Assembly (NCBI GenBank): GCA_029959285.1
Contig: JASCOE010000002.1
Span: 534,963-598,962, forward strand
Direction: 5' to 3'
DNA from: Flavobacteriaceae bacterium PS02337
Lineage (GTDB): Bacteria > Bacteroidota > Bacteroidia > Flavobacteriales > Flavobacteriaceae
DNA length: 64,000 nt
Position numbers and translations under genes: made by a program
Shown here: positions 1 to 64,000 of the stretch, piece by piece
How the letters are laid out: each line of letters opens with the position of its first letter
Numbering within the stretch: the first letter of the stretch is position 1
Notes under the pieces: model-generated
What the model was told of the DNA's origin: nothing
Database searches by the model: none
The model's input: only the letters and a program-made list of their open reading frames with translations

Positions 1-1035
1 ATATATGCCGTAAATTCTATAATTGAGGGTATTTCCAAGTCCAAAGTATTATCACAATCAGAAAAAGATCAATTTATGGGAGAATCCTTATTTATCAGGT
101 CTTTAATCCATTTCTATCTCATGAACTTATATGGTGATGTCCCATATATAGCAAGCACTGATTATATATCCAACAATAAAGCCCTCAAACAACCTGCCGA
201 TTTTTTATACTCCAAAATAATAGAGGATCTGCTTCTGTCCTATTCCCTACTTCAGGAAAAATATTTAACAAACGACCGCACCCGCCCTAATAAAGCTGTT
301 GCTATGGCGCTTCTGTCCAGGGTATATCTCTATTCGAAACATTGGGCAGAGGCATCTAATGCAGCTTCTTATATCATAAACAAAAGTGATGTTTATAAGT
401 GGGAAAGCGATTTGAATAAAATATTTCTCAAAGCAAGCAGTACAACTATCTGGCAGTATAAACCTGCACTTGAAGGGCAGAATACCGCAGAAGGTGGCGC
501 TATGATCTTGCTGGCTGGTCCTCCCTCCGATGTTGCATTGAATCCTGCATTTGTCGATTCATTTGAAACAGGCGACTTGAGAAAACAAAAATGGATAGCC
601 TCCGTTTCCAAAGGCACTCTTAGCTGGTATTTTGCCTATAAATATAAGACCAAGCTTATGACCGCCACATCAGTTGAATATTCAATCCAATTCAGACTTG
701 CTGAACAGTACCTGATCCGTGCAGAAGCAAGAGCCTATCAGGGAGATTTAATCGGTGCAAAGGAAGATCTTAATAAAATAAGACTTACTGCTGGATTGAA
801 TGATACAAATGCACTTTCACAGCAGGAAATAATCAATGCTGTAAAAAAGGAACGTCGCTTTGAGCTCTTTACTGAATCCGGCCACCGCTTTTTTGACTTA
901 AAAAGGAATGGCGACTTAGATGCAGTATTAACAGGTGTTAAATTTGGGTGGAATTCAACGGACAGCCTGCTACCCATTCCTGAATCTGAGCTGATCTTAA
1001 ATCAAAATTTGCTGCCTCAAAACCCAGGTTATTAA
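1..1035 (+). CDS. RagB/SusD family nutrient-uptake outer membrane lipoprotein, 5' end outside window
   Basis: The reading frame is open from base 1, so the gene starts upstream; about 344 C-terminal residues are present of the usual 450-550. Visible SusD signatures are HFYLMNLYGDVPYI near the start and the C-terminal block ERRFELFTESGHRFFDLKR, which is typical of the family. SusD proteins are surface lipoproteins that bind oligosaccharides or peptides and cap a SusC TonB-dependent channel. The SusC partner would be expected just upstream, outside the window. The S9 peptidase gene begins 5 bp after the stop, so the two are probably one operon, and the substrate may be peptide rather than glycan (inference). 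Confidence 0.93.
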   Translation: MYAVNSIIEGISKSKVLSQSEKDQFMGESLFIRSLIHFYLMNLYGDVPYIASTDYISNNKALKQPADFLYSKIIEDLLLSYSLLQEKYLTNDRTRPNKAVAMALLSRVYLYSKHWAEASNAASYIINKSDVYKWESDLNKIFLKASSTTIWQYKPALEGQNTAEGGAMILLAGPPSDVALNPAFVDSFETGDLRKQKWIASVSKGTLSWYFAYKYKTKLMTATSVEYSIQFRLAEQYLIRAEARAYQGDLIGAKEDLNKIRLTAGLNDTNALSQQEIINAVKKERRFELFTESGHRFFDLKRNGDLDAVLTGVKFGWNSTDSLLPIPESELILNQNLLPQNPGY

Positions 1036-1040
1036 ATAGT

Positions 1041-3689
1041 ATGAAAAATTATTCTAGAAATGCATGGTCATTATTTACAAAAGTAATGATCTTGACAATT
1101 GTATATTTTTTATCCTGTACTGTAAGATCCCAGTCCATATCAGCTAAGAGAAATGCATCGCCTTTAGATTATAAACTCTGGAGCAAAGCAACTTCTAAGG
1201 GGCTTTCCGAGATGGGCCTTTGGTACCTCTATAATGTATCGTATGAAAATGGATCTGATACGCTTATCGTTAAGAACCTTCAAAGGCCTATTTCATACAT
1301 TTGTCCTAAAAGCCAAAAAAGCAGTTTTCTTCATGAAAAATGGTTCTGCAGCTTAAACAATGTCGATGAGTTATCAATTATAGATTTGGTTTCGGGCAAA
1401 AAAGAAGTAATTAATAATGCTTTAAATTTTGAAATTACAACAGATAACAAACTGCTAATTGTAGTTTTAAAAACGGAAAGCAACAATAAAACTCTCCTTA
1501 TCAGGTCATTTGAAAAACCAATATCATATAAAATTCAAAATGTCTTGGCATATGCCTATAATGCTATAGGGAATAAACTGATTTATAGTAGTATTTCTGC
1601 AGGAATTTGCCGTGTTTTTATTTTAAATACAGACAAGCACACTACTGACTTGGTCAGTGAAAGTTCTGATGAAAAATTGTACAATTTTATCTGGCAGCAA
1701 AGTGGCGGATCAGTAACCTATCTTTCTAAAAAAAGTCACCAAGCGGACAATTTATCCCAAAATCAAAAAATTGTCTGTTACAAGCTGAATACAAAAAAGC
1801 TCTACACATTCCAGCCTGAACAAGCTACTGGATCAAATTTATCTTCTACTTCTGCGCCGGCAATTTCTGAATTAGTACTATCACAAGATGGCCAGAGTGT
1901 TTTTTTTAAAATGAAAAATCAGAAAAAAGATATTGCTCTTAATCAAAAAAGTATCGTTCAGGTATGGAATGCTGCAGACAAAAATTTGCCTCCCACTGGC
2001 AATAGTAAAAAGGATAACTATCACCCGAAAATTGTGATGTGGAATCCTGAAAAACAGCTTTTCAAAATTCTGACTGATAGTCTATATTCTGAAATAATGC
2101 TAAATTATGGACAGAAATTTGCTATCTTATGGAATCCTGCCGTTGATGAACCTCAGTCAAATTTTTATGCTTTAAGAGACTATAAAAGCGTTGAATTGGC
2201 GACTGGACAGGAAGTCGTTTTTCTAAAGGACTACAGTTATGGTGTTGACAAGATTTCATTATCTCCTGCAGGAAAATATGTAACTTATTTTAAGAAGGGG
2301 GATTGGTGGCTGTACAATATTGAACTAGACACTCATAGCAATCTTACAGAAAATTTGCAATACTCTTTCGCCAACGAAGAGAATGACTTCGTAGGAGAAA
2401 TACCTGCCTACGGCCATGCGGGATGGACTGCTAATGATAAGTCAATCTTACTGTACGATAAATTTGACCTCTGGGAAATTTCACCGTATGATTTCAAGAC
2501 TAAAAGAATAACGTATGGACGTGAGATAAATACGCAATACAGAATAATTCACTCTTTGGAAAAAAAGAGGCAGATAGCTAATTTTGATGGTGTAACATCT
2601 TTGATTATTGATAAGGACAAGGACATATTGGTGCAGTCAAAAAGTAAAACTGAGAACGGTTTATATAGACTTACACAAAAAAATAAATTAATATCGGTTG
2701 TCAGCAGCAAAAATAAAATTTCAGCACCAATAGTATCTCAAGATGGGAGCACTATTGTTTACAGCGAGGAAAATTTTGACTTGCCGCCAAGGATAATACG
2801 AAAGCAAAAAAATCATGATGAATTATCACTGATTTATGAGAGTAATCCCCATACCAAACATTTTAATCAAGGCCGCTCTGAAGTAATCAATTATCGCAAC
2901 TCAAAGGGAAAGGTTCTCCAGGCTGCTATTTTTTTTCCGTCAGACTACACATCTTCTAAGAATTATCCAATGATAGTGAATATATATAGCCGTCAATCTG
3001 AAAAAGCAATTGAATATGTTAACCCCTCCTTATACAGCAGTAGCGGTTTTAACATAAGCAATTACACAAATAATGGCTATTTCGTTCTTCTTCCCGACAT
3101 CATATATGAATCGGGAAATCCTGGAAAATCTGCGGTAGATTGTGTACTTTCAGGGACAAAAAAGGCTTTAGAATCTTTTCCTATAGATCCTAAAGCTATT
3201 GGACTAATTGGACATTCCTTCGGAGGTTATGAATCAGATTTTATTATCACCCAGACTGATATGTTTTCAGCTGCGGTGGCAGGTGCCGCGATCACCGATA
3301 TGGTTAGTAGTTACTTACACTTCTCAGAGAATTATTTCCGCCCTAATTTCTTTCAATATGAATCCTCACAGCTCCGTATGGGAGAATCTATTTTTAAAAA
3401 TTTTCAAGGTTACCTTTCTAACTCGCCTGTTTATTATGCTGATAAAGTGAATACCCCTTTACTTTCCTGGGCAGGAGTAGAAGATGTCCAAGTACACCAC
3501 TACCAGACCATAGAGTTTTACCTCTCTTTGAGAAGACTTGGCAAGAAGCATGTCATGCTCCTTTATCCTGAGCAAGGTCATACTCTTACAAACAAAGACC
3601 AGCAATTAGATCTGAGTACGCGGATTATGGAATGGTTTGATAAATATTTAAAAAAGAACTCTTCAACAGTGCAATATAATTATAATTAA
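1041..3689 (+). CDS. S9 family (prolyl oligopeptidase-type) peptidase
   Basis: An 882-residue protein with an N-terminal hydrophobic stretch (about residues 12-30), probably a signal peptide. A long beta-propeller-like region leads to a C-terminal alpha/beta hydrolase domain. The nucleophile motif GHSFGGYE places the catalytic Ser at 726; the acid is probably Asp815 in GVEDVQVHH and the base His847 in EQGHTL, giving the S9 order Ser-Asp-His. It follows susD by 5 bp. The product is likely periplasmic or surface-associated and would hydrolyse peptides imported or bound by the Sus-like complex. The propeller is divergent, so substrate specificity cannot be stated. Confidence 0.9.
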   Translation: MKNYSRNAWSLFTKVMILTIVYFLSCTVRSQSISAKRNASPLDYKLWSKATSKGLSEMGLWYLYNVSYENGSDTLIVKNLQRPISYICPKSQKSSFLHEKWFCSLNNVDELSIIDLVSGKKEVINNALNFEITTDNKLLIVVLKTESNNKTLLIRSFEKPISYKIQNVLAYAYNAIGNKLIYSSISAGICRVFILNTDKHTTDLVSESSDEKLYNFIWQQSGGSVTYLSKKSHQADNLSQNQKIVCYKLNTKKLYTFQPEQATGSNLSSTSAPAISELVLSQDGQSVFFKMKNQKKDIALNQKSIVQVWNAADKNLPPTGNSKKDNYHPKIVMWNPEKQLFKILTDSLYSEIMLNYGQKFAILWNPAVDEPQSNFYALRDYKSVELATGQEVVFLKDYSYGVDKISLSPAGKYVTYFKKGDWWLYNIELDTHSNLTENLQYSFANEENDFVGEIPAYGHAGWTANDKSILLYDKFDLWEISPYDFKTKRITYGREINTQYRIIHSLEKKRQIANFDGVTSLIIDKDKDILVQSKSKTENGLYRLTQKNKLISVVSSKNKISAPIVSQDGSTIVYSEENFDLPPRIIRKQKNHDELSLIYESNPHTKHFNQGRSEVINYRNSKGKVLQAAIFFPSDYTSSKNYPMIVNIYSRQSEKAIEYVNPSLYSSSGFNISNYTNNGYFVLLPDIIYESGNPGKSAVDCVLSGTKKALESFPIDPKAIGLIGHSFGGYESDFIITQTDMFSAAVAGAAITDMVSSYLHFSENYFRPNFFQYESSQLRMGESIFKNFQGYLSNSPVYYADKVNTPLLSWAGVEDVQVHHYQTIEFYLSLRRLGKKHVMLLYPEQGHTLTNKDQQLDLSTRIMEWFDKYLKKNSSTVQYNYN

Positions 3690-3700
3690 TTTTAAAGAAT

Positions 3701-3726
3701 AAATGCAGTTCCTAGGAACTGCATTT
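3701..3726. terminator. Bidirectional terminator between convergent genes
   Basis: A perfect 26-nt palindrome with arms AAATGCAGTTCC and GGAACTGCATTT lies between the S9 peptidase stop and the convergent DUF6520 stop. It has A-rich and T-rich flanks on both sides, as expected for a terminator used from both directions. Confidence 0.8.
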
Positions 3727-3733
3727 ACAATTA

Positions 3734-4018
3734 TTATTCTGGTCGATAAACTTCAACGGCACAAGATCCGTTTGCATTTTTTGCCCAAAGTTGTTGCGAC
3801 GATGGATTATTATAATCAACACGACAAATTGGGCCATTGTCTGTTGAACATGTGAATTTTTCCTCGTCACAGAGTCCTGCAGGATTTAGTCGCTTAAATG
3901 CATCTACATCTATAACGGCTTTTCTGCTTTTCTCCATTGCACTAGTTGTAAATGCACCCGCAATAGCAAGGGCAAATACCATAACAGGCACAGCCTGTTT
4001 TAAATTAATTGATTTCAT
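3734..4018 (-). CDS. DUF6520 family small exported protein
   Basis: A 94-residue protein with a basic start and a hydrophobic segment (MVFALAIAGAFTTSAM, about residues 13-28), hence a probable signal peptide. A short mature region holds four cysteines (C50, C57, C65, C86). This matches the DUF6520 peptides common in Flavobacteriales, which have no established function. It lies 75 bp downstream of the MauE/DoxX-type gene on the same strand and is probably cotranscribed with it. The recurring pairing suggests a shared envelope role, but this is inference. Confidence 0.8.
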   Translation of the reverse strand: MKSINLKQAVPVMVFALAIAGAFTTSAMEKSRKAVIDVDAFKRLNPAGLCDEEKFTCSTDNGPICRVDYNNPSSQQLWAKNANGSCAVEVYRPE

Positions 4019-4093
4019 AATAATAGTTTATATAGTTAACGATCTACTCTTTTACAGGTTTTCGATCTTCCCCTGACTCTGCGCAGTTTACAA

Positions 4094-5620
4094 TTAGTTA
4101 ATTATTTTATATTGGTTTGTAATTATTTTTCCAAGTCTGTAGGCTGTAAGATTCTTACCGATGAGGGCATAGAGAATACCTTCTCTAACATAAAAACTGT
4201 TCAGTTTTTCATCGTTTATATTATAGACATAAAAGCTTGAGACATAAGATCTATCCCTGATATTATAGACATCAATAATTGCTGCCTGATTCCACATTTT
4301 CCGATCCTCATACCTTCCGATAATATTAGAATTTATAAACAATAAGTTCTGACATATAGCTCCGCCTTTATTGACAACCTGAGGCGGAGCTGCCAATTTC
4401 TTGACTCCACGGCTTTTGATGTAAGCAACCTTAATTTTAGCTGGGCTGGCTGTATCGATCGTATGGCTACGGTAAATCAGATTTAATCTACTATCGGATA
4501 CAACATATTCGTTCCGGTACGTATAAACATATACATGCCTATTGCTGTAATAATCATAATATAATTTTCCGTCAACGTCAAACATCCCATCAACTTGCTT
4601 CTGTAAAAGATCAGAATGAATACTCACTCGCGAAGGATTCCCAAAAAACAAGTCTCCCAACTCACTCTGGTCAGTACTTTGATCAATCGTCCTAAATGAG
4701 ATCCTAAGAGAGTCAATGACTTGTGGCTGCGTGAATCTCAGCCTTTCTCTCCCAACTAATTTTGCTTTCCAGTCAAGGGTATTTCCTTTGAAAACCGAAG
4801 ATATATTTCCATCAATAAGATAAAACCCAGAGTTATTAATCCTCAACTGCACACTTTTTGAAATTGCAGTATCATTCACTTTTATTGTATGATACTTAGC
4901 ACTTACAAGAGCTGTGTCCAATTCTGTGGCTATAAGAGGCGCACTGCGGTTTCCTAAATAGATCTTATTATTAGCCGAACCTGCAAAATAAAAGGAGTTA
5001 TAAAGTAGGTCTTTTTCATAGATCTTTTCCGTTCCTCCTGCAAACCTTCTTATAAAAGAATTATCAAATTTAATTGCATTTTCAGAATTTGTAAAAAGCA
5101 AAAACATGATTCCCGTAGCCAGAAAAAATGAAGTTATCAATAATATAGGCCTGTATTTTTTTTCAAAATAAAAAACATTTTTAGTAGCATTTGATTGTTT
5201 TTTTACCGGCGAAATTAATATAGCTAATAAACCAATTATTATAAAGAATATATTAAATACAAAATGCTCCCTCCAATTCATTTTTTCTAAAATTCCACCA
5301 CAGGTACAGGGTACGTATGGACTATAATGTAATATTATATAGATATACATGCTGAACATGACCATAAGAACAAAAGAGCAGTATAATCCAATAATTCGGT
5401 ATTTTGGGAAAACAAGCATTAAGAAAACCAAAAGTTCAAATATTATTACTCCCCACGATACAAATCCAGCGTATGCACTAAGTAAAGGAGACTGCGCAAG
5501 CTGTATTTGAAAGTTCTCAAAATCTAATACCTTTGATATTGCCGCATAAACAAACAGCAAGACAAAAAGCATGCAGATTACTTCAACGATGATATTTTTT
5601 GTTTGAAATTTTATGTTCAT
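4094..5620 (-). CDS. MauE/DoxX-type membrane protein with large C-terminal extracytoplasmic domain
   Basis: The start is set at the internal Met whose product begins MNIKFQTKN (508 residues); an upstream Met would add 19 unlikely residues. The N-terminal part has four membrane segments (about 9-28, 50-70, 75-97, 118-138) typical of the MauE/DoxX redox-associated fold, with a CTCGG motif near residue 105 between the third and fourth. A fifth segment near 155-175 is followed by about 330 residues with repeated strand-like pattern (KIYLGN, YFAGSAN), possibly a beta-propeller. It precedes the DUF6520 gene. A role in envelope redox or peptide maturation is family-based inference; the C-terminal domain is not recognised. 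Confidence 0.75.
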   Translation of the reverse strand: MNIKFQTKNIIVEVICMLFVLLFVYAAISKVLDFENFQIQLAQSPLLSAYAGFVSWGVIIFELLVFLMLVFPKYRIIGLYCSFVLMVMFSMYIYIILHYSPYVPCTCGGILEKMNWREHFVFNIFFIIIGLLAILISPVKKQSNATKNVFYFEKKYRPILLITSFFLATGIMFLLFTNSENAIKFDNSFIRRFAGGTEKIYEKDLLYNSFYFAGSANNKIYLGNRSAPLIATELDTALVSAKYHTIKVNDTAISKSVQLRINNSGFYLIDGNISSVFKGNTLDWKAKLVGRERLRFTQPQVIDSLRISFRTIDQSTDQSELGDLFFGNPSRVSIHSDLLQKQVDGMFDVDGKLYYDYYSNRHVYVYTYRNEYVVSDSRLNLIYRSHTIDTASPAKIKVAYIKSRGVKKLAAPPQVVNKGGAICQNLLFINSNIIGRYEDRKMWNQAAIIDVYNIRDRSYVSSFYVYNINDEKLNSFYVREGILYALIGKNLTAYRLGKIITNQYKIIN

Positions 5621-5704
5621 CTTTAAAATTGTTAGTAATTGACATTGCATTAAATTTGGCTTAATAAACATAAGCAAATGTAAAGCTGTAAAATGAAAGA
5701 AAAC

Positions 5705-5743
5705 ACATCAAAAACACGCCAAAAAACATCAAAAACACGCCAA
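5705..5743 (+). repeat. 18-bp perfect direct repeat, 21-bp period
   Basis: The 18-mer ACATCAAAAACACGCCAA occurs at 5705-5722 and again at 5726-5743. A 21-bp period puts both copies on the same DNA face. It sits upstream of the MauE/DoxX gene at the boundary between the chromosomal-looking genes and the mobilization region. On the minus strand it reads as TTGGCGTG followed by a T run, a pattern like recombinase arm sites or operator half-sites. The role is unknown. Confidence 0.7.
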
Positions 5744-5768
5744 TTTATATTTTGAAAATCATCTAATA

Positions 5769-5803
5769 AAAATGCTTTACAGATTAAGTCCGTAAAGCAT
5801 TTT
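5769..5803. terminator. Strong hairpin terminator downstream of the 96-residue ORF
   Basis: A 12-bp perfect stem, AAAATGCTTTAC (5769-5780) with GTAAAGCATTTT (5792-5803), encloses an 11-nt loop. T-rich sequence follows on the + strand, and a shorter T run on the minus strand. It lies just beyond the stop of the minus-strand gene ending at 5825, so it probably terminates that gene and may also insulate against + strand transcription. Confidence 0.75.
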
Positions 5804-5824
5804 CTTTTTTTTCATCTTCTTTAA

Positions 5825-6115
5825 TTAAGTTTTAGCGTCTTCAATAAAACTCAAAAGCTTCTGATTAAGTTCCACAAGTCCCGCCTTTTGAAGGCATTCT
5901 TGCGAAACATTTTTAAGCTCAATCAGCTCCTCTTCTGCTATGCTTCCCATAAGACTTCCCTCATCTTTTTCCAAGAGTACTCCCCTGTCAATAAAGTGGC
6001 ATAACAGCAGTACATTTTTGCGTGAAATTTTCAGATCAATCTTCACCGGCTCACTCATGCCAGGGATGCTCAATACCGTATCGAACACCTTAGCTGCATA
6101 ATTCTTTGCACTCAT
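5825..6115 (-). CDS. Small conserved-looking protein of unknown function, 96 aa
   Basis: This is not a family I recognise. The 96-residue product is soluble and acidic, with no signal peptide, and looks helical. It begins MSAKNYAAKVFDTVLSIPGM and has a long charged C-terminal half. It is divergent from the mobilization operon and separated from it by the hairpin-rich region 6116-6403, so it may belong to the mobile element. It has its own strong terminator (5769-5803). Coding status rests on a clean start, sensible composition and the terminator. Confidence 0.6.
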   Translation of the reverse strand: MSAKNYAAKVFDTVLSIPGMSEPVKIDLKISRKNVLLLCHFIDRGVLLEKDEGSLMGSIAEEELIELKNVSQECLQKAGLVELNQKLLSFIEDAKT

Positions 6116-6403
6116 AATTTCAGCGTTTTTAAATTAATAAATCAAAGCCTAAAGGTAGCAATGACACCCTAAAGCATCATAAGCAAAATTTACCTATGAT
6201 GGGATGCTTTGGAATTTCCTGCATAAATTCGTCTGAATAATAGAAAGGAGTCTCAAATTTAAAAAGACTCTATAAGATTGCCACGCCTTGCTGCAATCTG
6301 CAAGATGTCCGGTTGTATCACAACCGCTATCTTGCTGCCTTTCTGCTCGGAACTCGCTGGCAGTGAAAACTGAAAGATTTTTAATGTCTAATGAAAAGGA
6401 AAA
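6116..6403. other. Candidate oriT/regulatory region with three inverted repeats
   Basis: A 288-bp non-coding stretch lies directly upstream of the MobC-like and relaxase genes, the usual place for an oriT. It has three inverted repeats. AAAGCATCAT (6171-6180) pairs with ATGAT and GATGCTTT (6196-6210). GAGTCT (6248-6253) pairs with AGACTC (6265-6270). A nested hairpin at 6300-6335 has outer arms GCAAGAT/ATCTTGC and inner arms GGTTGT/ACAACC around a 3-nt loop. The nested hairpin is the best nick-region candidate. No nick site can be assigned from sequence alone. Confidence 0.5.
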
Positions 6404-6799
6404 ATGATGAAAGAAGAGAAAAAAAACAGAACCAGATGGCTCCATCTTAGGCTGAGTGAAGATGAATATAAGCTGATTCAGAAATATTTCGATGAATCAG
6501 TCTGTCCAAAACTGAGTGATTTTGCCCGCAGTAATCTGCTGAAAAAACCCTTGGTTCTAAAGTACCGAAATACTTCTCTTGATGAATTAATGGCTGAATT
6601 AATAAATCTGAGAAAAGAGCTGAATTCAATCGGAAACAACTTTAATCAGGCGGTAAAAAAACTGCACACATTATCTCAAATATCTGAGCTCAAAGTGTGG
6701 ATCCTTGGTTTTGAAACCGATAAAAGAATACTGTTCAATTCTATGGAAGAAATTAAAATTACCATTAGAAATCTTGCCGAAAAATGGTTGCAGTCATAA
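6404..6799 (+). CDS. MobC-like plasmid mobilization relaxosome accessory protein
   Basis: A 131-residue protein with an N-terminal ribbon-helix-helix-like pattern (WLHLRLSEDEYKLIQKYF, about residues 12-29) followed by helices containing LRKELNSIGNNFNQAVKKL, which resembles the MobC/relaxosome family motif. Such proteins bind oriT and help the relaxase nick. The 3' end overlaps the relaxase start by 16 bp, indicating translational coupling. It is the first gene of the mobilization operon and lies just after the hairpin region. Confidence 0.85.
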   Translation: MMKEEKKNRTRWLHLRLSEDEYKLIQKYFDESVCPKLSDFARSNLLKKPLVLKYRNTSLDELMAELINLRKELNSIGNNFNQAVKKLHTLSQISELKVWILGFETDKRILFNSMEEIKITIRNLAEKWLQS

Positions 6800-8043
6800 A
6801 CACCGGATCCTCAGTCAGAAGCATCTTTAATTACAATGAAAATAAAGTCGAGGCAGATAAAGCAGAGCTTATTGGAGAAGGAAATTATCCTCTTGACGCT
6901 TCTGAATTATCTAAAGAGCATCGATTAAAACTGCTTTTAAAACAGCTCGAATTAAATACAAATGTAAAGCGCGGAAGCGTGCATATTTCTCTCAATTTTG
7001 ATTCTTCTGAAAACTATCTTTCAAAGGATAAGCTTATGGAAATTGCCGATGCTTATATGCAGGGAATTGGGTTCGGCTCACAGCCTTATCTGGTCTATCA
7101 GCATCATGATGCGGGACATCCGCACATCCACATTGTAACTGTAAAAGTAAAGCCCGACGGAAAACGGATTGACATGCAGAACATAGGCAGAAACCAGTCC
7201 GAAACAGTCCGCAAAGAAATTGAAAAGACATTTAAATTAGTCCGGGCTGAGGGTAGCAAAAAAGAAAACATGCTCAATATAAAAGCTGTAAAAAACAGTG
7301 TTATCGAGTATGGAACACGCGAAACAAAAAAGGCAATAGCTAATGTGTTGAGCGCAGTGGTTCCTAATTATAAATATACTACCATAGGAGAATTAAACGC
7401 CGTTCTGAACTTGTATAATGTCACGGCGATTCAGGGCGGAAAAGATTCAAGAATGTTTCTACATAAAGGTCTGGCTTATCAGGTCCTCAATGATAAAAAA
7501 CAGCCCATCGGCGTACCGATAAAGGCCAGCAGTTTTTATCTAAAGCCCACCCTAAAAAATCTTGAAACAAAATTTATTGCAAACAAAACGGCTAGGAATC
7601 CTTATTTAAAAAGAATTAAAAATGCAGTTGATATGGCATTTATTCAGAACAAAATAAAGGCAGTTTCTGACCTTGAGAGAATTCTCATCCGGGACGGGAT
7701 TAAGGCTGTACAGAGAAAAAATGAACAGGGACTTATTTACGGTGTAACCTATGTGGACCATAAAACAAAATGCGTTTTTAATGGGAGCACTATTGGAAAA
7801 TTATACTCAGCATCGGGTTTAGAAGAACGCTGCGGAATAAAAAGATCAAGCAGCAGAACAGCAGTCGCAAATATTGAAAATAATCAGCTTAAAGATAAAG
7901 TACAGCATTCATCTTTTATCAACACAAGCGAACTGCAGAAGGTATTTGAATCACTGCTGCAGCCTGAATCAGCTGCTGAATACATTTCAAAGGAATTCAA
8001 AAGAAAAAAGAAAAGAAAAAGCAGAGGACAGAGTGATTATTAA
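6784..8043 (+). CDS. HUH relaxase/mobilization nuclease
   Basis: A 419-residue relaxase. Residues 15-22 (FNYNENKV) form motif I with candidate nucleophile Tyr17. The HUH metal-binding motif is His112-Pro-His114-Ile-His116 within HHDAGHPHIHIV. These are hallmarks of Bacteroidota MobP-type relaxases, which nick oriT and pilot the transferred strand. The C-terminal 200 residues are basic, ending RKKKRKSRGQSDY, and probably bind DNA or the coupling protein. It overlaps the MobC-like gene and is followed after 16 bp by the coupling protein gene. Confidence 0.92.
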   Translation: MVAVINTGSSVRSIFNYNENKVEADKAELIGEGNYPLDASELSKEHRLKLLLKQLELNTNVKRGSVHISLNFDSSENYLSKDKLMEIADAYMQGIGFGSQPYLVYQHHDAGHPHIHIVTVKVKPDGKRIDMQNIGRNQSETVRKEIEKTFKLVRAEGSKKENMLNIKAVKNSVIEYGTRETKKAIANVLSAVVPNYKYTTIGELNAVLNLYNVTAIQGGKDSRMFLHKGLAYQVLNDKKQPIGVPIKASSFYLKPTLKNLETKFIANKTARNPYLKRIKNAVDMAFIQNKIKAVSDLERILIRDGIKAVQRKNEQGLIYGVTYVDHKTKCVFNGSTIGKLYSASGLEERCGIKRSSSRTAVANIENNQLKDKVQHSSFINTSELQKVFESLLQPESAAEYISKEFKRKKKRKSRGQSDY

Positions 8044-8059
8044 TTAAAAAACTAAGACA

Positions 8060-10048
8060 ATGCAGACAGGAGAAAATGAACAGGCGCTTAGAAAAATTCT
8101 TGATATGACAAGGCTTATCAGCATGCTGCTGCTGTGCCTGCATTTTTATTATTATGGTTATTATGTTTTTAAGCTCTGGGGTTTTACATGTTCCTTTGGT
8201 GATAAATTGATGCAGAACATTTTCCGCACCGGTCTTTTTAATTATTTCAATACATCCAAACTTTTTGCATTGGGATTTTTAATCATCTCGCTTCTTGGGG
8301 CGAAGGGCAGAAAAAATGAAAAACTAAATTTTAAACAAGCTCTTTATTATATTATCGTCGGAATCTCTGTCTACTTTTTAAGTTACTTTTTTCTGATTGC
8401 TTTAATCCCTTCTGAACAAAGAATGTCTCTTTATATTTTCTTCACCTCTGCCGGATACCTCATATTACTTTCTGGAGGAACAATACTTTCGCGAATCATA
8501 AGGAAGAATCTCAACTCTAAAGATATTTTCAACAGGGAAAATGAAACATTTCCCCAAGAAGAAAGGCTGCTTGAAAATGAATACTCAATTAACCTTCCCG
8601 CACAATATAAATTAAAAAACAAAATCAGAAAAAGCTGGATAAATATCATAAACCCGTTTCGAGGTATCCTCGTGCCGGGCACACCAGGATCTGGAAAATC
8701 TTATTTTGTAATCCGTCATGTTCTTACACAGCACATTCGAAAACAGTTTAGTGTATTTGTCTACGATTTTAAATTTGACGACCTGACTATTATAGCTTAC
8801 AATACCTGGCTGAAATACAAACATCTATATAAGATTGAGCCTGCTTTTTATGTGATTAATTTTGATGATCTGAGCCGTACCCACAGATGCAATCCTCTTG
8901 ATCCTAAATCAATGACAGATATAACAGATGCCGCTGAATCAGCACGCACTATTCTTCTTGGATTGAACCGGGAATGGATAAAAAAACAGGGGGACTTTTT
9001 TGTCGAATCGCCTATCAATTTTCTTTCAGCTGTTATATGGTATCTGCGCAGATACAACAACGGAGAATTCTGCACGCTTCCTCATGTAATTGAACTCATG
9101 CAGGTTGAATACAATAGTCTTTTTACGTTGCTCAGAACTGAAAAAGAAATTGAGATTCTGATCGATCCTTTTGTCAGTGCCTATCTCAATAATGTCATGG
9201 AGCAGCTTGAGGGCCAGATAGCATCCGCAAAGATTTCAATGGCCAGACTCTCAAGCGCCCAGCTTTATTATGTACTCTCAGGAAATGACTTTACTCTCGA
9301 CATTAATAATCCTAATGATCCTAAGATAGTCTGTATGGGAAACAACCCGCTGAAAATCCAGACTTATGGTGCTGTGCTTTCGCTTTATGTGAGCAGGCTC
9401 ATCAAACAGGTAAACCAGAAAGACAGACTTAAAAGCAGTCTTATATTTGATGAATTTCCTACCATTTATCTCAATAACATGGACAGCCTGATAGCAACTG
9501 CAAGAAGCAATAAAGTAAGCACCTGCATTGGTATTCAGGACTTCAGCCAGCTCCGTAAAGATTATGGGCGCGAGCAGGCAGATGTTATACTCAATATCAC
9601 CGGCAATATCATCAGCGGTCAGGTAAATGGTGACACAGCAAAGCAGCTCTCCGAGCGTTTTGGTAAAATAATGCAGGACCGCGAGAGTTTATCCATAAAC
9701 AGTTCGGATACATCAATCAGCAGATCAAAACAATTGGAATCAGCAGTCCCTGCTTCCAAAATTTCCTGCTTAAGCTCTGGTGAATTTGTAGGTATAACTG
9801 CCGATAATCCTGACTGTAAAATTGAGCTCAAAACATTTCATTCGGAAATAATCAATAATCACGAGCAGCTTAAAAAAGAAGAGAACTCATATCAGCAGAT
9901 AAGCCCGGTACGCACTATAAACAGTACAATGATTGAACGCAATTATCTGCAGATAAAAGAAGATATATCAGAGATTGTAAATTCAGAACTGGAACGTCTT
10001 TTACATGACCCTGCCCTGTCTCATTTAGTTATCAAAAAGAAAAAATAA
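8060..10048 (+). CDS. VirD4/TraG-type coupling protein (T4CP)
   Basis: A 662-residue protein with four hydrophobic N-terminal segments (about residues 16-38, 55-78, 92-115, 125-145). A Walker A motif GTPGSGKS lies at 207-214 and a Walker B LIFDEFPTI has its key Asp at 464. This is the layout of type IV coupling proteins that deliver the relaxase-DNA complex to a secretion channel. It ends the mob operon. No other conjugation genes (TraB-TraQ type) are visible, so the element may carry its own coupling protein but rely on another element for the mating channel. Confidence 0.92.
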   Translation: MQTGENEQALRKILDMTRLISMLLLCLHFYYYGYYVFKLWGFTCSFGDKLMQNIFRTGLFNYFNTSKLFALGFLIISLLGAKGRKNEKLNFKQALYYIIVGISVYFLSYFFLIALIPSEQRMSLYIFFTSAGYLILLSGGTILSRIIRKNLNSKDIFNRENETFPQEERLLENEYSINLPAQYKLKNKIRKSWINIINPFRGILVPGTPGSGKSYFVIRHVLTQHIRKQFSVFVYDFKFDDLTIIAYNTWLKYKHLYKIEPAFYVINFDDLSRTHRCNPLDPKSMTDITDAAESARTILLGLNREWIKKQGDFFVESPINFLSAVIWYLRRYNNGEFCTLPHVIELMQVEYNSLFTLLRTEKEIEILIDPFVSAYLNNVMEQLEGQIASAKISMARLSSAQLYYVLSGNDFTLDINNPNDPKIVCMGNNPLKIQTYGAVLSLYVSRLIKQVNQKDRLKSSLIFDEFPTIYLNNMDSLIATARSNKVSTCIGIQDFSQLRKDYGREQADVILNITGNIISGQVNGDTAKQLSERFGKIMQDRESLSINSSDTSISRSKQLESAVPASKISCLSSGEFVGITADNPDCKIELKTFHSEIINNHEQLKKEENSYQQISPVRTINSTMIERNYLQIKEDISEIVNSELERLLHDPALSHLVIKKKK

Positions 10049-10101
10049 TCAATTGATCCTTTAATTGTTTTCTTTATCCAGAGAAAAGGAAAAATATTCT
10101 T

Positions 10102-10536
10102 TTACCTGCCGGATTCCTTAATAATCTGCAGTGTCTTGTCATCTTGCTCTCCTTTATAATATTTTTCAAGCACCTGCCTGAAACAGTCGGGCGCATCTGG
10201 CAGCAGGCTGAACAGGGTCATGCAGGATTTGAGTTTTCTCTCATCCGGCCTGCCTAGGATTTCCAGTGCCGTTTTATTTTCGATTTTAAGCATTGCGCTG
10301 GTAATTTCCATCAGACGTTTACCCAGTATCGGGTGGTCAAGGTACAGTGAGGCTTCCTTTAGGTCTTCAATGCCGTAAAAGATATTATAGTCCGTGAATC
10401 CCAGTCCTCTCAGCTGGGGAAAAATAAACCACATCCAGTGGGTCTGTTTTCTTCCTTTCCTGATTTCTTCTAGCGCAATGGCGTACGTTTCCCGCTGCGC
10501 CTCTAAAAAACGGTCCAAATCATATCGCTTTTCCAT
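10102..10536 (-). CDS. DUF1810 family protein
   Basis: The start is placed at the Met beginning MEKRYDLDRFLEAQ, giving 144 residues; an upstream Met adds 17 implausible residues. The family pattern is clear: RFLEAQ, then HWMWFIFPQLRGLG, then LREI-like and LKSCMTLF segments. DUF1810 is a small alpha-helical cytoplasmic family of unknown function. It is convergent with the coupling protein gene and probably a passenger. Only a weak inverted repeat lies in the 53-bp gap between the stops. Confidence 0.85.
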   Translation of the reverse strand: MEKRYDLDRFLEAQRETYAIALEEIRKGRKQTHWMWFIFPQLRGLGFTDYNIFYGIEDLKEASLYLDHPILGKRLMEITSAMLKIENKTALEILGRPDERKLKSCMTLFSLLPDAPDCFRQVLEKYYKGEQDDKTLQIIKESGR

Positions 10537-10850
10537 TGTAGTGTTTTTTTGCCGTTTGAATTTACAAAATATTTCAATGCCGCTCACAGAACAGGCGTCT
10601 TAAACTGCTTCTGCCTGCCGTAAAACGGACTGGGAAATTTCCAATGAAAACGGATTAAAAGAGCCGCGAAAATAGCACCCGCAGGCTCCTGCATGCGCAT
10701 AACGGCCCTGCCGCCCTTCGGGACTTATAGCACTCCGGAGCCTTTATCGGGCGCTTGATTTTGTGCTTTCTTTTTTCCCGTTTTTCTTTTGGAAAATTTC
10801 ATGCGGGGCTTGGGAAAAAACAGATAAACATTCACTTAAAATCTTGCATC
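10537..10850. other. GC-rich structured leader upstream of ssb
   Basis: This 314-bp stretch has no supported gene. It is much richer in GC than its surroundings and holds several short inverted repeats, including GCAGGCTCCTGC at 10681-10692. A related element (GCAGG...CCTGC, 13144-13161) occurs upstream of the radC-like gene, suggesting a shared regulatory or replication-associated leader on this element. Confidence 0.45.
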
Positions 10851-11240
10851 ATGGAAATCTCAGGACGAATTACAAAAGATGCCGTAACGGCAAAAGTTTC
10901 AAACGACAGGGAGGTGGTAAATTTCTCCATTGCCGTAAACGACAGCTACAGATCAAAAGGGTCTGCCGAACTTAAAAAGATTGTGACCTACATCGACTGC
11001 TCCTATTGGATGGGCTCCAAAATGGCGCAGTGGCTTAAAAAAGGAACCATGGTCGAACTCTTCGGGCGCATAGGTCTGAATGTCTACAATAATGCCGAGG
11101 GAAAAGCGCTCGGCTCTCTCACCTTTCATACCAATAATATTAAGATACTGGTTTTCCCGAAAGCGGAAAGCGATTCCAATACTCCCGCAGTTTCAAAGAA
11201 AAAAACGGTTAAAAATCAACCCGACGACCTGCCTTTCTGA
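10851..11240 (+). CDS. ssb: Single-stranded DNA-binding protein
   Basis: The start is taken at the Met beginning MEISGRITKDAV (129 residues), because the longer frame runs back through the GC-rich leader. The protein has the OB-fold pattern of SSB: GRITKDA, VVNFSIAVND, then YIDCSYW and GTMVELFGRIG. It ends in acidic-hydrophobic DDLPF, the C-terminal tip that docks SSB partner proteins. On mobile elements SSB protects the transferred single strand. The PcfK-like gene follows after 37 bp. Confidence 0.92.
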   Translation: MEISGRITKDAVTAKVSNDREVVNFSIAVNDSYRSKGSAELKKIVTYIDCSYWMGSKMAQWLKKGTMVELFGRIGLNVYNNAEGKALGSLTFHTNNIKILVFPKAESDSNTPAVSKKKTVKNQPDDLPF

Positions 11241-11277
11241 TTGGAATTAACATTGTTTCAAATTAAAATTATACGCT

Positions 11278-11658
11278 ATGAAAGCATCAGAAAAATTTAA
11301 AACCGCCATAGAAAGCTACCTCAGCGAAAAAGCGCAGAACGATGCCGAGTTTTCTGCCGACTTTAAAAAAGAGAGCAAAAATCTTGAAAGCTGTTTCCAT
11401 TACATTTTCGGCGAGGTCAAAAAAACAGGGGAATTCGCCTTTGACAATCAGGAAATCTTTGATATGGCTGTCAGATACTACAAAGACGACAGCATTGGAA
11501 CCCCTGCCCCTGTTGCGTGCAGAGTGGCGGTAAGTGCGCCTGCAAAACCTGATTTGTTCTCAACTGCTCCCGCAGTATCGCAAAGCACATTTCAAAAAAC
11601 AGAAACCGTACAGCCCGTGAAGCCCGTTCAGAAAACCCTAACACTCTTTGACTTATGA
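11278..11658 (+). CDS. PcfK-like family protein
   Basis: A 126-residue protein whose first 70 residues (KFKTAIESYLSEKA ... FDNQEIFDMAVRYYKDD) match the PcfK-like family named after the pCF10 conjugation region. The C-terminal half is a Pro/Ala/Val-rich linker ending TLFDL. The stop overlaps the PcfJ start by 4 bp (ATGA). The family has no settled biochemical role; its constant company with PcfJ and SSB on Bacteroidota mobile elements suggests DNA processing. Confidence 0.85.
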   Translation: MKASEKFKTAIESYLSEKAQNDAEFSADFKKESKNLESCFHYIFGEVKKTGEFAFDNQEIFDMAVRYYKDDSIGTPAPVACRVAVSAPAKPDLFSTAPAVSQSTFQKTETVQPVKPVQKTLTLFDL

Positions 11659-12971
11659 TACCCAAAACCATTATAGAAAAAGAAATCAGCGCCTTAAGCG
11701 TTTCCCTTGTCCCCGTTACAGCACACATGCAGTTGTGGGCGGAAAAGAATATTTTCCTTAAATGGGCGGTGCTCTCAAGAGGGAAATTCCATTGTCTGGA
11801 ATGCACCCGCTCATGGAAGCCTGACACACAGAGCCAGTCCTGCCAGAATTATATCAATTGCACCGCCTGTCAGGGCAGGCTTAAAATGCATCAGCACAAT
11901 CAGGTGCATTTCAAGGAAATAGAATACTTTGCCCTCACCGATACCTGCTCTGGGTATCAGGTGGTGCGCATCATCTGCTCGCACAAGAACATGAAAAAGA
12001 ACTTTCTTCCCCACTATTCCCATACCGAAGTCATGCAGCATTGGATTAGCCCCAAAGGGGAAGTGCGCACTATCTCCCGAAGCACCAATGTTTTCTCCCA
12101 TGCCTATGATGCATGGCAATACTATTCCCCTTTGGAAATCCGTCCAAAGGATTTTCAGAACAGCCCGAAATACCGCATCAATCCCTATAAGGTTTATCCG
12201 CACCTCAAAGTGATTCCTCTTTTGAAAAGAAACGGCTTCAAGACTTCCCTGCACGGAATTGCTCCTCAGATTCTCTTTACCGCACTTTTAAAAGACCCCG
12301 TGGCGGAAACTCTTTTGAAAAGTTCGCAGACAAGTCTGCTCAAGCACTACCTGACTTCCAATGAACAGCACCTGCGTGAAAACTGGCAGGCGGTTAAAGC
12401 CTGCCTTAAGCACCGCTATAAAATTCAGGACATCAAAATTTGGGAGGATTACATTGCCCTGCTCAGATGGTTCAAAAAAGACATCGGCGCTCCTGCGCTT
12501 GCCTGCCCTGAGGATTTAGACCAGGCGCATGACAGGCTTGTCGCCAAAAAAAGGGATATTCAGCGAAAGAAACATCTTGCGCAGCTGCGCGCCGAAATAC
12601 AGAAAGCAGAGCCGATTTACAGACAGGATAAAAAGCAGTTTCTTGGACTCTCTTTTACCGATAAAGACCTGACGGTAAAAGTCCTTGACTGCGTGCAGGA
12701 TTTCCTCCAAGAGGGCGACACGCTACACCACTGCGTATTTACCAATGAATATTATAAAAAGAAAGATTCCCTGATACTCTCGGCGCAGATCGGCAGCACA
12801 CCCGTGGAAACCATTGAAGTTTCCCTTTCCAAAATGGAAGTCATCCAATGCAGGGGGCTTCGCAATAAAGCCACTAAATATCACAGCAGGATTTTGGGGA
12901 TTATCCGCAGAAATATGCCCGAGATTGCCCGACGCATGAAAAAACGGAAAAAACAGAGGGCTTCCGCTTGA
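11655..12971 (+). CDS. PcfJ domain-containing protein
   Basis: A 438-residue protein. The PcfJ-like domain is in the C-terminal third: VLDCVQDFLQEGDTLHHCV, then TPVETIEVSLSKMEVIQCRG. The N-terminal part has cysteine pairs (CLECTRSW, CTACQGRL near residues 50-80) that could bind zinc. The C-terminal tail is strongly basic. It is translationally coupled to the PcfK-like gene and followed by a strong terminator, so ssb-pcfK-pcfJ form one operon. Function is unknown beyond association with conjugative elements. Confidence 0.87.
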   Translation: MIPKTIIEKEISALSVSLVPVTAHMQLWAEKNIFLKWAVLSRGKFHCLECTRSWKPDTQSQSCQNYINCTACQGRLKMHQHNQVHFKEIEYFALTDTCSGYQVVRIICSHKNMKKNFLPHYSHTEVMQHWISPKGEVRTISRSTNVFSHAYDAWQYYSPLEIRPKDFQNSPKYRINPYKVYPHLKVIPLLKRNGFKTSLHGIAPQILFTALLKDPVAETLLKSSQTSLLKHYLTSNEQHLRENWQAVKACLKHRYKIQDIKIWEDYIALLRWFKKDIGAPALACPEDLDQAHDRLVAKKRDIQRKKHLAQLRAEIQKAEPIYRQDKKQFLGLSFTDKDLTVKVLDCVQDFLQEGDTLHHCVFTNEYYKKKDSLILSAQIGSTPVETIEVSLSKMEVIQCRGLRNKATKYHSRILGIIRRNMPEIARRMKKRKKQRASA

Positions 12972-12988
12972 AGCATTTTACTATTGAT

Positions 12989-13017
12989 ACCGCAGATTGA
13001 TACTGCGGTTTTTTTTG
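12989..13017 (+). terminator. Intrinsic terminator of the ssb-pcfK-pcfJ operon
   Basis: Arms ACCGCAG (12989-12995) and CTGCGGT (13003-13009) enclose a 7-nt loop and run into eight T residues. Confidence 0.9.
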
Positions 13018-13239
13018 GCGCGCAGACACTTTAAGGCGTATGGGGCAGTATCGGGTTAAGGTGCTATTGGGGAATGTTAAGTCAATTTCATCACAAAGTT
13101 CGGGCACGGCTTTCGGTTCTCCGCAAAAAATTCCCCCATAAATGCAGGGCTCCGCTCCTGCTTTATTGCGTTGCTTTCTGCGTTCGCTCAGCCCTGCCCG
13201 GGCAGCGGTGCTGTAATTAATCTTAAAACTACAGCAGCT
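13018..13239. other. GC-rich leader upstream of radC-like gene
   Basis: No gene is supported here. The stretch includes a perfect 12-nt palindrome CTGCCCGGGCAG (13194-13205) and an imperfect GCAGG...CCTGC inverted repeat (13144-13161) that resembles the leader before ssb. Confidence 0.4.
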
Positions 13240-13710
13240 ATGAAAAATCTACAACAAAACACAGACTGGCAGAAAGTATCAGAAATCGAACTGATCTATA
13301 AAAGCAGGGTAAAAAGCGCCGACAGGCCTTATATCTCTTCATCAAGAGATGCCTACCGAATATTGATCGAAAACTGGGATCCCGGCAAGATAGAATTCTT
13401 CGAGCAGTTCAAAGTGCTGCTGCTCAACCAGTCCAACAGAGTTCTGGGAATCTATGAGGTTTCCTCAGGAGGCATTGCGGGAACCGTGGTTGATATGCGC
13501 CTGCTTTTTGCGGCAGCCCTAAAAGCTGCCGCCGTCGGGATCATCATCACCCACAACCATCCCTCAGGAAAGACTGCCCCTTCAGAGGCCGATAGAAATA
13601 TGACCCGAAAAATCCGCGAAGCGGGAAAACTGCTGGATATTCCGCTGCTCGATCACCTGATCGTAACGCCCGAAACCTATTACTCTTTTGCAGATGAAGA
13701 CGCCCTTTAA
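13240..13710 (+). CDS. RadC-like JAB-domain protein
   Basis: The start is set at the Met beginning MKNLQQNTDWQKV (156 residues). It has the JAB/MPN metalloprotease-like motif of the RadC family: GTVVDMRLLFAAAL followed by ITHNHPSGKTAPSEAD, giving the His-x-His...Asp metal-binding set. Element-borne RadC-like proteins like this lack the N-terminal helix-hairpin-helix domain of chromosomal RadC. They are found near replication and repair genes of integrative elements; the biochemical role is unproven. It is monocistronic or followed loosely by the small gene at 13769. Confidence 0.88.
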   Translation: MKNLQQNTDWQKVSEIELIYKSRVKSADRPYISSSRDAYRILIENWDPGKIEFFEQFKVLLLNQSNRVLGIYEVSSGGIAGTVVDMRLLFAAALKAAAVGIIITHNHPSGKTAPSEADRNMTRKIREAGKLLDIPLLDHLIVTPETYYSFADEDAL

Positions 13711-13723
13711 GGGCATTTTCATC
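13693..13723 (+). terminator. Hairpin over the radC-like stop codon
   Basis: The inner palindrome GCCCTTTAAGGGC (13702-13714) contains the TAA stop, and outer arms GATGAA/TTCATC extend the stem. There is little T tract, so this may be an mRNA-stabilising or attenuating hairpin rather than a full terminator. Confidence 0.5.
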
Positions 13724-13768
13724 TTTAATGCCCTTGCTCTGTTCCGGTTTTTTAGGTACTTTTGCCTT

Positions 13769-14008
13769 ATGAATCCAGAAGAAATAAAACGCTACTTTGA
13801 ATCCCTTCCGCCCCCGAAAGAAGTGGAATGGAAACCGTGGGCAAAAATTACCGATACCGAGCTTTTTTTAAAAAGCTGCTACACAGGCATACGCACCTTC
13901 AATGGAAGTCTTGATATGTGCCCCGCATGGTGGCATCTGAAAGATTTTTACCTTCTCATCAAAAAAACAGCACCTCAGCCAAGCAGCGAAGAGACTGCTT
14001 CAGAATAA
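13769..14008 (+). CDS. Small protein resembling the DUF6965 family
   Basis: The start at 13769 (MNPEEIKRYFESLPPPKE) gives 79 residues; a longer in-frame start overlaps the radC hairpin and is unlikely. The pattern of an N-terminal PEEI-YF helix, a short Pro stretch, an ITD-F-L-S central helix and a C-terminal LKDFYLL helix resembles DUF6965 small proteins of Bacteroidota; this is recall, not a search. It ends before a strong terminator. Function is unknown. Confidence 0.6.
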   Translation: MNPEEIKRYFESLPPPKEVEWKPWAKITDTELFLKSCYTGIRTFNGSLDMCPAWWHLKDFYLLIKKTAPQPSSEETASE

Positions 14009-14041
14009 TTCCGATCCTTCCGTAAATTCTTAATAAAGCAG

Positions 14042-14069
14042 AAAAGCACCTATTTGGGTGCTTTTTTTA
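14042..14069 (+). terminator. Intrinsic terminator after the small 79-aa gene
   Basis: A stem of nine pairs (AAAAGCACC-type arm 14042-14050 with GGTGCTTTT 14057-14065) has a 6-nt loop and ends in a T run. Confidence 0.88.
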
Positions 14070-14097
14070 TGCCCTGAAAAATAAGGCTTTTTATATT

Positions 14098-14154
14098 TTG
14101 TTATTATTTAGAACATTTTATTTTTAAAAATTGTTATTATCCGTGCTAATTTTG
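14098..14154 (+). promoter_or_regulatory. dinB promoter: -7 box plus paired direct repeats
   Basis: A TAnnTTTG-type -7 box (TAATTTTG, 14147-14154) lies 23 bp before the preferred dinB start. Upstream, TTGTTATTAT occurs at 14098-14107 and 14131-14140, 33 bp apart (three helical turns), spanning the place where a -33 element would sit. No good -33 TTG at normal spacing is visible. The repeat pair is a good candidate operator for a damage-responsive regulator; the regulator is not encoded next door. Confidence 0.55.
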
Positions 14155-14177
14155 ACAAGTATAAAATGATCAAGATT

Positions 14178-15359
14178 ATGAGCCGGGCAATTGTACATAT
14201 TGACATGAACACGTTTTTCGTATCCTGCGAAAGGCTGGAAAATTCAAAGCTAAACGGCATACCGCTTATCATCGGTGGCGGTGACAGAGGTGTTGTGGCT
14301 TCCTGTTCCTATGAAGCCAGAAAATTTGGTGTGCGTTCCGCCATGCCGATCCATATGGCCATGAAACTCTGCCCTCAGGCAAAAATAATGAAAGGCGACA
14401 TGGAACTCTATTCCAGACTCTCCCATGACATTACCGAAATCATTCAGGAAAAAGCACCCGTGGTGGAAAAAGCGAGCATTGATGAATTTTATCTGGACAT
14501 CACTGGAATGGATAAATTTTATGGCAGCTACAAATGGACTGATGAGCTGGCACAGCGCATTACAAAAGAAACGGGGCTTCCCCTGACCTTTGCCCTTTCG
14601 GTCAACAAAACCGTTTCGAAAATCGGAACCGGTGAAGGCAAGCAGAAGCAGAACCTTGAAATCCCCGAACATCTGGTACAGTCATTTTTGAATCCGCTAT
14701 CCATACGAAAAATCCCGATGGTCGGACAGAAAACCTTTGAGCTTCTTTCCCGAATCGGCATCCGCACCATCCAGACGCTCTCTGAAATGCCGGCGGAATC
14801 ACTCCAGCAGATGATAGGCAAAAACGGCACTGAGCTCTGGAAAAAAGCCAACGGAATAGACAACACCCCTGTAGAGCCCTATACGGAAAGAAAATCAATT
14901 TCAACCGAACATACCTTCTCTCAGGACACCATTGATGTATTGAAACTAAACCGGATCCTGCAGGGCATGGTGGAGAAGCTGGCCTATCAGCTGCGCGCTG
15001 AAGAATGGCTCACCTCGACGGTGACCGTTAAAATAAGGTATGCCAATTTTGATACCGAAACCAAGCAGTCCAGAGTCCAGTATACTTCAGCGGATCATAT
15101 TCTTACCCAGACCGTGACGGATCTCTTTACCAAGCTCTACCAGCGCCGAATGAGACTGCGCCTGATCGGAGTGCGCTTTAGCGGCCTTGTCAGGGGAACT
15201 TATCAGATTGACCTGTTCAATGACACCGAGGAAATGCTTGCCCTTTATCAGGCCATGGACAGAATGAAGACCCGTTACGGATTTGATGCCGTGATGAGAT
15301 GCGCCGGCGCATCTTTCAAACCAAATAACAAAGACGAAATTTTAAAACGCAGAAAATAG
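14178..15359 (+). CDS. dinB: DNA polymerase IV (Y-family translesion polymerase)
   Basis: Starting at MSRAIVHIDMNTFF gives 393 residues and a leader of about 17 nt from the predicted start of transcription; the ATG at 14166 would leave almost none. Y-family signatures are visible: HIDMNTFFVSCE (first catalytic Asp), SYEARKFGVRSAMP, and EKASIDEFYLDIT (catalytic Asp-Glu). The little-finger region follows, containing the helix-hairpin-helix stretch IPMVGQKTFELL. The product performs error-prone bypass of DNA lesions. The dnaE gene starts 3 bp after its stop, forming a translesion operon. Confidence 0.95.
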   Translation: MSRAIVHIDMNTFFVSCERLENSKLNGIPLIIGGGDRGVVASCSYEARKFGVRSAMPIHMAMKLCPQAKIMKGDMELYSRLSHDITEIIQEKAPVVEKASIDEFYLDITGMDKFYGSYKWTDELAQRITKETGLPLTFALSVNKTVSKIGTGEGKQKQNLEIPEHLVQSFLNPLSIRKIPMVGQKTFELLSRIGIRTIQTLSEMPAESLQQMIGKNGTELWKKANGIDNTPVEPYTERKSISTEHTFSQDTIDVLKLNRILQGMVEKLAYQLRAEEWLTSTVTVKIRYANFDTETKQSRVQYTSADHILTQTVTDLFTKLYQRRMRLRLIGVRFSGLVRGTYQIDLFNDTEEMLALYQAMDRMKTRYGFDAVMRCAGASFKPNNKDEILKRRK

Positions 15360-15362
15360 ATC

Positions 15363-18300
15363 ATGTACCTCAACTGCCACTCTTTTCATTCCCTGCGCTA
15401 CGGCACCATTCCGCTGGATGATCTGATCAGGCAGGCAGCTGATTGCGGTGTCACGGCAGCAGCCCTGACCGATGTCAACACCGTAACGGGGATCTATGAT
15501 TTTATCAAAGGCTGCCAGGCCCTGGGCATAAAACCGCTTGTCGGGATAGAGTTCCGCTGCAGGCACAAATTCCGCTATATCGGACTTGCCAAAAATGCGG
15601 CAGGGCTTGCCCAGATGAACCGGTTCCTGACCGATCATAATTTCAGCGGTGCTCCGCTTCCCGAAAAAGCTCCTGCTTTGGAATCGGTGTATTTTATCTA
15701 TACGCTGGAAAATGCGCCTGCACAGCTCGGCGAGAATGAATTTATCGGCATTCGGCCAGACCAGCTCTCAAGGCTCTATATGCCAGAGCTTAAAAAGAAG
15801 ATTTCAAAAATGGTTATCCTTCAGCCGGTGGTATTCCGCACCAAAAGAGAATACAACCTGCACAGGATCCTGCGCGCCGTTGACCTCAATGAGCTTCTGT
15901 CCAAACTGGGGCCTGATGACTGCTGCAGAAAATCCGATATGATGATTCCTGAAACCGAACTTGGCGCGTTGTATAAAGATTATCCTCAGATCATCCAGAA
16001 CACCCGATATATCATTGAGCACTGCGACTTCCAGTATGATTTCGAAAGCCCAAAAAACAAAAAATATTACACCAAAAATAAAGCTGGGGACATTGCCCTT
16101 TTGACCACCCTTGCCGAAGAAGGTCTGGTATGGCGCTACGGACGCCATAACCCCGAAGCAAAGACGCGCGTGGAGAAAGAGCTCAAAGTGATCAATGACC
16201 TTGAATTCAGCGGCTATTTCCTCATCACCTGGGACATCATACGCTACAGCAACAGCAGAGGTTTTCTCCATATCGGAAGGGGCTCGGGCGCCAACAGCAT
16301 CATTGCCTACTGTCTGGGAATAACCGACATCTGCCCTTTGGAGCTTGACCTGTATTTTGAGCGCTTTCTGAATGAAAACCGCAAAAGCCCTCCCGATTTT
16401 GACATCGACTGGTCATGGAAAGAGCGTGATGTGATCTTAAAATATATCTTCAACCGTTACGGTTATGAGAATGTGGCTTTCTGCGGCACTAATGTGGAAT
16501 TCAAATACCGCTCGATTTTCCGCGAAGTCGGCAAGGTTTTCGGACTGCCGAAAGACGAGCTTGATCTCTTGGCAAAAAATCCCATGAAGCTGCACCAGAC
16601 CAACTCCATAGTCAAGCTGGTGCAGGAATATGGCATGATGCTCGAGAAATACCCTAACATGCGAAGTATGCACTCCTGCGGAATTCTGATCTCTGAAGAG
16701 CAGCTGACCAATTACACCCCGCTGGAAATGCCACCAAAAGGGTTTCCTATCGTACTCTTTGACATGCACACGGCCGAAGATATCGGTTTTGACAAGTTCG
16801 ACATCCTGAGCCAGAGAGGCATCGGGCATATTGATGATACCGTAAAAATAATTGAGCAGAACAGAGGCATCCGCATTAATATCCGCGACACAAGGCTTTC
16901 AAAAGATGAGAAGTCCGCAAACGTATACCTTGCCCAGGGACGCACAATTGGATGCTTTTACATTGAAAGCCCTGCCATGCGCGGTCTATTGCGCCGTCTG
17001 AAATGCGATAATTACAAAACCCTTGTGGCCGCCTCTTCCATCATCCGCCCGGGTGTGGCGCAGTCGGGAATGATGAAGGAATACATCTTCCGCCATAACA
17101 ATCCGTCAAAATTTGAGTATTTCCATCCGGTTTTCGAGCAGCAGCTCGGAGAAACCTACGGGATTATGGTGTATCAGGAAGACGTTATAAAAATTGCCCT
17201 GCATTACGGCGGGCTCTCGGCCGCCGACGGCGATATCCTCAGACGTGCCATGTCCGGCAAGGGACGTTCCAAAGCTGCTCTGCAGAAAGTCAAGGACGAT
17301 TTTTTTATTGCCGCCGCCGAAAAAGGGCATCCCGAAGAGCTGAGCCGTGAAATCTACCGCCAGATCGAATCCTTCGCAGGCTATTCCTTCTGCAAGGCGC
17401 ACTCCGCTTCCTACTCCTTGGAAAGCTACCAGAGCCTTTACCTGAAGGTGCACTACCCTGTTGAATTTATGGTGGCTGTGATCAATAATCAGGGTGGGTT
17501 TTATCGCACTGAAATCTACGTGCACGAAGCCAGAATGGCCGGCGCTGTCATACATACGCCATGTGTGAACAAAAGCGATTATGAAACTGCGCTTTACGGC
17601 AGCGATATTTATCTTGGGTTTATGCACCTGCAGGGCCTTGATTCCAAACTCTCCCAGTTCATCTCTTATGAACGAGGGAGAAACGGCATTTATAAATCGC
17701 TGGAGGATTTCATAAACAGGGTGCCTATGGGCATCGAGAATGTAAAAGTCCTTATTTTCATAGGTGCTTTCCGCTTTACGGGAAAAACCAAAAACCAGCT
17801 GCTGGTGCAGGTCAGCCTTCTGATGAATAATTTCAAGCCCGAAAACCGCGGGCTTATGCTCATTGAGCAGCCGGCTAAGGAATTTATGCTGCCTGTTTTG
17901 GAGCGCTCGGTATTTGAGGATGCCTTTGATGAAATCGAGCTTCTGAATTTTCCCATTTCCTGCACCGTTTTTGATCTGCTGCAGACCAGACACCGCGGGG
18001 ATGTGATGGTGCGCGATCTTCTGAAATACCATAAAAAGCAGGTCCGCATGCTGGCCTACCTGATCTCAACAAAACAGGTGCCGACCAAAAGGGGAAATAT
18101 GTATTTCGGGACATGGATCGATCATGAGGGAGCCTATTTTGATACGGCGCATTTCCCCGACAGTCTGGTGAATAATCCTTTTCAGGGAGGAGGCTGCTAC
18201 CTGCTATTGGGAATCGTGGAAATTGACTATCATTTTCCGACCATCACCATTTCAAGGATGGCGAAAATGCCTTTCATTCCCGATCCCAGATACTCGGACT

Positions 18301-18416
18301 CCGATAAAAGGTATACCACCCAGCACAATATCAAACAGGATGTCAGCAGCACCCACCGCCAGCCTTATCCGCAGGAGCACGAGATCAATCTGCCGCGCCA
18401 CAGAATGAAATTCTGA
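15363..18416 (+). CDS. dnaE: DNA polymerase III alpha subunit, short (DnaE2/ImuC-like) form
   Basis: A 1017-residue C-family polymerase. It has an N-terminal PHP domain (CHSFHSLRYGTIPLDDLI, then ALTDVNTVTGIYDF), the palm catalytic motif PDFDID at residues 344-349, and conserved blocks GRGSGANSIIAYCLGI and FAGYSFCKAHSASY. It is clearly shorter than the replicative DnaE (about 1150-1450 residues). Coupling to dinB 3 bp upstream matches damage-induced mutagenesis cassettes where a second DnaE works with a Y-family polymerase. No imuA/lexA-type gene is adjacent. Codon use is GC-richer than the cargo region. Confidence 0.93.
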   Translation: MYLNCHSFHSLRYGTIPLDDLIRQAADCGVTAAALTDVNTVTGIYDFIKGCQALGIKPLVGIEFRCRHKFRYIGLAKNAAGLAQMNRFLTDHNFSGAPLPEKAPALESVYFIYTLENAPAQLGENEFIGIRPDQLSRLYMPELKKKISKMVILQPVVFRTKREYNLHRILRAVDLNELLSKLGPDDCCRKSDMMIPETELGALYKDYPQIIQNTRYIIEHCDFQYDFESPKNKKYYTKNKAGDIALLTTLAEEGLVWRYGRHNPEAKTRVEKELKVINDLEFSGYFLITWDIIRYSNSRGFLHIGRGSGANSIIAYCLGITDICPLELDLYFERFLNENRKSPPDFDIDWSWKERDVILKYIFNRYGYENVAFCGTNVEFKYRSIFREVGKVFGLPKDELDLLAKNPMKLHQTNSIVKLVQEYGMMLEKYPNMRSMHSCGILISEEQLTNYTPLEMPPKGFPIVLFDMHTAEDIGFDKFDILSQRGIGHIDDTVKIIEQNRGIRINIRDTRLSKDEKSANVYLAQGRTIGCFYIESPAMRGLLRRLKCDNYKTLVAASSIIRPGVAQSGMMKEYIFRHNNPSKFEYFHPVFEQQLGETYGIMVYQEDVIKIALHYGGLSAADGDILRRAMSGKGRSKAALQKVKDDFFIAAAEKGHPEELSREIYRQIESFAGYSFCKAHSASYSLESYQSLYLKVHYPVEFMVAVINNQGGFYRTEIYVHEARMAGAVIHTPCVNKSDYETALYGSDIYLGFMHLQGLDSKLSQFISYERGRNGIYKSLEDFINRVPMGIENVKVLIFIGAFRFTGKTKNQLLVQVSLLMNNFKPENRGLMLIEQPAKEFMLPVLERSVFEDAFDEIELLNFPISCTVFDLLQTRHRGDVMVRDLLKYHKKQVRMLAYLISTKQVPTKRGNMYFGTWIDHEGAYFDTAHFPDSLVNNPFQGGGCYLLLGIVEIDYHFPTITISRMAKMPFIPDPRYSDSDKRYTTQHNIKQDVSSTHRQPYPQEHEINLPRHRMKF

Positions 18417-18495
18417 TTTTTTTTATGTAAAGTCCTAAGAATGAATTAAATTTGATAGAGAAGTAAAAAAAGAGAAAGAAAAATAAGCATGCAGC

Positions 18496-18520
18496 ACAGC
18501 AGTTTTCTGCTGTTTCTTTT
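18496..18520 (+). terminator. Hairpin terminator after dnaE
   Basis: Perfect 7-bp arms ACAGCAG (18496-18502) and CTGCTGT (18507-18513) have a TTTT loop and are followed by TTCTTTT. It ends the dinB-dnaE transcript about 80 bp after the stop. A TAnnTTTG box (TAAATTTG, 18447-18454) lies between the stop and this hairpin, so a short RNA from that box is possible but unsupported. Confidence 0.65.
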
Positions 18521-18704
18521 CCACAATAGCTTTTTTCGCTGCTCATTTTCTTTTATAAGCCTTTCAATGCGCTTGATATCTATTGGCCAAGTTTCCATAA
18601 GATGAGTTTTGCCAGACTTAAGCGCAATGAAAAAGACAAAAGCCCTTATAAGGGTAAATTTGAGTCAGGATAAGACATTATTAACAGCCTTAAAACGGAA
18701 AATT

Positions 18705-19331
18705 ATGTGTTATTACACCCAGCAGAATGCCTCGATAGAAGACCTGAAAAGACGATTTAATGCGGAACTCGACAACGAGGAGACCTATCTGAAGTCTGAT
18801 TTTATAAACGGTTTCTCCCATCCCAACATCCCCGTTATACTCGATTCCTCTCCGCACCTTATCACGACGGATTACACTTGGGGGCTTCTGCCTTCCTGGG
18901 CAAAAGACATTGAGTTCAGGAAAAACACGCTCAATGCACGCATTGAATCCATCGACGAGAAAGCATCGTTCAAAAATATAACACACAACCGATGTCTGAT
19001 AATCGCTTCGGCCTATTACGAATGGCATTGGAATGACGAAAAAGGAAAAAGCAAGGACAAGTACCAGATCAATTCGCAGGATGATGAAATCTTCACCTTT
19101 GCAGGCTTATATTCTTCGTGGACGGATCCGGTAACCGATGAGATTAAAAACACCTATACCATGGTGACCACTAAAGCCAATAAGATAATGGACTTCGTAC
19201 ACAACCACAAGCACAGGATGCCTATCATGCTGAAAAAACAGGATGAAACGGCTTGGCTGGACCAGTCAGTCGCTATCACGGAATTTGCCTATCCCTACGA
19301 AGGAAACTTGATTGCGCTTCCATCAAATTAA
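18705..19331 (+). CDS. SOS response-associated peptidase (SRAP; YedK/HMCES-like)
   Basis: The start is placed so that the product begins Met-Cys (MCYYTQQNAS); Cys2 is the catalytic residue exposed after Met removal, so upstream Met codons are rejected. The 208-residue protein shows the SRAP blocks WGLLPSWA, NARIESIDEKASFK, RCLIIASAYYEWHW and HRMPIML. The family forms a thiazolidine DNA-protein crosslink at abasic sites in single-stranded DNA and protects them. Its place after dinB-dnaE suggests a damage-tolerance set, useful when DNA arrives as a single strand during transfer. Confidence 0.92.
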   Translation: MCYYTQQNASIEDLKRRFNAELDNEETYLKSDFINGFSHPNIPVILDSSPHLITTDYTWGLLPSWAKDIEFRKNTLNARIESIDEKASFKNITHNRCLIIASAYYEWHWNDEKGKSKDKYQINSQDDEIFTFAGLYSSWTDPVTDEIKNTYTMVTTKANKIMDFVHNHKHRMPIMLKKQDETAWLDQSVAITEFAYPYEGNLIALPSN

Positions 19332-19341
19332 TAGCAGCTTT

Positions 19342-19767
19342 ATGAAACAGGATATCGATTATTTCAAAGGCATGAGCACCGAAGACCTGCATCAGAGATT
19401 TCTGCAGAAGCTGTATTCCAAAACAGAATTCATACAGTACAATGACCCTGATGATTTTTTCGATCCGGAACAGGAATACGGAAATCATATAACGCAGTGT
19501 ATTGCAGAGGAAAGAGATTTCATAAGAGAATTAATTCGAAGCTCATCAGCCGAAGCCGGAATAGTACTGGCAGACGAGCGTGTTGAAGAATTGGTGCAGC
19601 AGAAAAGTGAAGAGATCAACCAGCTTACCGGATCGTCAATCGAAGACTATATTGAAAAGACTTCGGTAACCTATATTGACCCAGTGATGGAATGTGAACA
19701 AAAATTTCCTTTGCAGAGGTGGCTGTGCAGATTTTGGAAATTTATAAAATCTTTATTCAGCAGATAA
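19342..19767 (+). CDS. Unknown protein, 141 aa, downstream of SRAP
   Basis: Start at 19342 (MKQDIDYFKGMSTEDLHQRF), 10 bp after the SRAP stop, so probably cotranscribed. I do not recognise it. It is acidic and helical, without signal peptide, with a short hydrophobic/aromatic C-terminus (RWLCRFWKFIKSLF). It may be an element-specific partner of the repair genes. The ORF is well placed and has normal composition. Confidence 0.6.
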   Translation: MKQDIDYFKGMSTEDLHQRFLQKLYSKTEFIQYNDPDDFFDPEQEYGNHITQCIAEERDFIRELIRSSSAEAGIVLADERVEELVQQKSEEINQLTGSSIEDYIEKTSVTYIDPVMECEQKFPLQRWLCRFWKFIKSLFSR

Positions 19768-20020
19768 CCATTTCAAAATGGAACAAAAGTAAACTACCTT
19801 CCCATTATCTTTGCATTGTTAATTATAAAACAATGTATCCAATAAATGAAATCGTGATTAACAGCTCTTTCCTGGTATTAAGAATGTTCTTCTTCAATTA
19901 TACATTTTTCATTGGCAGCACACTCAAATTTGCCAAATACATCCAACTGTATATAATATTCCTTTTCCCTATTGTTCCCTTCAAATCCCTAATTGGTTTT
20001 TCATTTTAAAAATAATACTT

Positions 20021-20410
20021 TCAAAATACCTCCTGATATAGGAGTTCAATTGTTATCTGTTTTTTTGCTTTCCCTTCTTCCACGAAAATTGTACTCCATC
20101 TCGGCACGAAATTTTCAACCAAATAATGGAAAGCACTAAGAATTTCTTCTGCAGAATTTTCCAAATCGATTCCCAAATTCTTTTCATATCCGATAATGCG
20201 ATAGAACACGCCATCCTGCAGCAGCTCATCCTGTCCATCGGCTGTGTTGTCAGGCGCCATCCCAAAGCAGAAAATTTCAGTACTGCTGCTAAGAAGTTCT
20301 ATCAAATGGGACCGGATGGTTAAAAACAGAGCCTCGTCACTAAGACCAAAAGGAACATCCAGCCGGCCGGCCCTGATTGTTAGCGCAAGATCTTCAAAAT
20401 GCAGTTCCAT
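20021..20410 (-). CDS. Unknown protein, 129 aa
   Basis: The start is placed at MELHFEDLALTIRAG (20410); the longer frame adds 11 residues across an A-rich stretch. It is not recognised. The product is acidic with mixed alpha/beta pattern and has no membrane segment. It lies downstream of the 154-residue gene on the same strand, 66 bp away, and the two probably form an operon that is divergent from the DUF4365 gene. An immunity or antitoxin-like role is possible but only by position. Confidence 0.5.
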   Translation of the reverse strand: MELHFEDLALTIRAGRLDVPFGLSDEALFLTIRSHLIELLSSSTEIFCFGMAPDNTADGQDELLQDGVFYRIIGYEKNLGIDLENSAEEILSAFHYLVENFVPRWSTIFVEEGKAKKQITIELLYQEVF

Positions 20411-20476
20411 AAAAAAAAAATTAGTTTCTAAAACCAGCCGCATATATCAGCTATGCAAATCAAGAAAACAGCCGCT

Positions 20477-20941
20477 TCAGTCCAGAATGCCCTTTCCAAA
20501 TATCTTCTCCACCTGAAATATATAACTTTTCAAAATAGGCGTTGGAAGAAAAAATCTGCTTACTGCAGCAGCCGTTGCATCCAGCTTCTGATTATCAAAT
20601 GATTGTTCCAGCAATACAGTATAATCCTTAAGCTGTCCCTCATCAAATATTTTGCGTAAATCCCTTTCGGTATTAATGTAAGATTTCAGCATGGGAAAAT
20701 CATTATTATTGTCCATTTCGTACCTTTCAAGTCCAAATTTTAATTCAAGAAACTCTTTTCTGAACAATTCAAGAATTTTAGGCAAATTGTGGCCATATAA
20801 GATGTTAGGTATGAGTCCTGCTTTATAATTAGCATAATGATCCTGCGAGCACATCTGATTCTCGAGGTACCTTTCAAAAGTCTGAATTCGGTATATATAA
20901 TCAGCTTCAAAAATATTAGGATCTTGATAATCAATATTCAT
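20477..20941 (-). CDS. Unknown protein, 154 aa
   Basis: Not recognised. It starts MNIDYQDPNIFEADYIYR and is helical, soluble and rich in aromatic and acidic residues. It is transcribed away from the DUF4365 nuclease-like gene across a 143-bp divergent region. With the downstream 129-residue gene it may be a two-gene unit at the left edge of the defence cargo. Confidence 0.55.
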   Translation of the reverse strand: MNIDYQDPNIFEADYIYRIQTFERYLENQMCSQDHYANYKAGLIPNILYGHNLPKILELFRKEFLELKFGLERYEMDNNNDFPMLKSYINTERDLRKIFDEGQLKDYTVLLEQSFDNQKLDATAAAVSRFFLPTPILKSYIFQVEKIFGKGILD

Positions 20942-21084
20942 ATGATGTCTATTTCATGTTAACCATAAAAATAGATAAATTTTCAATTACATTTTGATAT
21001 AACTTATTGTTCTCAGAAATTTCCGATATAGGTTCAGCAAATCTCCATCCATTTTTCTAACTTTACTTTGTAAATTTACTCATT

Positions 21085-22920
21085 ATGATGTACCGCAGTT
21101 TTGAAGATGAGGATCTTCCCAAAGTAAATCCAAACGAGAACCTTGAAACAATTTCTGAGTATCATCTCCTATCATTGTTCCCTATTGAAAAATTTCAAAT
21201 CAGGGCAGAAAAAGACAGAGACAAGGGAATTGATTTTCATATTGAACTTAAAAAAGAAATGGCCGATGGCCGATGGAGATACACCAACTATCAATTTGCT
21301 GTTCAGTTAAAGGCAACCAATACAATTCAGCAGTCGGATGATGGCAGTTTTGGCTTCCAGCTTTTTACTTCAAATATCAATTACCTGCTCAATAATCCGA
21401 TGCCTGCCTATTATATCTTTTACCACCATCCTACAAAGGCTTTTTTCTACGAAAATGCAAAGAATCTTGCCATGCTGCTCCAGCATAAAAACCCCGAATG
21501 GCAAAAGCAGCAGTCGCACAAAATTTATTTCACCAAAAAACTTGACCAGCAGGCCGTTCAGCACATTTATGATGAAACCTATGCGCATGGTGATACACTA
21601 AAACACATAAATCAATTTATTAACCCGCTTGAAACCAAGAATAATTCAGATCGATTGATTATTGATGCAGACCTTGAGGTCTATAGCGTTGCACAAAATA
21701 TCGAATTTATTGATCAGTTTGGTGCCGATCTGGTAAATAACAATCGTTTCAATACAGTAATTGAAATAGAGAAAAGAAGCTGGCCCAGGGACAGCGCGAC
21801 GCCCCGCTTTTATCTTTTTTGCGGAATTGCATATTATCAGAGGGGAAATCTTTTCAAAGCGCTTGAACTGCTCACTGAGGCAAAGAAACTTTCTGGCGAA
21901 TTTGACCGCCAGGGACAGGCAATAATTGAGCACACTATTTTAAGTGCAAGATATCTGCTTGATATGATAACCAAAGACGACTTTGATCTTCAGATGGAAA
22001 AGATAAACAGCCTAGTGGATGCCGGATCCTTTTTTCAGATTGAAAAAGCTTATGAAACGCTCTCCTCAAACAGGGCACAGCCAGCTGCAGCGATCATACA
22101 GTATTATGATACAATGAAGAAGATTATTGAAAATGAAAAAAGCTCCTTTGTCCGCATTGTCGCCTATAATAAGATTATTGAGGCAGAGTCCTCAATTCTT
22201 CTGCATGATCTGGCGATGAATTTTTCGTTTTTTATGGGACGTGTCCAAAGGCCATTTAAAAGCAGGGCATATCTGGAATGGCAGCAGATTGAAAGGAAAT
22301 TCATGGATAGGCTTCATGCTATTGAGGCATACACAAATAAATGCGGCTATCATATGGGAGGAGCATACCTAACATTGGTATTCATAAAATGGAACTATGA
22401 AAAGGCAATTCATATTCACTATCTGGGATGCTGGAAGAAGAGAAATTTCGACTTGCTTGAACCGGTAAATGGCTTAATGCTGCAGATGCTGGAGAAACTT
22501 TGCGGCTCACTCGATCAGCTTTCGCAATTATACCAGACAAATGACTATATTGAAAATATGATTTCCAGCATGATACTAAAATTTCAAATCCAGCATTTTT
22601 CAGGAAAATACGAAGAAGCCAATGAAACAAAGAATAAAATTTTGCATGCCATCGATAAACATGGATTTCAGGGGTTGAAAAAAGAGTATGAAACTATTTT
22701 TAACAAGGGAACCGCACATGAGTGTTTCGTAGAAAAATATACAAAGTTTATGAACAAACTTCAAGACTCAGCAGTAGAAAAAGGTTTTGACCCTTATCGA
22801 ATTCTTAGCGAAAAGGAAATGAATTATAAAACTGTATGGTCGATAATGGACTTTATTGAACTTGACTTTTCCATACTATCAACAATAGACGATAAGGAAA
22901 CTCAGAAAAATAACGACTAA
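21085..22920 (+). CDS. DUF4365 nuclease-like protein with helical C-terminal region
   Basis: A 611-residue protein. Residues 20-150 match the DUF4365 pattern, with DRDKGIDFHIE (Asp50) and FAVQLKAT (Gln74-x-Lys76), a PD-(D/E)XK-like active site in which Gln replaces Glu, as is common in this family. The remaining 450 residues are helical, probably TPR-like (YYQRGNLFKALELLTEAKKL near residue 255). DUF4365 domains are frequent in antiphage genes, fused to sensor or repeat regions. It stands alone, 494 bp before the Hachiman-like operon. A sensor-plus-nuclease role is inference. Confidence 0.7.
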   Translation: MMYRSFEDEDLPKVNPNENLETISEYHLLSLFPIEKFQIRAEKDRDKGIDFHIELKKEMADGRWRYTNYQFAVQLKATNTIQQSDDGSFGFQLFTSNINYLLNNPMPAYYIFYHHPTKAFFYENAKNLAMLLQHKNPEWQKQQSHKIYFTKKLDQQAVQHIYDETYAHGDTLKHINQFINPLETKNNSDRLIIDADLEVYSVAQNIEFIDQFGADLVNNNRFNTVIEIEKRSWPRDSATPRFYLFCGIAYYQRGNLFKALELLTEAKKLSGEFDRQGQAIIEHTILSARYLLDMITKDDFDLQMEKINSLVDAGSFFQIEKAYETLSSNRAQPAAAIIQYYDTMKKIIENEKSSFVRIVAYNKIIEAESSILLHDLAMNFSFFMGRVQRPFKSRAYLEWQQIERKFMDRLHAIEAYTNKCGYHMGGAYLTLVFIKWNYEKAIHIHYLGCWKKRNFDLLEPVNGLMLQMLEKLCGSLDQLSQLYQTNDYIENMISSMILKFQIQHFSGKYEEANETKNKILHAIDKHGFQGLKKEYETIFNKGTAHECFVEKYTKFMNKLQDSAVEKGFDPYRILSEKEMNYKTVWSIMDFIELDFSILSTIDDKETQKNND

Positions 22921-23414
22921 TAATGTTAGAAGTAAAATTTGCATACTAAATTGCAAAGCATCTCAGTCCATTCTCGCAATTTATTATGCAATAATTTCTG
23001 TTTTCTTAAAAAATTAGCACTTATATTTTCTTTATTTACATCACTTTCAACTTTAATAGGCCGATACTTATTAATACAGCAAAATTCTCCTTTCCAATTC
23101 TTTCGTCTAAATCTATTCCCTTCAGTCTAATAAGAAATATAAAAAGAAGGCAAATATTATAAGTATTTCTACTATCTTCAAATTTTACCAGATTTTCAGC
23201 ACTTCTTTATCTTTTTCTCAAAATAAACGGGTATTTCTACTTGTTGCAGTACTATTAATATGTGATACATTTATCAAGATTTGTTGCAATAAATACGGTT
23301 TTCCGTAATAACTTTTATTTTATTATTTTAATATTTGTCATACTTAAATTAAACCTTAAAGGTTTTTTTTTATGTAATTTTCAATAATAACAACTTATAC
23401 CAAAACTTATTATA
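22921..23414 (+). promoter_or_regulatory. Long upstream region of the HamA-HamB operon with repeats and small hairpins
   Basis: No gene is supported in these 494 bases. It contains TTGTTGCA at 23241-23248 and 23281-23288, GTATTTCTACT at 23163-23173 and 23231-23241, a hairpin TACGG-TTTT-CCGTA at 23294-23307, and a small hairpin AAACC-TTAAA-GGTTT with a following T run at 23351-23370. The last is terminator-like and only 45 bp before the hamA start, which could allow attenuation of the defence operon. Confidence 0.45.
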
Positions 23415-24185
23415 ATGTTTGGTCGCTATAAAATTAAAATCTCAGATAAAGTCACTCTGCACTGCATCAGCTTAGACCAGTATTCTGACAGGCTGAAAAA
23501 TTATATACATAAAAATCTGCACTTCATCTGGAACGGGGATAATGAAGAGATTGAGAGCAGTATGGATATAAAAGTCACTAAACAGGAATTAATTAATCTA
23601 CTTGCAAAGAAAACTCCAAAACAAAAAATCGGCATTGTCTCAGAGTTTATCTGCCACCTCTATCTTCGAAGCTGTAATTTTAAACAGCATTTCCTATTTC
23701 GCAATCTTGAAGAAAAAGGAATGAAGAAGGGTTTTGACGGTCTTTATCTTCAGAATGATGCTTTTTTTATTTATGAAAGTAAATCATCTCTCGAATCCAC
23801 AACCGATTCGACACACAACGGCAATATAAGTGAAGCCTATAACGATCTTAAAAAAAAAATAGATGGCAGTAACTCGGCTAATGATCCTTGGAGAAATGCC
23901 TACAATCACGCTGCCCATCGCAGCATAAATTACAATGAAAATATTTCAAAAACATTAAAAAAACTTTCTATGGAGTATGTCCAAGAAGAGTATGGCAGCA
24001 TCGATGATTATAATGTAATTCCAAGCTCGACATTGTACATGGGTGCAAGGTATCTGCCCATTGACAAAGATGATTTGAAAGCAAAAATAGAAAGCTTAAC
24101 AAGTGCTTATGGATCGCAGAGAATTGTTGTTTTATGCGTCAACAAAAAATCTATACAACAATTTATGGACTATTTAAATGAGTAA
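23415..24185 (+). CDS. hamA: HamA-like (DUF1837) nuclease of a Hachiman-type system
   Basis: A 256-residue protein with the HamA/AbpA pattern: GIVSEFICHLYL (Glu77), KGFDGLYL (Asp108) and FIYESKSS (Glu121-x-Lys123), together a PD-(D/E)XK nuclease site. HamA is the effector of Hachiman, held inactive by HamB until damaged or invading DNA is sensed. The stop overlaps the helicase start by 8 bp, the coupling expected for hamAB. HamA is typically of similar length. Assignment rests on motifs plus the helicase neighbour. Confidence 0.82.
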   Translation: MFGRYKIKISDKVTLHCISLDQYSDRLKNYIHKNLHFIWNGDNEEIESSMDIKVTKQELINLLAKKTPKQKIGIVSEFICHLYLRSCNFKQHFLFRNLEEKGMKKGFDGLYLQNDAFFIYESKSSLESTTDSTHNGNISEAYNDLKKKIDGSNSANDPWRNAYNHAAHRSINYNENISKTLKKLSMEYVQEEYGSIDDYNVIPSSTLYMGARYLPIDKDDLKAKIESLTSAYGSQRIVVLCVNKKSIQQFMDYLNE

Positions 24186-26628
24186 TATTATCACCGTTGA
24201 GAAGAGGCAGTTATCTGAGCTTAAAAAGAATGACTATTTTAATGACTGCCTCACTAAACTGGTTCTCGGTTCAAGACTTGAGCATCAGCAGGCACAGTAT
24301 CTGCTGAGCTCTGCATTGATATTTTTTGAATACTACAATAGAGATCAAAGACTGAAGGGTTATTTTAGCATAGCGTACTATATTATACTAAAATACAGCA
24401 TTTTGCATAAAAATTACAAACCTTTATATGACATAGCACTACAAATCGGTTTTTATCCCATTTCAGATTACTTGATCAAATATAGACTGCTGGACGAAAA
24501 CAATCTTCAGGAATCATTGATCAATAGACACATTTCAAAACTATACGGAAAGGAAAACTATATCGAAACTATAGAACAATACAATAGATCTAACGAAGTA
24601 TTTGCTAATATAAAGATAAAAGATACGGCATATATTGCACCTACATCGTATGGCAAAAGCTCGATAATCAGAGACGTAATTCTTCAAAATGATTTCAACA
24701 GAATTGCAATCATTGTTCCTACAAAATCTTTGATAACGCAGACTTATAACGATATCAGGAAAATGCAGCTGAATTACAAGTTAATTCTACATGACGAAAT
24801 GTATACAGGTCAGGAAAGGTTTATAGGCATTCTTACGCAGGAACGCGCATCGAGACTTGTTAATAAAAAGAAATTAAGTTTCGATATGCTTTTTATTGAT
24901 GAAGCACATAATCTACTAGACAATGACAGCCGTAATTTACTTCTATCCAGACTAGTAATGCTCAATTATAAAATAAATCAAGACCAGAGATTGTTATTCC
25001 TTACCCCTCTCATTTCTGATGCATCTAATCTAAAAATTAAAAACACCTCAGAAAAGCAAATTTTTGAAAGTACTATCAAACATAATTTAAAAGCATATGA
25101 TGTTTTGTATTTGGACAAAGATGGATATTTATCCGCCTATAATAAATATACCAATGACTATTACCCATTAAATAAAAAATTTACGTTCAGTGATTATATC
25201 ACAACGAATGCAAAAGAGAAAAACTTTATTTATAATTACAAACCCAGACAAGTTGAAAGAATTTCTGCCTTAATTTTCAACAGCATTACAAACGAGGTTG
25301 AGAGCCCGCTTCTCCGTGGCATTTCCGAGGTTATAGCAACTGAAATATCAGAGGATTTAAATATTGTTCAGTACATTTTAAAAGGAATTGCCTATCTACA
25401 TGGTAAAATGCCGACAATACTAAAAGATTATTTGGAATATAATTATAAAGAAATTAAAGATTTCAAATATGTAATTGCAAATTCAGTTATTCTGGAAGGC
25501 ATAAATTTCCCGATCGACAATCTTTACATTACCTCAACATATAGCCTCAATGCTAAAGACCTGAATAATCTTATTGGTAGAGTCAACAGGCTTAATTATG
25601 TTTTTCAGGAAAATTCTCTTCACAAAATGCTGTCTCAGATACACTTTGTCGACAGTACAGAATTCGGGAGTTTAAAAGGCAGTATGTCCAATAAAATTGT
25701 ACTGCTGCGTGAACATGTATTTACCGACGAAAATAAAAATCCACTGCTTGAAAACTATAGCGTAGAGAATCTAAAGCTAAGTAAACAGGAAAAAGAAACC
25801 AAAACTGCAAGAGATAAGAAAATTATTGATGCAACAGATTTTTTAATAAATATTGATCCTGAAAATATTAATGGCAGGATAAAGATGAACTTAATAGAAA
25901 ATAATATTGATGATTTTTACAAGGATATTGAAAAAGTGATTCCAGTAATTATTTCAAACAGTCGAAATATCACGCAGCCGGATGAAGTAATTAATACAAT
26001 ATATGAGGTTTTCATCAAAAATTTAGAACATGAAATAAAGGATTTTGAAATTGAACGTTTAAAAAATGAAAAGGCCAGAAAATACTATAAGTTTTACATT
26101 GATCTATTCCAGCTGTTTGGTCTGAAAGATAAAATTAAGGATACGGTAAAATATTTAGAATCGAAAGCTCTTTCGGATGACCCTTTTTTGTACATAGGAG
26201 GCTCTTTCGGCGATACGGTGAGACAGTCAGCGATTTACAATAATCCAAAATCTCAGCAATCGGTTTATATTGATCTAAAAGGAAAAAACAAAGGGGATAT
26301 GGCAAATATTGCACTGGTTAAAATAAAGCTAGAAGAAGATTTTGTCAGCTTTAAAATAAAAAAGTTGATAGCATTCCTAATTGATTTCAATTTTATCACT
26401 GAAGATGCATATTATCTTGCCGTATATGGGACTACAGATGACAATCTTATAAATTTGACTCGAATAGGATTAAATCCTAATACTATTAAGCTGCTTACAG
26501 AATACGGACAGATTGAAAACATTCAGTTCGATGAAAATGGCAATTTGATTTCCAACAGAACTTTTAAACGTTTTCTTGCCGAGCAGCCCCGGTTGATTCA
26601 GTTTGAAATCAATAAGTATGTAAAATAG
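24178..26628 (+). CDS. hamB: HamB-like superfamily 2 helicase of a Hachiman-type system
   Basis: An 816-residue helicase. Walker A is APTSYGKS (154-161), the DEAH box is at 241-244 (FIDEAHN), motif V lies near VILEGINFP (about 440), and motif VI is GRVNR (467-471). An N-terminal helical domain of about 130 residues and a C-terminal domain of about 300 residues flank the motor, as in HamB. HamB binds HamA and senses DNA. The next gene starts 44 bp downstream on the same strand, so the operon continues past the known two-gene core. Confidence 0.85.
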   Translation: MSNIITVEKRQLSELKKNDYFNDCLTKLVLGSRLEHQQAQYLLSSALIFFEYYNRDQRLKGYFSIAYYIILKYSILHKNYKPLYDIALQIGFYPISDYLIKYRLLDENNLQESLINRHISKLYGKENYIETIEQYNRSNEVFANIKIKDTAYIAPTSYGKSSIIRDVILQNDFNRIAIIVPTKSLITQTYNDIRKMQLNYKLILHDEMYTGQERFIGILTQERASRLVNKKKLSFDMLFIDEAHNLLDNDSRNLLLSRLVMLNYKINQDQRLLFLTPLISDASNLKIKNTSEKQIFESTIKHNLKAYDVLYLDKDGYLSAYNKYTNDYYPLNKKFTFSDYITTNAKEKNFIYNYKPRQVERISALIFNSITNEVESPLLRGISEVIATEISEDLNIVQYILKGIAYLHGKMPTILKDYLEYNYKEIKDFKYVIANSVILEGINFPIDNLYITSTYSLNAKDLNNLIGRVNRLNYVFQENSLHKMLSQIHFVDSTEFGSLKGSMSNKIVLLREHVFTDENKNPLLENYSVENLKLSKQEKETKTARDKKIIDATDFLINIDPENINGRIKMNLIENNIDDFYKDIEKVIPVIISNSRNITQPDEVINTIYEVFIKNLEHEIKDFEIERLKNEKARKYYKFYIDLFQLFGLKDKIKDTVKYLESKALSDDPFLYIGGSFGDTVRQSAIYNNPKSQQSVYIDLKGKNKGDMANIALVKIKLEEDFVSFKIKKLIAFLIDFNFITEDAYYLAVYGTTDDNLINLTRIGLNPNTIKLLTEYGQIENIQFDENGNLISNRTFKRFLAEQPRLIQFEINKYVK

Positions 26629-26672
26629 AAGCAAAAATTCAATAAAAATCATTTCGATAAATCCTTATAGTT

Positions 26673-28589
26673 ATGGACATAATAAAGATTAAAAACGAAT
26701 TGGATGCGGATCCCGTTTTATATAAAAATCTTAGAAAACTAGTATTAGATTGTATAGCTCAGAGGACTAACTTATTTAGTATTTCCGATTCTATAATTTT
26801 ACAGAAACTATTGGATGTAAATGCAGTTTTAAAATTTGACGACGATTCTTATGAATTAAAATTAGATTCCCAATATTTAATTCCAATTCTATTTGAAATA
26901 AGTGAAGAACTTGCAGAAAAAGTATTTCCGCGAAGCTTACCGGAGGTATTTGATTATATAGACAGCTTTGAGAAAAATGCTCTAACAGATCCGAAATTTA
27001 ATAATTGGAGAGGATCAAGGGAAATGATTAGAAGTTTGGAAAAATATTCATCACTGTATTTAAACCAGATTTACGGGATTGGCGTAAAAGTTTTATTCGA
27101 AACACTGGCTGACCAAGCATATCATGAAAAAGACTGGTACTTTGACTGCCAGGAATCTTTCTATGGGCTTCTCCCCTATATGAATTATGAAATATCTGAA
27201 CTCTATGATGTTTTGGTAAGTATCCGCCAAATGAAAGATGATTCGCATTATGCTAATGAAATACTTTATAATTTAACATCAGTGAATGCCATCGCTTCAA
27301 AAGAACTTTATAATTTAGGACTTGAAAAAGATTTGCTGGTCCATAACGGACTGGCTTCTTATCTTATTGCATATCTATATAATAGATCAGAAATCAGCCT
27401 TTATGAGGAAGCAGCAGACCTTATGCGACGAAATAAAAGTGCAGGTCTTAGCGCATTTTCGTTAATTAGATTTAAAAATACTTCTGATTTACAAAATTCA
27501 TTTAAACTTATAAAAAGTAGCAGCTTCAATGAACAGGAAGATCTAAAAAATCTCACATTGTATCTTTTCAGCATAATCGCATCCGATCAATCAGACTTCC
27601 AAACCGCTACCGAATCATTCCAGATGCTTCACAGTCTAGCCGAAATCCACAGAGGGAATATATCACCATATATTTTAATGGTTTCCAAAATTCAGAAAGG
27701 TTTTGAAAGCGAAAGATATTCTCTCCTGCTTGATTGTTTAGGTAAAGGCGCTGATAGAAAATTAATCTCAGATTATTTTATAGGGTTTGATGATCCTAAG
27801 TACTTTTTTAATTTATATATATATTACGTTTCAAAACGTGGACTAAATGTTGAACTCAATTTGTTTGAACGTAGTATTAATCGTTTCTGGCAGACCTCAA
27901 GGGAAAAAACAGAAAAAAATCTGCTTGGATTAATTACACACAAAAATCTACTCATTAGGTATAGTTCTGTTAAGCTTATTACTTTGGGACATAACATTAT
28001 TGTTGACCTGCTAAAAATTAAGGAAGCGGAAAAACAGTTGCTTACCATAAGCCCGCTTCTTACCTATCCCCACTCAATAGAATCACTCCTGCCCATTGCT
28101 ATAAAGCTAAAAGACTCAGAACATCAAACTGTAAGGTCGACACTTGAAGCTTCGCTGAATATGCTTATCATTCAGGCCTACGGTAAAGGTATTTATGATT
28201 TGGCAGAACCCTTTCTAGACAAAAAAAAAGATCAGAAACTCATAAAATCACTAAAAAATACATTACAAGAATATATAGAGTCAATAGATGCAAAAAACAA
28301 GATCAATGATTTGAATCCCCGGTTGAACGAAAGTGATCTAATGAAATTTTATATAAAATTAGATAATGAAAAGAATTATGAGATTACAAAGGAAGCTACT
28401 CAGGCTGATCCAATGATGGCTTTCTACTCTACAAAGAATATTGTACGGGGAAACTCTTGGAAAGTAGGAGAAATGGCCCCAACTCCTCTAAGCACATATT
28501 CAATAAACTTGCTTATCGACAAAAGAATGGTTTTAAACCCAGATCTATTTGAGATGAATCTGAATAATGCATTTAATGTTAATGAATAA
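26673..28589 (+). CDS. Large helical protein of unknown function in the HamAB operon
   Basis: Not recognised. The 638 residues are almost entirely helical by pattern, with spaced Leu/Tyr/Ala blocks suggesting TPR- or HEAT-like solenoid repeats, and with no membrane segment and no evident catalytic motif. It begins MDIIKIKNELDADPVLYKNL. It starts 44 bp after hamB and its stop overlaps the next gene's start by one base (TAATG). That tight coupling ties it to the nuclease-like gene that follows. A scaffold or sensor role is inference. It is not part of the canonical two-gene Hachiman system. Confidence 0.7.
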   Translation: MDIIKIKNELDADPVLYKNLRKLVLDCIAQRTNLFSISDSIILQKLLDVNAVLKFDDDSYELKLDSQYLIPILFEISEELAEKVFPRSLPEVFDYIDSFEKNALTDPKFNNWRGSREMIRSLEKYSSLYLNQIYGIGVKVLFETLADQAYHEKDWYFDCQESFYGLLPYMNYEISELYDVLVSIRQMKDDSHYANEILYNLTSVNAIASKELYNLGLEKDLLVHNGLASYLIAYLYNRSEISLYEEAADLMRRNKSAGLSAFSLIRFKNTSDLQNSFKLIKSSSFNEQEDLKNLTLYLFSIIASDQSDFQTATESFQMLHSLAEIHRGNISPYILMVSKIQKGFESERYSLLLDCLGKGADRKLISDYFIGFDDPKYFFNLYIYYVSKRGLNVELNLFERSINRFWQTSREKTEKNLLGLITHKNLLIRYSSVKLITLGHNIIVDLLKIKEAEKQLLTISPLLTYPHSIESLLPIAIKLKDSEHQTVRSTLEASLNMLIIQAYGKGIYDLAEPFLDKKKDQKLIKSLKNTLQEYIESIDAKNKINDLNPRLNESDLMKFYIKLDNEKNYEITKEATQADPMMAFYSTKNIVRGNSWKVGEMAPTPLSTYSINLLIDKRMVLNPDLFEMNLNNAFNVNE

Positions 28590-30310
28590 TGGATAAACAC
28601 ATAATAGTACGCGATTACCTGGAGTCCCTGACCGAAAGTGAAGAACTGGATTATTTATTCCCGATGCTACTTGAAGCCATGGGATTTGTAATTCTTACCA
28701 AACCAACAGAATTTAAAGGCTTTCCCCAATACGGAAAAGATATTATAGCAGTAGGATTAGATAAGAGTGATAAAGTTAAAAAGAAATTCTATTTTGAGTT
28801 AAAAGGAGGTCAGGACCGAAACATTACCAACAAAACACTCCACAAATCTGACGGTATCATTGAATCTCTCAGAGAAGCAAAATATAGAAAATTCGAATCA
28901 TACTCGCATCCCAAATTCAAAGATCTGCCCCTAAAGATTGTTCTTGCCCACAATGGCACAATAAAAGGCGGAGCAGTGGAAACATTTGAGGGTTACATCT
29001 GTGATACGTTTCCTGAAACTGGTCATGTAGCATTTGAACGCTGGGGAATATCGGAACTGACACAGCTCTTTACGCAATATTTATTTAACGAGCAGTTACT
29101 AATCAATAAAGAAAGCGTACGTTTATTCAAAAAAGTCATTGTAAATCTCGATACTGTTGACAATGTCTCTGCTGAATACCTGCAGCTGCTGAATCTTCTA
29201 TTTTCAAGATTTACAAAAGAAGATTATGGCAACGAGCTGTCAAGAAAATGGAAAGTATTTTTCGAATCCCTTAAGCTCATTGCTTTCATCATTTTCACAT
29301 CTTCTAAAGATTTTAACAACATTGAAATTGCTAAAAAACATATTACATACCTTGTTATTAAATTTTGGAACTGGTGCCTAATTAACCGCTTTGACGACAA
29401 TTCTAAAATTCTAAAGTACTTCAATCAGATCTACTCATTTTATACTGATAAAGTTCTTGACTTATACTTTTACAGAACACTTCCTATCGCTTTGATGAAA
29501 GACGGCCTTCATCATGATAATGGAGGCAGATATGAGACTATTGGATATCCCATGAGAACGATGGAATATCTGCATTATCTCTGCTTTTACATTGAATTTC
29601 ACTATGATGATATTGTCCAAAAAGGTGAGCTGACTGCATACAAGAATATTTTTATAAAAATTTTAGACAATAACAATATTAGTGCGAAACCTCTGCTTGA
29701 CATTCATTCAAACACCATCTTATCTGTTCTAAAGCTTTTAATAAAATTTGATGTTCATGAAGCAGCCAGAGACTATTTGCGTTACGTTATGGTTTATATT
29801 CAATACCGAAAAGACACACATGATATCCTTCCCGATGCTGCAAATGACATTAAAAATGTAATTCAATTTACCGTAACCCGTAAAAAGCCACCATATTATA
29901 TTGATAATGTTTCTTTCCTACTGTCTATGATATTGGAATTTGTCGCTCTCTTGGATATGGAGCAGGAGTATTATGATTATAAAGAATTCATTGAAAAGCA
30001 TAAGATAGAATTAGTGATGTTTATCCCTCACGGGAATTTACCGAAAGAAAATGCCCTTATAAAAAACAAGGATTTTGATTTAGAAGAGTTATTATTTTCT
30101 GTTTCAGTCCATGAAGGTTACCAGGCAGATCTAACTCTCGATGAAAATTTTCAGGAATTTAAAACCAAAACATTAAATTCAATAAATGATTTTAATTTTC
30201 AATACAGAACAGATAAAGCGGTGCATTGGCAACTGCGAATGCTTGCACATTACTGGTTTAAAACACCATATTTTCCAGACCACTGGAGAAAAATTCAAAT
30301 TATTAACTAA
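28589..30310 (+). CDS. PD-(D/E)XK nuclease-like protein, fourth gene of the HamAB operon
   Basis: A 573-residue protein. The N-terminal 130 residues look like a restriction-endonuclease fold: FPMLLEAMGF (Glu29), QYGKDIIAV (Asp51) and FYFELKGG (Glu70-x-Lys72). Then follow about 430 residues of helical sequence without known motifs. The start overlaps the upstream stop (TAATG), so translation is coupled to the helical protein. The operon therefore encodes two distinct candidate nucleases, HamA and this one. Substrate and relation to HamAB are unknown. It is convergent with ptuB, 20 bp away. Confidence 0.7.
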   Translation: MDKHIIVRDYLESLTESEELDYLFPMLLEAMGFVILTKPTEFKGFPQYGKDIIAVGLDKSDKVKKKFYFELKGGQDRNITNKTLHKSDGIIESLREAKYRKFESYSHPKFKDLPLKIVLAHNGTIKGGAVETFEGYICDTFPETGHVAFERWGISELTQLFTQYLFNEQLLINKESVRLFKKVIVNLDTVDNVSAEYLQLLNLLFSRFTKEDYGNELSRKWKVFFESLKLIAFIIFTSSKDFNNIEIAKKHITYLVIKFWNWCLINRFDDNSKILKYFNQIYSFYTDKVLDLYFYRTLPIALMKDGLHHDNGGRYETIGYPMRTMEYLHYLCFYIEFHYDDIVQKGELTAYKNIFIKILDNNNISAKPLLDIHSNTILSVLKLLIKFDVHEAARDYLRYVMVYIQYRKDTHDILPDAANDIKNVIQFTVTRKKPPYYIDNVSFLLSMILEFVALLDMEQEYYDYKEFIEKHKIELVMFIPHGNLPKENALIKNKDFDLEELLFSVSVHEGYQADLTLDENFQEFKTKTLNSINDFNFQYRTDKAVHWQLRMLAHYWFKTPYFPDHWRKIQIIN

Positions 30311-30330
30311 CGCTAGCAGATATAAAAGTT

Positions 30331-31038
30331 TCAAATCTGGCCATTCGCTCTAACAATTCTAGCGCCTGTATTGCGATCAGACTCTTTATAATTATGATAA
30401 CGGTCTGTCCAAATAATATCAATCTCATTCAAGACGTCTTGTTCTCCTTCAAAAATTTTACACCAGAGCGAATAAAAACCGATTAATGAAGTTTCTGCGA
30501 TTTGCTCAACCATCATTTTTCTAAAAGGACTATCATAATAATTACGTACCTGAACCCAGCGATTGTAGGATGACATTGCAGTAATCTTTATTTCATCTCT
30601 TAATCTCCATCTTGTGTCTGCTTCAGTCGGTAAATTCGTATTTCCTGGATACCTATCCAGCCCGACAAGCGTTATTAATCTGCCGGCATTATCCTGCTGA
30701 GTCTGATTTAAAGTGTTTTTGACCATTATAACTCTGTTATCGAGTGTATAATCATATAGCAAGTCAGTATTGTCAATATCGGGCCAGTAATATCCCGTTC
30801 TACTTGTATTATTTGCTTCTTTTATAGTATTGCAGTATTTACAGGACAGAAGAAAATTTTCCCAGTCAAGTTCATTGCCTCCATGATGTGTCGGATGGAC
30901 ATGTTCCACCTCAATCATATTATTGGTGCCCATTTCGCAATAGGAACAATAATACCCAATCCTTTTAGCCAGATCATGTCTGGCTTCACTATATTTTGCG
31001 TAGGCACGTGGTGCCGCACCTTTATCTACTGCTCTCAT
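30331..31038 (-). CDS. ptuB: PtuB-like HNH endonuclease of a Septu-type system
   Basis: A 235-residue protein starting MRAVDKGAAPRAYAKY. It has the HNH arrangement CSYCEMG, then IEVEHVHPTHHGGNELDWENF, then LSCKYCNTIKE: two Cys pairs and the EHVHP/ENF core. This matches the family of HNH proteins paired with AAA ATPases in Septu and in some retron systems. Its start overlaps the ATPase gene end by 17 bp. No reverse transcriptase lies nearby, so plain Septu is preferred. It would cut nucleic acid when released or activated by PtuA. Confidence 0.85.
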   Translation of the reverse strand: MRAVDKGAAPRAYAKYSEARHDLAKRIGYYCSYCEMGTNNMIEVEHVHPTHHGGNELDWENFLLSCKYCNTIKEANNTSRTGYYWPDIDNTDLLYDYTLDNRVIMVKNTLNQTQQDNAGRLITLVGLDRYPGNTNLPTEADTRWRLRDEIKITAMSSYNRWVQVRNYYDSPFRKMMVEQIAETSLIGFYSLWCKIFEGEQDVLNEIDIIWTDRYHNYKESDRNTGARIVRANGQI

Positions 31039-32329
31039 TCTTATTTCGTAAAAAATCCTGCAGTATTTTTTCTTCTTTCATTACAGAAAATAAGGCAGTG
31101 TCGTGCGTAAATGGTTTGACGGCTTCCAAGAACTTCTCTTCTAAATCTTGAGTTAAAGTGCCATCTTTTACTGCTTCATAGTAAATCGGTGCTATCTCAT
31201 AAAGTTCTTGACGCTTTTTGCTCCATTGCGGATTGTCCACCTTCTGATGAAATTCTGCGATATCTTCAATACTAAGATTTACACCGCTGTTATTCTCTCT
31301 TATTCTATTATTTTGTATGATTAAAAGCTCATTTTCTTCTGTCTCCTGTATAATAAACGGCGAATGGGTTGTACAGATAAACTGGATTTTTGGAAAGGTC
31401 GACTTTAATGCTTTCACAATTTTTCGCTGCCATTCAGGATGAAGATGCAAGTCCAGCTCATCGATTAAAATAATACCCTCAGTCTCAATAAGAGCATTTT
31501 CTCGTAAGTGAGGGTTTAATGTTGTTGCTTTATAGGCTATATCAGAAATCAGCGCAAAAAAGTTTCTAGTACCATCACTGAGGTACGTGAAAGGCAGCAC
31601 CCTGCCATCGTTAAATTCAACTTTTAACCCCTGTGGTTTATCAGGATCAAATTCAAAATAGAAGTTTCTGCAGTCTGGCAGATTATTAATAACTGCTTCC
31701 TGCACAAGTTTCATAGCTATGTCTTCGCTTCGTTTTTGAATACGAGAAATTTCTTTGGCCTTAAACCATTTATGAAACTGCTTATATGTTGATTTAGACT
31801 CTAAACATTTATCATATGCCCTGAAACGCGAAGCAATATGCACTTTCGCTTCCTCCTCGTTCTTTAAGGACTTATCTTTAGCTTCATCAAATAAACGACC
31901 TGTCGCATAATAGGCCAATAAAGGAAGATTGACATTTTCTCCCCTTGAAATAGCATCCTGCAAATGCTCCGCATAGGCGCTTACTTCCCTAGCGTAAGTA
32001 GAAGTTGTACGGTTCTTCAGCCCATTTAAAGATCTGTGCCAGCATAGTTCTGTACCATCGATTATACCGCAAGACTCTATCTCAACCGGAAACTGATATT
32101 CCTCAGAATATTCAAATGCCGCAATACGGATATCATTTTTGTTGATTCCTCTTGCATAAACATTACGTATACCAAGAAAAAAAGATGACATTGCAACAGT
32201 CAGAGCCTCTAAAAGTGCCGTTTTTCCGCTACCGTTATCTCCAATTATAAGATTAAAATTGGAAAGAAAATCTACATCAAGAATATCGTAACCTCTAAAA
32301 TTTTTTATGACTAATTTATTAATTTTCAT
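31022..32329 (-). CDS. ptuA: PtuA-like AAA ATPase of a Septu-type system
   Basis: A 435-residue SMC/Rad50-like ATPase beginning MKINKLVIKNFRGYD. Walker A is GDNGSGKT (30-37), the signature-like motif is YLSDGTRNF, Walker B is GIILIDELDLHLHPEW, and the H-loop is CTTHSPFI. Size and order fit PtuA, which regulates PtuB. The two genes overlap by 17 bp on the minus strand, against the direction of the Hachiman-like operon. A TAnnTTTG box upstream supports a separate promoter. Confidence 0.86.
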   Translation of the reverse strand: MKINKLVIKNFRGYDILDVDFLSNFNLIIGDNGSGKTALLEALTVAMSSFFLGIRNVYARGINKNDIRIAAFEYSEEYQFPVEIESCGIIDGTELCWHRSLNGLKNRTTSTYAREVSAYAEHLQDAISRGENVNLPLLAYYATGRLFDEAKDKSLKNEEEAKVHIASRFRAYDKCLESKSTYKQFHKWFKAKEISRIQKRSEDIAMKLVQEAVINNLPDCRNFYFEFDPDKPQGLKVEFNDGRVLPFTYLSDGTRNFFALISDIAYKATTLNPHLRENALIETEGIILIDELDLHLHPEWQRKIVKALKSTFPKIQFICTTHSPFIIQETEENELLIIQNNRIRENNSGVNLSIEDIAEFHQKVDNPQWSKKRQELYEIAPIYYEAVKDGTLTQDLEEKFLEAVKPFTHDTALFSVMKEEKILQDFLRNKNESSR

Positions 32330-32386
32330 CCTCTAAAATGATGTAATATCTTATGATATTTTTAAGTATTATTGAAATCAACAGTC

Positions 32387-32394
32387 CAAATTTA
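32387..32394 (-). promoter_or_regulatory. Candidate -7 box for ptuAB
   Basis: On the minus strand the sequence reads TAAATTTG, an exact match to TAnnTTTG, about 58 bp before the ptuA start. No clear -33 TTG is visible at normal distance, so confidence is low. Confidence 0.35.
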
Positions 32395-32619
32395 AGAAAA
32401 TTGACATTATTAACATCAGTAACATGATGTTTTTTCTAAAAGCAGCTGTAAATCTTCCTTAAAAAAAAATAGCCGACCTAGAATTAAAATCGACATAAAT
32501 ACTAAAAGATGTTAAAACTTATCGTTTTTGTACGATATTTAACTAATATTAAACAATTTAGTTTTATTTTAGCTACTAGAGAATATGCTTATCATTTTAA
32601 TCAAATTTTAGTACAAACT

Positions 32620-33381
32620 ATGAGTAGTAAATTTCAAGAAGCATTAATAACTGATGTTGATGGTATTATTTCGCTTCCTCTTCTTCATACCTGTGACGCT
32701 TTCGCGTTCCGAAGCATTTTAGATAATGGTGCCCTTATACCACAGATGTGCGATGTATTTAGTTCAGATCTTTTATACACCTACTACGGTATTCCATCCT
32801 ATAGGACAAATTACAGCCTGGCGACCACAAATCCAGCCATGCATATGATTTGTATTATACTTAATGCTGAAGAGATAGATGAGATTTACAAGATTTATCC
32901 TTTTGACAGTGGTGCATTTGAGAGACTGCCGCTCATGAAAGAAACCTTTTTCCATCCTAAGAATAAAATTTTGGACTTTGAAGTTGAAAACTCGTTAAAC
33001 GGGGCAAAAAAAGTGATAAAGACTTTCTACGAAACTAATGATAATTATGTAGCGCAACGCCCAAAAGTTAATAAAAAATTTAATGAACTTGCGTTTGAAG
33101 CTATTAATTATCACACTTTAATTTCGGAAAAAGGTAATTCGATTTTGGATGACAGGGCTTCAAGTATCGAAATTATATTCGACAAAAATATACCGCTCAC
33201 AAAAAACACTGTGAAACAGATAATTATCCCAAACAGCTTCAAAGATGATGATTTTACCAGAAATCTTATTAAAAAAAAATTAAACATTGAAGACCCGATT
33301 GGATATAGCACTTTTCGAGGTAATCCACGAGATAATTTTGGTGCAATTAGAAGTGAATATTTTAAATTTATAAATAACTGA
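32620..33381 (+). CDS. Unknown protein, 253 aa, possible ADP-ribosyltransferase-like fold
   Basis: The start is set at MSSKFQEALITDVDG; the longer frame adds 37 residues of AT-rich upstream sequence. The block LPLLHTCDAFAFRSILDNGALIP (about residues 19-41), followed by LLYTYYGIPSYR, resembles the His...ILxxG start of DarT- or RES-like ADP-ribosyltransferase folds; this is pattern similarity only. The stop overlaps the next start (TGATG), so the pair is coupled. A two-gene defence or toxin-type module is plausible from location. Not confidently assigned. Confidence 0.6.
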   Translation: MSSKFQEALITDVDGIISLPLLHTCDAFAFRSILDNGALIPQMCDVFSSDLLYTYYGIPSYRTNYSLATTNPAMHMICIILNAEEIDEIYKIYPFDSGAFERLPLMKETFFHPKNKILDFEVENSLNGAKKVIKTFYETNDNYVAQRPKVNKKFNELAFEAINYHTLISEKGNSILDDRASSIEIIFDKNIPLTKNTVKQIIIPNSFKDDDFTRNLIKKKLNIEDPIGYSTFRGNPRDNFGAIRSEYFKFINN

Positions 33382-34364
33382 TGCGTTTAAAAGGATACAT
33401 ACTCCCGTTTAAAGAAAACTCATTCACATTTCCAGTTTATGGAGAAACGGATAAATACTATTTTCATTCAGTAAATGACTCTTTTGAAATTATAGATTTT
33501 TATCCTGCAGATTTTTCCGCTGAAAATTTTCAGAAAGTATATCTATCGAATGATTTCCAATTAGGCTCCTTTGGAGCACTTGTCTTTTGCGGCACTGATT
33601 CTTATATCTCCTTCGGTGAAGCTGATAAAAACATTGACGAAATAAATAATTATCTCCATGATACTACGGTAGATACAGAATTCTTTCACATAAAAAAAGA
33701 AGTTTCAGAAATCAAAAGTATTCTGCAAAACTATTCTAATAGGGAAATAAGCAGAATTGATATACTCGAAAATCTTGAGCCTGATAATTACAATGGCTCT
33801 TCTATATATTCATTTGACCTACCACTTTTCCGCAATGAGAATAATTACTATGACATTGATTTTAGTCTTATTTCTAATGAAATGGCTGACTTTAAAGAGA
33901 ACGTTATGGAAAAGCATTTGAAAGAGTTTATTGGCCGTAAAAATCTATTTTCAACCAATAGAGAAATATTCTTTCATCTTCTGCGAAAATACATGGAAGA
34001 AAATCACAATGTCATCAGTCAAATTATGAATAATTCTGAAATTGTAAAGGGCTTTTCTTCTTATCTAGCCCAAAACAGTGATGAAGCAAATGTACTTTTT
34101 GATACCACAATAGAGACTACTTTGAGATTAAATGCCGAAGCAAGGAGAAAATGGCTTAAAGAGTTTAATTATCAATTCCATAAAAATATTGATAAAACAA
34201 AAGAAATGTCAGAAACGCCGGCATTTATAAGAAAAGGAGTGGTTTTAACGGATATACCTCATTCGTCTGAAAGTGGCGATGTGCTACATATAGATTTAAA
34301 AGAATATGATGTTACTATTGATATAACCTCGAAAGATGTAGCGCAACAAAAAAAGAAGGTTTAA
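33381..34364 (+). CDS. Unknown protein, 327 aa, coupled partner of the preceding gene
   Basis: Not recognised. The N-terminal 100 residues look beta-rich (GYILPFKENSFTFPVYGE, FGALVFCGTDSYISFGE); the remainder is helical, with LKEFIGRKNLF and LRLNAEARRKWLKEF. There is no membrane segment. The start overlaps the preceding stop (TGATG). The partner relationship is strong on coupling, but whether this protein is a sensor, an antitoxin or an effector cannot be seen. Confidence 0.6.
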   Translation: MRLKGYILPFKENSFTFPVYGETDKYYFHSVNDSFEIIDFYPADFSAENFQKVYLSNDFQLGSFGALVFCGTDSYISFGEADKNIDEINNYLHDTTVDTEFFHIKKEVSEIKSILQNYSNREISRIDILENLEPDNYNGSSIYSFDLPLFRNENNYYDIDFSLISNEMADFKENVMEKHLKEFIGRKNLFSTNREIFFHLLRKYMEENHNVISQIMNNSEIVKGFSSYLAQNSDEANVLFDTTIETTLRLNAEARRKWLKEFNYQFHKNIDKTKEMSETPAFIRKGVVLTDIPHSSESGDVLHIDLKEYDVTIDITSKDVAQQKKKV

Positions 34365-34813
34365 TATTAATCTAAAAATTATTAATAAATTAATTAGAAG
34401 ATTAAATTCTCTTGCCAACTCTTTAATCTTCACATTACTTGAATACGAAAAAAAAGATAGATAGAATATTACGTCATCGGACTTTTAAATTAACTACTTT
34501 CGATATTAAACAATTATAAAAAATTTTGTAGAGATATTTTTTCAACTAAAATCAGAAAAAAAACACCATTTTTAATCGGACAATTAGGATTATAACTCTA
34601 ATTAAAATCTAAATTGATATAATTATCGCGACACAAAACTTAAGCGATTCTTCACGAAATTAACCAAGAAAAAGTTTTTGTGACAGAATTGTGGCACATT
34701 GCTTTTTAAGAAATTAAAATATTAGCAAAATCAAGATCTACAGAGTATAGGTTCGAATGGTATGTAAATATCATTTTTTATTGTAAATTTATGAGCTAAC
34801 TAATACAATCAGA
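34365..34813. other. AT-rich gap before the SEC-C protein, containing repeat copy R1
   Basis: These 449 bases contain no supported gene. The right third holds repeat copy R1 (34674-34760). The rest is A/T-rich with no further structure noticed. Confidence 0.5.
34674..34760 (+). repeat. Cassette-boundary repeat, copy R1
   Basis: Copy R1 has the family blocks in order: GTGGCACATTGCTTTTT (34691-34707), AGCAAAATCAAG (34724-34735) and TAGGTTCGAA (34748-34757). All three blocks recur with the same order and near-equal spacing in R3 (38805-38897). It lies 54 bp before the SEC-C gene. Confidence 0.75.
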
Positions 34814-37800
34814 ATGAAGATTGGAAGAAATGATTTATGTCCATGTGGAAGTGGCCAAAAATATAAAAAGTGTTGTATAAATTCAAATTCGACATCTTCG
34901 ACAGATACTTTTCAAAACTACCTCAAAACACACGATGCATCTGAATTATTGAAGATGATTTCTTTAATTCAGTTATTACCAATAAACCAATCTAAACTCA
35001 TCCGATTGGAAAGCATTCAAGATTTAATTTGCTCAAACTTTGAAACAGGTGGTAGAGAAATAGATTATAATTCTGTTAAGCGATTAATTGGCAAAGACTA
35101 TGCTCATGATTATAGAGAAGACCCTGCCGAATCATGTGGGACGGAAAATTTTATGTTTTTCAATGGCAACAATATCGTATTTCCTGGAATAGCTAAAGAC
35201 AGTACACAAATTAACCAGTTACTCTTTAATTCGATTTTTGTCTGGGAAACTGATTTATCTGAAGAATTGAAAATAACAATTCGTGAGGGAGTATATTTTA
35301 TGCTTTATATTCACAACATGATTGCTGAGCGTATGGAGCTTAAAAGATATCTATTTGAAGATGATTGGAGAGGTGAAATTTATTTTCCAGAAAGTAGCTT
35401 CGTTAATAATCATAAAGGCTTGTTTGAGTTTACAAGAGAAGACATTGAGGAAATTTATAAAAGACTGCATATTGAGCAAGATGTCATACAGCATTTTGCA
35501 ACCACCCAACAGGAACTGATTAAAAACAAAACGGAAGCTACAGTATTAGTAAAAAAACCCTTTTTAAAGTATGAAGATAAATTTTATTTAGCATTGCCTT
35601 CTGCACAGATGTACAGTCTAAACATTTTTATTAGAAAGCAGATAAAACTGAAAGGCCAGATTGAAGTTTTAAATTCATGCTATGAAAAAATGGTGTTAAA
35701 CGAGTCGCATAAATATCTCAATATTATGTGGGATAGTGTTGATTTGGGTTTACAATTGAAAAACTATGAATCATTATGGCAGATGGATTCCAACAAATAT
35801 GCCTATGTAAGATTTATTTCCGAACATCAAGATGATGACTTAAAGGAAAGGGCAGATTCAACTATTGCTTTAGCTAAAAAGAACATAAATAACGAAGAAA
35901 CCGAATTTCTTTCTGTGACAATCTTCGCAGGTTACGAGCTAGATGAATTCCATTCTTATCCTCTAGAATATTTAAAAGAAACCAAATATCAAATTGCACT
36001 TAGCTTTTTTGATCTTGAGCGTATTTTCAATCATTGGAAACCAGACGAATTAACTTTATGGAAATATGCCAAAGCAGAAGAAAGAGCGGACAAAGCTAAT
36101 CTAAAAATGATGCCTATGTTTTCTATATTAACATATTTTCAATGGTATAAAAGAAATCATGACTCTTTTTTTCCGACAGATGATGCAGCTCCAAATATGG
36201 TGTGTTTTGATTTTAGTACTCAAGCGGAAATAATTGCCGAATCTGCACAAAAAAATGATAAGCATTTTGTAATGCAAGTTGAAAATAAAATCGGAGATAA
36301 TTCAGAAGCTAAAGTTAGGCATCTACCAGTCATCAAAACGAAAGATTACGCGCCAATTTATGTGTCTGAAGAAATATTCAGCAGAAAATTACGCAAAGTT
36401 TTAGAAGCTTATAGTTTTCCAATTTGGTTTAGCCATGATGAGAGTGTTGGTACAGTAGGCAGCAATTTTATAGAATCTATGATTTATTGGCTGAATGAAT
36501 TTGCACATACTTTAAGTCCATATCTGACAAATCTAGGCAATCTTCCAATTGAATTTATATTGTCATTTGATGAAGGTCTAAATTCTTTTCTGACATCTGG
36601 TATTGAGATTGAAAAGGGCGTAAAAATTAATATAAAATTTGAAGTTGATTCGTACTTGAGAAAAATAAAACTAAAAATTCCTATTGAAATATTTTCCGCT
36701 TTACATCGAAAGGATAACCATGGAGAACGAATTTTAATGGATACTATCCTAAAATCATTCACTGTTTTACAGCGCCGTTATGGACTAATAGAATTTAGTC
36801 AAGAAGAAAGAGAGACATTATTAGCTTCTCAAATGCCTCTCAGCAGTAAAAAAATGCTGCTGACCTCTCATAAAGCAAATGATTACAAAAGATTTGATAG
36901 ATTTATTCCTAAACCAAGATATATCCAAGATGCTGACGTCTCCGTGGTGCTTGAGAGTCAAATTAAATGGATGAATCTTTCATATCAGGTTCCTGAAAAA
37001 ATTAACGATATCCATAAGGTCCCCTTCTTAACTGAATTGATAAATACATTAACTTCTAAGTTAAAAAAATGTCTAAATAATTATAATGCAAAAGAACTTC
37101 TTGTCGATTTAATGTTAAGACATGAAGCCATTATCCAAAGCTCTAGCAACTGGGATTTAGATTTGCCGGCGCGAATCAAATGCTTTGAAAAGTATCAAGA
37201 TGTTATTAAGGAATATAGCGAGGATTACAGCAATGTGGTAAAAGCTTCACATTCTTTACGAAGTTTAATAGAATATGTCGTAGCGGAATGTCCTGCAGGC
37301 ACCAAAAAAGTAAATATTGATGATGTTGATTTTTTATTAGCTTTAATTAATGAGATCATCTTTTATGGAACTACCAAAGATAGTATAGTCTTGGGAATAG
37401 ATAATCCAGACATGGGATTGCTATCATCAGGGCGATTAGGGATGAATCACGATTTTCACGACACAATTTTGGCAAGTTATAAAGAATCAATAATTTTAGA
37501 TGAGATTCAAGGTGTTAATGAAGATTTCGATAGTCACTTTCAAACCGATGAACAAAATTCCGAAATTGATATAGAAAAAGAAGCTTACTACGACAAAATT
37601 ACAAATGCTTTTGAAAAAGATTTAGGGATAGATTTTTATCAAATTGGCATGATTGCTGAGTTCTTGGCAAATTACTGCTATTCGAAAGAAAGTTCTTGGT
37701 GCTGTTGCACCGAAAATAATTTCATAGATTTAGTAACCTCAAATTCAAACCTGTCAAAAACAGAAATATTAGCATTTCTATCTTTTATCCAATTAGAATC

Positions 37801-38506
37801 TAGAGGTAAAATAGAAAATGTGCCAGAAGGACTTCATGCTAAAGAGACGTGGATTTGGCGATTTAATAGAAAACTGTCATACATCCGGAGACCAATAATA
37901 CGATTAAAAGATGGAGATTCGGAGATCCTTATTTGGAGCGCAAGACACTTGATAATGGCTTCGGATAATTTAAAGGCAATTTTTTATAATGGAACGTTAA
38001 AGGTTGACGAAATTCAAAACTCAAATATAACCGCACTAATAAATGAGCGATTAAATATAAAATCAAATGAATTTAGAAATAAAGTTTTAAATTGGTTTAA
38101 AAATACCTCACTGCAAGTTATAGAAAATGAAATTAGAATAAGAAAAAGTGTTTTCCCTAATGCTGATAGAGACTATGGAGACATTGATATTTTAGCTATT
38201 GATAGCTCTAAAAAGATAGTTTATTTGATTGAATGTAAAAATACCAAACAGGCTAAAGTTATGTATGATTTTCATTTTGATTCTAAAAACTATCTTGAAA
38301 AGCAGTTACCAAAGCATGTTAAAAGAGGTGAATTTATATCTAATAATTTGGAACAACTTTCTACAAAAGTAAATCTAGATCTGAAAGGATATATTGTTTC
38401 TCCAATTGTGATTTCATCATATCAATTGCCAGTAAAATATTTGCATGAAATAGAAATTCCCATTTATTCATTTCAAGAAATTAAACGTGAAGGACTTTTT
38501 GTTTAG
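34814..38506 (+). CDS. Giant protein with N-terminal SEC-C motif and C-terminal PD-(D/E)XK-like nuclease motif
   Basis: A 1230-residue protein. Residues 6-21 (DLCPCGSGQKYKKCC) form a SEC-C zinc motif, usually found in SecA tails and in modular proteins that touch nucleic acid or ribosomes. The C-terminal region carries GDIDILAID (Asp1123, Asp1125) and LIECKN (Glu1140-x-Lys1142), the pattern of a PD-(D/E)XK nuclease. The 1100 residues between are unrecognised and mostly helical. It is a stand-alone gene bracketed by the repeat copies R1 and R2-R3, inside a defence cluster. A single-protein defence system is a reasonable inference; no family name can be given. Confidence 0.75.
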   Translation: MKIGRNDLCPCGSGQKYKKCCINSNSTSSTDTFQNYLKTHDASELLKMISLIQLLPINQSKLIRLESIQDLICSNFETGGREIDYNSVKRLIGKDYAHDYREDPAESCGTENFMFFNGNNIVFPGIAKDSTQINQLLFNSIFVWETDLSEELKITIREGVYFMLYIHNMIAERMELKRYLFEDDWRGEIYFPESSFVNNHKGLFEFTREDIEEIYKRLHIEQDVIQHFATTQQELIKNKTEATVLVKKPFLKYEDKFYLALPSAQMYSLNIFIRKQIKLKGQIEVLNSCYEKMVLNESHKYLNIMWDSVDLGLQLKNYESLWQMDSNKYAYVRFISEHQDDDLKERADSTIALAKKNINNEETEFLSVTIFAGYELDEFHSYPLEYLKETKYQIALSFFDLERIFNHWKPDELTLWKYAKAEERADKANLKMMPMFSILTYFQWYKRNHDSFFPTDDAAPNMVCFDFSTQAEIIAESAQKNDKHFVMQVENKIGDNSEAKVRHLPVIKTKDYAPIYVSEEIFSRKLRKVLEAYSFPIWFSHDESVGTVGSNFIESMIYWLNEFAHTLSPYLTNLGNLPIEFILSFDEGLNSFLTSGIEIEKGVKINIKFEVDSYLRKIKLKIPIEIFSALHRKDNHGERILMDTILKSFTVLQRRYGLIEFSQEERETLLASQMPLSSKKMLLTSHKANDYKRFDRFIPKPRYIQDADVSVVLESQIKWMNLSYQVPEKINDIHKVPFLTELINTLTSKLKKCLNNYNAKELLVDLMLRHEAIIQSSSNWDLDLPARIKCFEKYQDVIKEYSEDYSNVVKASHSLRSLIEYVVAECPAGTKKVNIDDVDFLLALINEIIFYGTTKDSIVLGIDNPDMGLLSSGRLGMNHDFHDTILASYKESIILDEIQGVNEDFDSHFQTDEQNSEIDIEKEAYYDKITNAFEKDLGIDFYQIGMIAEFLANYCYSKESSWCCCTENNFIDLVTSNSNLSKTEILAFLSFIQLESRGKIENVPEGLHAKETWIWRFNRKLSYIRRPIIRLKDGDSEILIWSARHLIMASDNLKAIFYNGTLKVDEIQNSNITALINERLNIKSNEFRNKVLNWFKNTSLQVIENEIRIRKSVFPNADRDYGDIDILAIDSSKKIVYLIECKNTKQAKVMYDFHFDSKNYLEKQLPKHVKRGEFISNNLEQLSTKVNLDLKGYIVSPIVISSYQLPVKYLHEIEIPIYSFQEIKREGLFV

Positions 38507-38543
38507 CAAAAGGACATGAGGATAGAAATGTGACATTTTTTTG

Positions 38544-38634
38544 ATTTTCATGACAAAATCGAGACAGATTGTGTTTTTAAAAAATAGAAAACCTAATAAA
38601 TCAAGGTCTAAAGAGTCTATGTTCGAAACTCTAT
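38544..38634 (+). repeat. Cassette-boundary repeat, copy R2 (diverged)
   Basis: It aligns with R3: ATGACAAAATCGAGACAGATTG against GTGGC-AAAATCG-TGGCAC-type sequence, then AATAAATCAAGG, then CTATGTTCGAAACT. It starts about 37 bp after the SEC-C gene stop. Confidence 0.6.
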
Positions 38635-38683
38635 GAAAACATTTTTTGGAATATATAATTTTGGATTAATAAATAATCTGAAC

Positions 38684-38770
38684 TTGGGTGCAGAATCGGT
38701 GCATCACTTTTATTAACAAATTTAAAACACTGTACAACAACGGCTTAAAACCTTAAGTTCGAAACATTAC
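38684..38770 (+). repeat. Cassette-boundary repeat, copy R2b (diverged)
   Basis: It aligns with R3 over its full length with many changes: GGGTGCAGAATCGGTGCA, then ACTGTACAACAACGG, then CCTTAAGTTCGAAAC. It directly follows R2 and precedes R3. Confidence 0.5.
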
Positions 38771-38804
38771 TATACCAAAAATCATCCAAAATACGACCAG
38801 TTGG

Positions 38805-38897
38805 AGTTTTGTGGCAAAATCGTGGCACATTGCTTTTTGGTGAACAAAAAACTCAGCAAAATCAAGGGTTAACAAGCTTAGGTTCGAAACTGTATAC
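38805..38897 (+). repeat. Cassette-boundary repeat, copy R3
   Basis: The left part (38805-38828) matches R4 at 23 of 24 positions. GTGGCACATTGCTTTTT (38822-38838) is identical to R1, and AGCTTAGGTTCGAA (38875-38888) is identical to R4. It links the otherwise more distant copies. Confidence 0.78.
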
Positions 38898-39092
38898 GCT
38901 TTTTATTTTGCTTTTTTTCTGTTTAACAGGTTCAAATTCTGCTATCGATATGAATTAGATAAAGAAGAAATTTTCTTTTTTATTCCTTTTCTATTTAGCC
39001 CTATAAACCCGCTAATGTTGTTTACTGAATAACTACTTCATTTATTCGTTCGGTTAAAAACTCCAGCCGACGGTTTCATGTTAAGCATTATC

Positions 39093-40043
39093 TTAATTTC
39101 TTTTATATGGATTCTTTTCTATTATTGCACTTTGAATTTTTGAGCGTAAATATTCCGGATAATCAATCTCTAACTCAAGAATCCTAACAAACTCTTCTAA
39201 ATCAAACATTACAAATGTATTACTAACTAGTGATTCTTTTGCTGCAGCAATTGCTGATGGAGTATAACCTGATTCCGAGATAAAAATTCCGCGGGCATTA
39301 GCACGATAATTAATTCTTCCTAAATGCTGATAAACATCGCTATTGCTAATTGGATCCTTTTTCCATTTCATTTCAACAAAATAAATTTGATGATCTATTT
39401 CTATAATACCATCTATTTGTTCAATTACTCCTTCACCATTTTCTCCTGTTCTCCTAAAGTCCTCCTTTACCAATATTCCAAAAGCTTTAAAATAATTGCC
39501 AAGAACAACTTCTAATAATTTACCTCTTTTATGCGGATTTGTTTCTGAAAAAAGAGAATAAAACTCTTTTTTTATAAGTTCCAGCTTATCTTTTTTTCTT
39601 TGAATTTCATCAACCTTATTTTGATATTCTTTCTTTCTTAAATTTTGTTCGTTCTCCTTTTCCTGTTTCATTCTTGTAAAAGAATCTTTGACATTAATTA
39701 CTTTTTGAATTTCAGCAACTAATCCTTTTGCTTTAAACTGATCATTTTCCCAACAAGTAGAAAATGCTTCAAACTCTGTAATTCTTTTTAAAAGTTCCCT
39801 TCTTTGCCTTAAATATTTTTCGGAATTTTGATTTATTCTTTCAAGTATTGTTCTGCAAATGTCATACTTAGATATTGAGTCAGGATTCGTCTGTAAAGTC
39901 TTAGATAAATCATTATATAATGCAATCTCAACCCCTGCACCATTAAAAAATGTTAAAACAGCTTTCTTAGACTTATTTAGTAACGGGATTGTTTGGACTA
40001 TTAAATCAAAAAGATCTGGTGGATAATGGTATATATCATTCAT
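39093..40043 (-). CDS. Mrr-like restriction endonuclease with N-terminal associated domain
   Basis: A 316-residue protein. A coiled-coil-like stretch spans about 125-160. The C-terminal endonuclease fold shows GKLLEVVLGNYFKAFG (Glu178), IEQIDGIIEID (Asp211) and YFVEMKWKKD (Glu224-x-Lys226), the Mrr/PD-(D/E)XK set. The N-terminal 60 residues (IYHYPPDLFDLIVQTIPLL, then FFNGAGVEIAL) look like a small helical adaptor domain seen in other defence effectors; this is recall. It is the last gene of the minus-strand operon, 2 bp after the RloB-like stop, so it is likely a functional part of that system. Confidence 0.8.
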   Translation of the reverse strand: MNDIYHYPPDLFDLIVQTIPLLNKSKKAVLTFFNGAGVEIALYNDLSKTLQTNPDSISKYDICRTILERINQNSEKYLRQRRELLKRITEFEAFSTCWENDQFKAKGLVAEIQKVINVKDSFTRMKQEKENEQNLRKKEYQNKVDEIQRKKDKLELIKKEFYSLFSETNPHKRGKLLEVVLGNYFKAFGILVKEDFRRTGENGEGVIEQIDGIIEIDHQIYFVEMKWKKDPISNSDVYQHLGRINYRANARGIFISESGYTPSAIAAAKESLVSNTFVMFDLEEFVRILELEIDYPEYLRSKIQSAIIEKNPYKRN

Positions 40044-40045
40044 TT

Positions 40046-40732
40046 TTAACGTCTTAAATTTTTATTTAGTTCCTCGACTAATTTAAATACTTTTGTTACT
40101 GGGTTCTGTTTATGAAATGGCAAATCCTTTACTTTTTCAAATAGTTTTCTAGCCCTCTCTATAGCTTTATCCTGTGACGATTTCTTGTCTTCGATCAATA
40201 TATTATAGAGCGTTAAACAAAAATTATGTTTTTTTCCATCCTTAACGTAATTAAGATTAAATCTTTTTCCTAACTCATCATAATAAAAGTTTCTTAAATG
40301 TTCTGCATCAGTATATTCATAATGTAAATAGAACCATAATTCAAAAGAATCATTTGAATATGCAATGTTGTATCCTAATTGATTTCCCTTATTTATTGCA
40401 TTATCAAAGTCTGAAAATTCATCAGCTCCACGCTTGACATCCATATCAAACACGCACCAAACTCCATCGTATTTATATTCAGACCTTTCAATAATTTCTT
40501 CGGTCGATTCAATAAGTTTCATTTTTGACTGCCCTTTTAAATCAATGGCTGTAACACTCAATCCAAGAACAGGAAAAGACTCAAAATATAATTTTTCCGT
40601 TTGCCCTTCGCAAACAATCAAAATTGTTTTATTTTCTGGAATAGTATCTATTTTATAACTAGATGCCTTAGCTTTTTTATTCCATGCTTTTTCTTTATCC
40701 GTAATTTTTATTGCACGAGTTGCTCTAGGCAT
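40046..40732 (-). CDS. rloB: RloB/AbiLii-like TOPRIM-fold protein
   Basis: A 228-residue protein with the RloB pattern: ILIVCEGQTEKLYFE (Glu42), then WCVFDMDVKRG (Asp96, Asp98), then NDSFELWFYLHYEY. The Glu and Asp-x-Asp set is the TOPRIM-like catalytic signature. RloB-like proteins are paired with an AAA ATPase in AbiL abortive-infection systems. Its start overlaps the ATPase stop by one base (TAATG on the minus strand). Confidence 0.87.
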   Translation of the reverse strand: MPRATRAIKITDKEKAWNKKAKASSYKIDTIPENKTILIVCEGQTEKLYFESFPVLGLSVTAIDLKGQSKMKLIESTEEIIERSEYKYDGVWCVFDMDVKRGADEFSDFDNAINKGNQLGYNIAYSNDSFELWFYLHYEYTDAEHLRNFYYDELGKRFNLNYVKDGKKHNFCLTLYNILIEDKKSSQDKAIERARKLFEKVKDLPFHKQNPVTKVFKLVEELNKNLRR

Positions 40733-42030
40733 TATTCAAAATTTATTAAGTTAGAAAAATTACCTAAAAATGGAATTGCGCCATATTTACCATGAATATA
40801 ATCTTTTTCGAATGAGGCATTATTTCTAATGCCTTTAATTTCTACAAGAGTATATAAATGACTTGCACCGTATTTGTCTTTTTCAACAAAATCAATTTGA
40901 TCTCTTCTCAATATTTCTGAAGATAGTAAGTTAGTATCATGTGTTGTAAAGATAAGCTGGGCTTTTGAATTTTCATTTGAGTTAAATAATTCAACAATTT
41001 TTTTTGTCAATAAAGGGTGAAATCTTGAATCAAACTCATCAATTACTAAAGTAGTGCCTTCTTTCAAAGATCTATAGATAAAAGGACTTAATTCAAACAT
41101 TTTTCTTGTCCCCTCTGACTCTTGCAACAAAAAAGAAAAAGAAGCATTACCATCTTTTTTTAATTGCTTATTATAACGAGTTCTGTGAGATAAAATAAGT
41201 TTTCTATTTGTTAAACCTTTTGCTAAACCGTCGTTAATATGACCAGAAAATTCTTCACTAGAAAGATCGATAGTCTCTAAATCCTGAATTCCAACATCAG
41301 CGTTTTTCAAAAAATTTAAAACAAATTTTTTCTGATCAAGATCTTCCAATGATTCACCTGCCATAGCATACATTCCTTGATGGCCTAAACCACTAATTAC
41401 CGAAATTGAGTTAATTGTTTTAATAATTTTTTTTGATAGTTTACCAAATCCGAAAGATGCGAGGGAAGATAAAAATAATGAGTTTTTCCTAAAGATTTCA
41501 CCGTCATCAGAATCCTTGAAATCCTCCATTAAAGAAAGAAGTTTAAAACCCTCTTCAAAATGCTTCTGATTAATTTCTAAAATCTTATTGTTTTCTCTAA
41601 TGAATAAATTTTGTTCTCGAATATTTGGTGTTGAAAAAAGCCATTCACTTTTAATCGATGAATCATCCGCTTCAAAACCGTATCTATATCTTACATTTCC
41701 AATTCTTAAGATCATCTGAAAAAATGTAGGTTCATTCATTGTTTCTGTTGATAATTCAAAAGAATCAATAAATTCCAAAGACCTTTCATCTTTGACAGAG
41801 TTTTTAATAATCCTCATAAAAGTGACCAAACCACGAATAACATTGCTTTTTCCACTAGCATTAGCCCCATAAATAGCTTTAGATTTTAACAAGGATAAAT
41901 TCTCCTTAATCGGAATCACATTTTGTTCATCTAAAAGTGAATTACTGGATTTAATTTTAGCCGCTGTCATATTTAAAGTTTGGATCTCTTTGAATGAGCA
42001 CATATTTCCAAAACTAAATTCTTCGATCAT
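40732..42030 (-). CDS. rloA: RloA/AbiLi-like AAA ATPase
   Basis: A 432-residue ABC/OLD-like ATPase. Walker A is GANASGKS (55-62); a signature-like QESEGTRKMFEL follows, then Walker B GTTLVIDEFDSRFHP and the H-loop FTTHDTNLL. It leads a three-gene minus-strand operon with the RloB-like and Mrr-like genes. In AbiL-type systems the ATPase senses infection and controls the TOPRIM partner. PARIS (AriAB) has a similar layout, but its AriB is a DUF4435 protein, so AbiL/RloAB fits better. Confidence 0.87.
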   Translation of the reverse strand: MIEEFSFGNMCSFKEIQTLNMTAAKIKSSNSLLDEQNVIPIKENLSLLKSKAIYGANASGKSNVIRGLVTFMRIIKNSVKDERSLEFIDSFELSTETMNEPTFFQMILRIGNVRYRYGFEADDSSIKSEWLFSTPNIREQNLFIRENNKILEINQKHFEEGFKLLSLMEDFKDSDDGEIFRKNSLFLSSLASFGFGKLSKKIIKTINSISVISGLGHQGMYAMAGESLEDLDQKKFVLNFLKNADVGIQDLETIDLSSEEFSGHINDGLAKGLTNRKLILSHRTRYNKQLKKDGNASFSFLLQESEGTRKMFELSPFIYRSLKEGTTLVIDEFDSRFHPLLTKKIVELFNSNENSKAQLIFTTHDTNLLSSEILRRDQIDFVEKDKYGASHLYTLVEIKGIRNNASFEKDYIHGKYGAIPFLGNFSNLINFE

Positions 42031-42388
42031 AACGCTTAATTTAAAATTTGCTTATTTTTTACAAATATAAAAATAAGAATCAACGTGTACTAACTTTTAA
42101 CATTCTTTATATTGTGTAAAAAATATGATGATTTCGAACAGAACTGTGAATTTAAATAATTTTAAGTCCTTAATACAAAAAGCAATTGGTAGTTGGCAGA
42201 ATCAAAATAGTGGCAACTCATTCATTAGAGTAGCTCAAAAGAAAATCAATAAGCGAATATGAAATAAAATAATACATATATTGGCTCAAATTTGAATATT
42301 ATTCATAAAACGATTCGACAATTATCCTGTTAAGGGTAGAGTAAAAATGAATTTTATAGTTGAAGAATATTATAAAATTACGGTTATA

Positions 42389-42480
42389 AGTTTTGTGGTA
42401 AAATCGTGGCACGTGGTGTTTTTGAAAACATCAAATCCAGCAAAATCAATTGGTCAAGAGCTTAGGTTCGAATCTTATAC
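42389..42480 (+). repeat. Cassette-boundary repeat, copy R4
   Basis: R4 shares 23 of 24 bases with R3 at the left end (42389-42412), CCAGCAAAATCAA in the middle (42437-42449) and AGCTTAGGTTCGAA at the right (42459-42472). The right end GGTTCGAATC resembles a tRNA T-loop, but no complete tRNA is present. Confidence 0.78.
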
Positions 42481-42510
42481 AAATAAAAGAAAACTAGCTA
42501 ATATTTGCCT

Positions 42511-42626
42511 AAAGAATCGGATAAAATTCGAGGTACACTTTTTTATATGCCTGCTTACAAATAACAGATAAAGTCTAGTATTTACTAGGGGGCACTTTAT
42601 TTCAAAGCGGAACCTCTTCCTCCGCA
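42511..42626 (+). repeat. Direct repeat A: att-like sequence ending in tRNA-Ser-like 3' end
   Basis: A shares with copy B (62704-62819) TTCGAGGTACACTTTTTT (42527-42544), the palindromic CTAGTATTTACTAG (42575-42588) and GGAACCTCTTCCTCCGC (42609-42625; 16 of 17 identical to B). Distance from the first to the last block is 82 bp in both copies. The last block resembles the 3' end of a tRNA-Ser, a common integrase target. The direct repeats lie 20.2 kb apart. Confidence 0.75.
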
Positions 42627-42679
42627 CTATAAAACCCCACATTATCAAAAATTACTTAAAAACAAATAGTTACAATCTA

Positions 42680-42770
42680 CCACAGCAAGCTTGGTAAATC
42701 GTTTCAAAGAACAACCAATAATCAGCAAAACCAAGACCTGCTGATTCGATGTTCAAATTGGCTGCAGGAT
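42680..42770 (+). repeat. Possible cassette-boundary repeat, copy R5 (weak)
   Basis: It retains TCAGCAAAACCAAG (42722-42735) and GATGTTCAAATTG in the expected positions, but the left blocks are poorly conserved. Confidence 0.35.
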
Positions 42771-43148
42771 ACCATTTGTTTTTTCTACCCGTTTAAATAT
42801 CGGAAAATATATTAAACCAAAAATTTAAATAAATCCGAAAAACATCCATTATTTATCGCTCAAAAAACTATATTCGTTTTTCCAAACGAAGCATTCATAG
42901 CAATTAAAGTAAAACCTGCTCAATTCGATCATCCCATTTTAATGTTCAATTATTCCTTCTTTTAATTCATTTTCATTGATCATATAAGCAGCTTAAAGTT
43001 TTCATTGCGCATTTGAAAAAAGGTTTTTATTTTTTGTCCGGGTCAGCAAAAATACAGCATAAACCCAATGCCGATAACTTCCTGCATAATTTTAAAAAAT
43101 AGATTATCTGCTGAACTTTGATTAGAAAATCTAAATTTATAAATTTAA

Positions 43149-43928
43149 TTATCCAGCTTCAAACCCTCCCTCAAGCCATCTGAGAAAATCACTGGCTTTT
43201 GCCTTGCTGATTATAATAATCTCCGGTACTTCAGCAGATAACTTAGCTACCAGTTTTCTTGAAAAATACCGCTCTACTGATTCAACAGCATCCCTGTTAA
43301 TGAGGAACTGGCGGTTTGCTCTGTAAAACTGCTGATGGCTAATAGTACCTTCCACCTCATCTAAACTGGAGGCCATAAAATAGCGCTGGCTGTTTAATGT
43401 CGTAATCTTTACCACATTTTTCTTATCAAGGTAAAAAAAAGCTATATCATTTACTTTTAAAGGTACAATTCTTTCACGCTGTTCAACCAGAAGTGTTATT
43501 TTATAATTAGACTTCATCTGCTGTCCAAGTGCACTTATAGTGCGGGCTGCTTTTTCCGGTTCAAAGGCTTCCTGCATAAGTCTGAATTTCTGCAGAGCTG
43601 CCTCTACACTCTGAACCGAGACAGGTTTCAAAATGTAGCTTACTGCGTTGACATCAAATGCCTCCATCATATAACTGTCAAAAGCAGTGCAGAATATAAC
43701 AGGGCTCTTGACGGAAATTTTATTGAATATTTCAAAACATAAACCATCAGCCAGCTGAATATCAGAGAATATAAGATCCGGGTGCGGGTTGTTATTAAGG
43801 TACAGCAGGCTCTCCTCAACGCTGTCTATAATTGCTAAAATCTCGATATCAAAGCCCTTAAAGCAAAGCAGGATTCTCTGCAGTTCCTTGGCCGTTTTTA
43901 TTTCATCTTCTATAATTAGTATTTTCAT
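43149..43928 (-). CDS. LytTR-family response regulator
   Basis: A 259-residue protein with an N-terminal receiver domain (IEDEIKTAKEL; phosphoacceptor Asp56 in DLIFSDIQL; FCTAFDSYMMEAF) and a C-terminal LytTR DNA-binding domain (VNDIAFFYLDKKNVV, then FYRANRQFLINRDAV). It is cotranscribed with the sensor kinase, overlapping by 4 bp. It is divergent from the efflux operon and so a candidate regulator of it. Confidence 0.93.
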   Translation of the reverse strand: MKILIIEDEIKTAKELQRILLCFKGFDIEILAIIDSVEESLLYLNNNPHPDLIFSDIQLADGLCFEIFNKISVKSPVIFCTAFDSYMMEAFDVNAVSYILKPVSVQSVEAALQKFRLMQEAFEPEKAARTISALGQQMKSNYKITLLVEQRERIVPLKVNDIAFFYLDKKNVVKITTLNSQRYFMASSLDEVEGTISHQQFYRANRQFLINRDAVESVERYFSRKLVAKLSAEVPEIIIISKAKASDFLRWLEGGFEAG

Positions 43929-44953
43929 GGTCTTATAATTGGGAGCATTACAGTAAACTCATTGGCATTGTTTATTATATGTATATCACGGCTAAACAGC
44001 AAATTATAACGCTGCATGATATTATCCAAACCAATTCCTGTAGAATGCTGTACTGAAATCTTAGGCTGAAAATTATTGGATACAACCAAAAATTCTTCAT
44101 CCTTAATGTAAATATCAATCTTAAGGGGTCTTGCCATAGAGGCAATATTATGCTTGATTGCATTTTCGATCAGAAGCTGCAGCGTTAAAGGAGGCAGAAC
44201 TGTCTTTTTCATATTTTCATCTACGTTTATACAGATCATAATAGTATTTTCCATTCTTGTCTTTAAAATATAAAGATATGATTCGATAAATTTAAGCTCT
44301 TCTTTCAATGAAGCTTTATTTTTCTTTTCGTAGAGTACAACATACCGGTATACACTGGCTAATTCCGATACATAATTTTTTACATTTTCTTCCCGAGTCA
44401 GTGTACTGAGTGTACTGAGTGTGTTGAATAGGAAATGCGGGCTCAGCTGTTCCTTTAAAGAAGACAGATTAGCTTCCAATTGCGCCTGTTTCAATTTTGC
44501 AATTTCTATTGCATGCTGCTGTTTTTCGCGCAGGATATGTGTATAATACAAAATAAAATAATACAGGCAGCTAAGGAGTTCTGCTCTCAAAAGCATCCCA
44601 AAATATTTTTTAGGACCGTGAATCTGATAAGAGAATTGATTAAATAAGATAATTCTATCTGAAAAAAAACCGCAGATCAGATCAAATCCAAAAATTAAAA
44701 AACCAGCTGCCATAATGCTCAGCGCAGCATATCTTTTCTGCTTATTGTCAAATTTTAATTGATTGTTCCTTTTTAAAAGGGAGCTGTGGATCAGCCAGCA
44801 TAAAAAGCAATATAAAAATGTAAATGTCACAACAAGCAGTGTGTCATTCCATCGAATCTCATCCATTCTGATAAGAAACAATGAGAATGCTATCATGGAG
44901 AAAAGAATAGATGAAAGCGCTCCGAGTTTCCAGTCAATCTTTTGGAACTGCAT
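43925..44953 (-). CDS. LytS/YehU-type sensor histidine kinase
   Basis: Start chosen at MQFQKIDWK (342 residues); a Met 10 residues upstream is also possible. Four hydrophobic segments make up the N-terminal half. The His_kinase core is LKEQLSPHFLFNTLSTL, with the phosphorylated His at about 173 in this numbering, and a degenerate ATPase domain has LLIENAIKHNIAS and STGIGLDNIMQRYN. Such kinases pair with LytTR regulators. The operon order is kinase then regulator. Confidence 0.92.
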   Translation of the reverse strand: MQFQKIDWKLGALSSILFSMIAFSLFLIRMDEIRWNDTLLVVTFTFLYCFLCWLIHSSLLKRNNQLKFDNKQKRYAALSIMAAGFLIFGFDLICGFFSDRIILFNQFSYQIHGPKKYFGMLLRAELLSCLYYFILYYTHILREKQQHAIEIAKLKQAQLEANLSSLKEQLSPHFLFNTLSTLSTLTREENVKNYVSELASVYRYVVLYEKKNKASLKEELKFIESYLYILKTRMENTIMICINVDENMKKTVLPPLTLQLLIENAIKHNIASMARPLKIDIYIKDEEFLVVSNNFQPKISVQHSTGIGLDNIMQRYNLLFSRDIHIINNANEFTVMLPIIRP

Positions 44954-45298
44954 GTTTTTTTTCACATTTAAAATTAAGGGCATAACAGTTTCTATTTTTT
45001 ATTTTAAAAACACTTTAACTATTACAAATTTATAACATTACTCCCGCCCTGCTCCCGTGGCAGTCTTAAAACAGGCAAAATGAATTCTCAACCAACCAAA
45101 ACCAATCTCGAAAAGAACACAGCGTTAATCTTGAGCTTTATCTGAAATCTTCAGGGTCTCTGAGCATGATTTCCACTAAACTATATCCCGCCCGCTTCAC
45201 TTCAAATTTTGCCCGTTTAGAGCAGAAAGCGCTTTTACCACTGCTTGAGCAACGTTTAATTTGCATCAAAATTAATGCTTCTACGAAAAAAAATGATA
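44954..45298. other. Divergent region between sensor kinase and efflux operon
   Basis: These 345 bp lie between two divergent operons and should contain both promoters. No exact TAnnTTTG box was found; the nearest is TAATTTG at about 45258-45264, one base short of the consensus spacing, before tolC. No gene is visible. Confidence 0.4.
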
Positions 45299-46618
45299 AT
45301 GAAAAAACAAATTTTAATCTTATTTCTTGCCTTTAAGGTCCATGCGCAGAAAGAATTTACATTGCAGCAATGTATTGATTATACATTAAAGAATCATCCT
45401 TCTCTTTTTGTGCAGCAAAATAATGTTGCCATAGCAAAAGCAAAATCATGGCAGAGCCTTTCGGAATATCTTCCCCAGGTATCTGGTTCTGCCACTATGC
45501 TCAATAACATTCAGCTCCAGACCAATGTGCTGCCTGCTGGAATCCTGGGCCCGGATCCATCAGAAATTACTTTTGGCACCAAGTATAATACCAACACAGC
45601 CGTAGATGTAAAGCAGATCATTTATGACCAATCTAAAATAACCGGGATCAAAGCCGCCAAGCCCTATGCTGAGATAAGTGTTCTGCAGCAGAAACAAAAT
45701 CAGGAATTATTGATTTATAATACCGGAACAGCTTACTACCAGGTATTAATATACAGAGAAAAACTGCACATACTCAAATCCAACCAGCAGAAATATGAAC
45801 AGATGGTTAAAGTACTTCGATATCAATACGAGAAAGGAACAGTACTGGAAAAAGATGTTGACAGAGTACAGGTAAACCTCAATACGACAACCTATCAGAT
45901 CCAAGATTCGCAAACCAAAGAAATACTGGCCCTGAACATACTGAAAAATTCCATGGGTATGGATGCAGAAGAGAATTTTGATATAGTTCCTACCGTTAAC
46001 TATGAGCTTCTGGCCGCGGGAAATTTTGATGAAAATCTAGTATTGGATAATCTGACCGAAACCGCGATAGGTGAACAGTCACTGGAACTTCAGAAATACA
46101 GCCTGAAGACCAAACAAGCTTCTTTTATTCCCACTTTATCTGCAGTGGGGCGTTTTGGACAGCAGGCGCTGAATAATGATTTTTCCAACAGTTTTAACAA
46201 TTGGAGTGCTTTCTCTTATGTAGGTCTTTCGCTTAATGTACCAATTTTCAGCGGTTTTAAACGAAAAAGCGAAGTTCAGGAAGAAAAGTTAAAACTTAAA
46301 AATGAAGAGCTGAATTTTAAAATCAATAAACAAAACTTGGAATTACGTTTTGACAATGCAAAAACAGCGATGGGCACTGCGTACAGCTCTTACATGAGCA
46401 GTAAGGATAATATGGTGCTGGCAAAAAAATTACTGGATGTCACCGATTATCAATACCAGAGAGGGGTTACAAATCTCACAGACTACCTTAATGACGATCT
46501 GGCATATAAGGAATCCCAAAGTAATTACATCAATAGTTTATACAATCTTATGATCAGCCAGATGGATTACCAAAAATCAAAAGGATCGCTTCTAAGCTTT
46601 ATGAGCCAGATCCGTTAA
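45299..46618 (+). CDS. TolC family outer membrane efflux protein
   Basis: Start placed at MKKQILILFLAFKVHAQ, a compact signal peptide; two upstream Met codons add eight residues. The mature protein has the TolC pattern of two related halves, with FTLQQCIDYTLKNHPSL at the start and RGVTNLTDYLNDDLAYKESQ near the end. It would form the outer-membrane channel of the tripartite pump with the next two genes (43 bp and 9 bp spacings). Confidence 0.93.
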   Translation: MKKQILILFLAFKVHAQKEFTLQQCIDYTLKNHPSLFVQQNNVAIAKAKSWQSLSEYLPQVSGSATMLNNIQLQTNVLPAGILGPDPSEITFGTKYNTNTAVDVKQIIYDQSKITGIKAAKPYAEISVLQQKQNQELLIYNTGTAYYQVLIYREKLHILKSNQQKYEQMVKVLRYQYEKGTVLEKDVDRVQVNLNTTTYQIQDSQTKEILALNILKNSMGMDAEENFDIVPTVNYELLAAGNFDENLVLDNLTETAIGEQSLELQKYSLKTKQASFIPTLSAVGRFGQQALNNDFSNSFNNWSAFSYVGLSLNVPIFSGFKRKSEVQEEKLKLKNEELNFKINKQNLELRFDNAKTAMGTAYSSYMSSKDNMVLAKKLLDVTDYQYQRGVTNLTDYLNDDLAYKESQSNYINSLYNLMISQMDYQKSKGSLLSFMSQIR

Positions 46619-46660
46619 ACTTTAAATACAATTTATTACAGAAAATTAAATCTACAACGT

Positions 46661-47782
46661 ATGAAAAATCCAAATCAAAAAAAAAGGAATTTGATTATAC
46701 TGGCATCGTTCTGCTTAGTGGTAATTTTACCTATAATTATTGTCCTTGCAGGCAACAAAAAGAAAATCAATGAGTCCGCCAGACCCGTGGACAGGACAGA
46801 TATCCCTGTGGCCGTATCAGTTATGACTGCAAAGATCTCCCCTTTGAAAACCAATGATCAATATCCCGCAACAATTGAGCCTTTGGACCAGGTCATGCTG
46901 TATGCACAAAACAGCGGTATGATCGCCCTGTTGGATTTATATCTGGGCAAGGAGTTAAAGAAGGGACAGGTTATCGGGAGGCTTGATACACGCATACTGC
47001 AAATAAATTTAAAAAATGCACAGATAGAAAGAAACCTTGCAGCGATTAACAAGACCAAAAAACTTGACGATTACAACCGCGCCAGAGATCTCTTTGAAAA
47101 CAATGCCGGACTTCAGGTAAATATGCTCACTGCTAAAAATGAATTCGATAACGCTGTAAATAAACTTGAAAATTCAGAAATACAGATACGGCTGATCCAG
47201 CAGCAGATCCGAAACTCCATAATCATTTCGCCTCTGAGCGGCGCAGTCTCCGCCCATATGATTAAACAGGGGGAGTTTGTCAGCCCCGGCAGCCCTATTG
47301 CAACTATAAGCAATACGGCAGCAGTTAAAGTTACCGTTTTTGTAGATCAGCAGATGAGCTATAAATTAAAAACTGGAGAATCAGCTGTAATTACCTCGCC
47401 CTTGTTCGGAGAAGAAACCTTCAAGGGAAAAATTAATTATATCAGCTCAGTGTCTGACAGCAATCACAATTATCAAATAGATCTACTTATCTCAGAGAAA
47501 AAAGGCATTCTGCTTAAAGGAGGTACAGATGTCCAAGTTTCATTTAACATTGTTTCTAAAAAAGAAGCCTTGCAGATTCCTAAATCTTCACTTATCAATG
47601 ACAGCAAAGACCCCTATGTATTTATTGAAAGTAATGGAAAAGCCGTCACTAAAATAATTAAAACGGGCATTATACAAAACGACCTTGTTGAAGTACTTTC
47701 AGGTTTAAACGAAGGTGACAGAGTTATTACCACCGGCCAGATTAATTTACGAGCAGGCAGTACTATAAACATTATAAAATAA
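46661..47782 (+). CDS. RND efflux periplasmic adaptor subunit (HlyD/AcrA-like)
   Basis: A 373-residue membrane-fusion protein with an N-terminal membrane anchor (about residues 8-29). It has the lipoyl-like halves (NSGMIALLDLYLGKELKKGQ and IISPLSGAVSAHMIKQGEFV) around a coiled-coil hairpin, then beta-barrel and membrane-proximal domains. It bridges the TolC channel and the RND permease. It sits between both genes. Confidence 0.94.
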   Translation: MKNPNQKKRNLIILASFCLVVILPIIIVLAGNKKKINESARPVDRTDIPVAVSVMTAKISPLKTNDQYPATIEPLDQVMLYAQNSGMIALLDLYLGKELKKGQVIGRLDTRILQINLKNAQIERNLAAINKTKKLDDYNRARDLFENNAGLQVNMLTAKNEFDNAVNKLENSEIQIRLIQQQIRNSIIISPLSGAVSAHMIKQGEFVSPGSPIATISNTAAVKVTVFVDQQMSYKLKTGESAVITSPLFGEETFKGKINYISSVSDSNHNYQIDLLISEKKGILLKGGTDVQVSFNIVSKKEALQIPKSSLINDSKDPYVFIESNGKAVTKIIKTGIIQNDLVEVLSGLNEGDRVITTGQINLRAGSTINIIK

Positions 47783-47790
47783 TATCAGCA

Positions 47791-50700
47791 ATGACATTAA
47801 CAGAACTATCCATAAAACGTCCCCTGCTTATAATTACCGCGTTTACAGCGCTTATACTCTTTGGGATTTTAGGTTACACCAGCCTGAATTACAATCTGCT
47901 GCCTACCTTTGAAACAGGTAATATCAGTATTAGAACTGTGCTTCCCGGGGCATCCCCTGAGGAAATCCAAAATAAAATTTCCAAACCAATTGAAGAAGCA
48001 GTAAGTACTGTAGAAGGAATTGACAGGGTAACCTCAAGCTCACTTCAAAATGTATCTTCGATTCAGGTTGCCCTGAAATCTGGGGTTTCAGATGTCCAGG
48101 CGCAGCAGGACATTGAAAGAGCTATCAATCAAATAAAATCTACACTGCCCGATAACATTGATGACCCTGTGGTCAACCGTCTGAGCACCGATAATTTTGC
48201 CATATTGAATATTTCTGCAACAGGGAACATCTCTTCAAAGGACCTCTATCTTTTAATTGACAAGGACATAAAGCCAAAGCTGAGCAGTGTAAAGGGTGTA
48301 GGTCAGATCAATATCATAGGTGGACAGCCAAGAGAAATAAAAATTCTGCTGGATAACAGTAAACTCCAAATGTATGGCCTATCTGCAAAACAAGTTTTTC
48401 AGACTGTTGCTGCCAACAGTATTTCCATACCCGGAGGAAACATATCGGGTGAAAAAGAGAATTTATCCATTACCATCAACGGCGACTATAAGCAGGTAAG
48501 TCCATTATCGGAGATTGTACTCAAGGACAATGGTTCGGGAAGCCGTGTATTACTATCTGATGTAGCGGCAGTTAGCGATGCGCAGCAGAAAACAACTACG
48601 CTGAACCGTATGAATAATAAACCGGGAGTCGGCATACAGATATTCAAAACCAATGATGCGAATGCCGTAGATGTAAGCCAGCAGGTAAAAGACAAGCTCA
48701 ATGAGCTAAAAAAAACTTATAAAGCACAAGGATTTAATTATGAGATTGCTTCAGATCAGTCCATATATACGCTCAGTTCGGCAGATGCAGTGATGCATGA
48801 CCTGTTTATGGCCGTGATCATTGTTGGTCTGGTCATGCTGCTGTTTCTGCACAGTCTGCGAAGTTCCTTCTTTGTAATGGTCGCTATACCCTCAGCGATG
48901 ATCCCTACATTCATTGTCATGTACGCTATGGGATTTTCATTAAATCTTATGACCCTCTTAGCACTTTCATTAGTGATTGGAATCCTGGTGGATGACAGTA
49001 TAGTGGTTTTGGAAAATATCTTCCGACATATGGAAATGGGCAAGAAAAAAGAACAAGCAGCACTTGACGGCCGTAATGAAATTGGATTTACAGCTCTGGC
49101 CATTACACTTGTAGACGTAGTGGTGTTCCTGCCAATGGCTTTTGCAGGAGGTCTTATCGGAGGAATACTACGAGAATTTGCTGTTGTGGTGGTGGTTTCC
49201 ACACTAATGAGTTTATTGGTAGCCTTCACTTTAACACCGCTGATGGCTTCACGCTTTGCCCGACTCGAACATCTGACAAAGCAGACATTATGGGGACGCA
49301 TAATCCTTGGTTTTGAGAATCTGCTTGAAAATTTTAAAAACACCTATGGTGAGCTTCTGAAATGGGTGCTGCAAAACAAACGTTATCTATTTATACTGGT
49401 TATATTATTAATTGCCGGTTCCGTTTCTCTTGTTCCTTCAGGATTTATAGGATCATCTTTTGCGGGGGACAGCGACCGTGGCGAACTGGCCATACAATTG
49501 GAAACAGCTGCAGATACCCCGATTCGCCAGACTAACCTCCTTGTAAAGCAGGCCGAGCAGCTGATGCTGAAACACCCAGAGGTCAAAAATGTTTATACGC
49601 TGGTCGGAACCCAGACAGGAGCAAAAGGGGACGGCGAAAACCTTGCGGAACTTTCAGTAACGCTCATTGATAAAACTAAACGTGATTTTACAGCGGATCA
49701 ATTTGGAGTCACGGCCAGAAATGAAATTGAGAAGATACCAGGACTTCAGGTAACTGTAATTCCAACAAGCATCACAGGAGGTGTAAATGCACCGATCCAG
49801 GTTGTTGTAAAAGGAACCGATATTAACAGTCTTTACAGCGCAGCCGCAAAAATTAAACAAGTTGTAATGCAGACAGCTGGGACTGATTACGTGCGTTACA
49901 GCACCAAAGGAACTGTAAAACAGATTAAAATAACTCCGCAGAGAGATCGCATAGCAAAACTGGGACTTACTCTTCCTGACGTTGCCCAGAGCATCCAGCT
50001 GGCCTTTAACGGAAATGACGATACAGAATTCATGCAGGGAGATAATATCTATAAAATAAATGTAGAAATCAGCCAGACCGACAAGCAGGATATTGAAGCG
50101 ATCAGAAATCTTTCTCTAAACGGCAGTAAGGGGCAGTTAATAAAACTCTGGCAGGTTGCTGATGTAGAAGAAGTAGTGGGACAGTCGATCCTGCAGAGAA
50201 GTGACAGACAAAATTCTATAACAATAACTTCCGCAGCCGTTGGACGTCCTTCGGGAACCATTGTACAGGATATTCAGGCAGCTGTGCATAAGGCTGGCTA
50301 TCCTGCCGGTATCGAAGTGGATTTTCAAGGGGACTCCAAAAATCAAAAAGATGCCTTTATGAGTTTAGGTATTGCATTGATCATAGCCATACTTCTTGTA
50401 TATATGGTAATGGTAAGTCTTTATGAAAGTCTGGTCTACCCTTTTGTGGTTATTTTTTCGGTGCCTGTAGCCCTGATTGGAGCGCTGCTTGCCATAGCCC
50501 TGACAATGAACCAGCTGACCATTTTTACTATTATAGGAATAATTATGCTGTTGGGACTTGTAACTAAAAATGGCATTCTTATCGTGGACTTTGCCAATCA
50601 TCTTAAAGAGAAAGGCTTCAGCGCCAAAGAGGCCTTAATAGAGGCAGGGAAAGAAAGGCTTCGTCCAATTATTATGACAACTTTCGCAATGATATTAGGA

Positions 50701-50889
50701 ATGCTTCCCCTGGCACTTTCTCAAAGTCCAGGTTCTGAATTCAAAAACGGGATGGCATGGGTTCTGATCGGGGGACTTACAAGTTCTTTTTTACTCACGC
50801 TGTTTCTTGTTCCTGCTGTATATATGATTGTAGAAAAATTGATAGTGCGGTTCAAATCAAATTCAAAACATCCCGATAGGAATTTCTAA
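47791..50889 (+). CDS. RND efflux transporter permease (AcrB/MexB family)
   Basis: A 1032-residue inner-membrane pump of normal family length. Typical motifs are PGASPEEIQNKISKPIEEAV in the porter domain, GILVDDSIVVLENIFRH in TM4 (the proton-relay Asp pair) and the repeat half with LLGLVTKNGILIVDFANHL. It exports drugs or toxic compounds using proton motive force. It is tightly spaced after the adaptor gene, and the DUF6268 gene follows after 51 bp. Confidence 0.96.
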   Translation: MTLTELSIKRPLLIITAFTALILFGILGYTSLNYNLLPTFETGNISIRTVLPGASPEEIQNKISKPIEEAVSTVEGIDRVTSSSLQNVSSIQVALKSGVSDVQAQQDIERAINQIKSTLPDNIDDPVVNRLSTDNFAILNISATGNISSKDLYLLIDKDIKPKLSSVKGVGQINIIGGQPREIKILLDNSKLQMYGLSAKQVFQTVAANSISIPGGNISGEKENLSITINGDYKQVSPLSEIVLKDNGSGSRVLLSDVAAVSDAQQKTTTLNRMNNKPGVGIQIFKTNDANAVDVSQQVKDKLNELKKTYKAQGFNYEIASDQSIYTLSSADAVMHDLFMAVIIVGLVMLLFLHSLRSSFFVMVAIPSAMIPTFIVMYAMGFSLNLMTLLALSLVIGILVDDSIVVLENIFRHMEMGKKKEQAALDGRNEIGFTALAITLVDVVVFLPMAFAGGLIGGILREFAVVVVVSTLMSLLVAFTLTPLMASRFARLEHLTKQTLWGRIILGFENLLENFKNTYGELLKWVLQNKRYLFILVILLIAGSVSLVPSGFIGSSFAGDSDRGELAIQLETAADTPIRQTNLLVKQAEQLMLKHPEVKNVYTLVGTQTGAKGDGENLAELSVTLIDKTKRDFTADQFGVTARNEIEKIPGLQVTVIPTSITGGVNAPIQVVVKGTDINSLYSAAAKIKQVVMQTAGTDYVRYSTKGTVKQIKITPQRDRIAKLGLTLPDVAQSIQLAFNGNDDTEFMQGDNIYKINVEISQTDKQDIEAIRNLSLNGSKGQLIKLWQVADVEEVVGQSILQRSDRQNSITITSAAVGRPSGTIVQDIQAAVHKAGYPAGIEVDFQGDSKNQKDAFMSLGIALIIAILLVYMVMVSLYESLVYPFVVIFSVPVALIGALLAIALTMNQLTIFTIIGIIMLLGLVTKNGILIVDFANHLKEKGFSAKEALIEAGKERLRPIIMTTFAMILGMLPLALSQSPGSEFKNGMAWVLIGGLTSSFLLTLFLVPAVYMIVEKLIVRFKSNSKHPDRNF

Positions 50890-50940
50890 TAAACAATGAG
50901 TTTACAGCATGCTGTTATACAGCTGTGAAATATATTAATA

Positions 50941-51879
50941 ATGAATAACAATATGACAAAGTCAATAAAACAAATAGTATCGATAAGTCTGTTACTGCTC
51001 TGTTTTCAGAGCAGGGCACAAGACCTAAAACTTGCAGGATTAGAATTCTTAAGTTATCCCAAAGTGAAATTCAAAGATGATGCCGGCGGAAATAAAGCCG
51101 CTTTCAGCGAAGCAGGTGCCTTTGTAAGTTTTCCTAAAATGCTCCAGGACAAGAAAACTATTTTAGTTAACGGGCTTCAGTACGGAATTGTAGAAACTGC
51201 CATTTACAATGATGCCCTATCTTCAAAAAACGAGATGACATTTCATAAAATAAGTTATTCCTTTACCTACATTTACCGGTTTAATGAAAAATGGACATTC
51301 ATAGGCCGCCTCTCTCCAACACTGGCCAGTGATTTTAAAGATAAACTTTCCTGGCATGATTTTATTGTTCAGGGAAATGCCATGGTTACCAAGAAATTTA
51401 ACGATAATGTAATTGGAGGGGCAGGATTAATATATACCATGCGGTTTGGAAAACCGCTGCTGTTTCCAAGTATTCAGTACCAATACAAAAAAGACAGGCA
51501 TGCATTGAATATCTATCTGCCGATATTTGCCAATTACGTTTACCAGACCGGCCCGGAGAACAAAATCGGGCTTGGTTTCAGGGCAGCAGTAAACGGGGCG
51601 AACTTTAATGCAAGCTCAAAAAGTTTTTCAAGTGATACTGAAATGGACCGGTTCAATTATGCACGAGCCAACATAGGCCCGTTTGTTAATTACCAGCTTA
51701 CAAAAACTTTATTGATTGAAGCTTCGGGAGGAATCAGCACCATGCGTATGTATCAGTTTGAAGATCTGGCCGGCAGCAAACACAAATTCGATTCTGAATC
51801 AGGAGGCTTTTTTAATATAGGAATTATACTGCTGCCTCCGAGTCCGAAAAAACAGCTCACTCCCGAAGCTCAGGAGTAA
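50941..51879 (+). CDS. DUF6268 family outer membrane beta-barrel protein
   Basis: A 312-residue protein with a signal peptide (cleavage probably after QSRAQ) and an alternating strand pattern (SYSFTYIYRFNEKWTFIGRL, then YQYKKDRHALNIYLPIF), ending in a sequence without a terminal Phe. This matches the DUF6268 family. It is the last gene of the efflux operon, followed by a large nested hairpin. Its role is unknown; an accessory envelope role for the pump is inference. Confidence 0.8.
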   Translation: MNNNMTKSIKQIVSISLLLLCFQSRAQDLKLAGLEFLSYPKVKFKDDAGGNKAAFSEAGAFVSFPKMLQDKKTILVNGLQYGIVETAIYNDALSSKNEMTFHKISYSFTYIYRFNEKWTFIGRLSPTLASDFKDKLSWHDFIVQGNAMVTKKFNDNVIGGAGLIYTMRFGKPLLFPSIQYQYKKDRHALNIYLPIFANYVYQTGPENKIGLGFRAAVNGANFNASSKSFSSDTEMDRFNYARANIGPFVNYQLTKTLLIEASGGISTMRMYQFEDLAGSKHKFDSESGGFFNIGIILLPPSPKKQLTPEAQE

Positions 51880-51916
51880 CTGCTTTAAGAAGTTTTAAAC
51901 TTTTTATCAGCAGAAT

Positions 51917-51977
51917 AATATCAGTGGTCTCTTAATACTAACACTTTATAGTATTAAAAACACAAACCACTGATATT
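51917..51977 (+). terminator. Nested long hairpin after the efflux operon
   Basis: Outer arms AATATCAGTGGT (51917-51928) and ACCACTGATATT (51966-51977) are perfectly complementary over 12 bp. Inner arms TTAATACTA (51932-51940) and TAGTATTAA (51949-51957) form a second 9-bp stem. It is followed by TTC only, so it may be a terminator or a structured repeat element. Confidence 0.65.
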
Positions 51978-52110
51978 TTCTTAAAATATTAATGCCTAAA
52001 AATTTAAGTTTAAACAATTAATGTTCACCGCTAAAACTGCATTAATTGATGTAATTCAATATACAATAATTAATAGAGCTTACAAAAAATTGAATAATGC
52101 GAAATGAAAC

Positions 52111-52833
52111 ATGAATATTTTTTTTACTAAATACAGGTTAACTTATTTTCTTTTTTGCATGATATCGTACTCTTGTTCAAATAACTCACAATATCATTCC
52201 TATGCTTATAATAGTGCTTTATATTACGGTCAAGATTGTACTGAAATGCCGCACGTAAACTTTACCAATTTAATACAAAAATCCAGCAATCTGTCTTTTT
52301 TATTCAACTCGGAAGAACTCAAAAAATCAGCTTCGAAATATTCATGCCCCACAGGTTATTTTAGTTTATTTATTGGAGCCAACAGGATCACTGCCATTAA
52401 CGATAATGGATCTGTATTAGCTGTAAACAGTCTTTCTCTCAATACAAATGAAAATATGAGCCTTTTTGCTTTGGAAGATTCATCCAAAAAAATATTTTTC
52501 TTAGGATTCAAGGACACCTGGGCCGCACCTCCCATAGGAAAATCTCTGATCCGATTTATAAATCTTTCAAGAGACAGCCAGATAATAACTCTTCAAGGAA
52601 ATGGACTAAAAGTAAACAAAGAGTTAGCGTATAAACAGGCAACCGCTTTTATCGAGGTTGAAAATGGATACTACTGGATAAAATATCGTCAGAGCAGATT
52701 ATCCAAAAATGCGCATTATAAAACTCAGATGAAGCTGGAATCCGGCGGTATATATACCATATGTTCTACTGGCTTAACACGGGCGGCCCAAAAAGAAAAC
52801 ACTTTTTGCGCCTCCATTATTCAAAACTATTGA
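52111..52833 (+). CDS. Unknown exported protein, probable lipoprotein
   Basis: A 240-residue protein beginning MNIFFTKYRLTYFLFCMISY, with a hydrophobic signal ending at a Cys near residue 22 (SYSC), a degenerate lipobox. The rest is soluble with four further Cys and no recognised motif. It is monocistronic-looking, 36 bp before the beta-barrel-like gene, possibly in one operon with it. Confidence 0.65.
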   Translation: MNIFFTKYRLTYFLFCMISYSCSNNSQYHSYAYNSALYYGQDCTEMPHVNFTNLIQKSSNLSFLFNSEELKKSASKYSCPTGYFSLFIGANRITAINDNGSVLAVNSLSLNTNENMSLFALEDSSKKIFFLGFKDTWAAPPIGKSLIRFINLSRDSQIITLQGNGLKVNKELAYKQATAFIEVENGYYWIKYRQSRLSKNAHYKTQMKLESGGIYTICSTGLTRAAQKENTFCASIIQNY

Positions 52834-52868
52834 CAAGTTGTGATTCATTTTAAAAGAAACTTATACCA

Positions 52869-54047
52869 ATGCTTAAATCACCCATCAGCTTAAATTATTT
52901 ATTAAAGCCTAACATTAAGATTTTACACAGTTGTGAAATTAAATCGAATTTGCTCTTTTTGCTGATTTTTTGTATCAGTATTTCACCTTTGGCAGCTCAG
53001 ACGGTACATCAATATAATAATCCCGGCACAGTCTGTTACAGCGAAACAGTTTTTGAGAAGAAAGCAAAAAACCCAAAAGGAGTAATAGTAGTTGAAGTAT
53101 CTGCAGCAGATATTAAATTTCATGCTTTAAATAACAGATATATATCCTCCGGCCTTTTTAGTGACTATAATTTTTTATACATCCGCGTTATTGAAAAGCA
53201 GAATAACTTCCCTCTTAATTGTTATGAGCAGATTATAAATGTAAACTCTTTTGTAAACCGTATTGAAAAATCTTCATATTATTTAATTAGCGAAGAAAAT
53301 GGTTTTTCTCAAAATGATGTGAATTCGCACCCGCAGAAATATGAATTTAAAATTATTGCAGCGAAAGACCTGGAACTTCAGCAAATAAAAGAAGAGATTA
53401 AAAAAAAAACAACCACCACCAACTATTTTATGCCTATTGTTTACACCACACAGGAAGTAGATGCCGTAAAAATGGCTAACTATAAAAAAAACTTTGATAT
53501 AGGATTTAATTATAATCCTTTTTTTCTTACCGGAGCTAAACTGGGAATTGACAAAACAGCAATAGGTTTACTTGGGATTTCATTAAAAAAAAACACCAGC
53601 CATACTACTGCCCTGGTTTTAAATTTAAATTATTCGATCGCCAATAAGACCAAAACTAAAGAAAAACTCCAGACCGTCAGCAGGGATACCATAAATGCAC
53701 ATGCTCTTTTCGGCGCCGATCTTACTTTTAGAAAATATTATAATAATGAAGAGCCTCTGAGATACTTTTCTTCAGCAGGACTGGGTTTTTATTCCCTGAT
53801 AGATGTTAAATTAAGAAGAAAGCAGACTTCTGTGTCAAAAAAAAACAGCGAAAACCAATACATCACACTGCTTTATGATTTTGGGCTGGAATACAGACTT
53901 TCTCCCAGCTTAAAAGTAAATGCTGCACTTCCTTTAAAGTACTATATCAACAATGGAGGCTCAGGAAGTCTTAACACTTTTGGATTCGGTGTTAATATGG
54001 GATTTTCATACACCCTGAATCCATCAAACCTTGCAAAAAGAAAATAA
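52869..54047 (+). CDS. Unknown outer-membrane beta-barrel-like protein
   Basis: A 392-residue protein. Residues 20-43 form the hydrophobic core of a signal peptide (cleavage near LAAQ). The second half (from about residue 205) has amphipathic strands characteristic of a barrel: FDIGFNYNPFFLTGAKLGI, then YRLSPSLKVNAALPLKYYI and FGFGVNMGFSYTL. The N-terminal domain is not recognised. It lies between the lipoprotein and the phospholipase gene, all in the same direction. Confidence 0.65.
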   Translation: MLKSPISLNYLLKPNIKILHSCEIKSNLLFLLIFCISISPLAAQTVHQYNNPGTVCYSETVFEKKAKNPKGVIVVEVSAADIKFHALNNRYISSGLFSDYNFLYIRVIEKQNNFPLNCYEQIINVNSFVNRIEKSSYYLISEENGFSQNDVNSHPQKYEFKIIAAKDLELQQIKEEIKKKTTTTNYFMPIVYTTQEVDAVKMANYKKNFDIGFNYNPFFLTGAKLGIDKTAIGLLGISLKKNTSHTTALVLNLNYSIANKTKTKEKLQTVSRDTINAHALFGADLTFRKYYNNEEPLRYFSSAGLGFYSLIDVKLRRKQTSVSKKNSENQYITLLYDFGLEYRLSPSLKVNAALPLKYYINNGGSGSLNTFGFGVNMGFSYTLNPSNLAKRK

Positions 54048-54064
54048 CCTTCAGAAACATTCAC

Positions 54065-54979
54065 ATGGATTATAAAAATCATTTATCAAAATCAGTGCTG
54101 GATTTTCAAAAAAACATTTTCTCGCTGGCTAATTGTACTTGGCATTGTAATACAGGGGGAGTTTTAAGATTATTATCTCTATTTTTCTTTTTTCTATACT
54201 GTAATGGGGTAAATGCACAAAACGATTCAGTCGAAAAAAAAAAGGCAACTGCTATTTTTTTAAGCCAGCCGAATTTCAGTATGCACAAGGATAATTATTT
54301 TATTACAGGTACTTCTTTCAGAGATGGTCCATCAATTAACAATTCAGATGTTAAATTCCAGATAAGTTTTAAATATCGAATAAATCAGAAACCATTATTT
54401 GATAACGTATACTCCTATCTCACCTACACCCAGAAATCTTTTTGGGATGTCTATCAGAAATCAAGTCCATTCGGCGATATAAACTTTAATCCCGGCCTTG
54501 GCCTTATAAGACCCTACATGAATAAAAAAGGACGATTAGGATATTATTCCTTAATGCTTGAGCATGAGTCAAATGGCAAAGACAGCATCTCTTCAAGAAG
54601 CTGGAATTTTATTTCGTTTAACTGGGGTGCAGAAGTAAGTCCAAAATTAATTATTGATGCAAAACTAACCATTCCATACGGCTCGTTATCAGATAATCCC
54701 AAACTGTCTAAATACATTGGATACGGAGATCTTGCTTTCACTTATATTTTCATTCCTCAAAAACTTTACGCAAAGGTAATAGTAAAAAAAGGAGCTGACT
54801 GGGACTGGAGAGGATCAATTGAAACACAGCTGTTTTACAAAGCAATTCCGACTTCAAATCTGTATATGATGGTTCAGGCTTTTCATGGGTATGGTGAAAA
54901 CTTACTGCAGTATAATCAACAGGCCAGTATGATTAGATTTGGATTTGTGCTCAAACCAAATTTCATGAATTTCTTTTGA
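54065..54979 (+). CDS. pldA: Outer membrane phospholipase A (PldA/OMPLA family)
   Basis: A 304-residue protein with a signal peptide (about residues 32-52, cleavage after VNAQ). The active-site motif LEHESNGKDSISSRSWN gives His167, Ser169 and Asn181, at a constant offset of 25 from the E. coli triad His142, Ser144 and Asn156. The conserved SSPF and NPGL blocks of the family precede it. It hydrolyses phospholipids that reach the outer leaflet of the outer membrane. Confidence 0.92.
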   Translation: MDYKNHLSKSVLDFQKNIFSLANCTWHCNTGGVLRLLSLFFFFLYCNGVNAQNDSVEKKKATAIFLSQPNFSMHKDNYFITGTSFRDGPSINNSDVKFQISFKYRINQKPLFDNVYSYLTYTQKSFWDVYQKSSPFGDINFNPGLGLIRPYMNKKGRLGYYSLMLEHESNGKDSISSRSWNFISFNWGAEVSPKLIIDAKLTIPYGSLSDNPKLSKYIGYGDLAFTYIFIPQKLYAKVIVKKGADWDWRGSIETQLFYKAIPTSNLYMMVQAFHGYGENLLQYNQQASMIRFGFVLKPNFMNFF

Positions 54980-55290
54980 ATACAGGCCGTTTATAAACTG
55001 AAAATATTAAAAATAAAGGTTTATGGGCGCAATATGTCTAAAAGAAACACCAGCTGTCCGCTTCAATATTAAATATGCCTGCTTAAAACAGATTGTCTTT
55101 TCACAAAATATTTAATTTGCCTTTTTTTGCTTTGTATCAAAGCTCTTAGTAACAAAATCATTTAAGTTTCTAAACCAGTAACTCATAGTGGTTCATTGTT
55201 CAAAAAACTGTAATAATAAAGACATCTAAATGCAGATAGACAGCCTTAATCTATTATCAAAGAATATAAATATTAATAAAAATCGTTATC
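54980..55290. other. Gap between pldA and the DUF6515 gene
   Basis: These 311 bp carry no gene and no clear terminator or promoter that I can support. Confidence 0.4.
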
Positions 55291-55809
55291 ATGAAAATTA
55301 AAAATTCACTAATCGCTCTATTACTAAATTTATCAGCAGTCCTGACAGTTCATGCTCAGCACCGGGCAACAGCAAAAATTACAGTTACTAAAACAATTCC
55401 TCACAGCAGAGTAAGTGTTTATAATGGAGTAAATTACCATTATGCTGATGGAATTTATTACCGTCCTTACCAAGGAGGCTATACAATTGTTAGACCGCCT
55501 GTAGGGATTCATGTAAATGTTTTACCACCTGGTTTTGCAACTCTTATTCTCGCAGGGACATCCTACTATTATTTGAATGACGTATACTACATCCAGATTC
55601 AGCCAAATATTTATAAGGTAGTTGAAAAACCTGATGAGAAGATAATATGCCTTGAACATTCCGAATTTATTTCACAACTCCCGCAAGGCGCCGAATCAAT
55701 TTCAATAAACGGTAAAAATTATTACCGCGTTAACGACATCTATTACGAAAAGATTACTTCTGAGAATGGAGAAATCAGCTATAAAACAGCAGGTAAAAAG
55801 ACAAAATAA
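55291..55809 (+). CDS. DUF6515 family exported protein
   Basis: A 172-residue protein with a signal peptide (cleavage near VHAQ) and repeated short Tyr-rich motifs (GVNYHYADGIYYRPY, then GTSYYYLNDVYYIQ, then GKNYYRVNDIYYEK). The three related G-x-x-YY...D-x-YY units are the DUF6515 feature. Function is unknown; it is probably periplasmic or surface-associated. Confidence 0.85.
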   Translation: MKIKNSLIALLLNLSAVLTVHAQHRATAKITVTKTIPHSRVSVYNGVNYHYADGIYYRPYQGGYTIVRPPVGIHVNVLPPGFATLILAGTSYYYLNDVYYIQIQPNIYKVVEKPDEKIICLEHSEFISQLPQGAESISINGKNYYRVNDIYYEKITSENGEISYKTAGKKTK

Positions 55810-55835
55810 ATCAGGTGGACCTGACATATTTTATG

Positions 55836-55890
55836 CCGCAAAAAGTTAAATTATTTCTCCTATTAATAGAAAGACATTTACTTTTTGCGG
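55836..55890. repeat. Inverted repeat CCGCAAAAAGT ... ACTTTTTGCGG
   Basis: Perfect 11-bp arms (55836-55846 and 55880-55890) have a 33-nt spacer, just downstream of the DUF6515 gene. The spacer is long for a terminator. Confidence 0.6.
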
Positions 55891-56124
55891 TAAAAATGCT
55901 GCAACGCTGTTTTTTGAAAACTAGAATTAAATGCAAATTTACTGGAAATCACACATTAAATATAGCGAAATTACACCAATGGCGTATCTTTTATACTAAT
56001 GGCGTGCACATAAAAACACACTTAGAAGAAGTGCTGCAAATCATGAAAGATTATCCAGCTGAAAAAAAAACAGCAGCTGCTGAAGTGCCTGCTGCTATTA
56101 AATTATTACATTGAAATTCATTTT

Positions 56125-56967
56125 TTAAAAGTTAACCTTATCGGGATCGAGTCCTGAACTTCCGATGTCCTTCATTTTATCGATTGTCTGCATATCTGCT
56201 TTATCAATTTCAAATCCCCATACCTCAAAGTTTTCAATTATACGATTAGGTGTGATTGATTTTGGAAGCGGAATTACCTCATTCTGCGATGCCCATCGAA
56301 TGCAGAGCTGGGCTACAGTCTTGTTGTATTTGGTGGCAATATCCTGCAGACTTTGGTTTTCAAGAAGCCTGCCCGTACCAAGAGGACTCCATCCCTCGAC
56401 AATTATATCATTTATTCTGCAGAAATCCACTGTTTGCTGCTGTCTGAAACCTGGATGATACTCAATTTGATTAACCATTGGTTTTATTTCTGCCGCATCA
56501 ATCAAAGGCTGGAGATGGTGAGGCAGAAAATTACTTACTCCTATTGATTTTACCAGACCCTCAGAGCATAATTCTTCAAGGGCACGCCAGGTATACAGAT
56601 TTAGCTCCTGCCAGTTCCTAAACTGATGACCTGCTGCAGGCCAATGGATTAAGTACAGATCCAGATAATCTAGCTGAAGATCCTGAAGTGTTTTACGAAA
56701 TGCCTTCTTTGTTTTTTCATAGCCACGCTCAGTATTCCAAACCTTACTGGCGACAAAAAGACTTTCCCTATCCACACTGCTTTGCTTTAGCGCTCTGCCA
56801 ATAGCTGTTTCATTACCATATACAGCCGCGGTATTAATATGACGATAGCCCGCTTCGATCGCTTTGGTGACCCCTAGAACAGTAGTCTGGTCGTTGGGGG
56901 TCTGCCATGTACCGTATCCTATAGCAGGAATTTCAATATTATTAACAAGTTTCATACTTTTTAACAT
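56125..56967 (-). CDS. Aldo/keto reductase
   Basis: A 280-residue TIM-barrel reductase. Conserved blocks are the AAVYGNE Tyr, VASKVWN Lys and YLIHWPA His of the catalytic tetrad, plus the cofactor stretch IPLPKSITPNRIIENF. It reduces aldehydes and ketones with NADPH. It is the last gene on a minus strand redox cluster with two SDRs and a zinc alcohol dehydrogenase, and may share control with the AraC regulator. Confidence 0.93.
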   Translation of the reverse strand: MLKSMKLVNNIEIPAIGYGTWQTPNDQTTVLGVTKAIEAGYRHINTAAVYGNETAIGRALKQSSVDRESLFVASKVWNTERGYEKTKKAFRKTLQDLQLDYLDLYLIHWPAAGHQFRNWQELNLYTWRALEELCSEGLVKSIGVSNFLPHHLQPLIDAAEIKPMVNQIEYHPGFRQQQTVDFCRINDIIVEGWSPLGTGRLLENQSLQDIATKYNKTVAQLCIRWASQNEVIPLPKSITPNRIIENFEVWGFEIDKADMQTIDKMKDIGSSGLDPDKVNF

Positions 56968-57089
56968 TATAAAATTATATTATCAGAAAGATAATAAAAT
57001 TGCATTTATTGCGAAAAACCCGCAACATAACTCAGGTCCCTCCAGTGCCCGAAGTCTGAGCTTTATTATTTATTAATCTAAGATTTTCA

Positions 57090-57836
57090 CTACCAATTTT
57101 GAGAAGTAGGAGCCACAGTAATATCATTAACAGATGTTCCTTTTTCTTGATTAAGAATAAAAACAACGGCGCTGGCTATTGCCGAGGACTTTATAGAAGC
57201 CTGGCTATTAACCTCTTTGGCTAATATGCTTCCGTTCTCGTCAGTAACTTTGTCTGCCCATCCTGTATCTATAGTACCTGGACTTACCATTGCTACCTGT
57301 ATATTATGTTTTGTCCCTACTTCTTTACGCAGGCTTTCAGTCATCCCGGCAATAAAGAATTTAGTAGCACTGTAAACACCGGCACCTTCACCGGTACGCA
57401 TGCCGACAACCGAAGACATGTTTACAATTGTCCCTGAATTATTCTCAACCATACCAGGAAGAAACGCGGCAATCCCATTTAAATATCCTTTAATATTAAC
57501 ATCCACCATTTTATTCCAATCAGCAAGCACAGCATCTTTCCAGTAGGAAAAAAGCATTAAACCAGCATTGTTCACCAGATTATCTACTTTTCCATATTTT
57601 TCTCTGCAGAAAGTTTGCACATGCTGCATTTCATCTGCACTGCTTACATCTGCAGTCATGTAAACTGCTCTGCCGCCCTGAGCTGTAATTTCATCAGCAA
57701 GTTTTATCAGCTTTTGTTCATTTCGTGCTATAAGCACAACAATCCCTCCCTGTGAGGCTATATATCTAGCACTTTCAGCCCCAATACCTGATGAGGCTCC
57801 AGTGATTACAGTTACTGTATCTTTTATATTATTCAT
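57090..57836 (-). CDS. SDR family oxidoreductase
   Basis: A 248-residue short-chain dehydrogenase. It shows the Rossmann TGASSGIG motif, NNAGLM, catalytic Ser in MSSVVGMR and YSATK (Tyr-x-x-x-Lys). The C-terminus ends TVAPTSQNW. It follows the next SDR gene by 28 bp on the same strand. Confidence 0.93.
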   Translation of the reverse strand: MNNIKDTVTVITGASSGIGAESARYIASQGGIVVLIARNEQKLIKLADEITAQGGRAVYMTADVSSADEMQHVQTFCREKYGKVDNLVNNAGLMLFSYWKDAVLADWNKMVDVNIKGYLNGIAAFLPGMVENNSGTIVNMSSVVGMRTGEGAGVYSATKFFIAGMTESLRKEVGTKHNIQVAMVSPGTIDTGWADKVTDENGSILAKEVNSQASIKSSAIASAVVFILNQEKGTSVNDITVAPTSQNW

Positions 57837-57864
57837 TTTACTTCTCTTTAAAGGCTGTTACTTT

Positions 57865-58662
57865 TTATTTTTTTGCGGATTCAGGTTCTGAGATAATCCT
57901 GTGCCTCTGTGCCTTCTGCGACTCACTCTGCAGCCTGTTAAGCACATCTCCCATGTATTCGGTATCGTCGCTGCCATAGACATATTCGTGATGCGACATC
58001 AATGCGTAGTAAGCCCTCTGCGCCACCTCTGCAGGATCGTCTTTTTTCATTGAACCGACAGTTGTATCTGCCTGTCCTGCATTTTTAAAAAAGTTCGTCT
58101 CAGTGGCTCCGGGCATCAGCAGGGTCATTGACACATTGCTGGTTCTGATTTCATTACGCAGTGCATAAAAAAAAGAATTAATAAATGCTTTACTTGCACC
58201 ATAAACAGCTTCAAAAGGGATAGGAGCCGTACCTGAGACCGAGGAAGTAATAAGAACCTTACCCTTGTTTTTCTGCACCATGTCTTTGATAAAAAGTTTT
58301 GACATATGCACAACTGAGTCAACATTTAAACGGATCAGTTCCAGCTCTCTTTCAAGCAGTGTTGAATGTATAAAATCTCCTCCGTAACCCTGTCCTGCGT
58401 TTAAAACTAATACATCAATCTGATGGCCCGCATCTGTACTCCAACTTTTTAATGAAACAATATCATCGAAACTGCTTAAGTCAGCTGCATATGTATGCAC
58501 CTTTACCTTAAATTTTTCAAGTTCTTTCTTGGTTTCATCTAGCTTTTTCTGGCCTCGTGCAACTAGAATTAAATCAAAATTATTCTGAGCAAATATTTTG
58601 GCCAGTTCGTATCCAATACCATTAGACGCCCCGGTAATCAAGGCTAATTTTTCATTTTTCAT
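57865..58662 (-). CDS. SDR family oxidoreductase
   Basis: A 265-residue short-chain dehydrogenase with TGASNGIGYE, LNAGQGYG, Ser in TSSVSGTAP and YGASK. It is more closely related to the DltE/YqjQ-like SDR type than to its neighbour, on the look of the first helix and C-terminus. It lies between the alcohol dehydrogenase and the other SDR. Confidence 0.92.
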   Translation of the reverse strand: MKNEKLALITGASNGIGYELAKIFAQNNFDLILVARGQKKLDETKKELEKFKVKVHTYAADLSSFDDIVSLKSWSTDAGHQIDVLVLNAGQGYGGDFIHSTLLERELELIRLNVDSVVHMSKLFIKDMVQKNKGKVLITSSVSGTAPIPFEAVYGASKAFINSFFYALRNEIRTSNVSMTLLMPGATETNFFKNAGQADTTVGSMKKDDPAEVAQRAYYALMSHHEYVYGSDDTEYMGDVLNRLQSESQKAQRHRIISEPESAKK

Positions 58663-58692
58663 TATACTTATTAATTTAATTATTATAGAATC

Positions 58693-59868
58693 TTAGAATT
58701 TTTCAGCATCAATTACGTAGCGGTATCTAGCCTGTTTTGCAATAATCTTTTCATAAACTTCATTTATTTCAGCAGGATCAATTGTCTCAACAGTAGGATA
58801 TATTTTCTTTATTGCACAGTAATTGATTACTTCCTGAGTTTCTGGAATCCCGCCGATAAGTGAACCATTAAAATTGACACCATTAGCTACAAAGGAAAAA
58901 TTGTTGAAGGACAGATCTTTGGCAGGCAGTCCAACCTGTGTGTAGGTGCCGCCAGGTTTTACTAGAGAAACATAGGCTCCCAGATCATAGCTCGCGGGTA
59001 TGCTGCTGATCATAAAATCCAAGGTTCCTTTGTAAGCAGCCAGTTTATCGATAGAATCGACAACCACAACTTCTTTAGCTCCAAAAGCTTTTATATCATC
59101 AACTTTCTCAGAAGAAGTAGTAAAAGCTAATACTTCAGCACCTTTCGAAACTGCAATTTTAACTGCCATATGTCCAAGGCCGCCTATTCCGGCAACACCA
59201 ATTTTCATACCACTGTTAACTTCTACTTTCATTAATGGAGAATACGTAGTAACGCCAGCACACAACAATGGCGCAGCTTCTTTTAAAGGAAGATTTTCAG
59301 GGATTTTTATAGCAAAACTTTCTTTTACCACAATATTATTTGAATAACCACCCTGCGTTATTCCAGTCGGAGACTGCTTGCTAGCAGTTCCGTAGGTCAT
59401 CACGGTAGCTCCTTTGTCGCAGTGCTGCTCTTGTCCTTCAATACAGCTGTCGCAGGTCCCGCAACTGTCTACCATACATCCAACTCCTGCTTTATCTCCA
59501 ACTTTGAAACCTCGAACATTAATTCCTACCGCAGAGACAATACCTGCAATTTCGTGCCCAGGTACAAGAGGATACTGCTGACTGCCCCACTCTCCACGCA
59601 CCGTATGGATATCGCTGTGGCAGACTCCGGAAAATTTAATATCAATTACAATTTCATCATCACCTACCTGACGGCGTTCAAATTCCCATGCGGAAAGTTT
59701 ACCACTACTGTCTCTCGCGGCAAAACCCTTTGATTTCAAATTTTTCTTTTCAGCTATTGGCGTCTCATTGATAGTTTCTGCAAATGCGACATTATTAGCA
59801 ACAAAAAGTCCAGTACCGGCAAGTGCAGCCTTCTGAATAAACTCTCTTCTTGAATTATTTTTTTTCAT
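58693..59868 (-). CDS. Zinc-dependent alcohol dehydrogenase with Tat-type signal
   Basis: A 391-residue MDR protein. The catalytic zinc site is CHSD ... GHE, and the structural zinc site is C-x-x-C-x-x-C with CGTCDSCIEGQEQHC. The Rossmann motif is GIGGLGHMAVKIA. It is YahK/cinnamyl-alcohol dehydrogenase-like. Unusually, the N-terminus carries a Tat-like signal (NSRREFIQKAALAGTGLFV, with an Ala-x-Ala site near residue 30). This would export a cofactor-containing fold. It is the first gene of the cluster, transcribed away from the AraC gene's end. Confidence 0.9.
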   Translation of the reverse strand: MKKNNSRREFIQKAALAGTGLFVANNVAFAETINETPIAEKKNLKSKGFAARDSSGKLSAWEFERRQVGDDEIVIDIKFSGVCHSDIHTVRGEWGSQQYPLVPGHEIAGIVSAVGINVRGFKVGDKAGVGCMVDSCGTCDSCIEGQEQHCDKGATVMTYGTASKQSPTGITQGGYSNNIVVKESFAIKIPENLPLKEAAPLLCAGVTTYSPLMKVEVNSGMKIGVAGIGGLGHMAVKIAVSKGAEVLAFTTSSEKVDDIKAFGAKEVVVVDSIDKLAAYKGTLDFMISSIPASYDLGAYVSLVKPGGTYTQVGLPAKDLSFNNFSFVANGVNFNGSLIGGIPETQEVINYCAIKKIYPTVETIDPAEINEVYEKIIAKQARYRYVIDAEKF

Positions 59869-60119
59869 ATAAAGTAATTTAGCTGCTACAAAATTACTTT
59901 ATGATATTAAGAGAGGATTGTCTCTGAAGTCCATATAATATGATAATTCAGTTCATACATGTGTCTGTAAATTTCATAAAATCAACAGGTATAAAAAAAT
60001 AACATGCCGCTAATGCGCACTGTGATAATAAATACTAAATTATTGAGGACCGAAAATGTCAAGAAAAAGGAAAAAGCAGATGTTAAATCTGCCATTGTAA
60101 AAAATGGTGATGTAATAAA

Positions 60120-60989
60120 TTATTTTGATGTAATTCTAGCACTCGAAGGAGATACTCCAAAATACTTTTTATAAAGTCTTGAAAAATGCGCAGGACTCTC
60201 AAATCCAGATTCGTAACAAACATCAGTAATGGGCAGTTCTGTTACAGTTAGTAAATTTTGCGCATGGTTAAGCCTCTTTTCCCTGATCCATTTTGCTGGG
60301 GCTGTTTTATATATTGCACTAAAATCTCTTTTAAAACTCGATAAACTTCTGCCAGATAAGTAAGCGAAATCTTCAAGAGTCAAAGGACTTGTTAAATTCT
60401 CTTCAAGGATTTGTGTAATATCGCTTATAGCCTGCTGCTTTAACTGCAGTAACTGAAGCAATAATGCTCGGTCCGTACTTGCAAGATCATAAAGCAGCTC
60501 CAGCATCTTTAATCTAACCAGACCAGAATCTATTTTATCTGGATCATTAAAATAAGGCTTGATCGACAAAACAAAGGAGCGAAGTGGCTCCTGCACCGTT
60601 CGGACTGTTACTCTGGCCATTTCTTCAGTAGGCACCTCTTTTATTTCGGTCATTTTTATAAAATCTAAAATAAATTCGTCCTTTAAAAAAAACATCAGAC
60701 AATCATAACAATCCTTGTTCTCGAAATTACCGGTCTTATGATAATCAAAACTTATATTTTTCTTTAAAAGAACCATTTGGTTTTTTTCAATAGTGTAAGT
60801 CTTATTTCCATAAGTAATATGCTTTGTGCCTTCGAGTACAAATAGGAGCATATGATCTTGTAAAAACATGGCACCTTTCTTGTCACGGATATGCGTACAA
60901 GATTCTATAATATTGACAGAATCAAGTTTTACAAAATTATTATAGTAAGGTGCATCAATAAGCTGCCCGGGAACCTTGGTTGCTTTCAT
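60120..60989 (-). CDS. AraC family transcriptional regulator
   Basis: A 289-residue regulator with an N-terminal cupin-like ligand domain and two C-terminal helix-turn-helix motifs (LTLEDFAYLSGRSLSSFKRDF and ITDVCYESGFESPAHFSRLYK). It ends with the AraC signature KYFGVSPSSAR. It lies directly upstream of, and in the same orientation as, the alcohol dehydrogenase cluster, so it is a candidate activator of those genes. Confidence 0.93.
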   Translation of the reverse strand: MKATKVPGQLIDAPYYNNFVKLDSVNIIESCTHIRDKKGAMFLQDHMLLFVLEGTKHITYGNKTYTIEKNQMVLLKKNISFDYHKTGNFENKDCYDCLMFFLKDEFILDFIKMTEIKEVPTEEMARVTVRTVQEPLRSFVLSIKPYFNDPDKIDSGLVRLKMLELLYDLASTDRALLLQLLQLKQQAISDITQILEENLTSPLTLEDFAYLSGRSLSSFKRDFSAIYKTAPAKWIREKRLNHAQNLLTVTELPITDVCYESGFESPAHFSRLYKKYFGVSPSSARITSK

Positions 60990-61566
60990 AATCGTTGTAT
61001 TTATATAAAATTACTCGTTTTTTGAGGCCCGGCAATTATATATTTTAAATTTTTTGTTTTTAAGAAAGTTATATTTTATTTCGACGTAAAATTAGCCTAA
61101 AAAATTATTATAAGCTTTATCAATCCGTCCAGATCTTTTGATATTACAGCTCAATATGTAGCATTTATTAAATACTGCAGAGCCCTTTTAATAATCTTCC
61201 TAAGTGTGATAATACAAACATTTTCAGTCAATTGTCTTGCGTTTCAAAAACTCATGTGATTGAATCTTGAATTATATGAACTGAAATAACGTTGTACAAA
61301 TTATTATATATGTTCAAATTCCAGCACTCAGAAACAGAAGGAATGGCGGACAACATATGTCTCGGCCCTTTTGTAGTAAGTATAATTTCTATTCATTTTC
61401 TCTTTCTTTATTTTCTAGTCTAATTCATCAATATCTATGACCTTAATAGTAAAGCGTAATCCTCAGCTGATAATTAAATTTGCTGATTCAAAAATAATAA
61501 GGAAATTCAACAAGGATGTTCATCTGATGTAAAGCTGAAGCCTTGCTTAACTAAAATTGTTTAAAA
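60990..61566. other. Gap between divergent AraC and acetyltransferase genes
   Basis: This 577-bp AT-rich stretch is between divergent genes. Apart from presumed promoters, no gene, repeat or RNA was recognised. Confidence 0.4.
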
Positions 61567-62145
61567 ATGAAAAACGACACCGAATTTGATGATCTAGAAT
61601 TTAAAAAAATGATGAGCGGCGAGATTTACGATATGAAGGACTGCTTAATTCAGCATTATCTAACTAAGGCATCAATGCTTTTGGAGGAGATAGATTCTGT
61701 TCCACGAGCCTCAAGTAAAATTAGAGAAATAAAACTCAGAAGTCTTTTTGGTTCTGCTGGATCTGATTTATCTATTAAACCGGGATTTAATTGTGATATG
61801 GGATTTAATATACATGTTGGAAATAATTTTCTTACTAATTATAATGTTACAATTTTAGATATGGCCAGAGTTGAAATCGGCGATAACTGCATGATAGGTC
61901 CTAATACAGGTATTTTTGCAGTTTCTCATCCTTTGACTTCTTTTGATAGAATTACAATGCAAGGGATTTCAAAACCAGTTAAAATTGGTAATAATGTTTG
62001 GATTGGAGGAAACTCAGTTATCTTAATGGGCGTCAGTATTGGAAATAATGTTATTATTGGAGCTGGTTCAGTCGTAAACAAAGACATTCCAGATAACGCC
62101 GTTGTTGCAGGTAATCCTGCTAAAATTGTAAAATTTACAGTTTAG
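61567..62145 (+). CDS. Maltose/galactoside-type hexapeptide O-acetyltransferase
   Basis: A 192-residue left-handed beta-helix acetyltransferase. Features are the N-terminal helical cap (KMMSGEIYD), the hexapeptide repeats, the active-site His in FAVSHPL, and the closing VIGAGSVVNKDIPDNAVVAGNPAK. It transfers acetyl from acetyl-CoA to sugars. It is a single gene at the right end of the 20-kb block. Confidence 0.93.
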   Translation: MKNDTEFDDLEFKKMMSGEIYDMKDCLIQHYLTKASMLLEEIDSVPRASSKIREIKLRSLFGSAGSDLSIKPGFNCDMGFNIHVGNNFLTNYNVTILDMARVEIGDNCMIGPNTGIFAVSHPLTSFDRITMQGISKPVKIGNNVWIGGNSVILMGVSIGNNVIIGAGSVVNKDIPDNAVVAGNPAKIVKFTV

Positions 62146-62703
62146 TAACTTATTTCTTTTTAACGAAGTCTAACTTTATCTTTCCTCATTTACAACAACA
62201 TATATTATCCTGAAATTCCGAAGATTTTCGGAATAAGTATTGTTTTGTAAAATGGATGGAAAAGTAGCCGTAAATTAGGAAAGACAGATGGCAGATAACT
62301 TGATTATAATGCCTTAAACAGCTTGAATTGCATCTAAATCTGCAGATAAATATAAACTTTCTTAAGAAGCACAGTCTGTATTAATTTAGAATCACGAATA
62401 ATTGGAGATACAAACATCTACTGGATAATCAGAAAAGAATATTATAGTAAATTGAAATCAGGTTTTATTTGCTAAACAAAATATCTTGCATTTGTAAAGA
62501 ATTCCCATTCATCATACAAAAAGAATTTTGAAATAGATTGACATCATAACAACTACGATTACTCAAAAGCCCCATAATAATGCTTTAAGGATACCTTCAA
62601 AATACATCAATTGACAAATAAATAGCAACTATAGATTTTTAAATCTCTAGAAATTCCATAATTTTTTTGTATAATTAAACTGTTTTATCCTATTTTCGTT
62701 TAA

Positions 62704-62819
62704 AGAAATTGTTCAAAATTTCGAGGTACACTTTTTTTCTGTGCCCGTTCTTAAATAGCATATGAAGCCTAGTATTTACTAGGGTTTTAATAAATCAAGG
62801 AGGAACCTCTTTCTCCGCT
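62704..62819 (+). repeat. Direct repeat B: att-like sequence ending in tRNA-Ser-like 3' end
   Basis: This is the partner of repeat A at 42511-42626. TTCGAGGTACACTTTTTT is at 62720-62737, a perfect 16-nt palindrome CCTAGTATTTACTAGG is at 62768-62783, and GGAACCTCTTTCTCCGC is at 62802-62818. The final block resembles the 3' end of tRNA-Ser, and a tRNA-type terminator follows 56 bp later. Confidence 0.75.
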
Positions 62820-62873
62820 GAGAGCTTAAAAAGAGACTTTTCAAAGTTTACAAAAAAGGCTAAAATTCACGGA

Positions 62874-62908
62874 AAACCCTGCAAATCAAACGATTTGCAG
62901 GGTTTCTT
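62874..62908 (+). terminator. Strong terminator, probably the original tRNA-Ser terminator
   Basis: A perfect 14-bp stem (arms AAACCCTGCAAATC, 62874-62887, and GATTTGCAGGGTTT, 62892-62905) with a 4-nt loop precedes CTT. Long stems of this kind commonly follow tRNA genes in Flavobacterium. Here no full tRNA precedes it, only the 3' tRNA-like fragment in repeat B. Confidence 0.75.
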
Positions 62909-62954
62909 CTTTTATACCGCTTTTCAATATTTTCAAAAACAGACAAAATCTTCA

Positions 62955-62997
62955 TGGCGCATTCGTGGCGCAGGCCAAGATTTTAAAAGTGTGCCAC
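62955..62997. repeat. Candidate integrase arm-type sites
   Basis: TGGCGC occurs at 62955-62960 and 62966-62971, and the inverted GTGCCAC at 62991-62997, 100 bp before the integrase. The cassette repeats R1, R3 and R4 have similar TGGCAC sequences. Confidence 0.4.
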
Positions 62998-63098
62998 AAG
63001 ATTTTATCTTAAGTCCCGATATCAAAGGGGTTAAGCACGTTTACATCTTGTTTAAATAAGGTTATAATTCTACATTTACTAATCTAATAAATTGAATT

Positions 63099-63873
63099 AT
63101 GCTAGAGAACAGCTTTGGGTTAATTTTCTTCTTGAAAGTTCCCCGACATGAGAGTAAAATTAGAACCGTTTATTTCAGAATCACCGTTGACGGCATTCCT
63201 AAAGAAGCATCCACCAGACGCCAATGGGATCTGGAGCGATGGAACCAGAAAACTGAAAGAGCAGTCGGAACAAAAGAAGACGCAAAGTCACTTAATTTTT
63301 TTCTGGATTCGCTCACCTCGAAAATCCATGATATCAAAACAGAGATACTCTACAGCGGAAAACCAATAACTTCCCAGAAAATCATGGACTACGTGATGGG
63401 AAGAATAGCGCCGAGAGTAAAAGTGCTTGAAGAATTTCAGAAACATAATAATGAATTGGAGGCATTGGTTGGCAATGGCTACACGGGTGCAACCTTGGAA
63501 AGGTTTAACATAACCAAAAACCACGTGTCAAATTTTATAAAATTCAAATATAATTCTGATGATTTTGAATTTGCCGATCTAGATCTTGAATTTGTAAAAG
63601 ATTTTGAGTTTTACCTGCGGTCTGTCCGCAAATGCAGCAACAATACAACCCTTAAATACATTGCTAACTTCAAAAAAATTGTCATACGTGCACTTGATAA
63701 GGAAATTATAGAAAAAGACCCTTTTAAAAGCTTTAAAGGCAAAAAAACTAAAATTGTCAAAAAGCCTATCTCTGCAAAAGAATTGGCAGAATTGGAAGCA
63801 CATCAGTTTTCGATAGAAAGACTTAGTTTAGTACGCGACATTTTTGTATTCCAATGCTACACAGGACTTGCAT
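63099..63873 (+). pseudogene. Tyrosine-type site-specific integrase, interrupted by an IS element
   Basis: The first 258 residues are a Bacteroidota tyrosine integrase: an N-terminal arm-binding domain (IRTVYFRITVDGIPKEAS) and an SAM-like core-binding domain (NFIKFKYNSDDFEFADLD), reaching the start of the catalytic domain at FQCYTGLA. The reading frame then enters IS sequence and stops at 63908, so about 130 residues, including the catalytic Arg-His-Arg-Tyr set, are lost or displaced beyond the window. It is 280 bp downstream of att-like repeat B, with which it probably once worked. Confidence 0.88.
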
Positions 63874-64000
63874 TGGACTTGCAACAAAAAGTCGGACAAT
63901 TTTTTTAAGACCTATGCTACACTTTTAATTTTATAAAATTCTAGTTCCATTTCTTTAGGTGTTTTATATCCCAAAGAAGAATGCAGACGTTTTCTATTAT
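63874..64000 (-). mobile_element. IS3-family insertion sequence, end only
   Basis: The end begins about 63874 with TGGACTTGCAACAAAAAGTC, directly after the integrase codons for CYTGLA. The remainder of the element lies beyond the window, so target duplication cannot be checked. The host sequence GGACTTGCA just before the junction resembles the IS end. Confidence 0.78.
63912..63998 (-). CDS. IS3-family transposase (OrfB), C-terminal 28 residues
   Basis: Read on the minus strand, the last residues are NRKRLHSSLGYKTPKEMELE followed by FYKIKSVA and a stop. The N-x-x-R-x-HSSLGY-x-(T/S)P-x-E motif is the characteristic end of IS3-group rve integrase-type transposases. The gene starts outside the window. 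It is the source of the IS assignment. Confidence 0.88.
   Translation of the reverse strand, partial: NRKRLHSSLGYKTPKEMELEFYKIKSVA

Follow-up and report, generated by a model that had tools for sequence, protein, structure and literature searches.

Predicted Hachiman and Olokun gene pairs lie head to tail in a flavobacterial defence island

Introduction

The Hachiman system of E. coli ECOR31 is described in the available part of PMC12278908 as two adjacent genes, one encoding HamA, with a D-E(X)K motif, and the other the Ski2-like helicase HamB. There, HamB senses damaged DNA and HamA is unleashed, which clears phage and host DNA alike. A variant of this scheme, HamMAB, is presented in the accessible text of PMC12799240 as a Hachiman with an acquired nuclease-protease pair. 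In it, HamA carries a fused protease through which the second nuclease, HamM, is activated, and virtually all such fusions are said there to be devoid of the HamA motif.

The Olokun system receives only passing mentions in the portions of PMC10121019, PMC12629846 and PMC12926258 at hand. The first of these lists Olokun next to Hachiman, each as a defence system of its own, and a table in the last gives the mechanism of Olokun as unknown. No defence paper figured among the matches listed for OloA and OloB in the literature. Olokun is reportedly a stand-alone system of two genes, which Millman and colleagues described in 2022.

Here we analyse a 64,000-nucleotide stretch of the genome of Flavobacteriaceae bacterium PS02337 (the window), in which genes of both kinds follow each other on one strand. 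A first-pass annotation had read them as an extended Hachiman operon encoding a larger, four-gene complex, with one helicase controlling two possible nucleases, or alternatively as two fused systems.

Four genes in two coupled pairs

The four genes occupy positions 23415-30310 of the window, all on the forward strand. They are hamA (23415-24185, 256 aa), hamB (24178-26628, 816 aa), oloA (26673-28589, 638 aa) and oloB (28589-30310, 573 aa). The first two overlap by 8 bp, the last two by 1 bp, and 44 bp (26629-26672) separate hamB from oloA, in exact agreement with the co-directional layout given by the first-pass annotation. The tight coupling inside each pair recurs in relatives and is thus not a matter of chance. 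The junction between hamB and oloA is the only coupling of the four genes absent from every relative locus that we examined.

The second gene encodes a Ski2-like SF2 helicase that PADLOC names as HamB (PDLC00190, 7e-43, residues 64-789). It carries the helicase motifs SYGKS, DEAH and GRVNR. The first gene is more elusive: no PADLOC HamA model matches its product, Pfam provides no HamA match but only a sub-threshold one to Rad10, and a sequence search of the PDB gave nothing useful. We regard it as HamA because it adjoins HamB and because it is homologous to a protein of another locus (L067; 23% identity in the alignment), which itself matches Pfam PF08878 (HamA) above the cut-off (1.9e-10) and the PADLOC HamA model (1.5e-6). 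All 10 aligned rows, the window counted, have D108, E121 and K123. These residues include the Glu121 proposed earlier as an active-site residue and correspond to the motif given for HamA in the part of PMC12278908 that we cite. Within the motif, the window has YESK, as opposed to the canonical GExK of the consulted text of PMC12799240. Judged by these sequence features, the first two genes are a divergent hamA, encoding a putative effector nuclease, and hamB, i.e. a Hachiman pair, as the first-pass annotation had it. The analysis also yielded a by-product, a HamA subfamily found mostly in the window's own genus and mostly overlooked by the PADLOC and Pfam HamA models, which miss the window copy and three of the four relatives scanned.

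The third and fourth genes match the PADLOC models of OloA (PDLC03925, 2.4e-27) and OloB (PDLC03926, 1.9e-121, residues 4-569 of 573), and the former lies directly upstream of the latter. By these profile matches they are predicted to be the two genes of the already described Olokun system. They resemble it in the presence of both genes, in their order and in their tight coupling, and we see no clear difference. We aligned the window's OloB with 49 of 75 single full-length OloBs (alignment A5) and its OloA with 37 of 60 OloAs (A6). The window's OloB shares at most 52% identity with any of the 49 other rows and belongs to a group of 21 OloB rows with good support; hamAB is adjacent at none of the loci of this group.

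The 573-residue protein had been credited with a nuclease-like motif in its N-terminal part, D51...E70-x-K72. This stands for Asp51 and Lys72, present in 50 of 50 aligned rows (the window counted), but only in part for Glu70, which is found in 39 rows; the position is otherwise occupied by Q (3), A (5), S (2) or I (1), so that 8 rows have neither E nor Q. Most OloBs, including that of the window, may plausibly be read as PD-(D/E)XK proteins; for a divergent branch this is doubtful. Members of that branch (L129, L130, L131, L132, L138, L139 and L140) have FAVK, FSVK or FSIK in place of the usual FELK or FEIK, i.e. they lost Glu70 and kept D51 and K72. Remote homology searches added little. Pfam Mrr_cat matches one of the 50 OloB rows, weakly (0.036), and no useful family emerged when the alignments of OloB and OloA were scanned with Pfam. 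By hhalign, OloB matched neither HamA nor the pair of DUF4365 sequences nor the one Mrr-like sequence with which it was compared, and a PDB sequence search with OloB produced nothing useful.

Each pair occurs without the other

If the four genes formed one system, the extra pair should consistently follow hamAB. We looked at this from both sides. Among 297 related genomes, 15 match HamB at 1e-10, and 9 of those other than the window's are close full-length relatives (E 6e-71 or better). All nine have HamA adjacent and none of their genomes is in the list of OloB matches, the window's genome being alone in both lists. This search scored no more than three candidates in each genome, so that other types of HamB can escape it, and indeed the HamB of one genome discussed below (L078) went unreported. 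A sample of the phylum contained HamB in 5 of 395 genomes, two of them new, which provided two further HamAB loci. HamA adjoins HamB at all 11 other HamAB loci of the window's type, and neither OloA nor OloB is recognised at any of the 11, the DNA examined after hamB being about 7-9 kb long at nine loci and 1.5 kb at two.

Some of these HamAB loci have neighbours of their own. In L067, a 1459-aa protein (11630-16009) with an N-terminal LmuA match and a STAND-like ATPase region starts 6 bp after HamAB. Genes of the RlaP family (PF10127) lie 3-5 bp upstream of hamA at two loci (L061, 7848-8597; L062, 11916-12665), and the second of these has another RlaP-like gene 5 bp after hamB (7513-8571).

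On the OloB side, the 297 genomes gave 11 matches: that of the window itself, 8 full-length ones in other genomes of its genus, and 2 more that are weak and partial. In the stretches examined around the eight same-genus loci (14.0-19.5 kb each) phmmer recognised neither HamA nor HamB. One of these stretches (L015) breaks off within a gene on the opposite strand; L078, judged to be a longer stretch of the same genome, identifies this gene as a hamB. In three loci (L012, L018 and L019) phmmer with the window's OloA missed OloA, and in L012 it missed OloB too; for these pairs the assignment draws on position, on the PADLOC OloB model and on alignment, at 15-20% identity for OloA.

We then scanned one genome per species with the OloB alignment, a scan that finds only OloBs carrying either of two peptide patterns. 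It gave 183 matching stretches, and an OloB relative is encoded in 78 of them. OloA is recognised at 71 of these loci, from -46 to +8 bp from OloB, and the other seven have an unrecognised same-strand frame that abuts or overlaps OloB. HamA is found at none of the 78, by a model built from the divergent subfamily that a canonical HamA could escape. HamB is found at one, L078 of Flavobacterium flevense (18353-21007), 6.6 kb downstream of the olo genes and on the opposite strand. It is a true, canonical HamB (PADLOC PDLC00185, 1.5e-268), and any HamA before it would fall at or beyond the end of the stretch examined. The two systems are neighbours in an island there, not parts of an operon; the case speaks against strict separateness to the extent that Hachiman and Olokun can share islands. 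At 65 of the 78 loci at least 3.5 kb were available upstream of the olo genes, enough to reveal a hamAB, and less at the other 13; hamAB is adjacent to OloB at none of the 78. Homologues of the last two genes thus usually occur without hamAB beside them, at 78 of 78 OloB loci, and they do not consistently follow it, since the arrangement is seen at none of these and none of the 11 other HamAB loci.

These counts are not fully independent. The models for recognising the pairs were built from alignments (A1-A4) that overlap with the loci to which they were applied: the 78 are judged to include 7 of the 8 same-genus OloB loci, and A3 and A4 contain 9 of the 11 HamAB loci. For these loci the recognition of the pair is thus partly circular, but this does not affect the lack of the other pair.

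At 12 of the 78 OloB loci (L132-L137, L140-L145) oloB is followed by a related gene, within 8 bp in 11 of the 12; the one scanned, in L132, is a DUF4238 gene. Both oloA and oloB are broken up in Polaribacter porphyrae (L113, 5622-11717), behind an IetS gene, and oloA alone is in pieces in L111 (8032-10007). OloB-like matches occur in 33 of 72,556 plasmid records, all below 60% identity, and phage records and viral contigs contained no OloB relative.

The gene before oloA is interchangeable

What precedes oloA where hamB does not? At 22 of the 78 loci a same-strand frame of at least 100 residues ends within 60 bp, 7 of these being the unrecognised genes in the place of OloA. Among the other 15, the upstream gene has a named family in 8 cases: LmuB (L082 and L083), IetS (L113), MksE (L068), RlaP (L090, 7358-8116, at 4 bp), a BsuBI/PstI endonuclease (L092), DUF4365-dynamin (L093) and HEPN (L097). 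We found no convincing family for the gene in L077, L081, L084 and L088, the last of which was scanned with PADLOC only and resembles that of L081, and three loci (L117, L126 and L136) fell outside the family scans. Given this variety, the gene preceding oloA is interchangeable and the hamB of the window is one more case. Since oloA follows seven other kinds of named genes within 60 bp, close spacing on one strand of a defence island is not in itself a sign of one system.

Two systems in tandem

The window very probably contains two autonomous and known two-gene anti-phage systems arranged head to tail, Hachiman at 23415-26628 and, 44 bp on, Olokun at 26673-30310. This reading draws on the PADLOC names, on the occurrence of each pair without the other, on the interchangeable neighbour of oloA and on the defence-rich surroundings. 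It bears out the alternative mentioned in the first-pass annotation, that of two systems, and the extended operon with its four-gene complex gives way to it, as does the single helicase in charge of two nucleases, the extra genes being those of a known two-gene system.

One might still imagine a single four-gene system, in which HamB, on sensing DNA damage, would govern both HamA and OloB as nucleases and OloA would serve as the adaptor. The co-directional genes and a 44-bp junction without terminator-like site would fit such a design, and there is a precedent in the HamM nuclease of the Hachiman described in the part of PMC12799240 available to us, which is activated through the HamA-fused protease. 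Yet the pairing is seen in the window's genome only, at none of the 78 OloB and 11 HamAB loci, and OloA adjoins unrelated modules elsewhere. Furthermore, the window's HamA keeps its D and ExK and shows no added domain in the Pfam and PADLOC scans, as opposed to the published protease fusions, virtually all of which are without the HamA motif in that same text. We thus consider a four-gene system extremely improbable. The likeness to HamMAB, as far as PMC12799240 is available, is that in both cases a further nuclease-like gene accompanies a Hachiman locus; there, the extras comprise an MBL-fold nuclease and a HamA-fused protease, neither of which was identified in the window's four genes. We also considered an acquisition of the HamM type and rejected it, as Pfam and PADLOC provide no MBL or protease match in the four genes.

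With two systems in tandem, the most likely course of events can be sketched for each. In Hachiman, HamB would survey DNA, and damaged or aberrant DNA would unleash the HamA nuclease, leading to the destruction of phage and host DNA. This mechanism was published for the E. coli system and is transferred to the window by homology and conserved residues. In Olokun, OloB would most likely act as effector by means of the D...E-x-K site in its N-terminal part, and OloA would be its partner or sensor. Given the short gap, hamAB and oloAB may share a transcript; nothing points to a joint complex.

A refinement compatible with the tandem of two systems is that a promoter before hamA drives the transcription of both, and that their effects add up with no physical contact. 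Spacing, strand and a junction (26629-26672) in which no terminator-like site was found make co-transcription plausible and some functional interplay possible. Yet promoter scans were no richer in sites than shuffled sequences (36 sites against a mean of 39.8, 3 against 4.86, and 79 against 86.8). The promoter-like matches at the relevant places, 10/12 just upstream of hamA (23387-23416) and 9/12 over the junction and the start of oloA (26654-26683), are at chance level. We therefore hold this refinement only tentatively, at somewhat less than even chances. It would take a further step for one transcript to bring joint action, with Olokun fed by the DNA ends that HamA produces, or the other way round, in a composite defence that neither system has alone; this we regard as very improbable. 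We consider the lead closed: the "extended Hachiman" is best read as two known modules juxtaposed.

The surrounding island

The four genes sit in a crowded defence island in which juxtaposed modules are the norm, and the arrangement of hamAB and oloAB is ordinary in this context. Upstream, 494 bp before hamA and on the same strand, a 611-aa protein (21085-22920) has an N-terminal DUF4365 domain (3.6e-15). Downstream, a Septu pair on the reverse strand (30331-32329; PtuB 6.1e-59, PtuA 5.8e-126, by PADLOC) is convergent with oloB and lies 20 bp from its end. It is followed on the forward strand by two genes with a 1-base overlap (32509-34364; 290 and 327 aa), a candidate new pair, for which Pfam, PADLOC and NCBIfam gave no convincing family. 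After these comes a remote relative of Upx (34814-38506, forward strand), a 1230-aa SEC-C protein with a PADLOC match of 1.7e-41 and an NCBIfam Upx score of 178 bits against a cut-off of 1900. On the reverse strand, positions 39093-42030 hold a predicted AbiL/RloAB-like set with an added nuclease: an AAA gene (AbiLi, 1.6e-90), an RloB-like gene (AbiLii, 1.3e-29) and a Mrr_cat gene (1.5e-8). Further upstream, a Y-family polymerase gene, followed by a gene for a 1017-aa protein, presumably a DNA polymerase III alpha subunit, lies at 14166-18416 on the forward strand, with a G+C content (0.489) clearly above that of the island genes.
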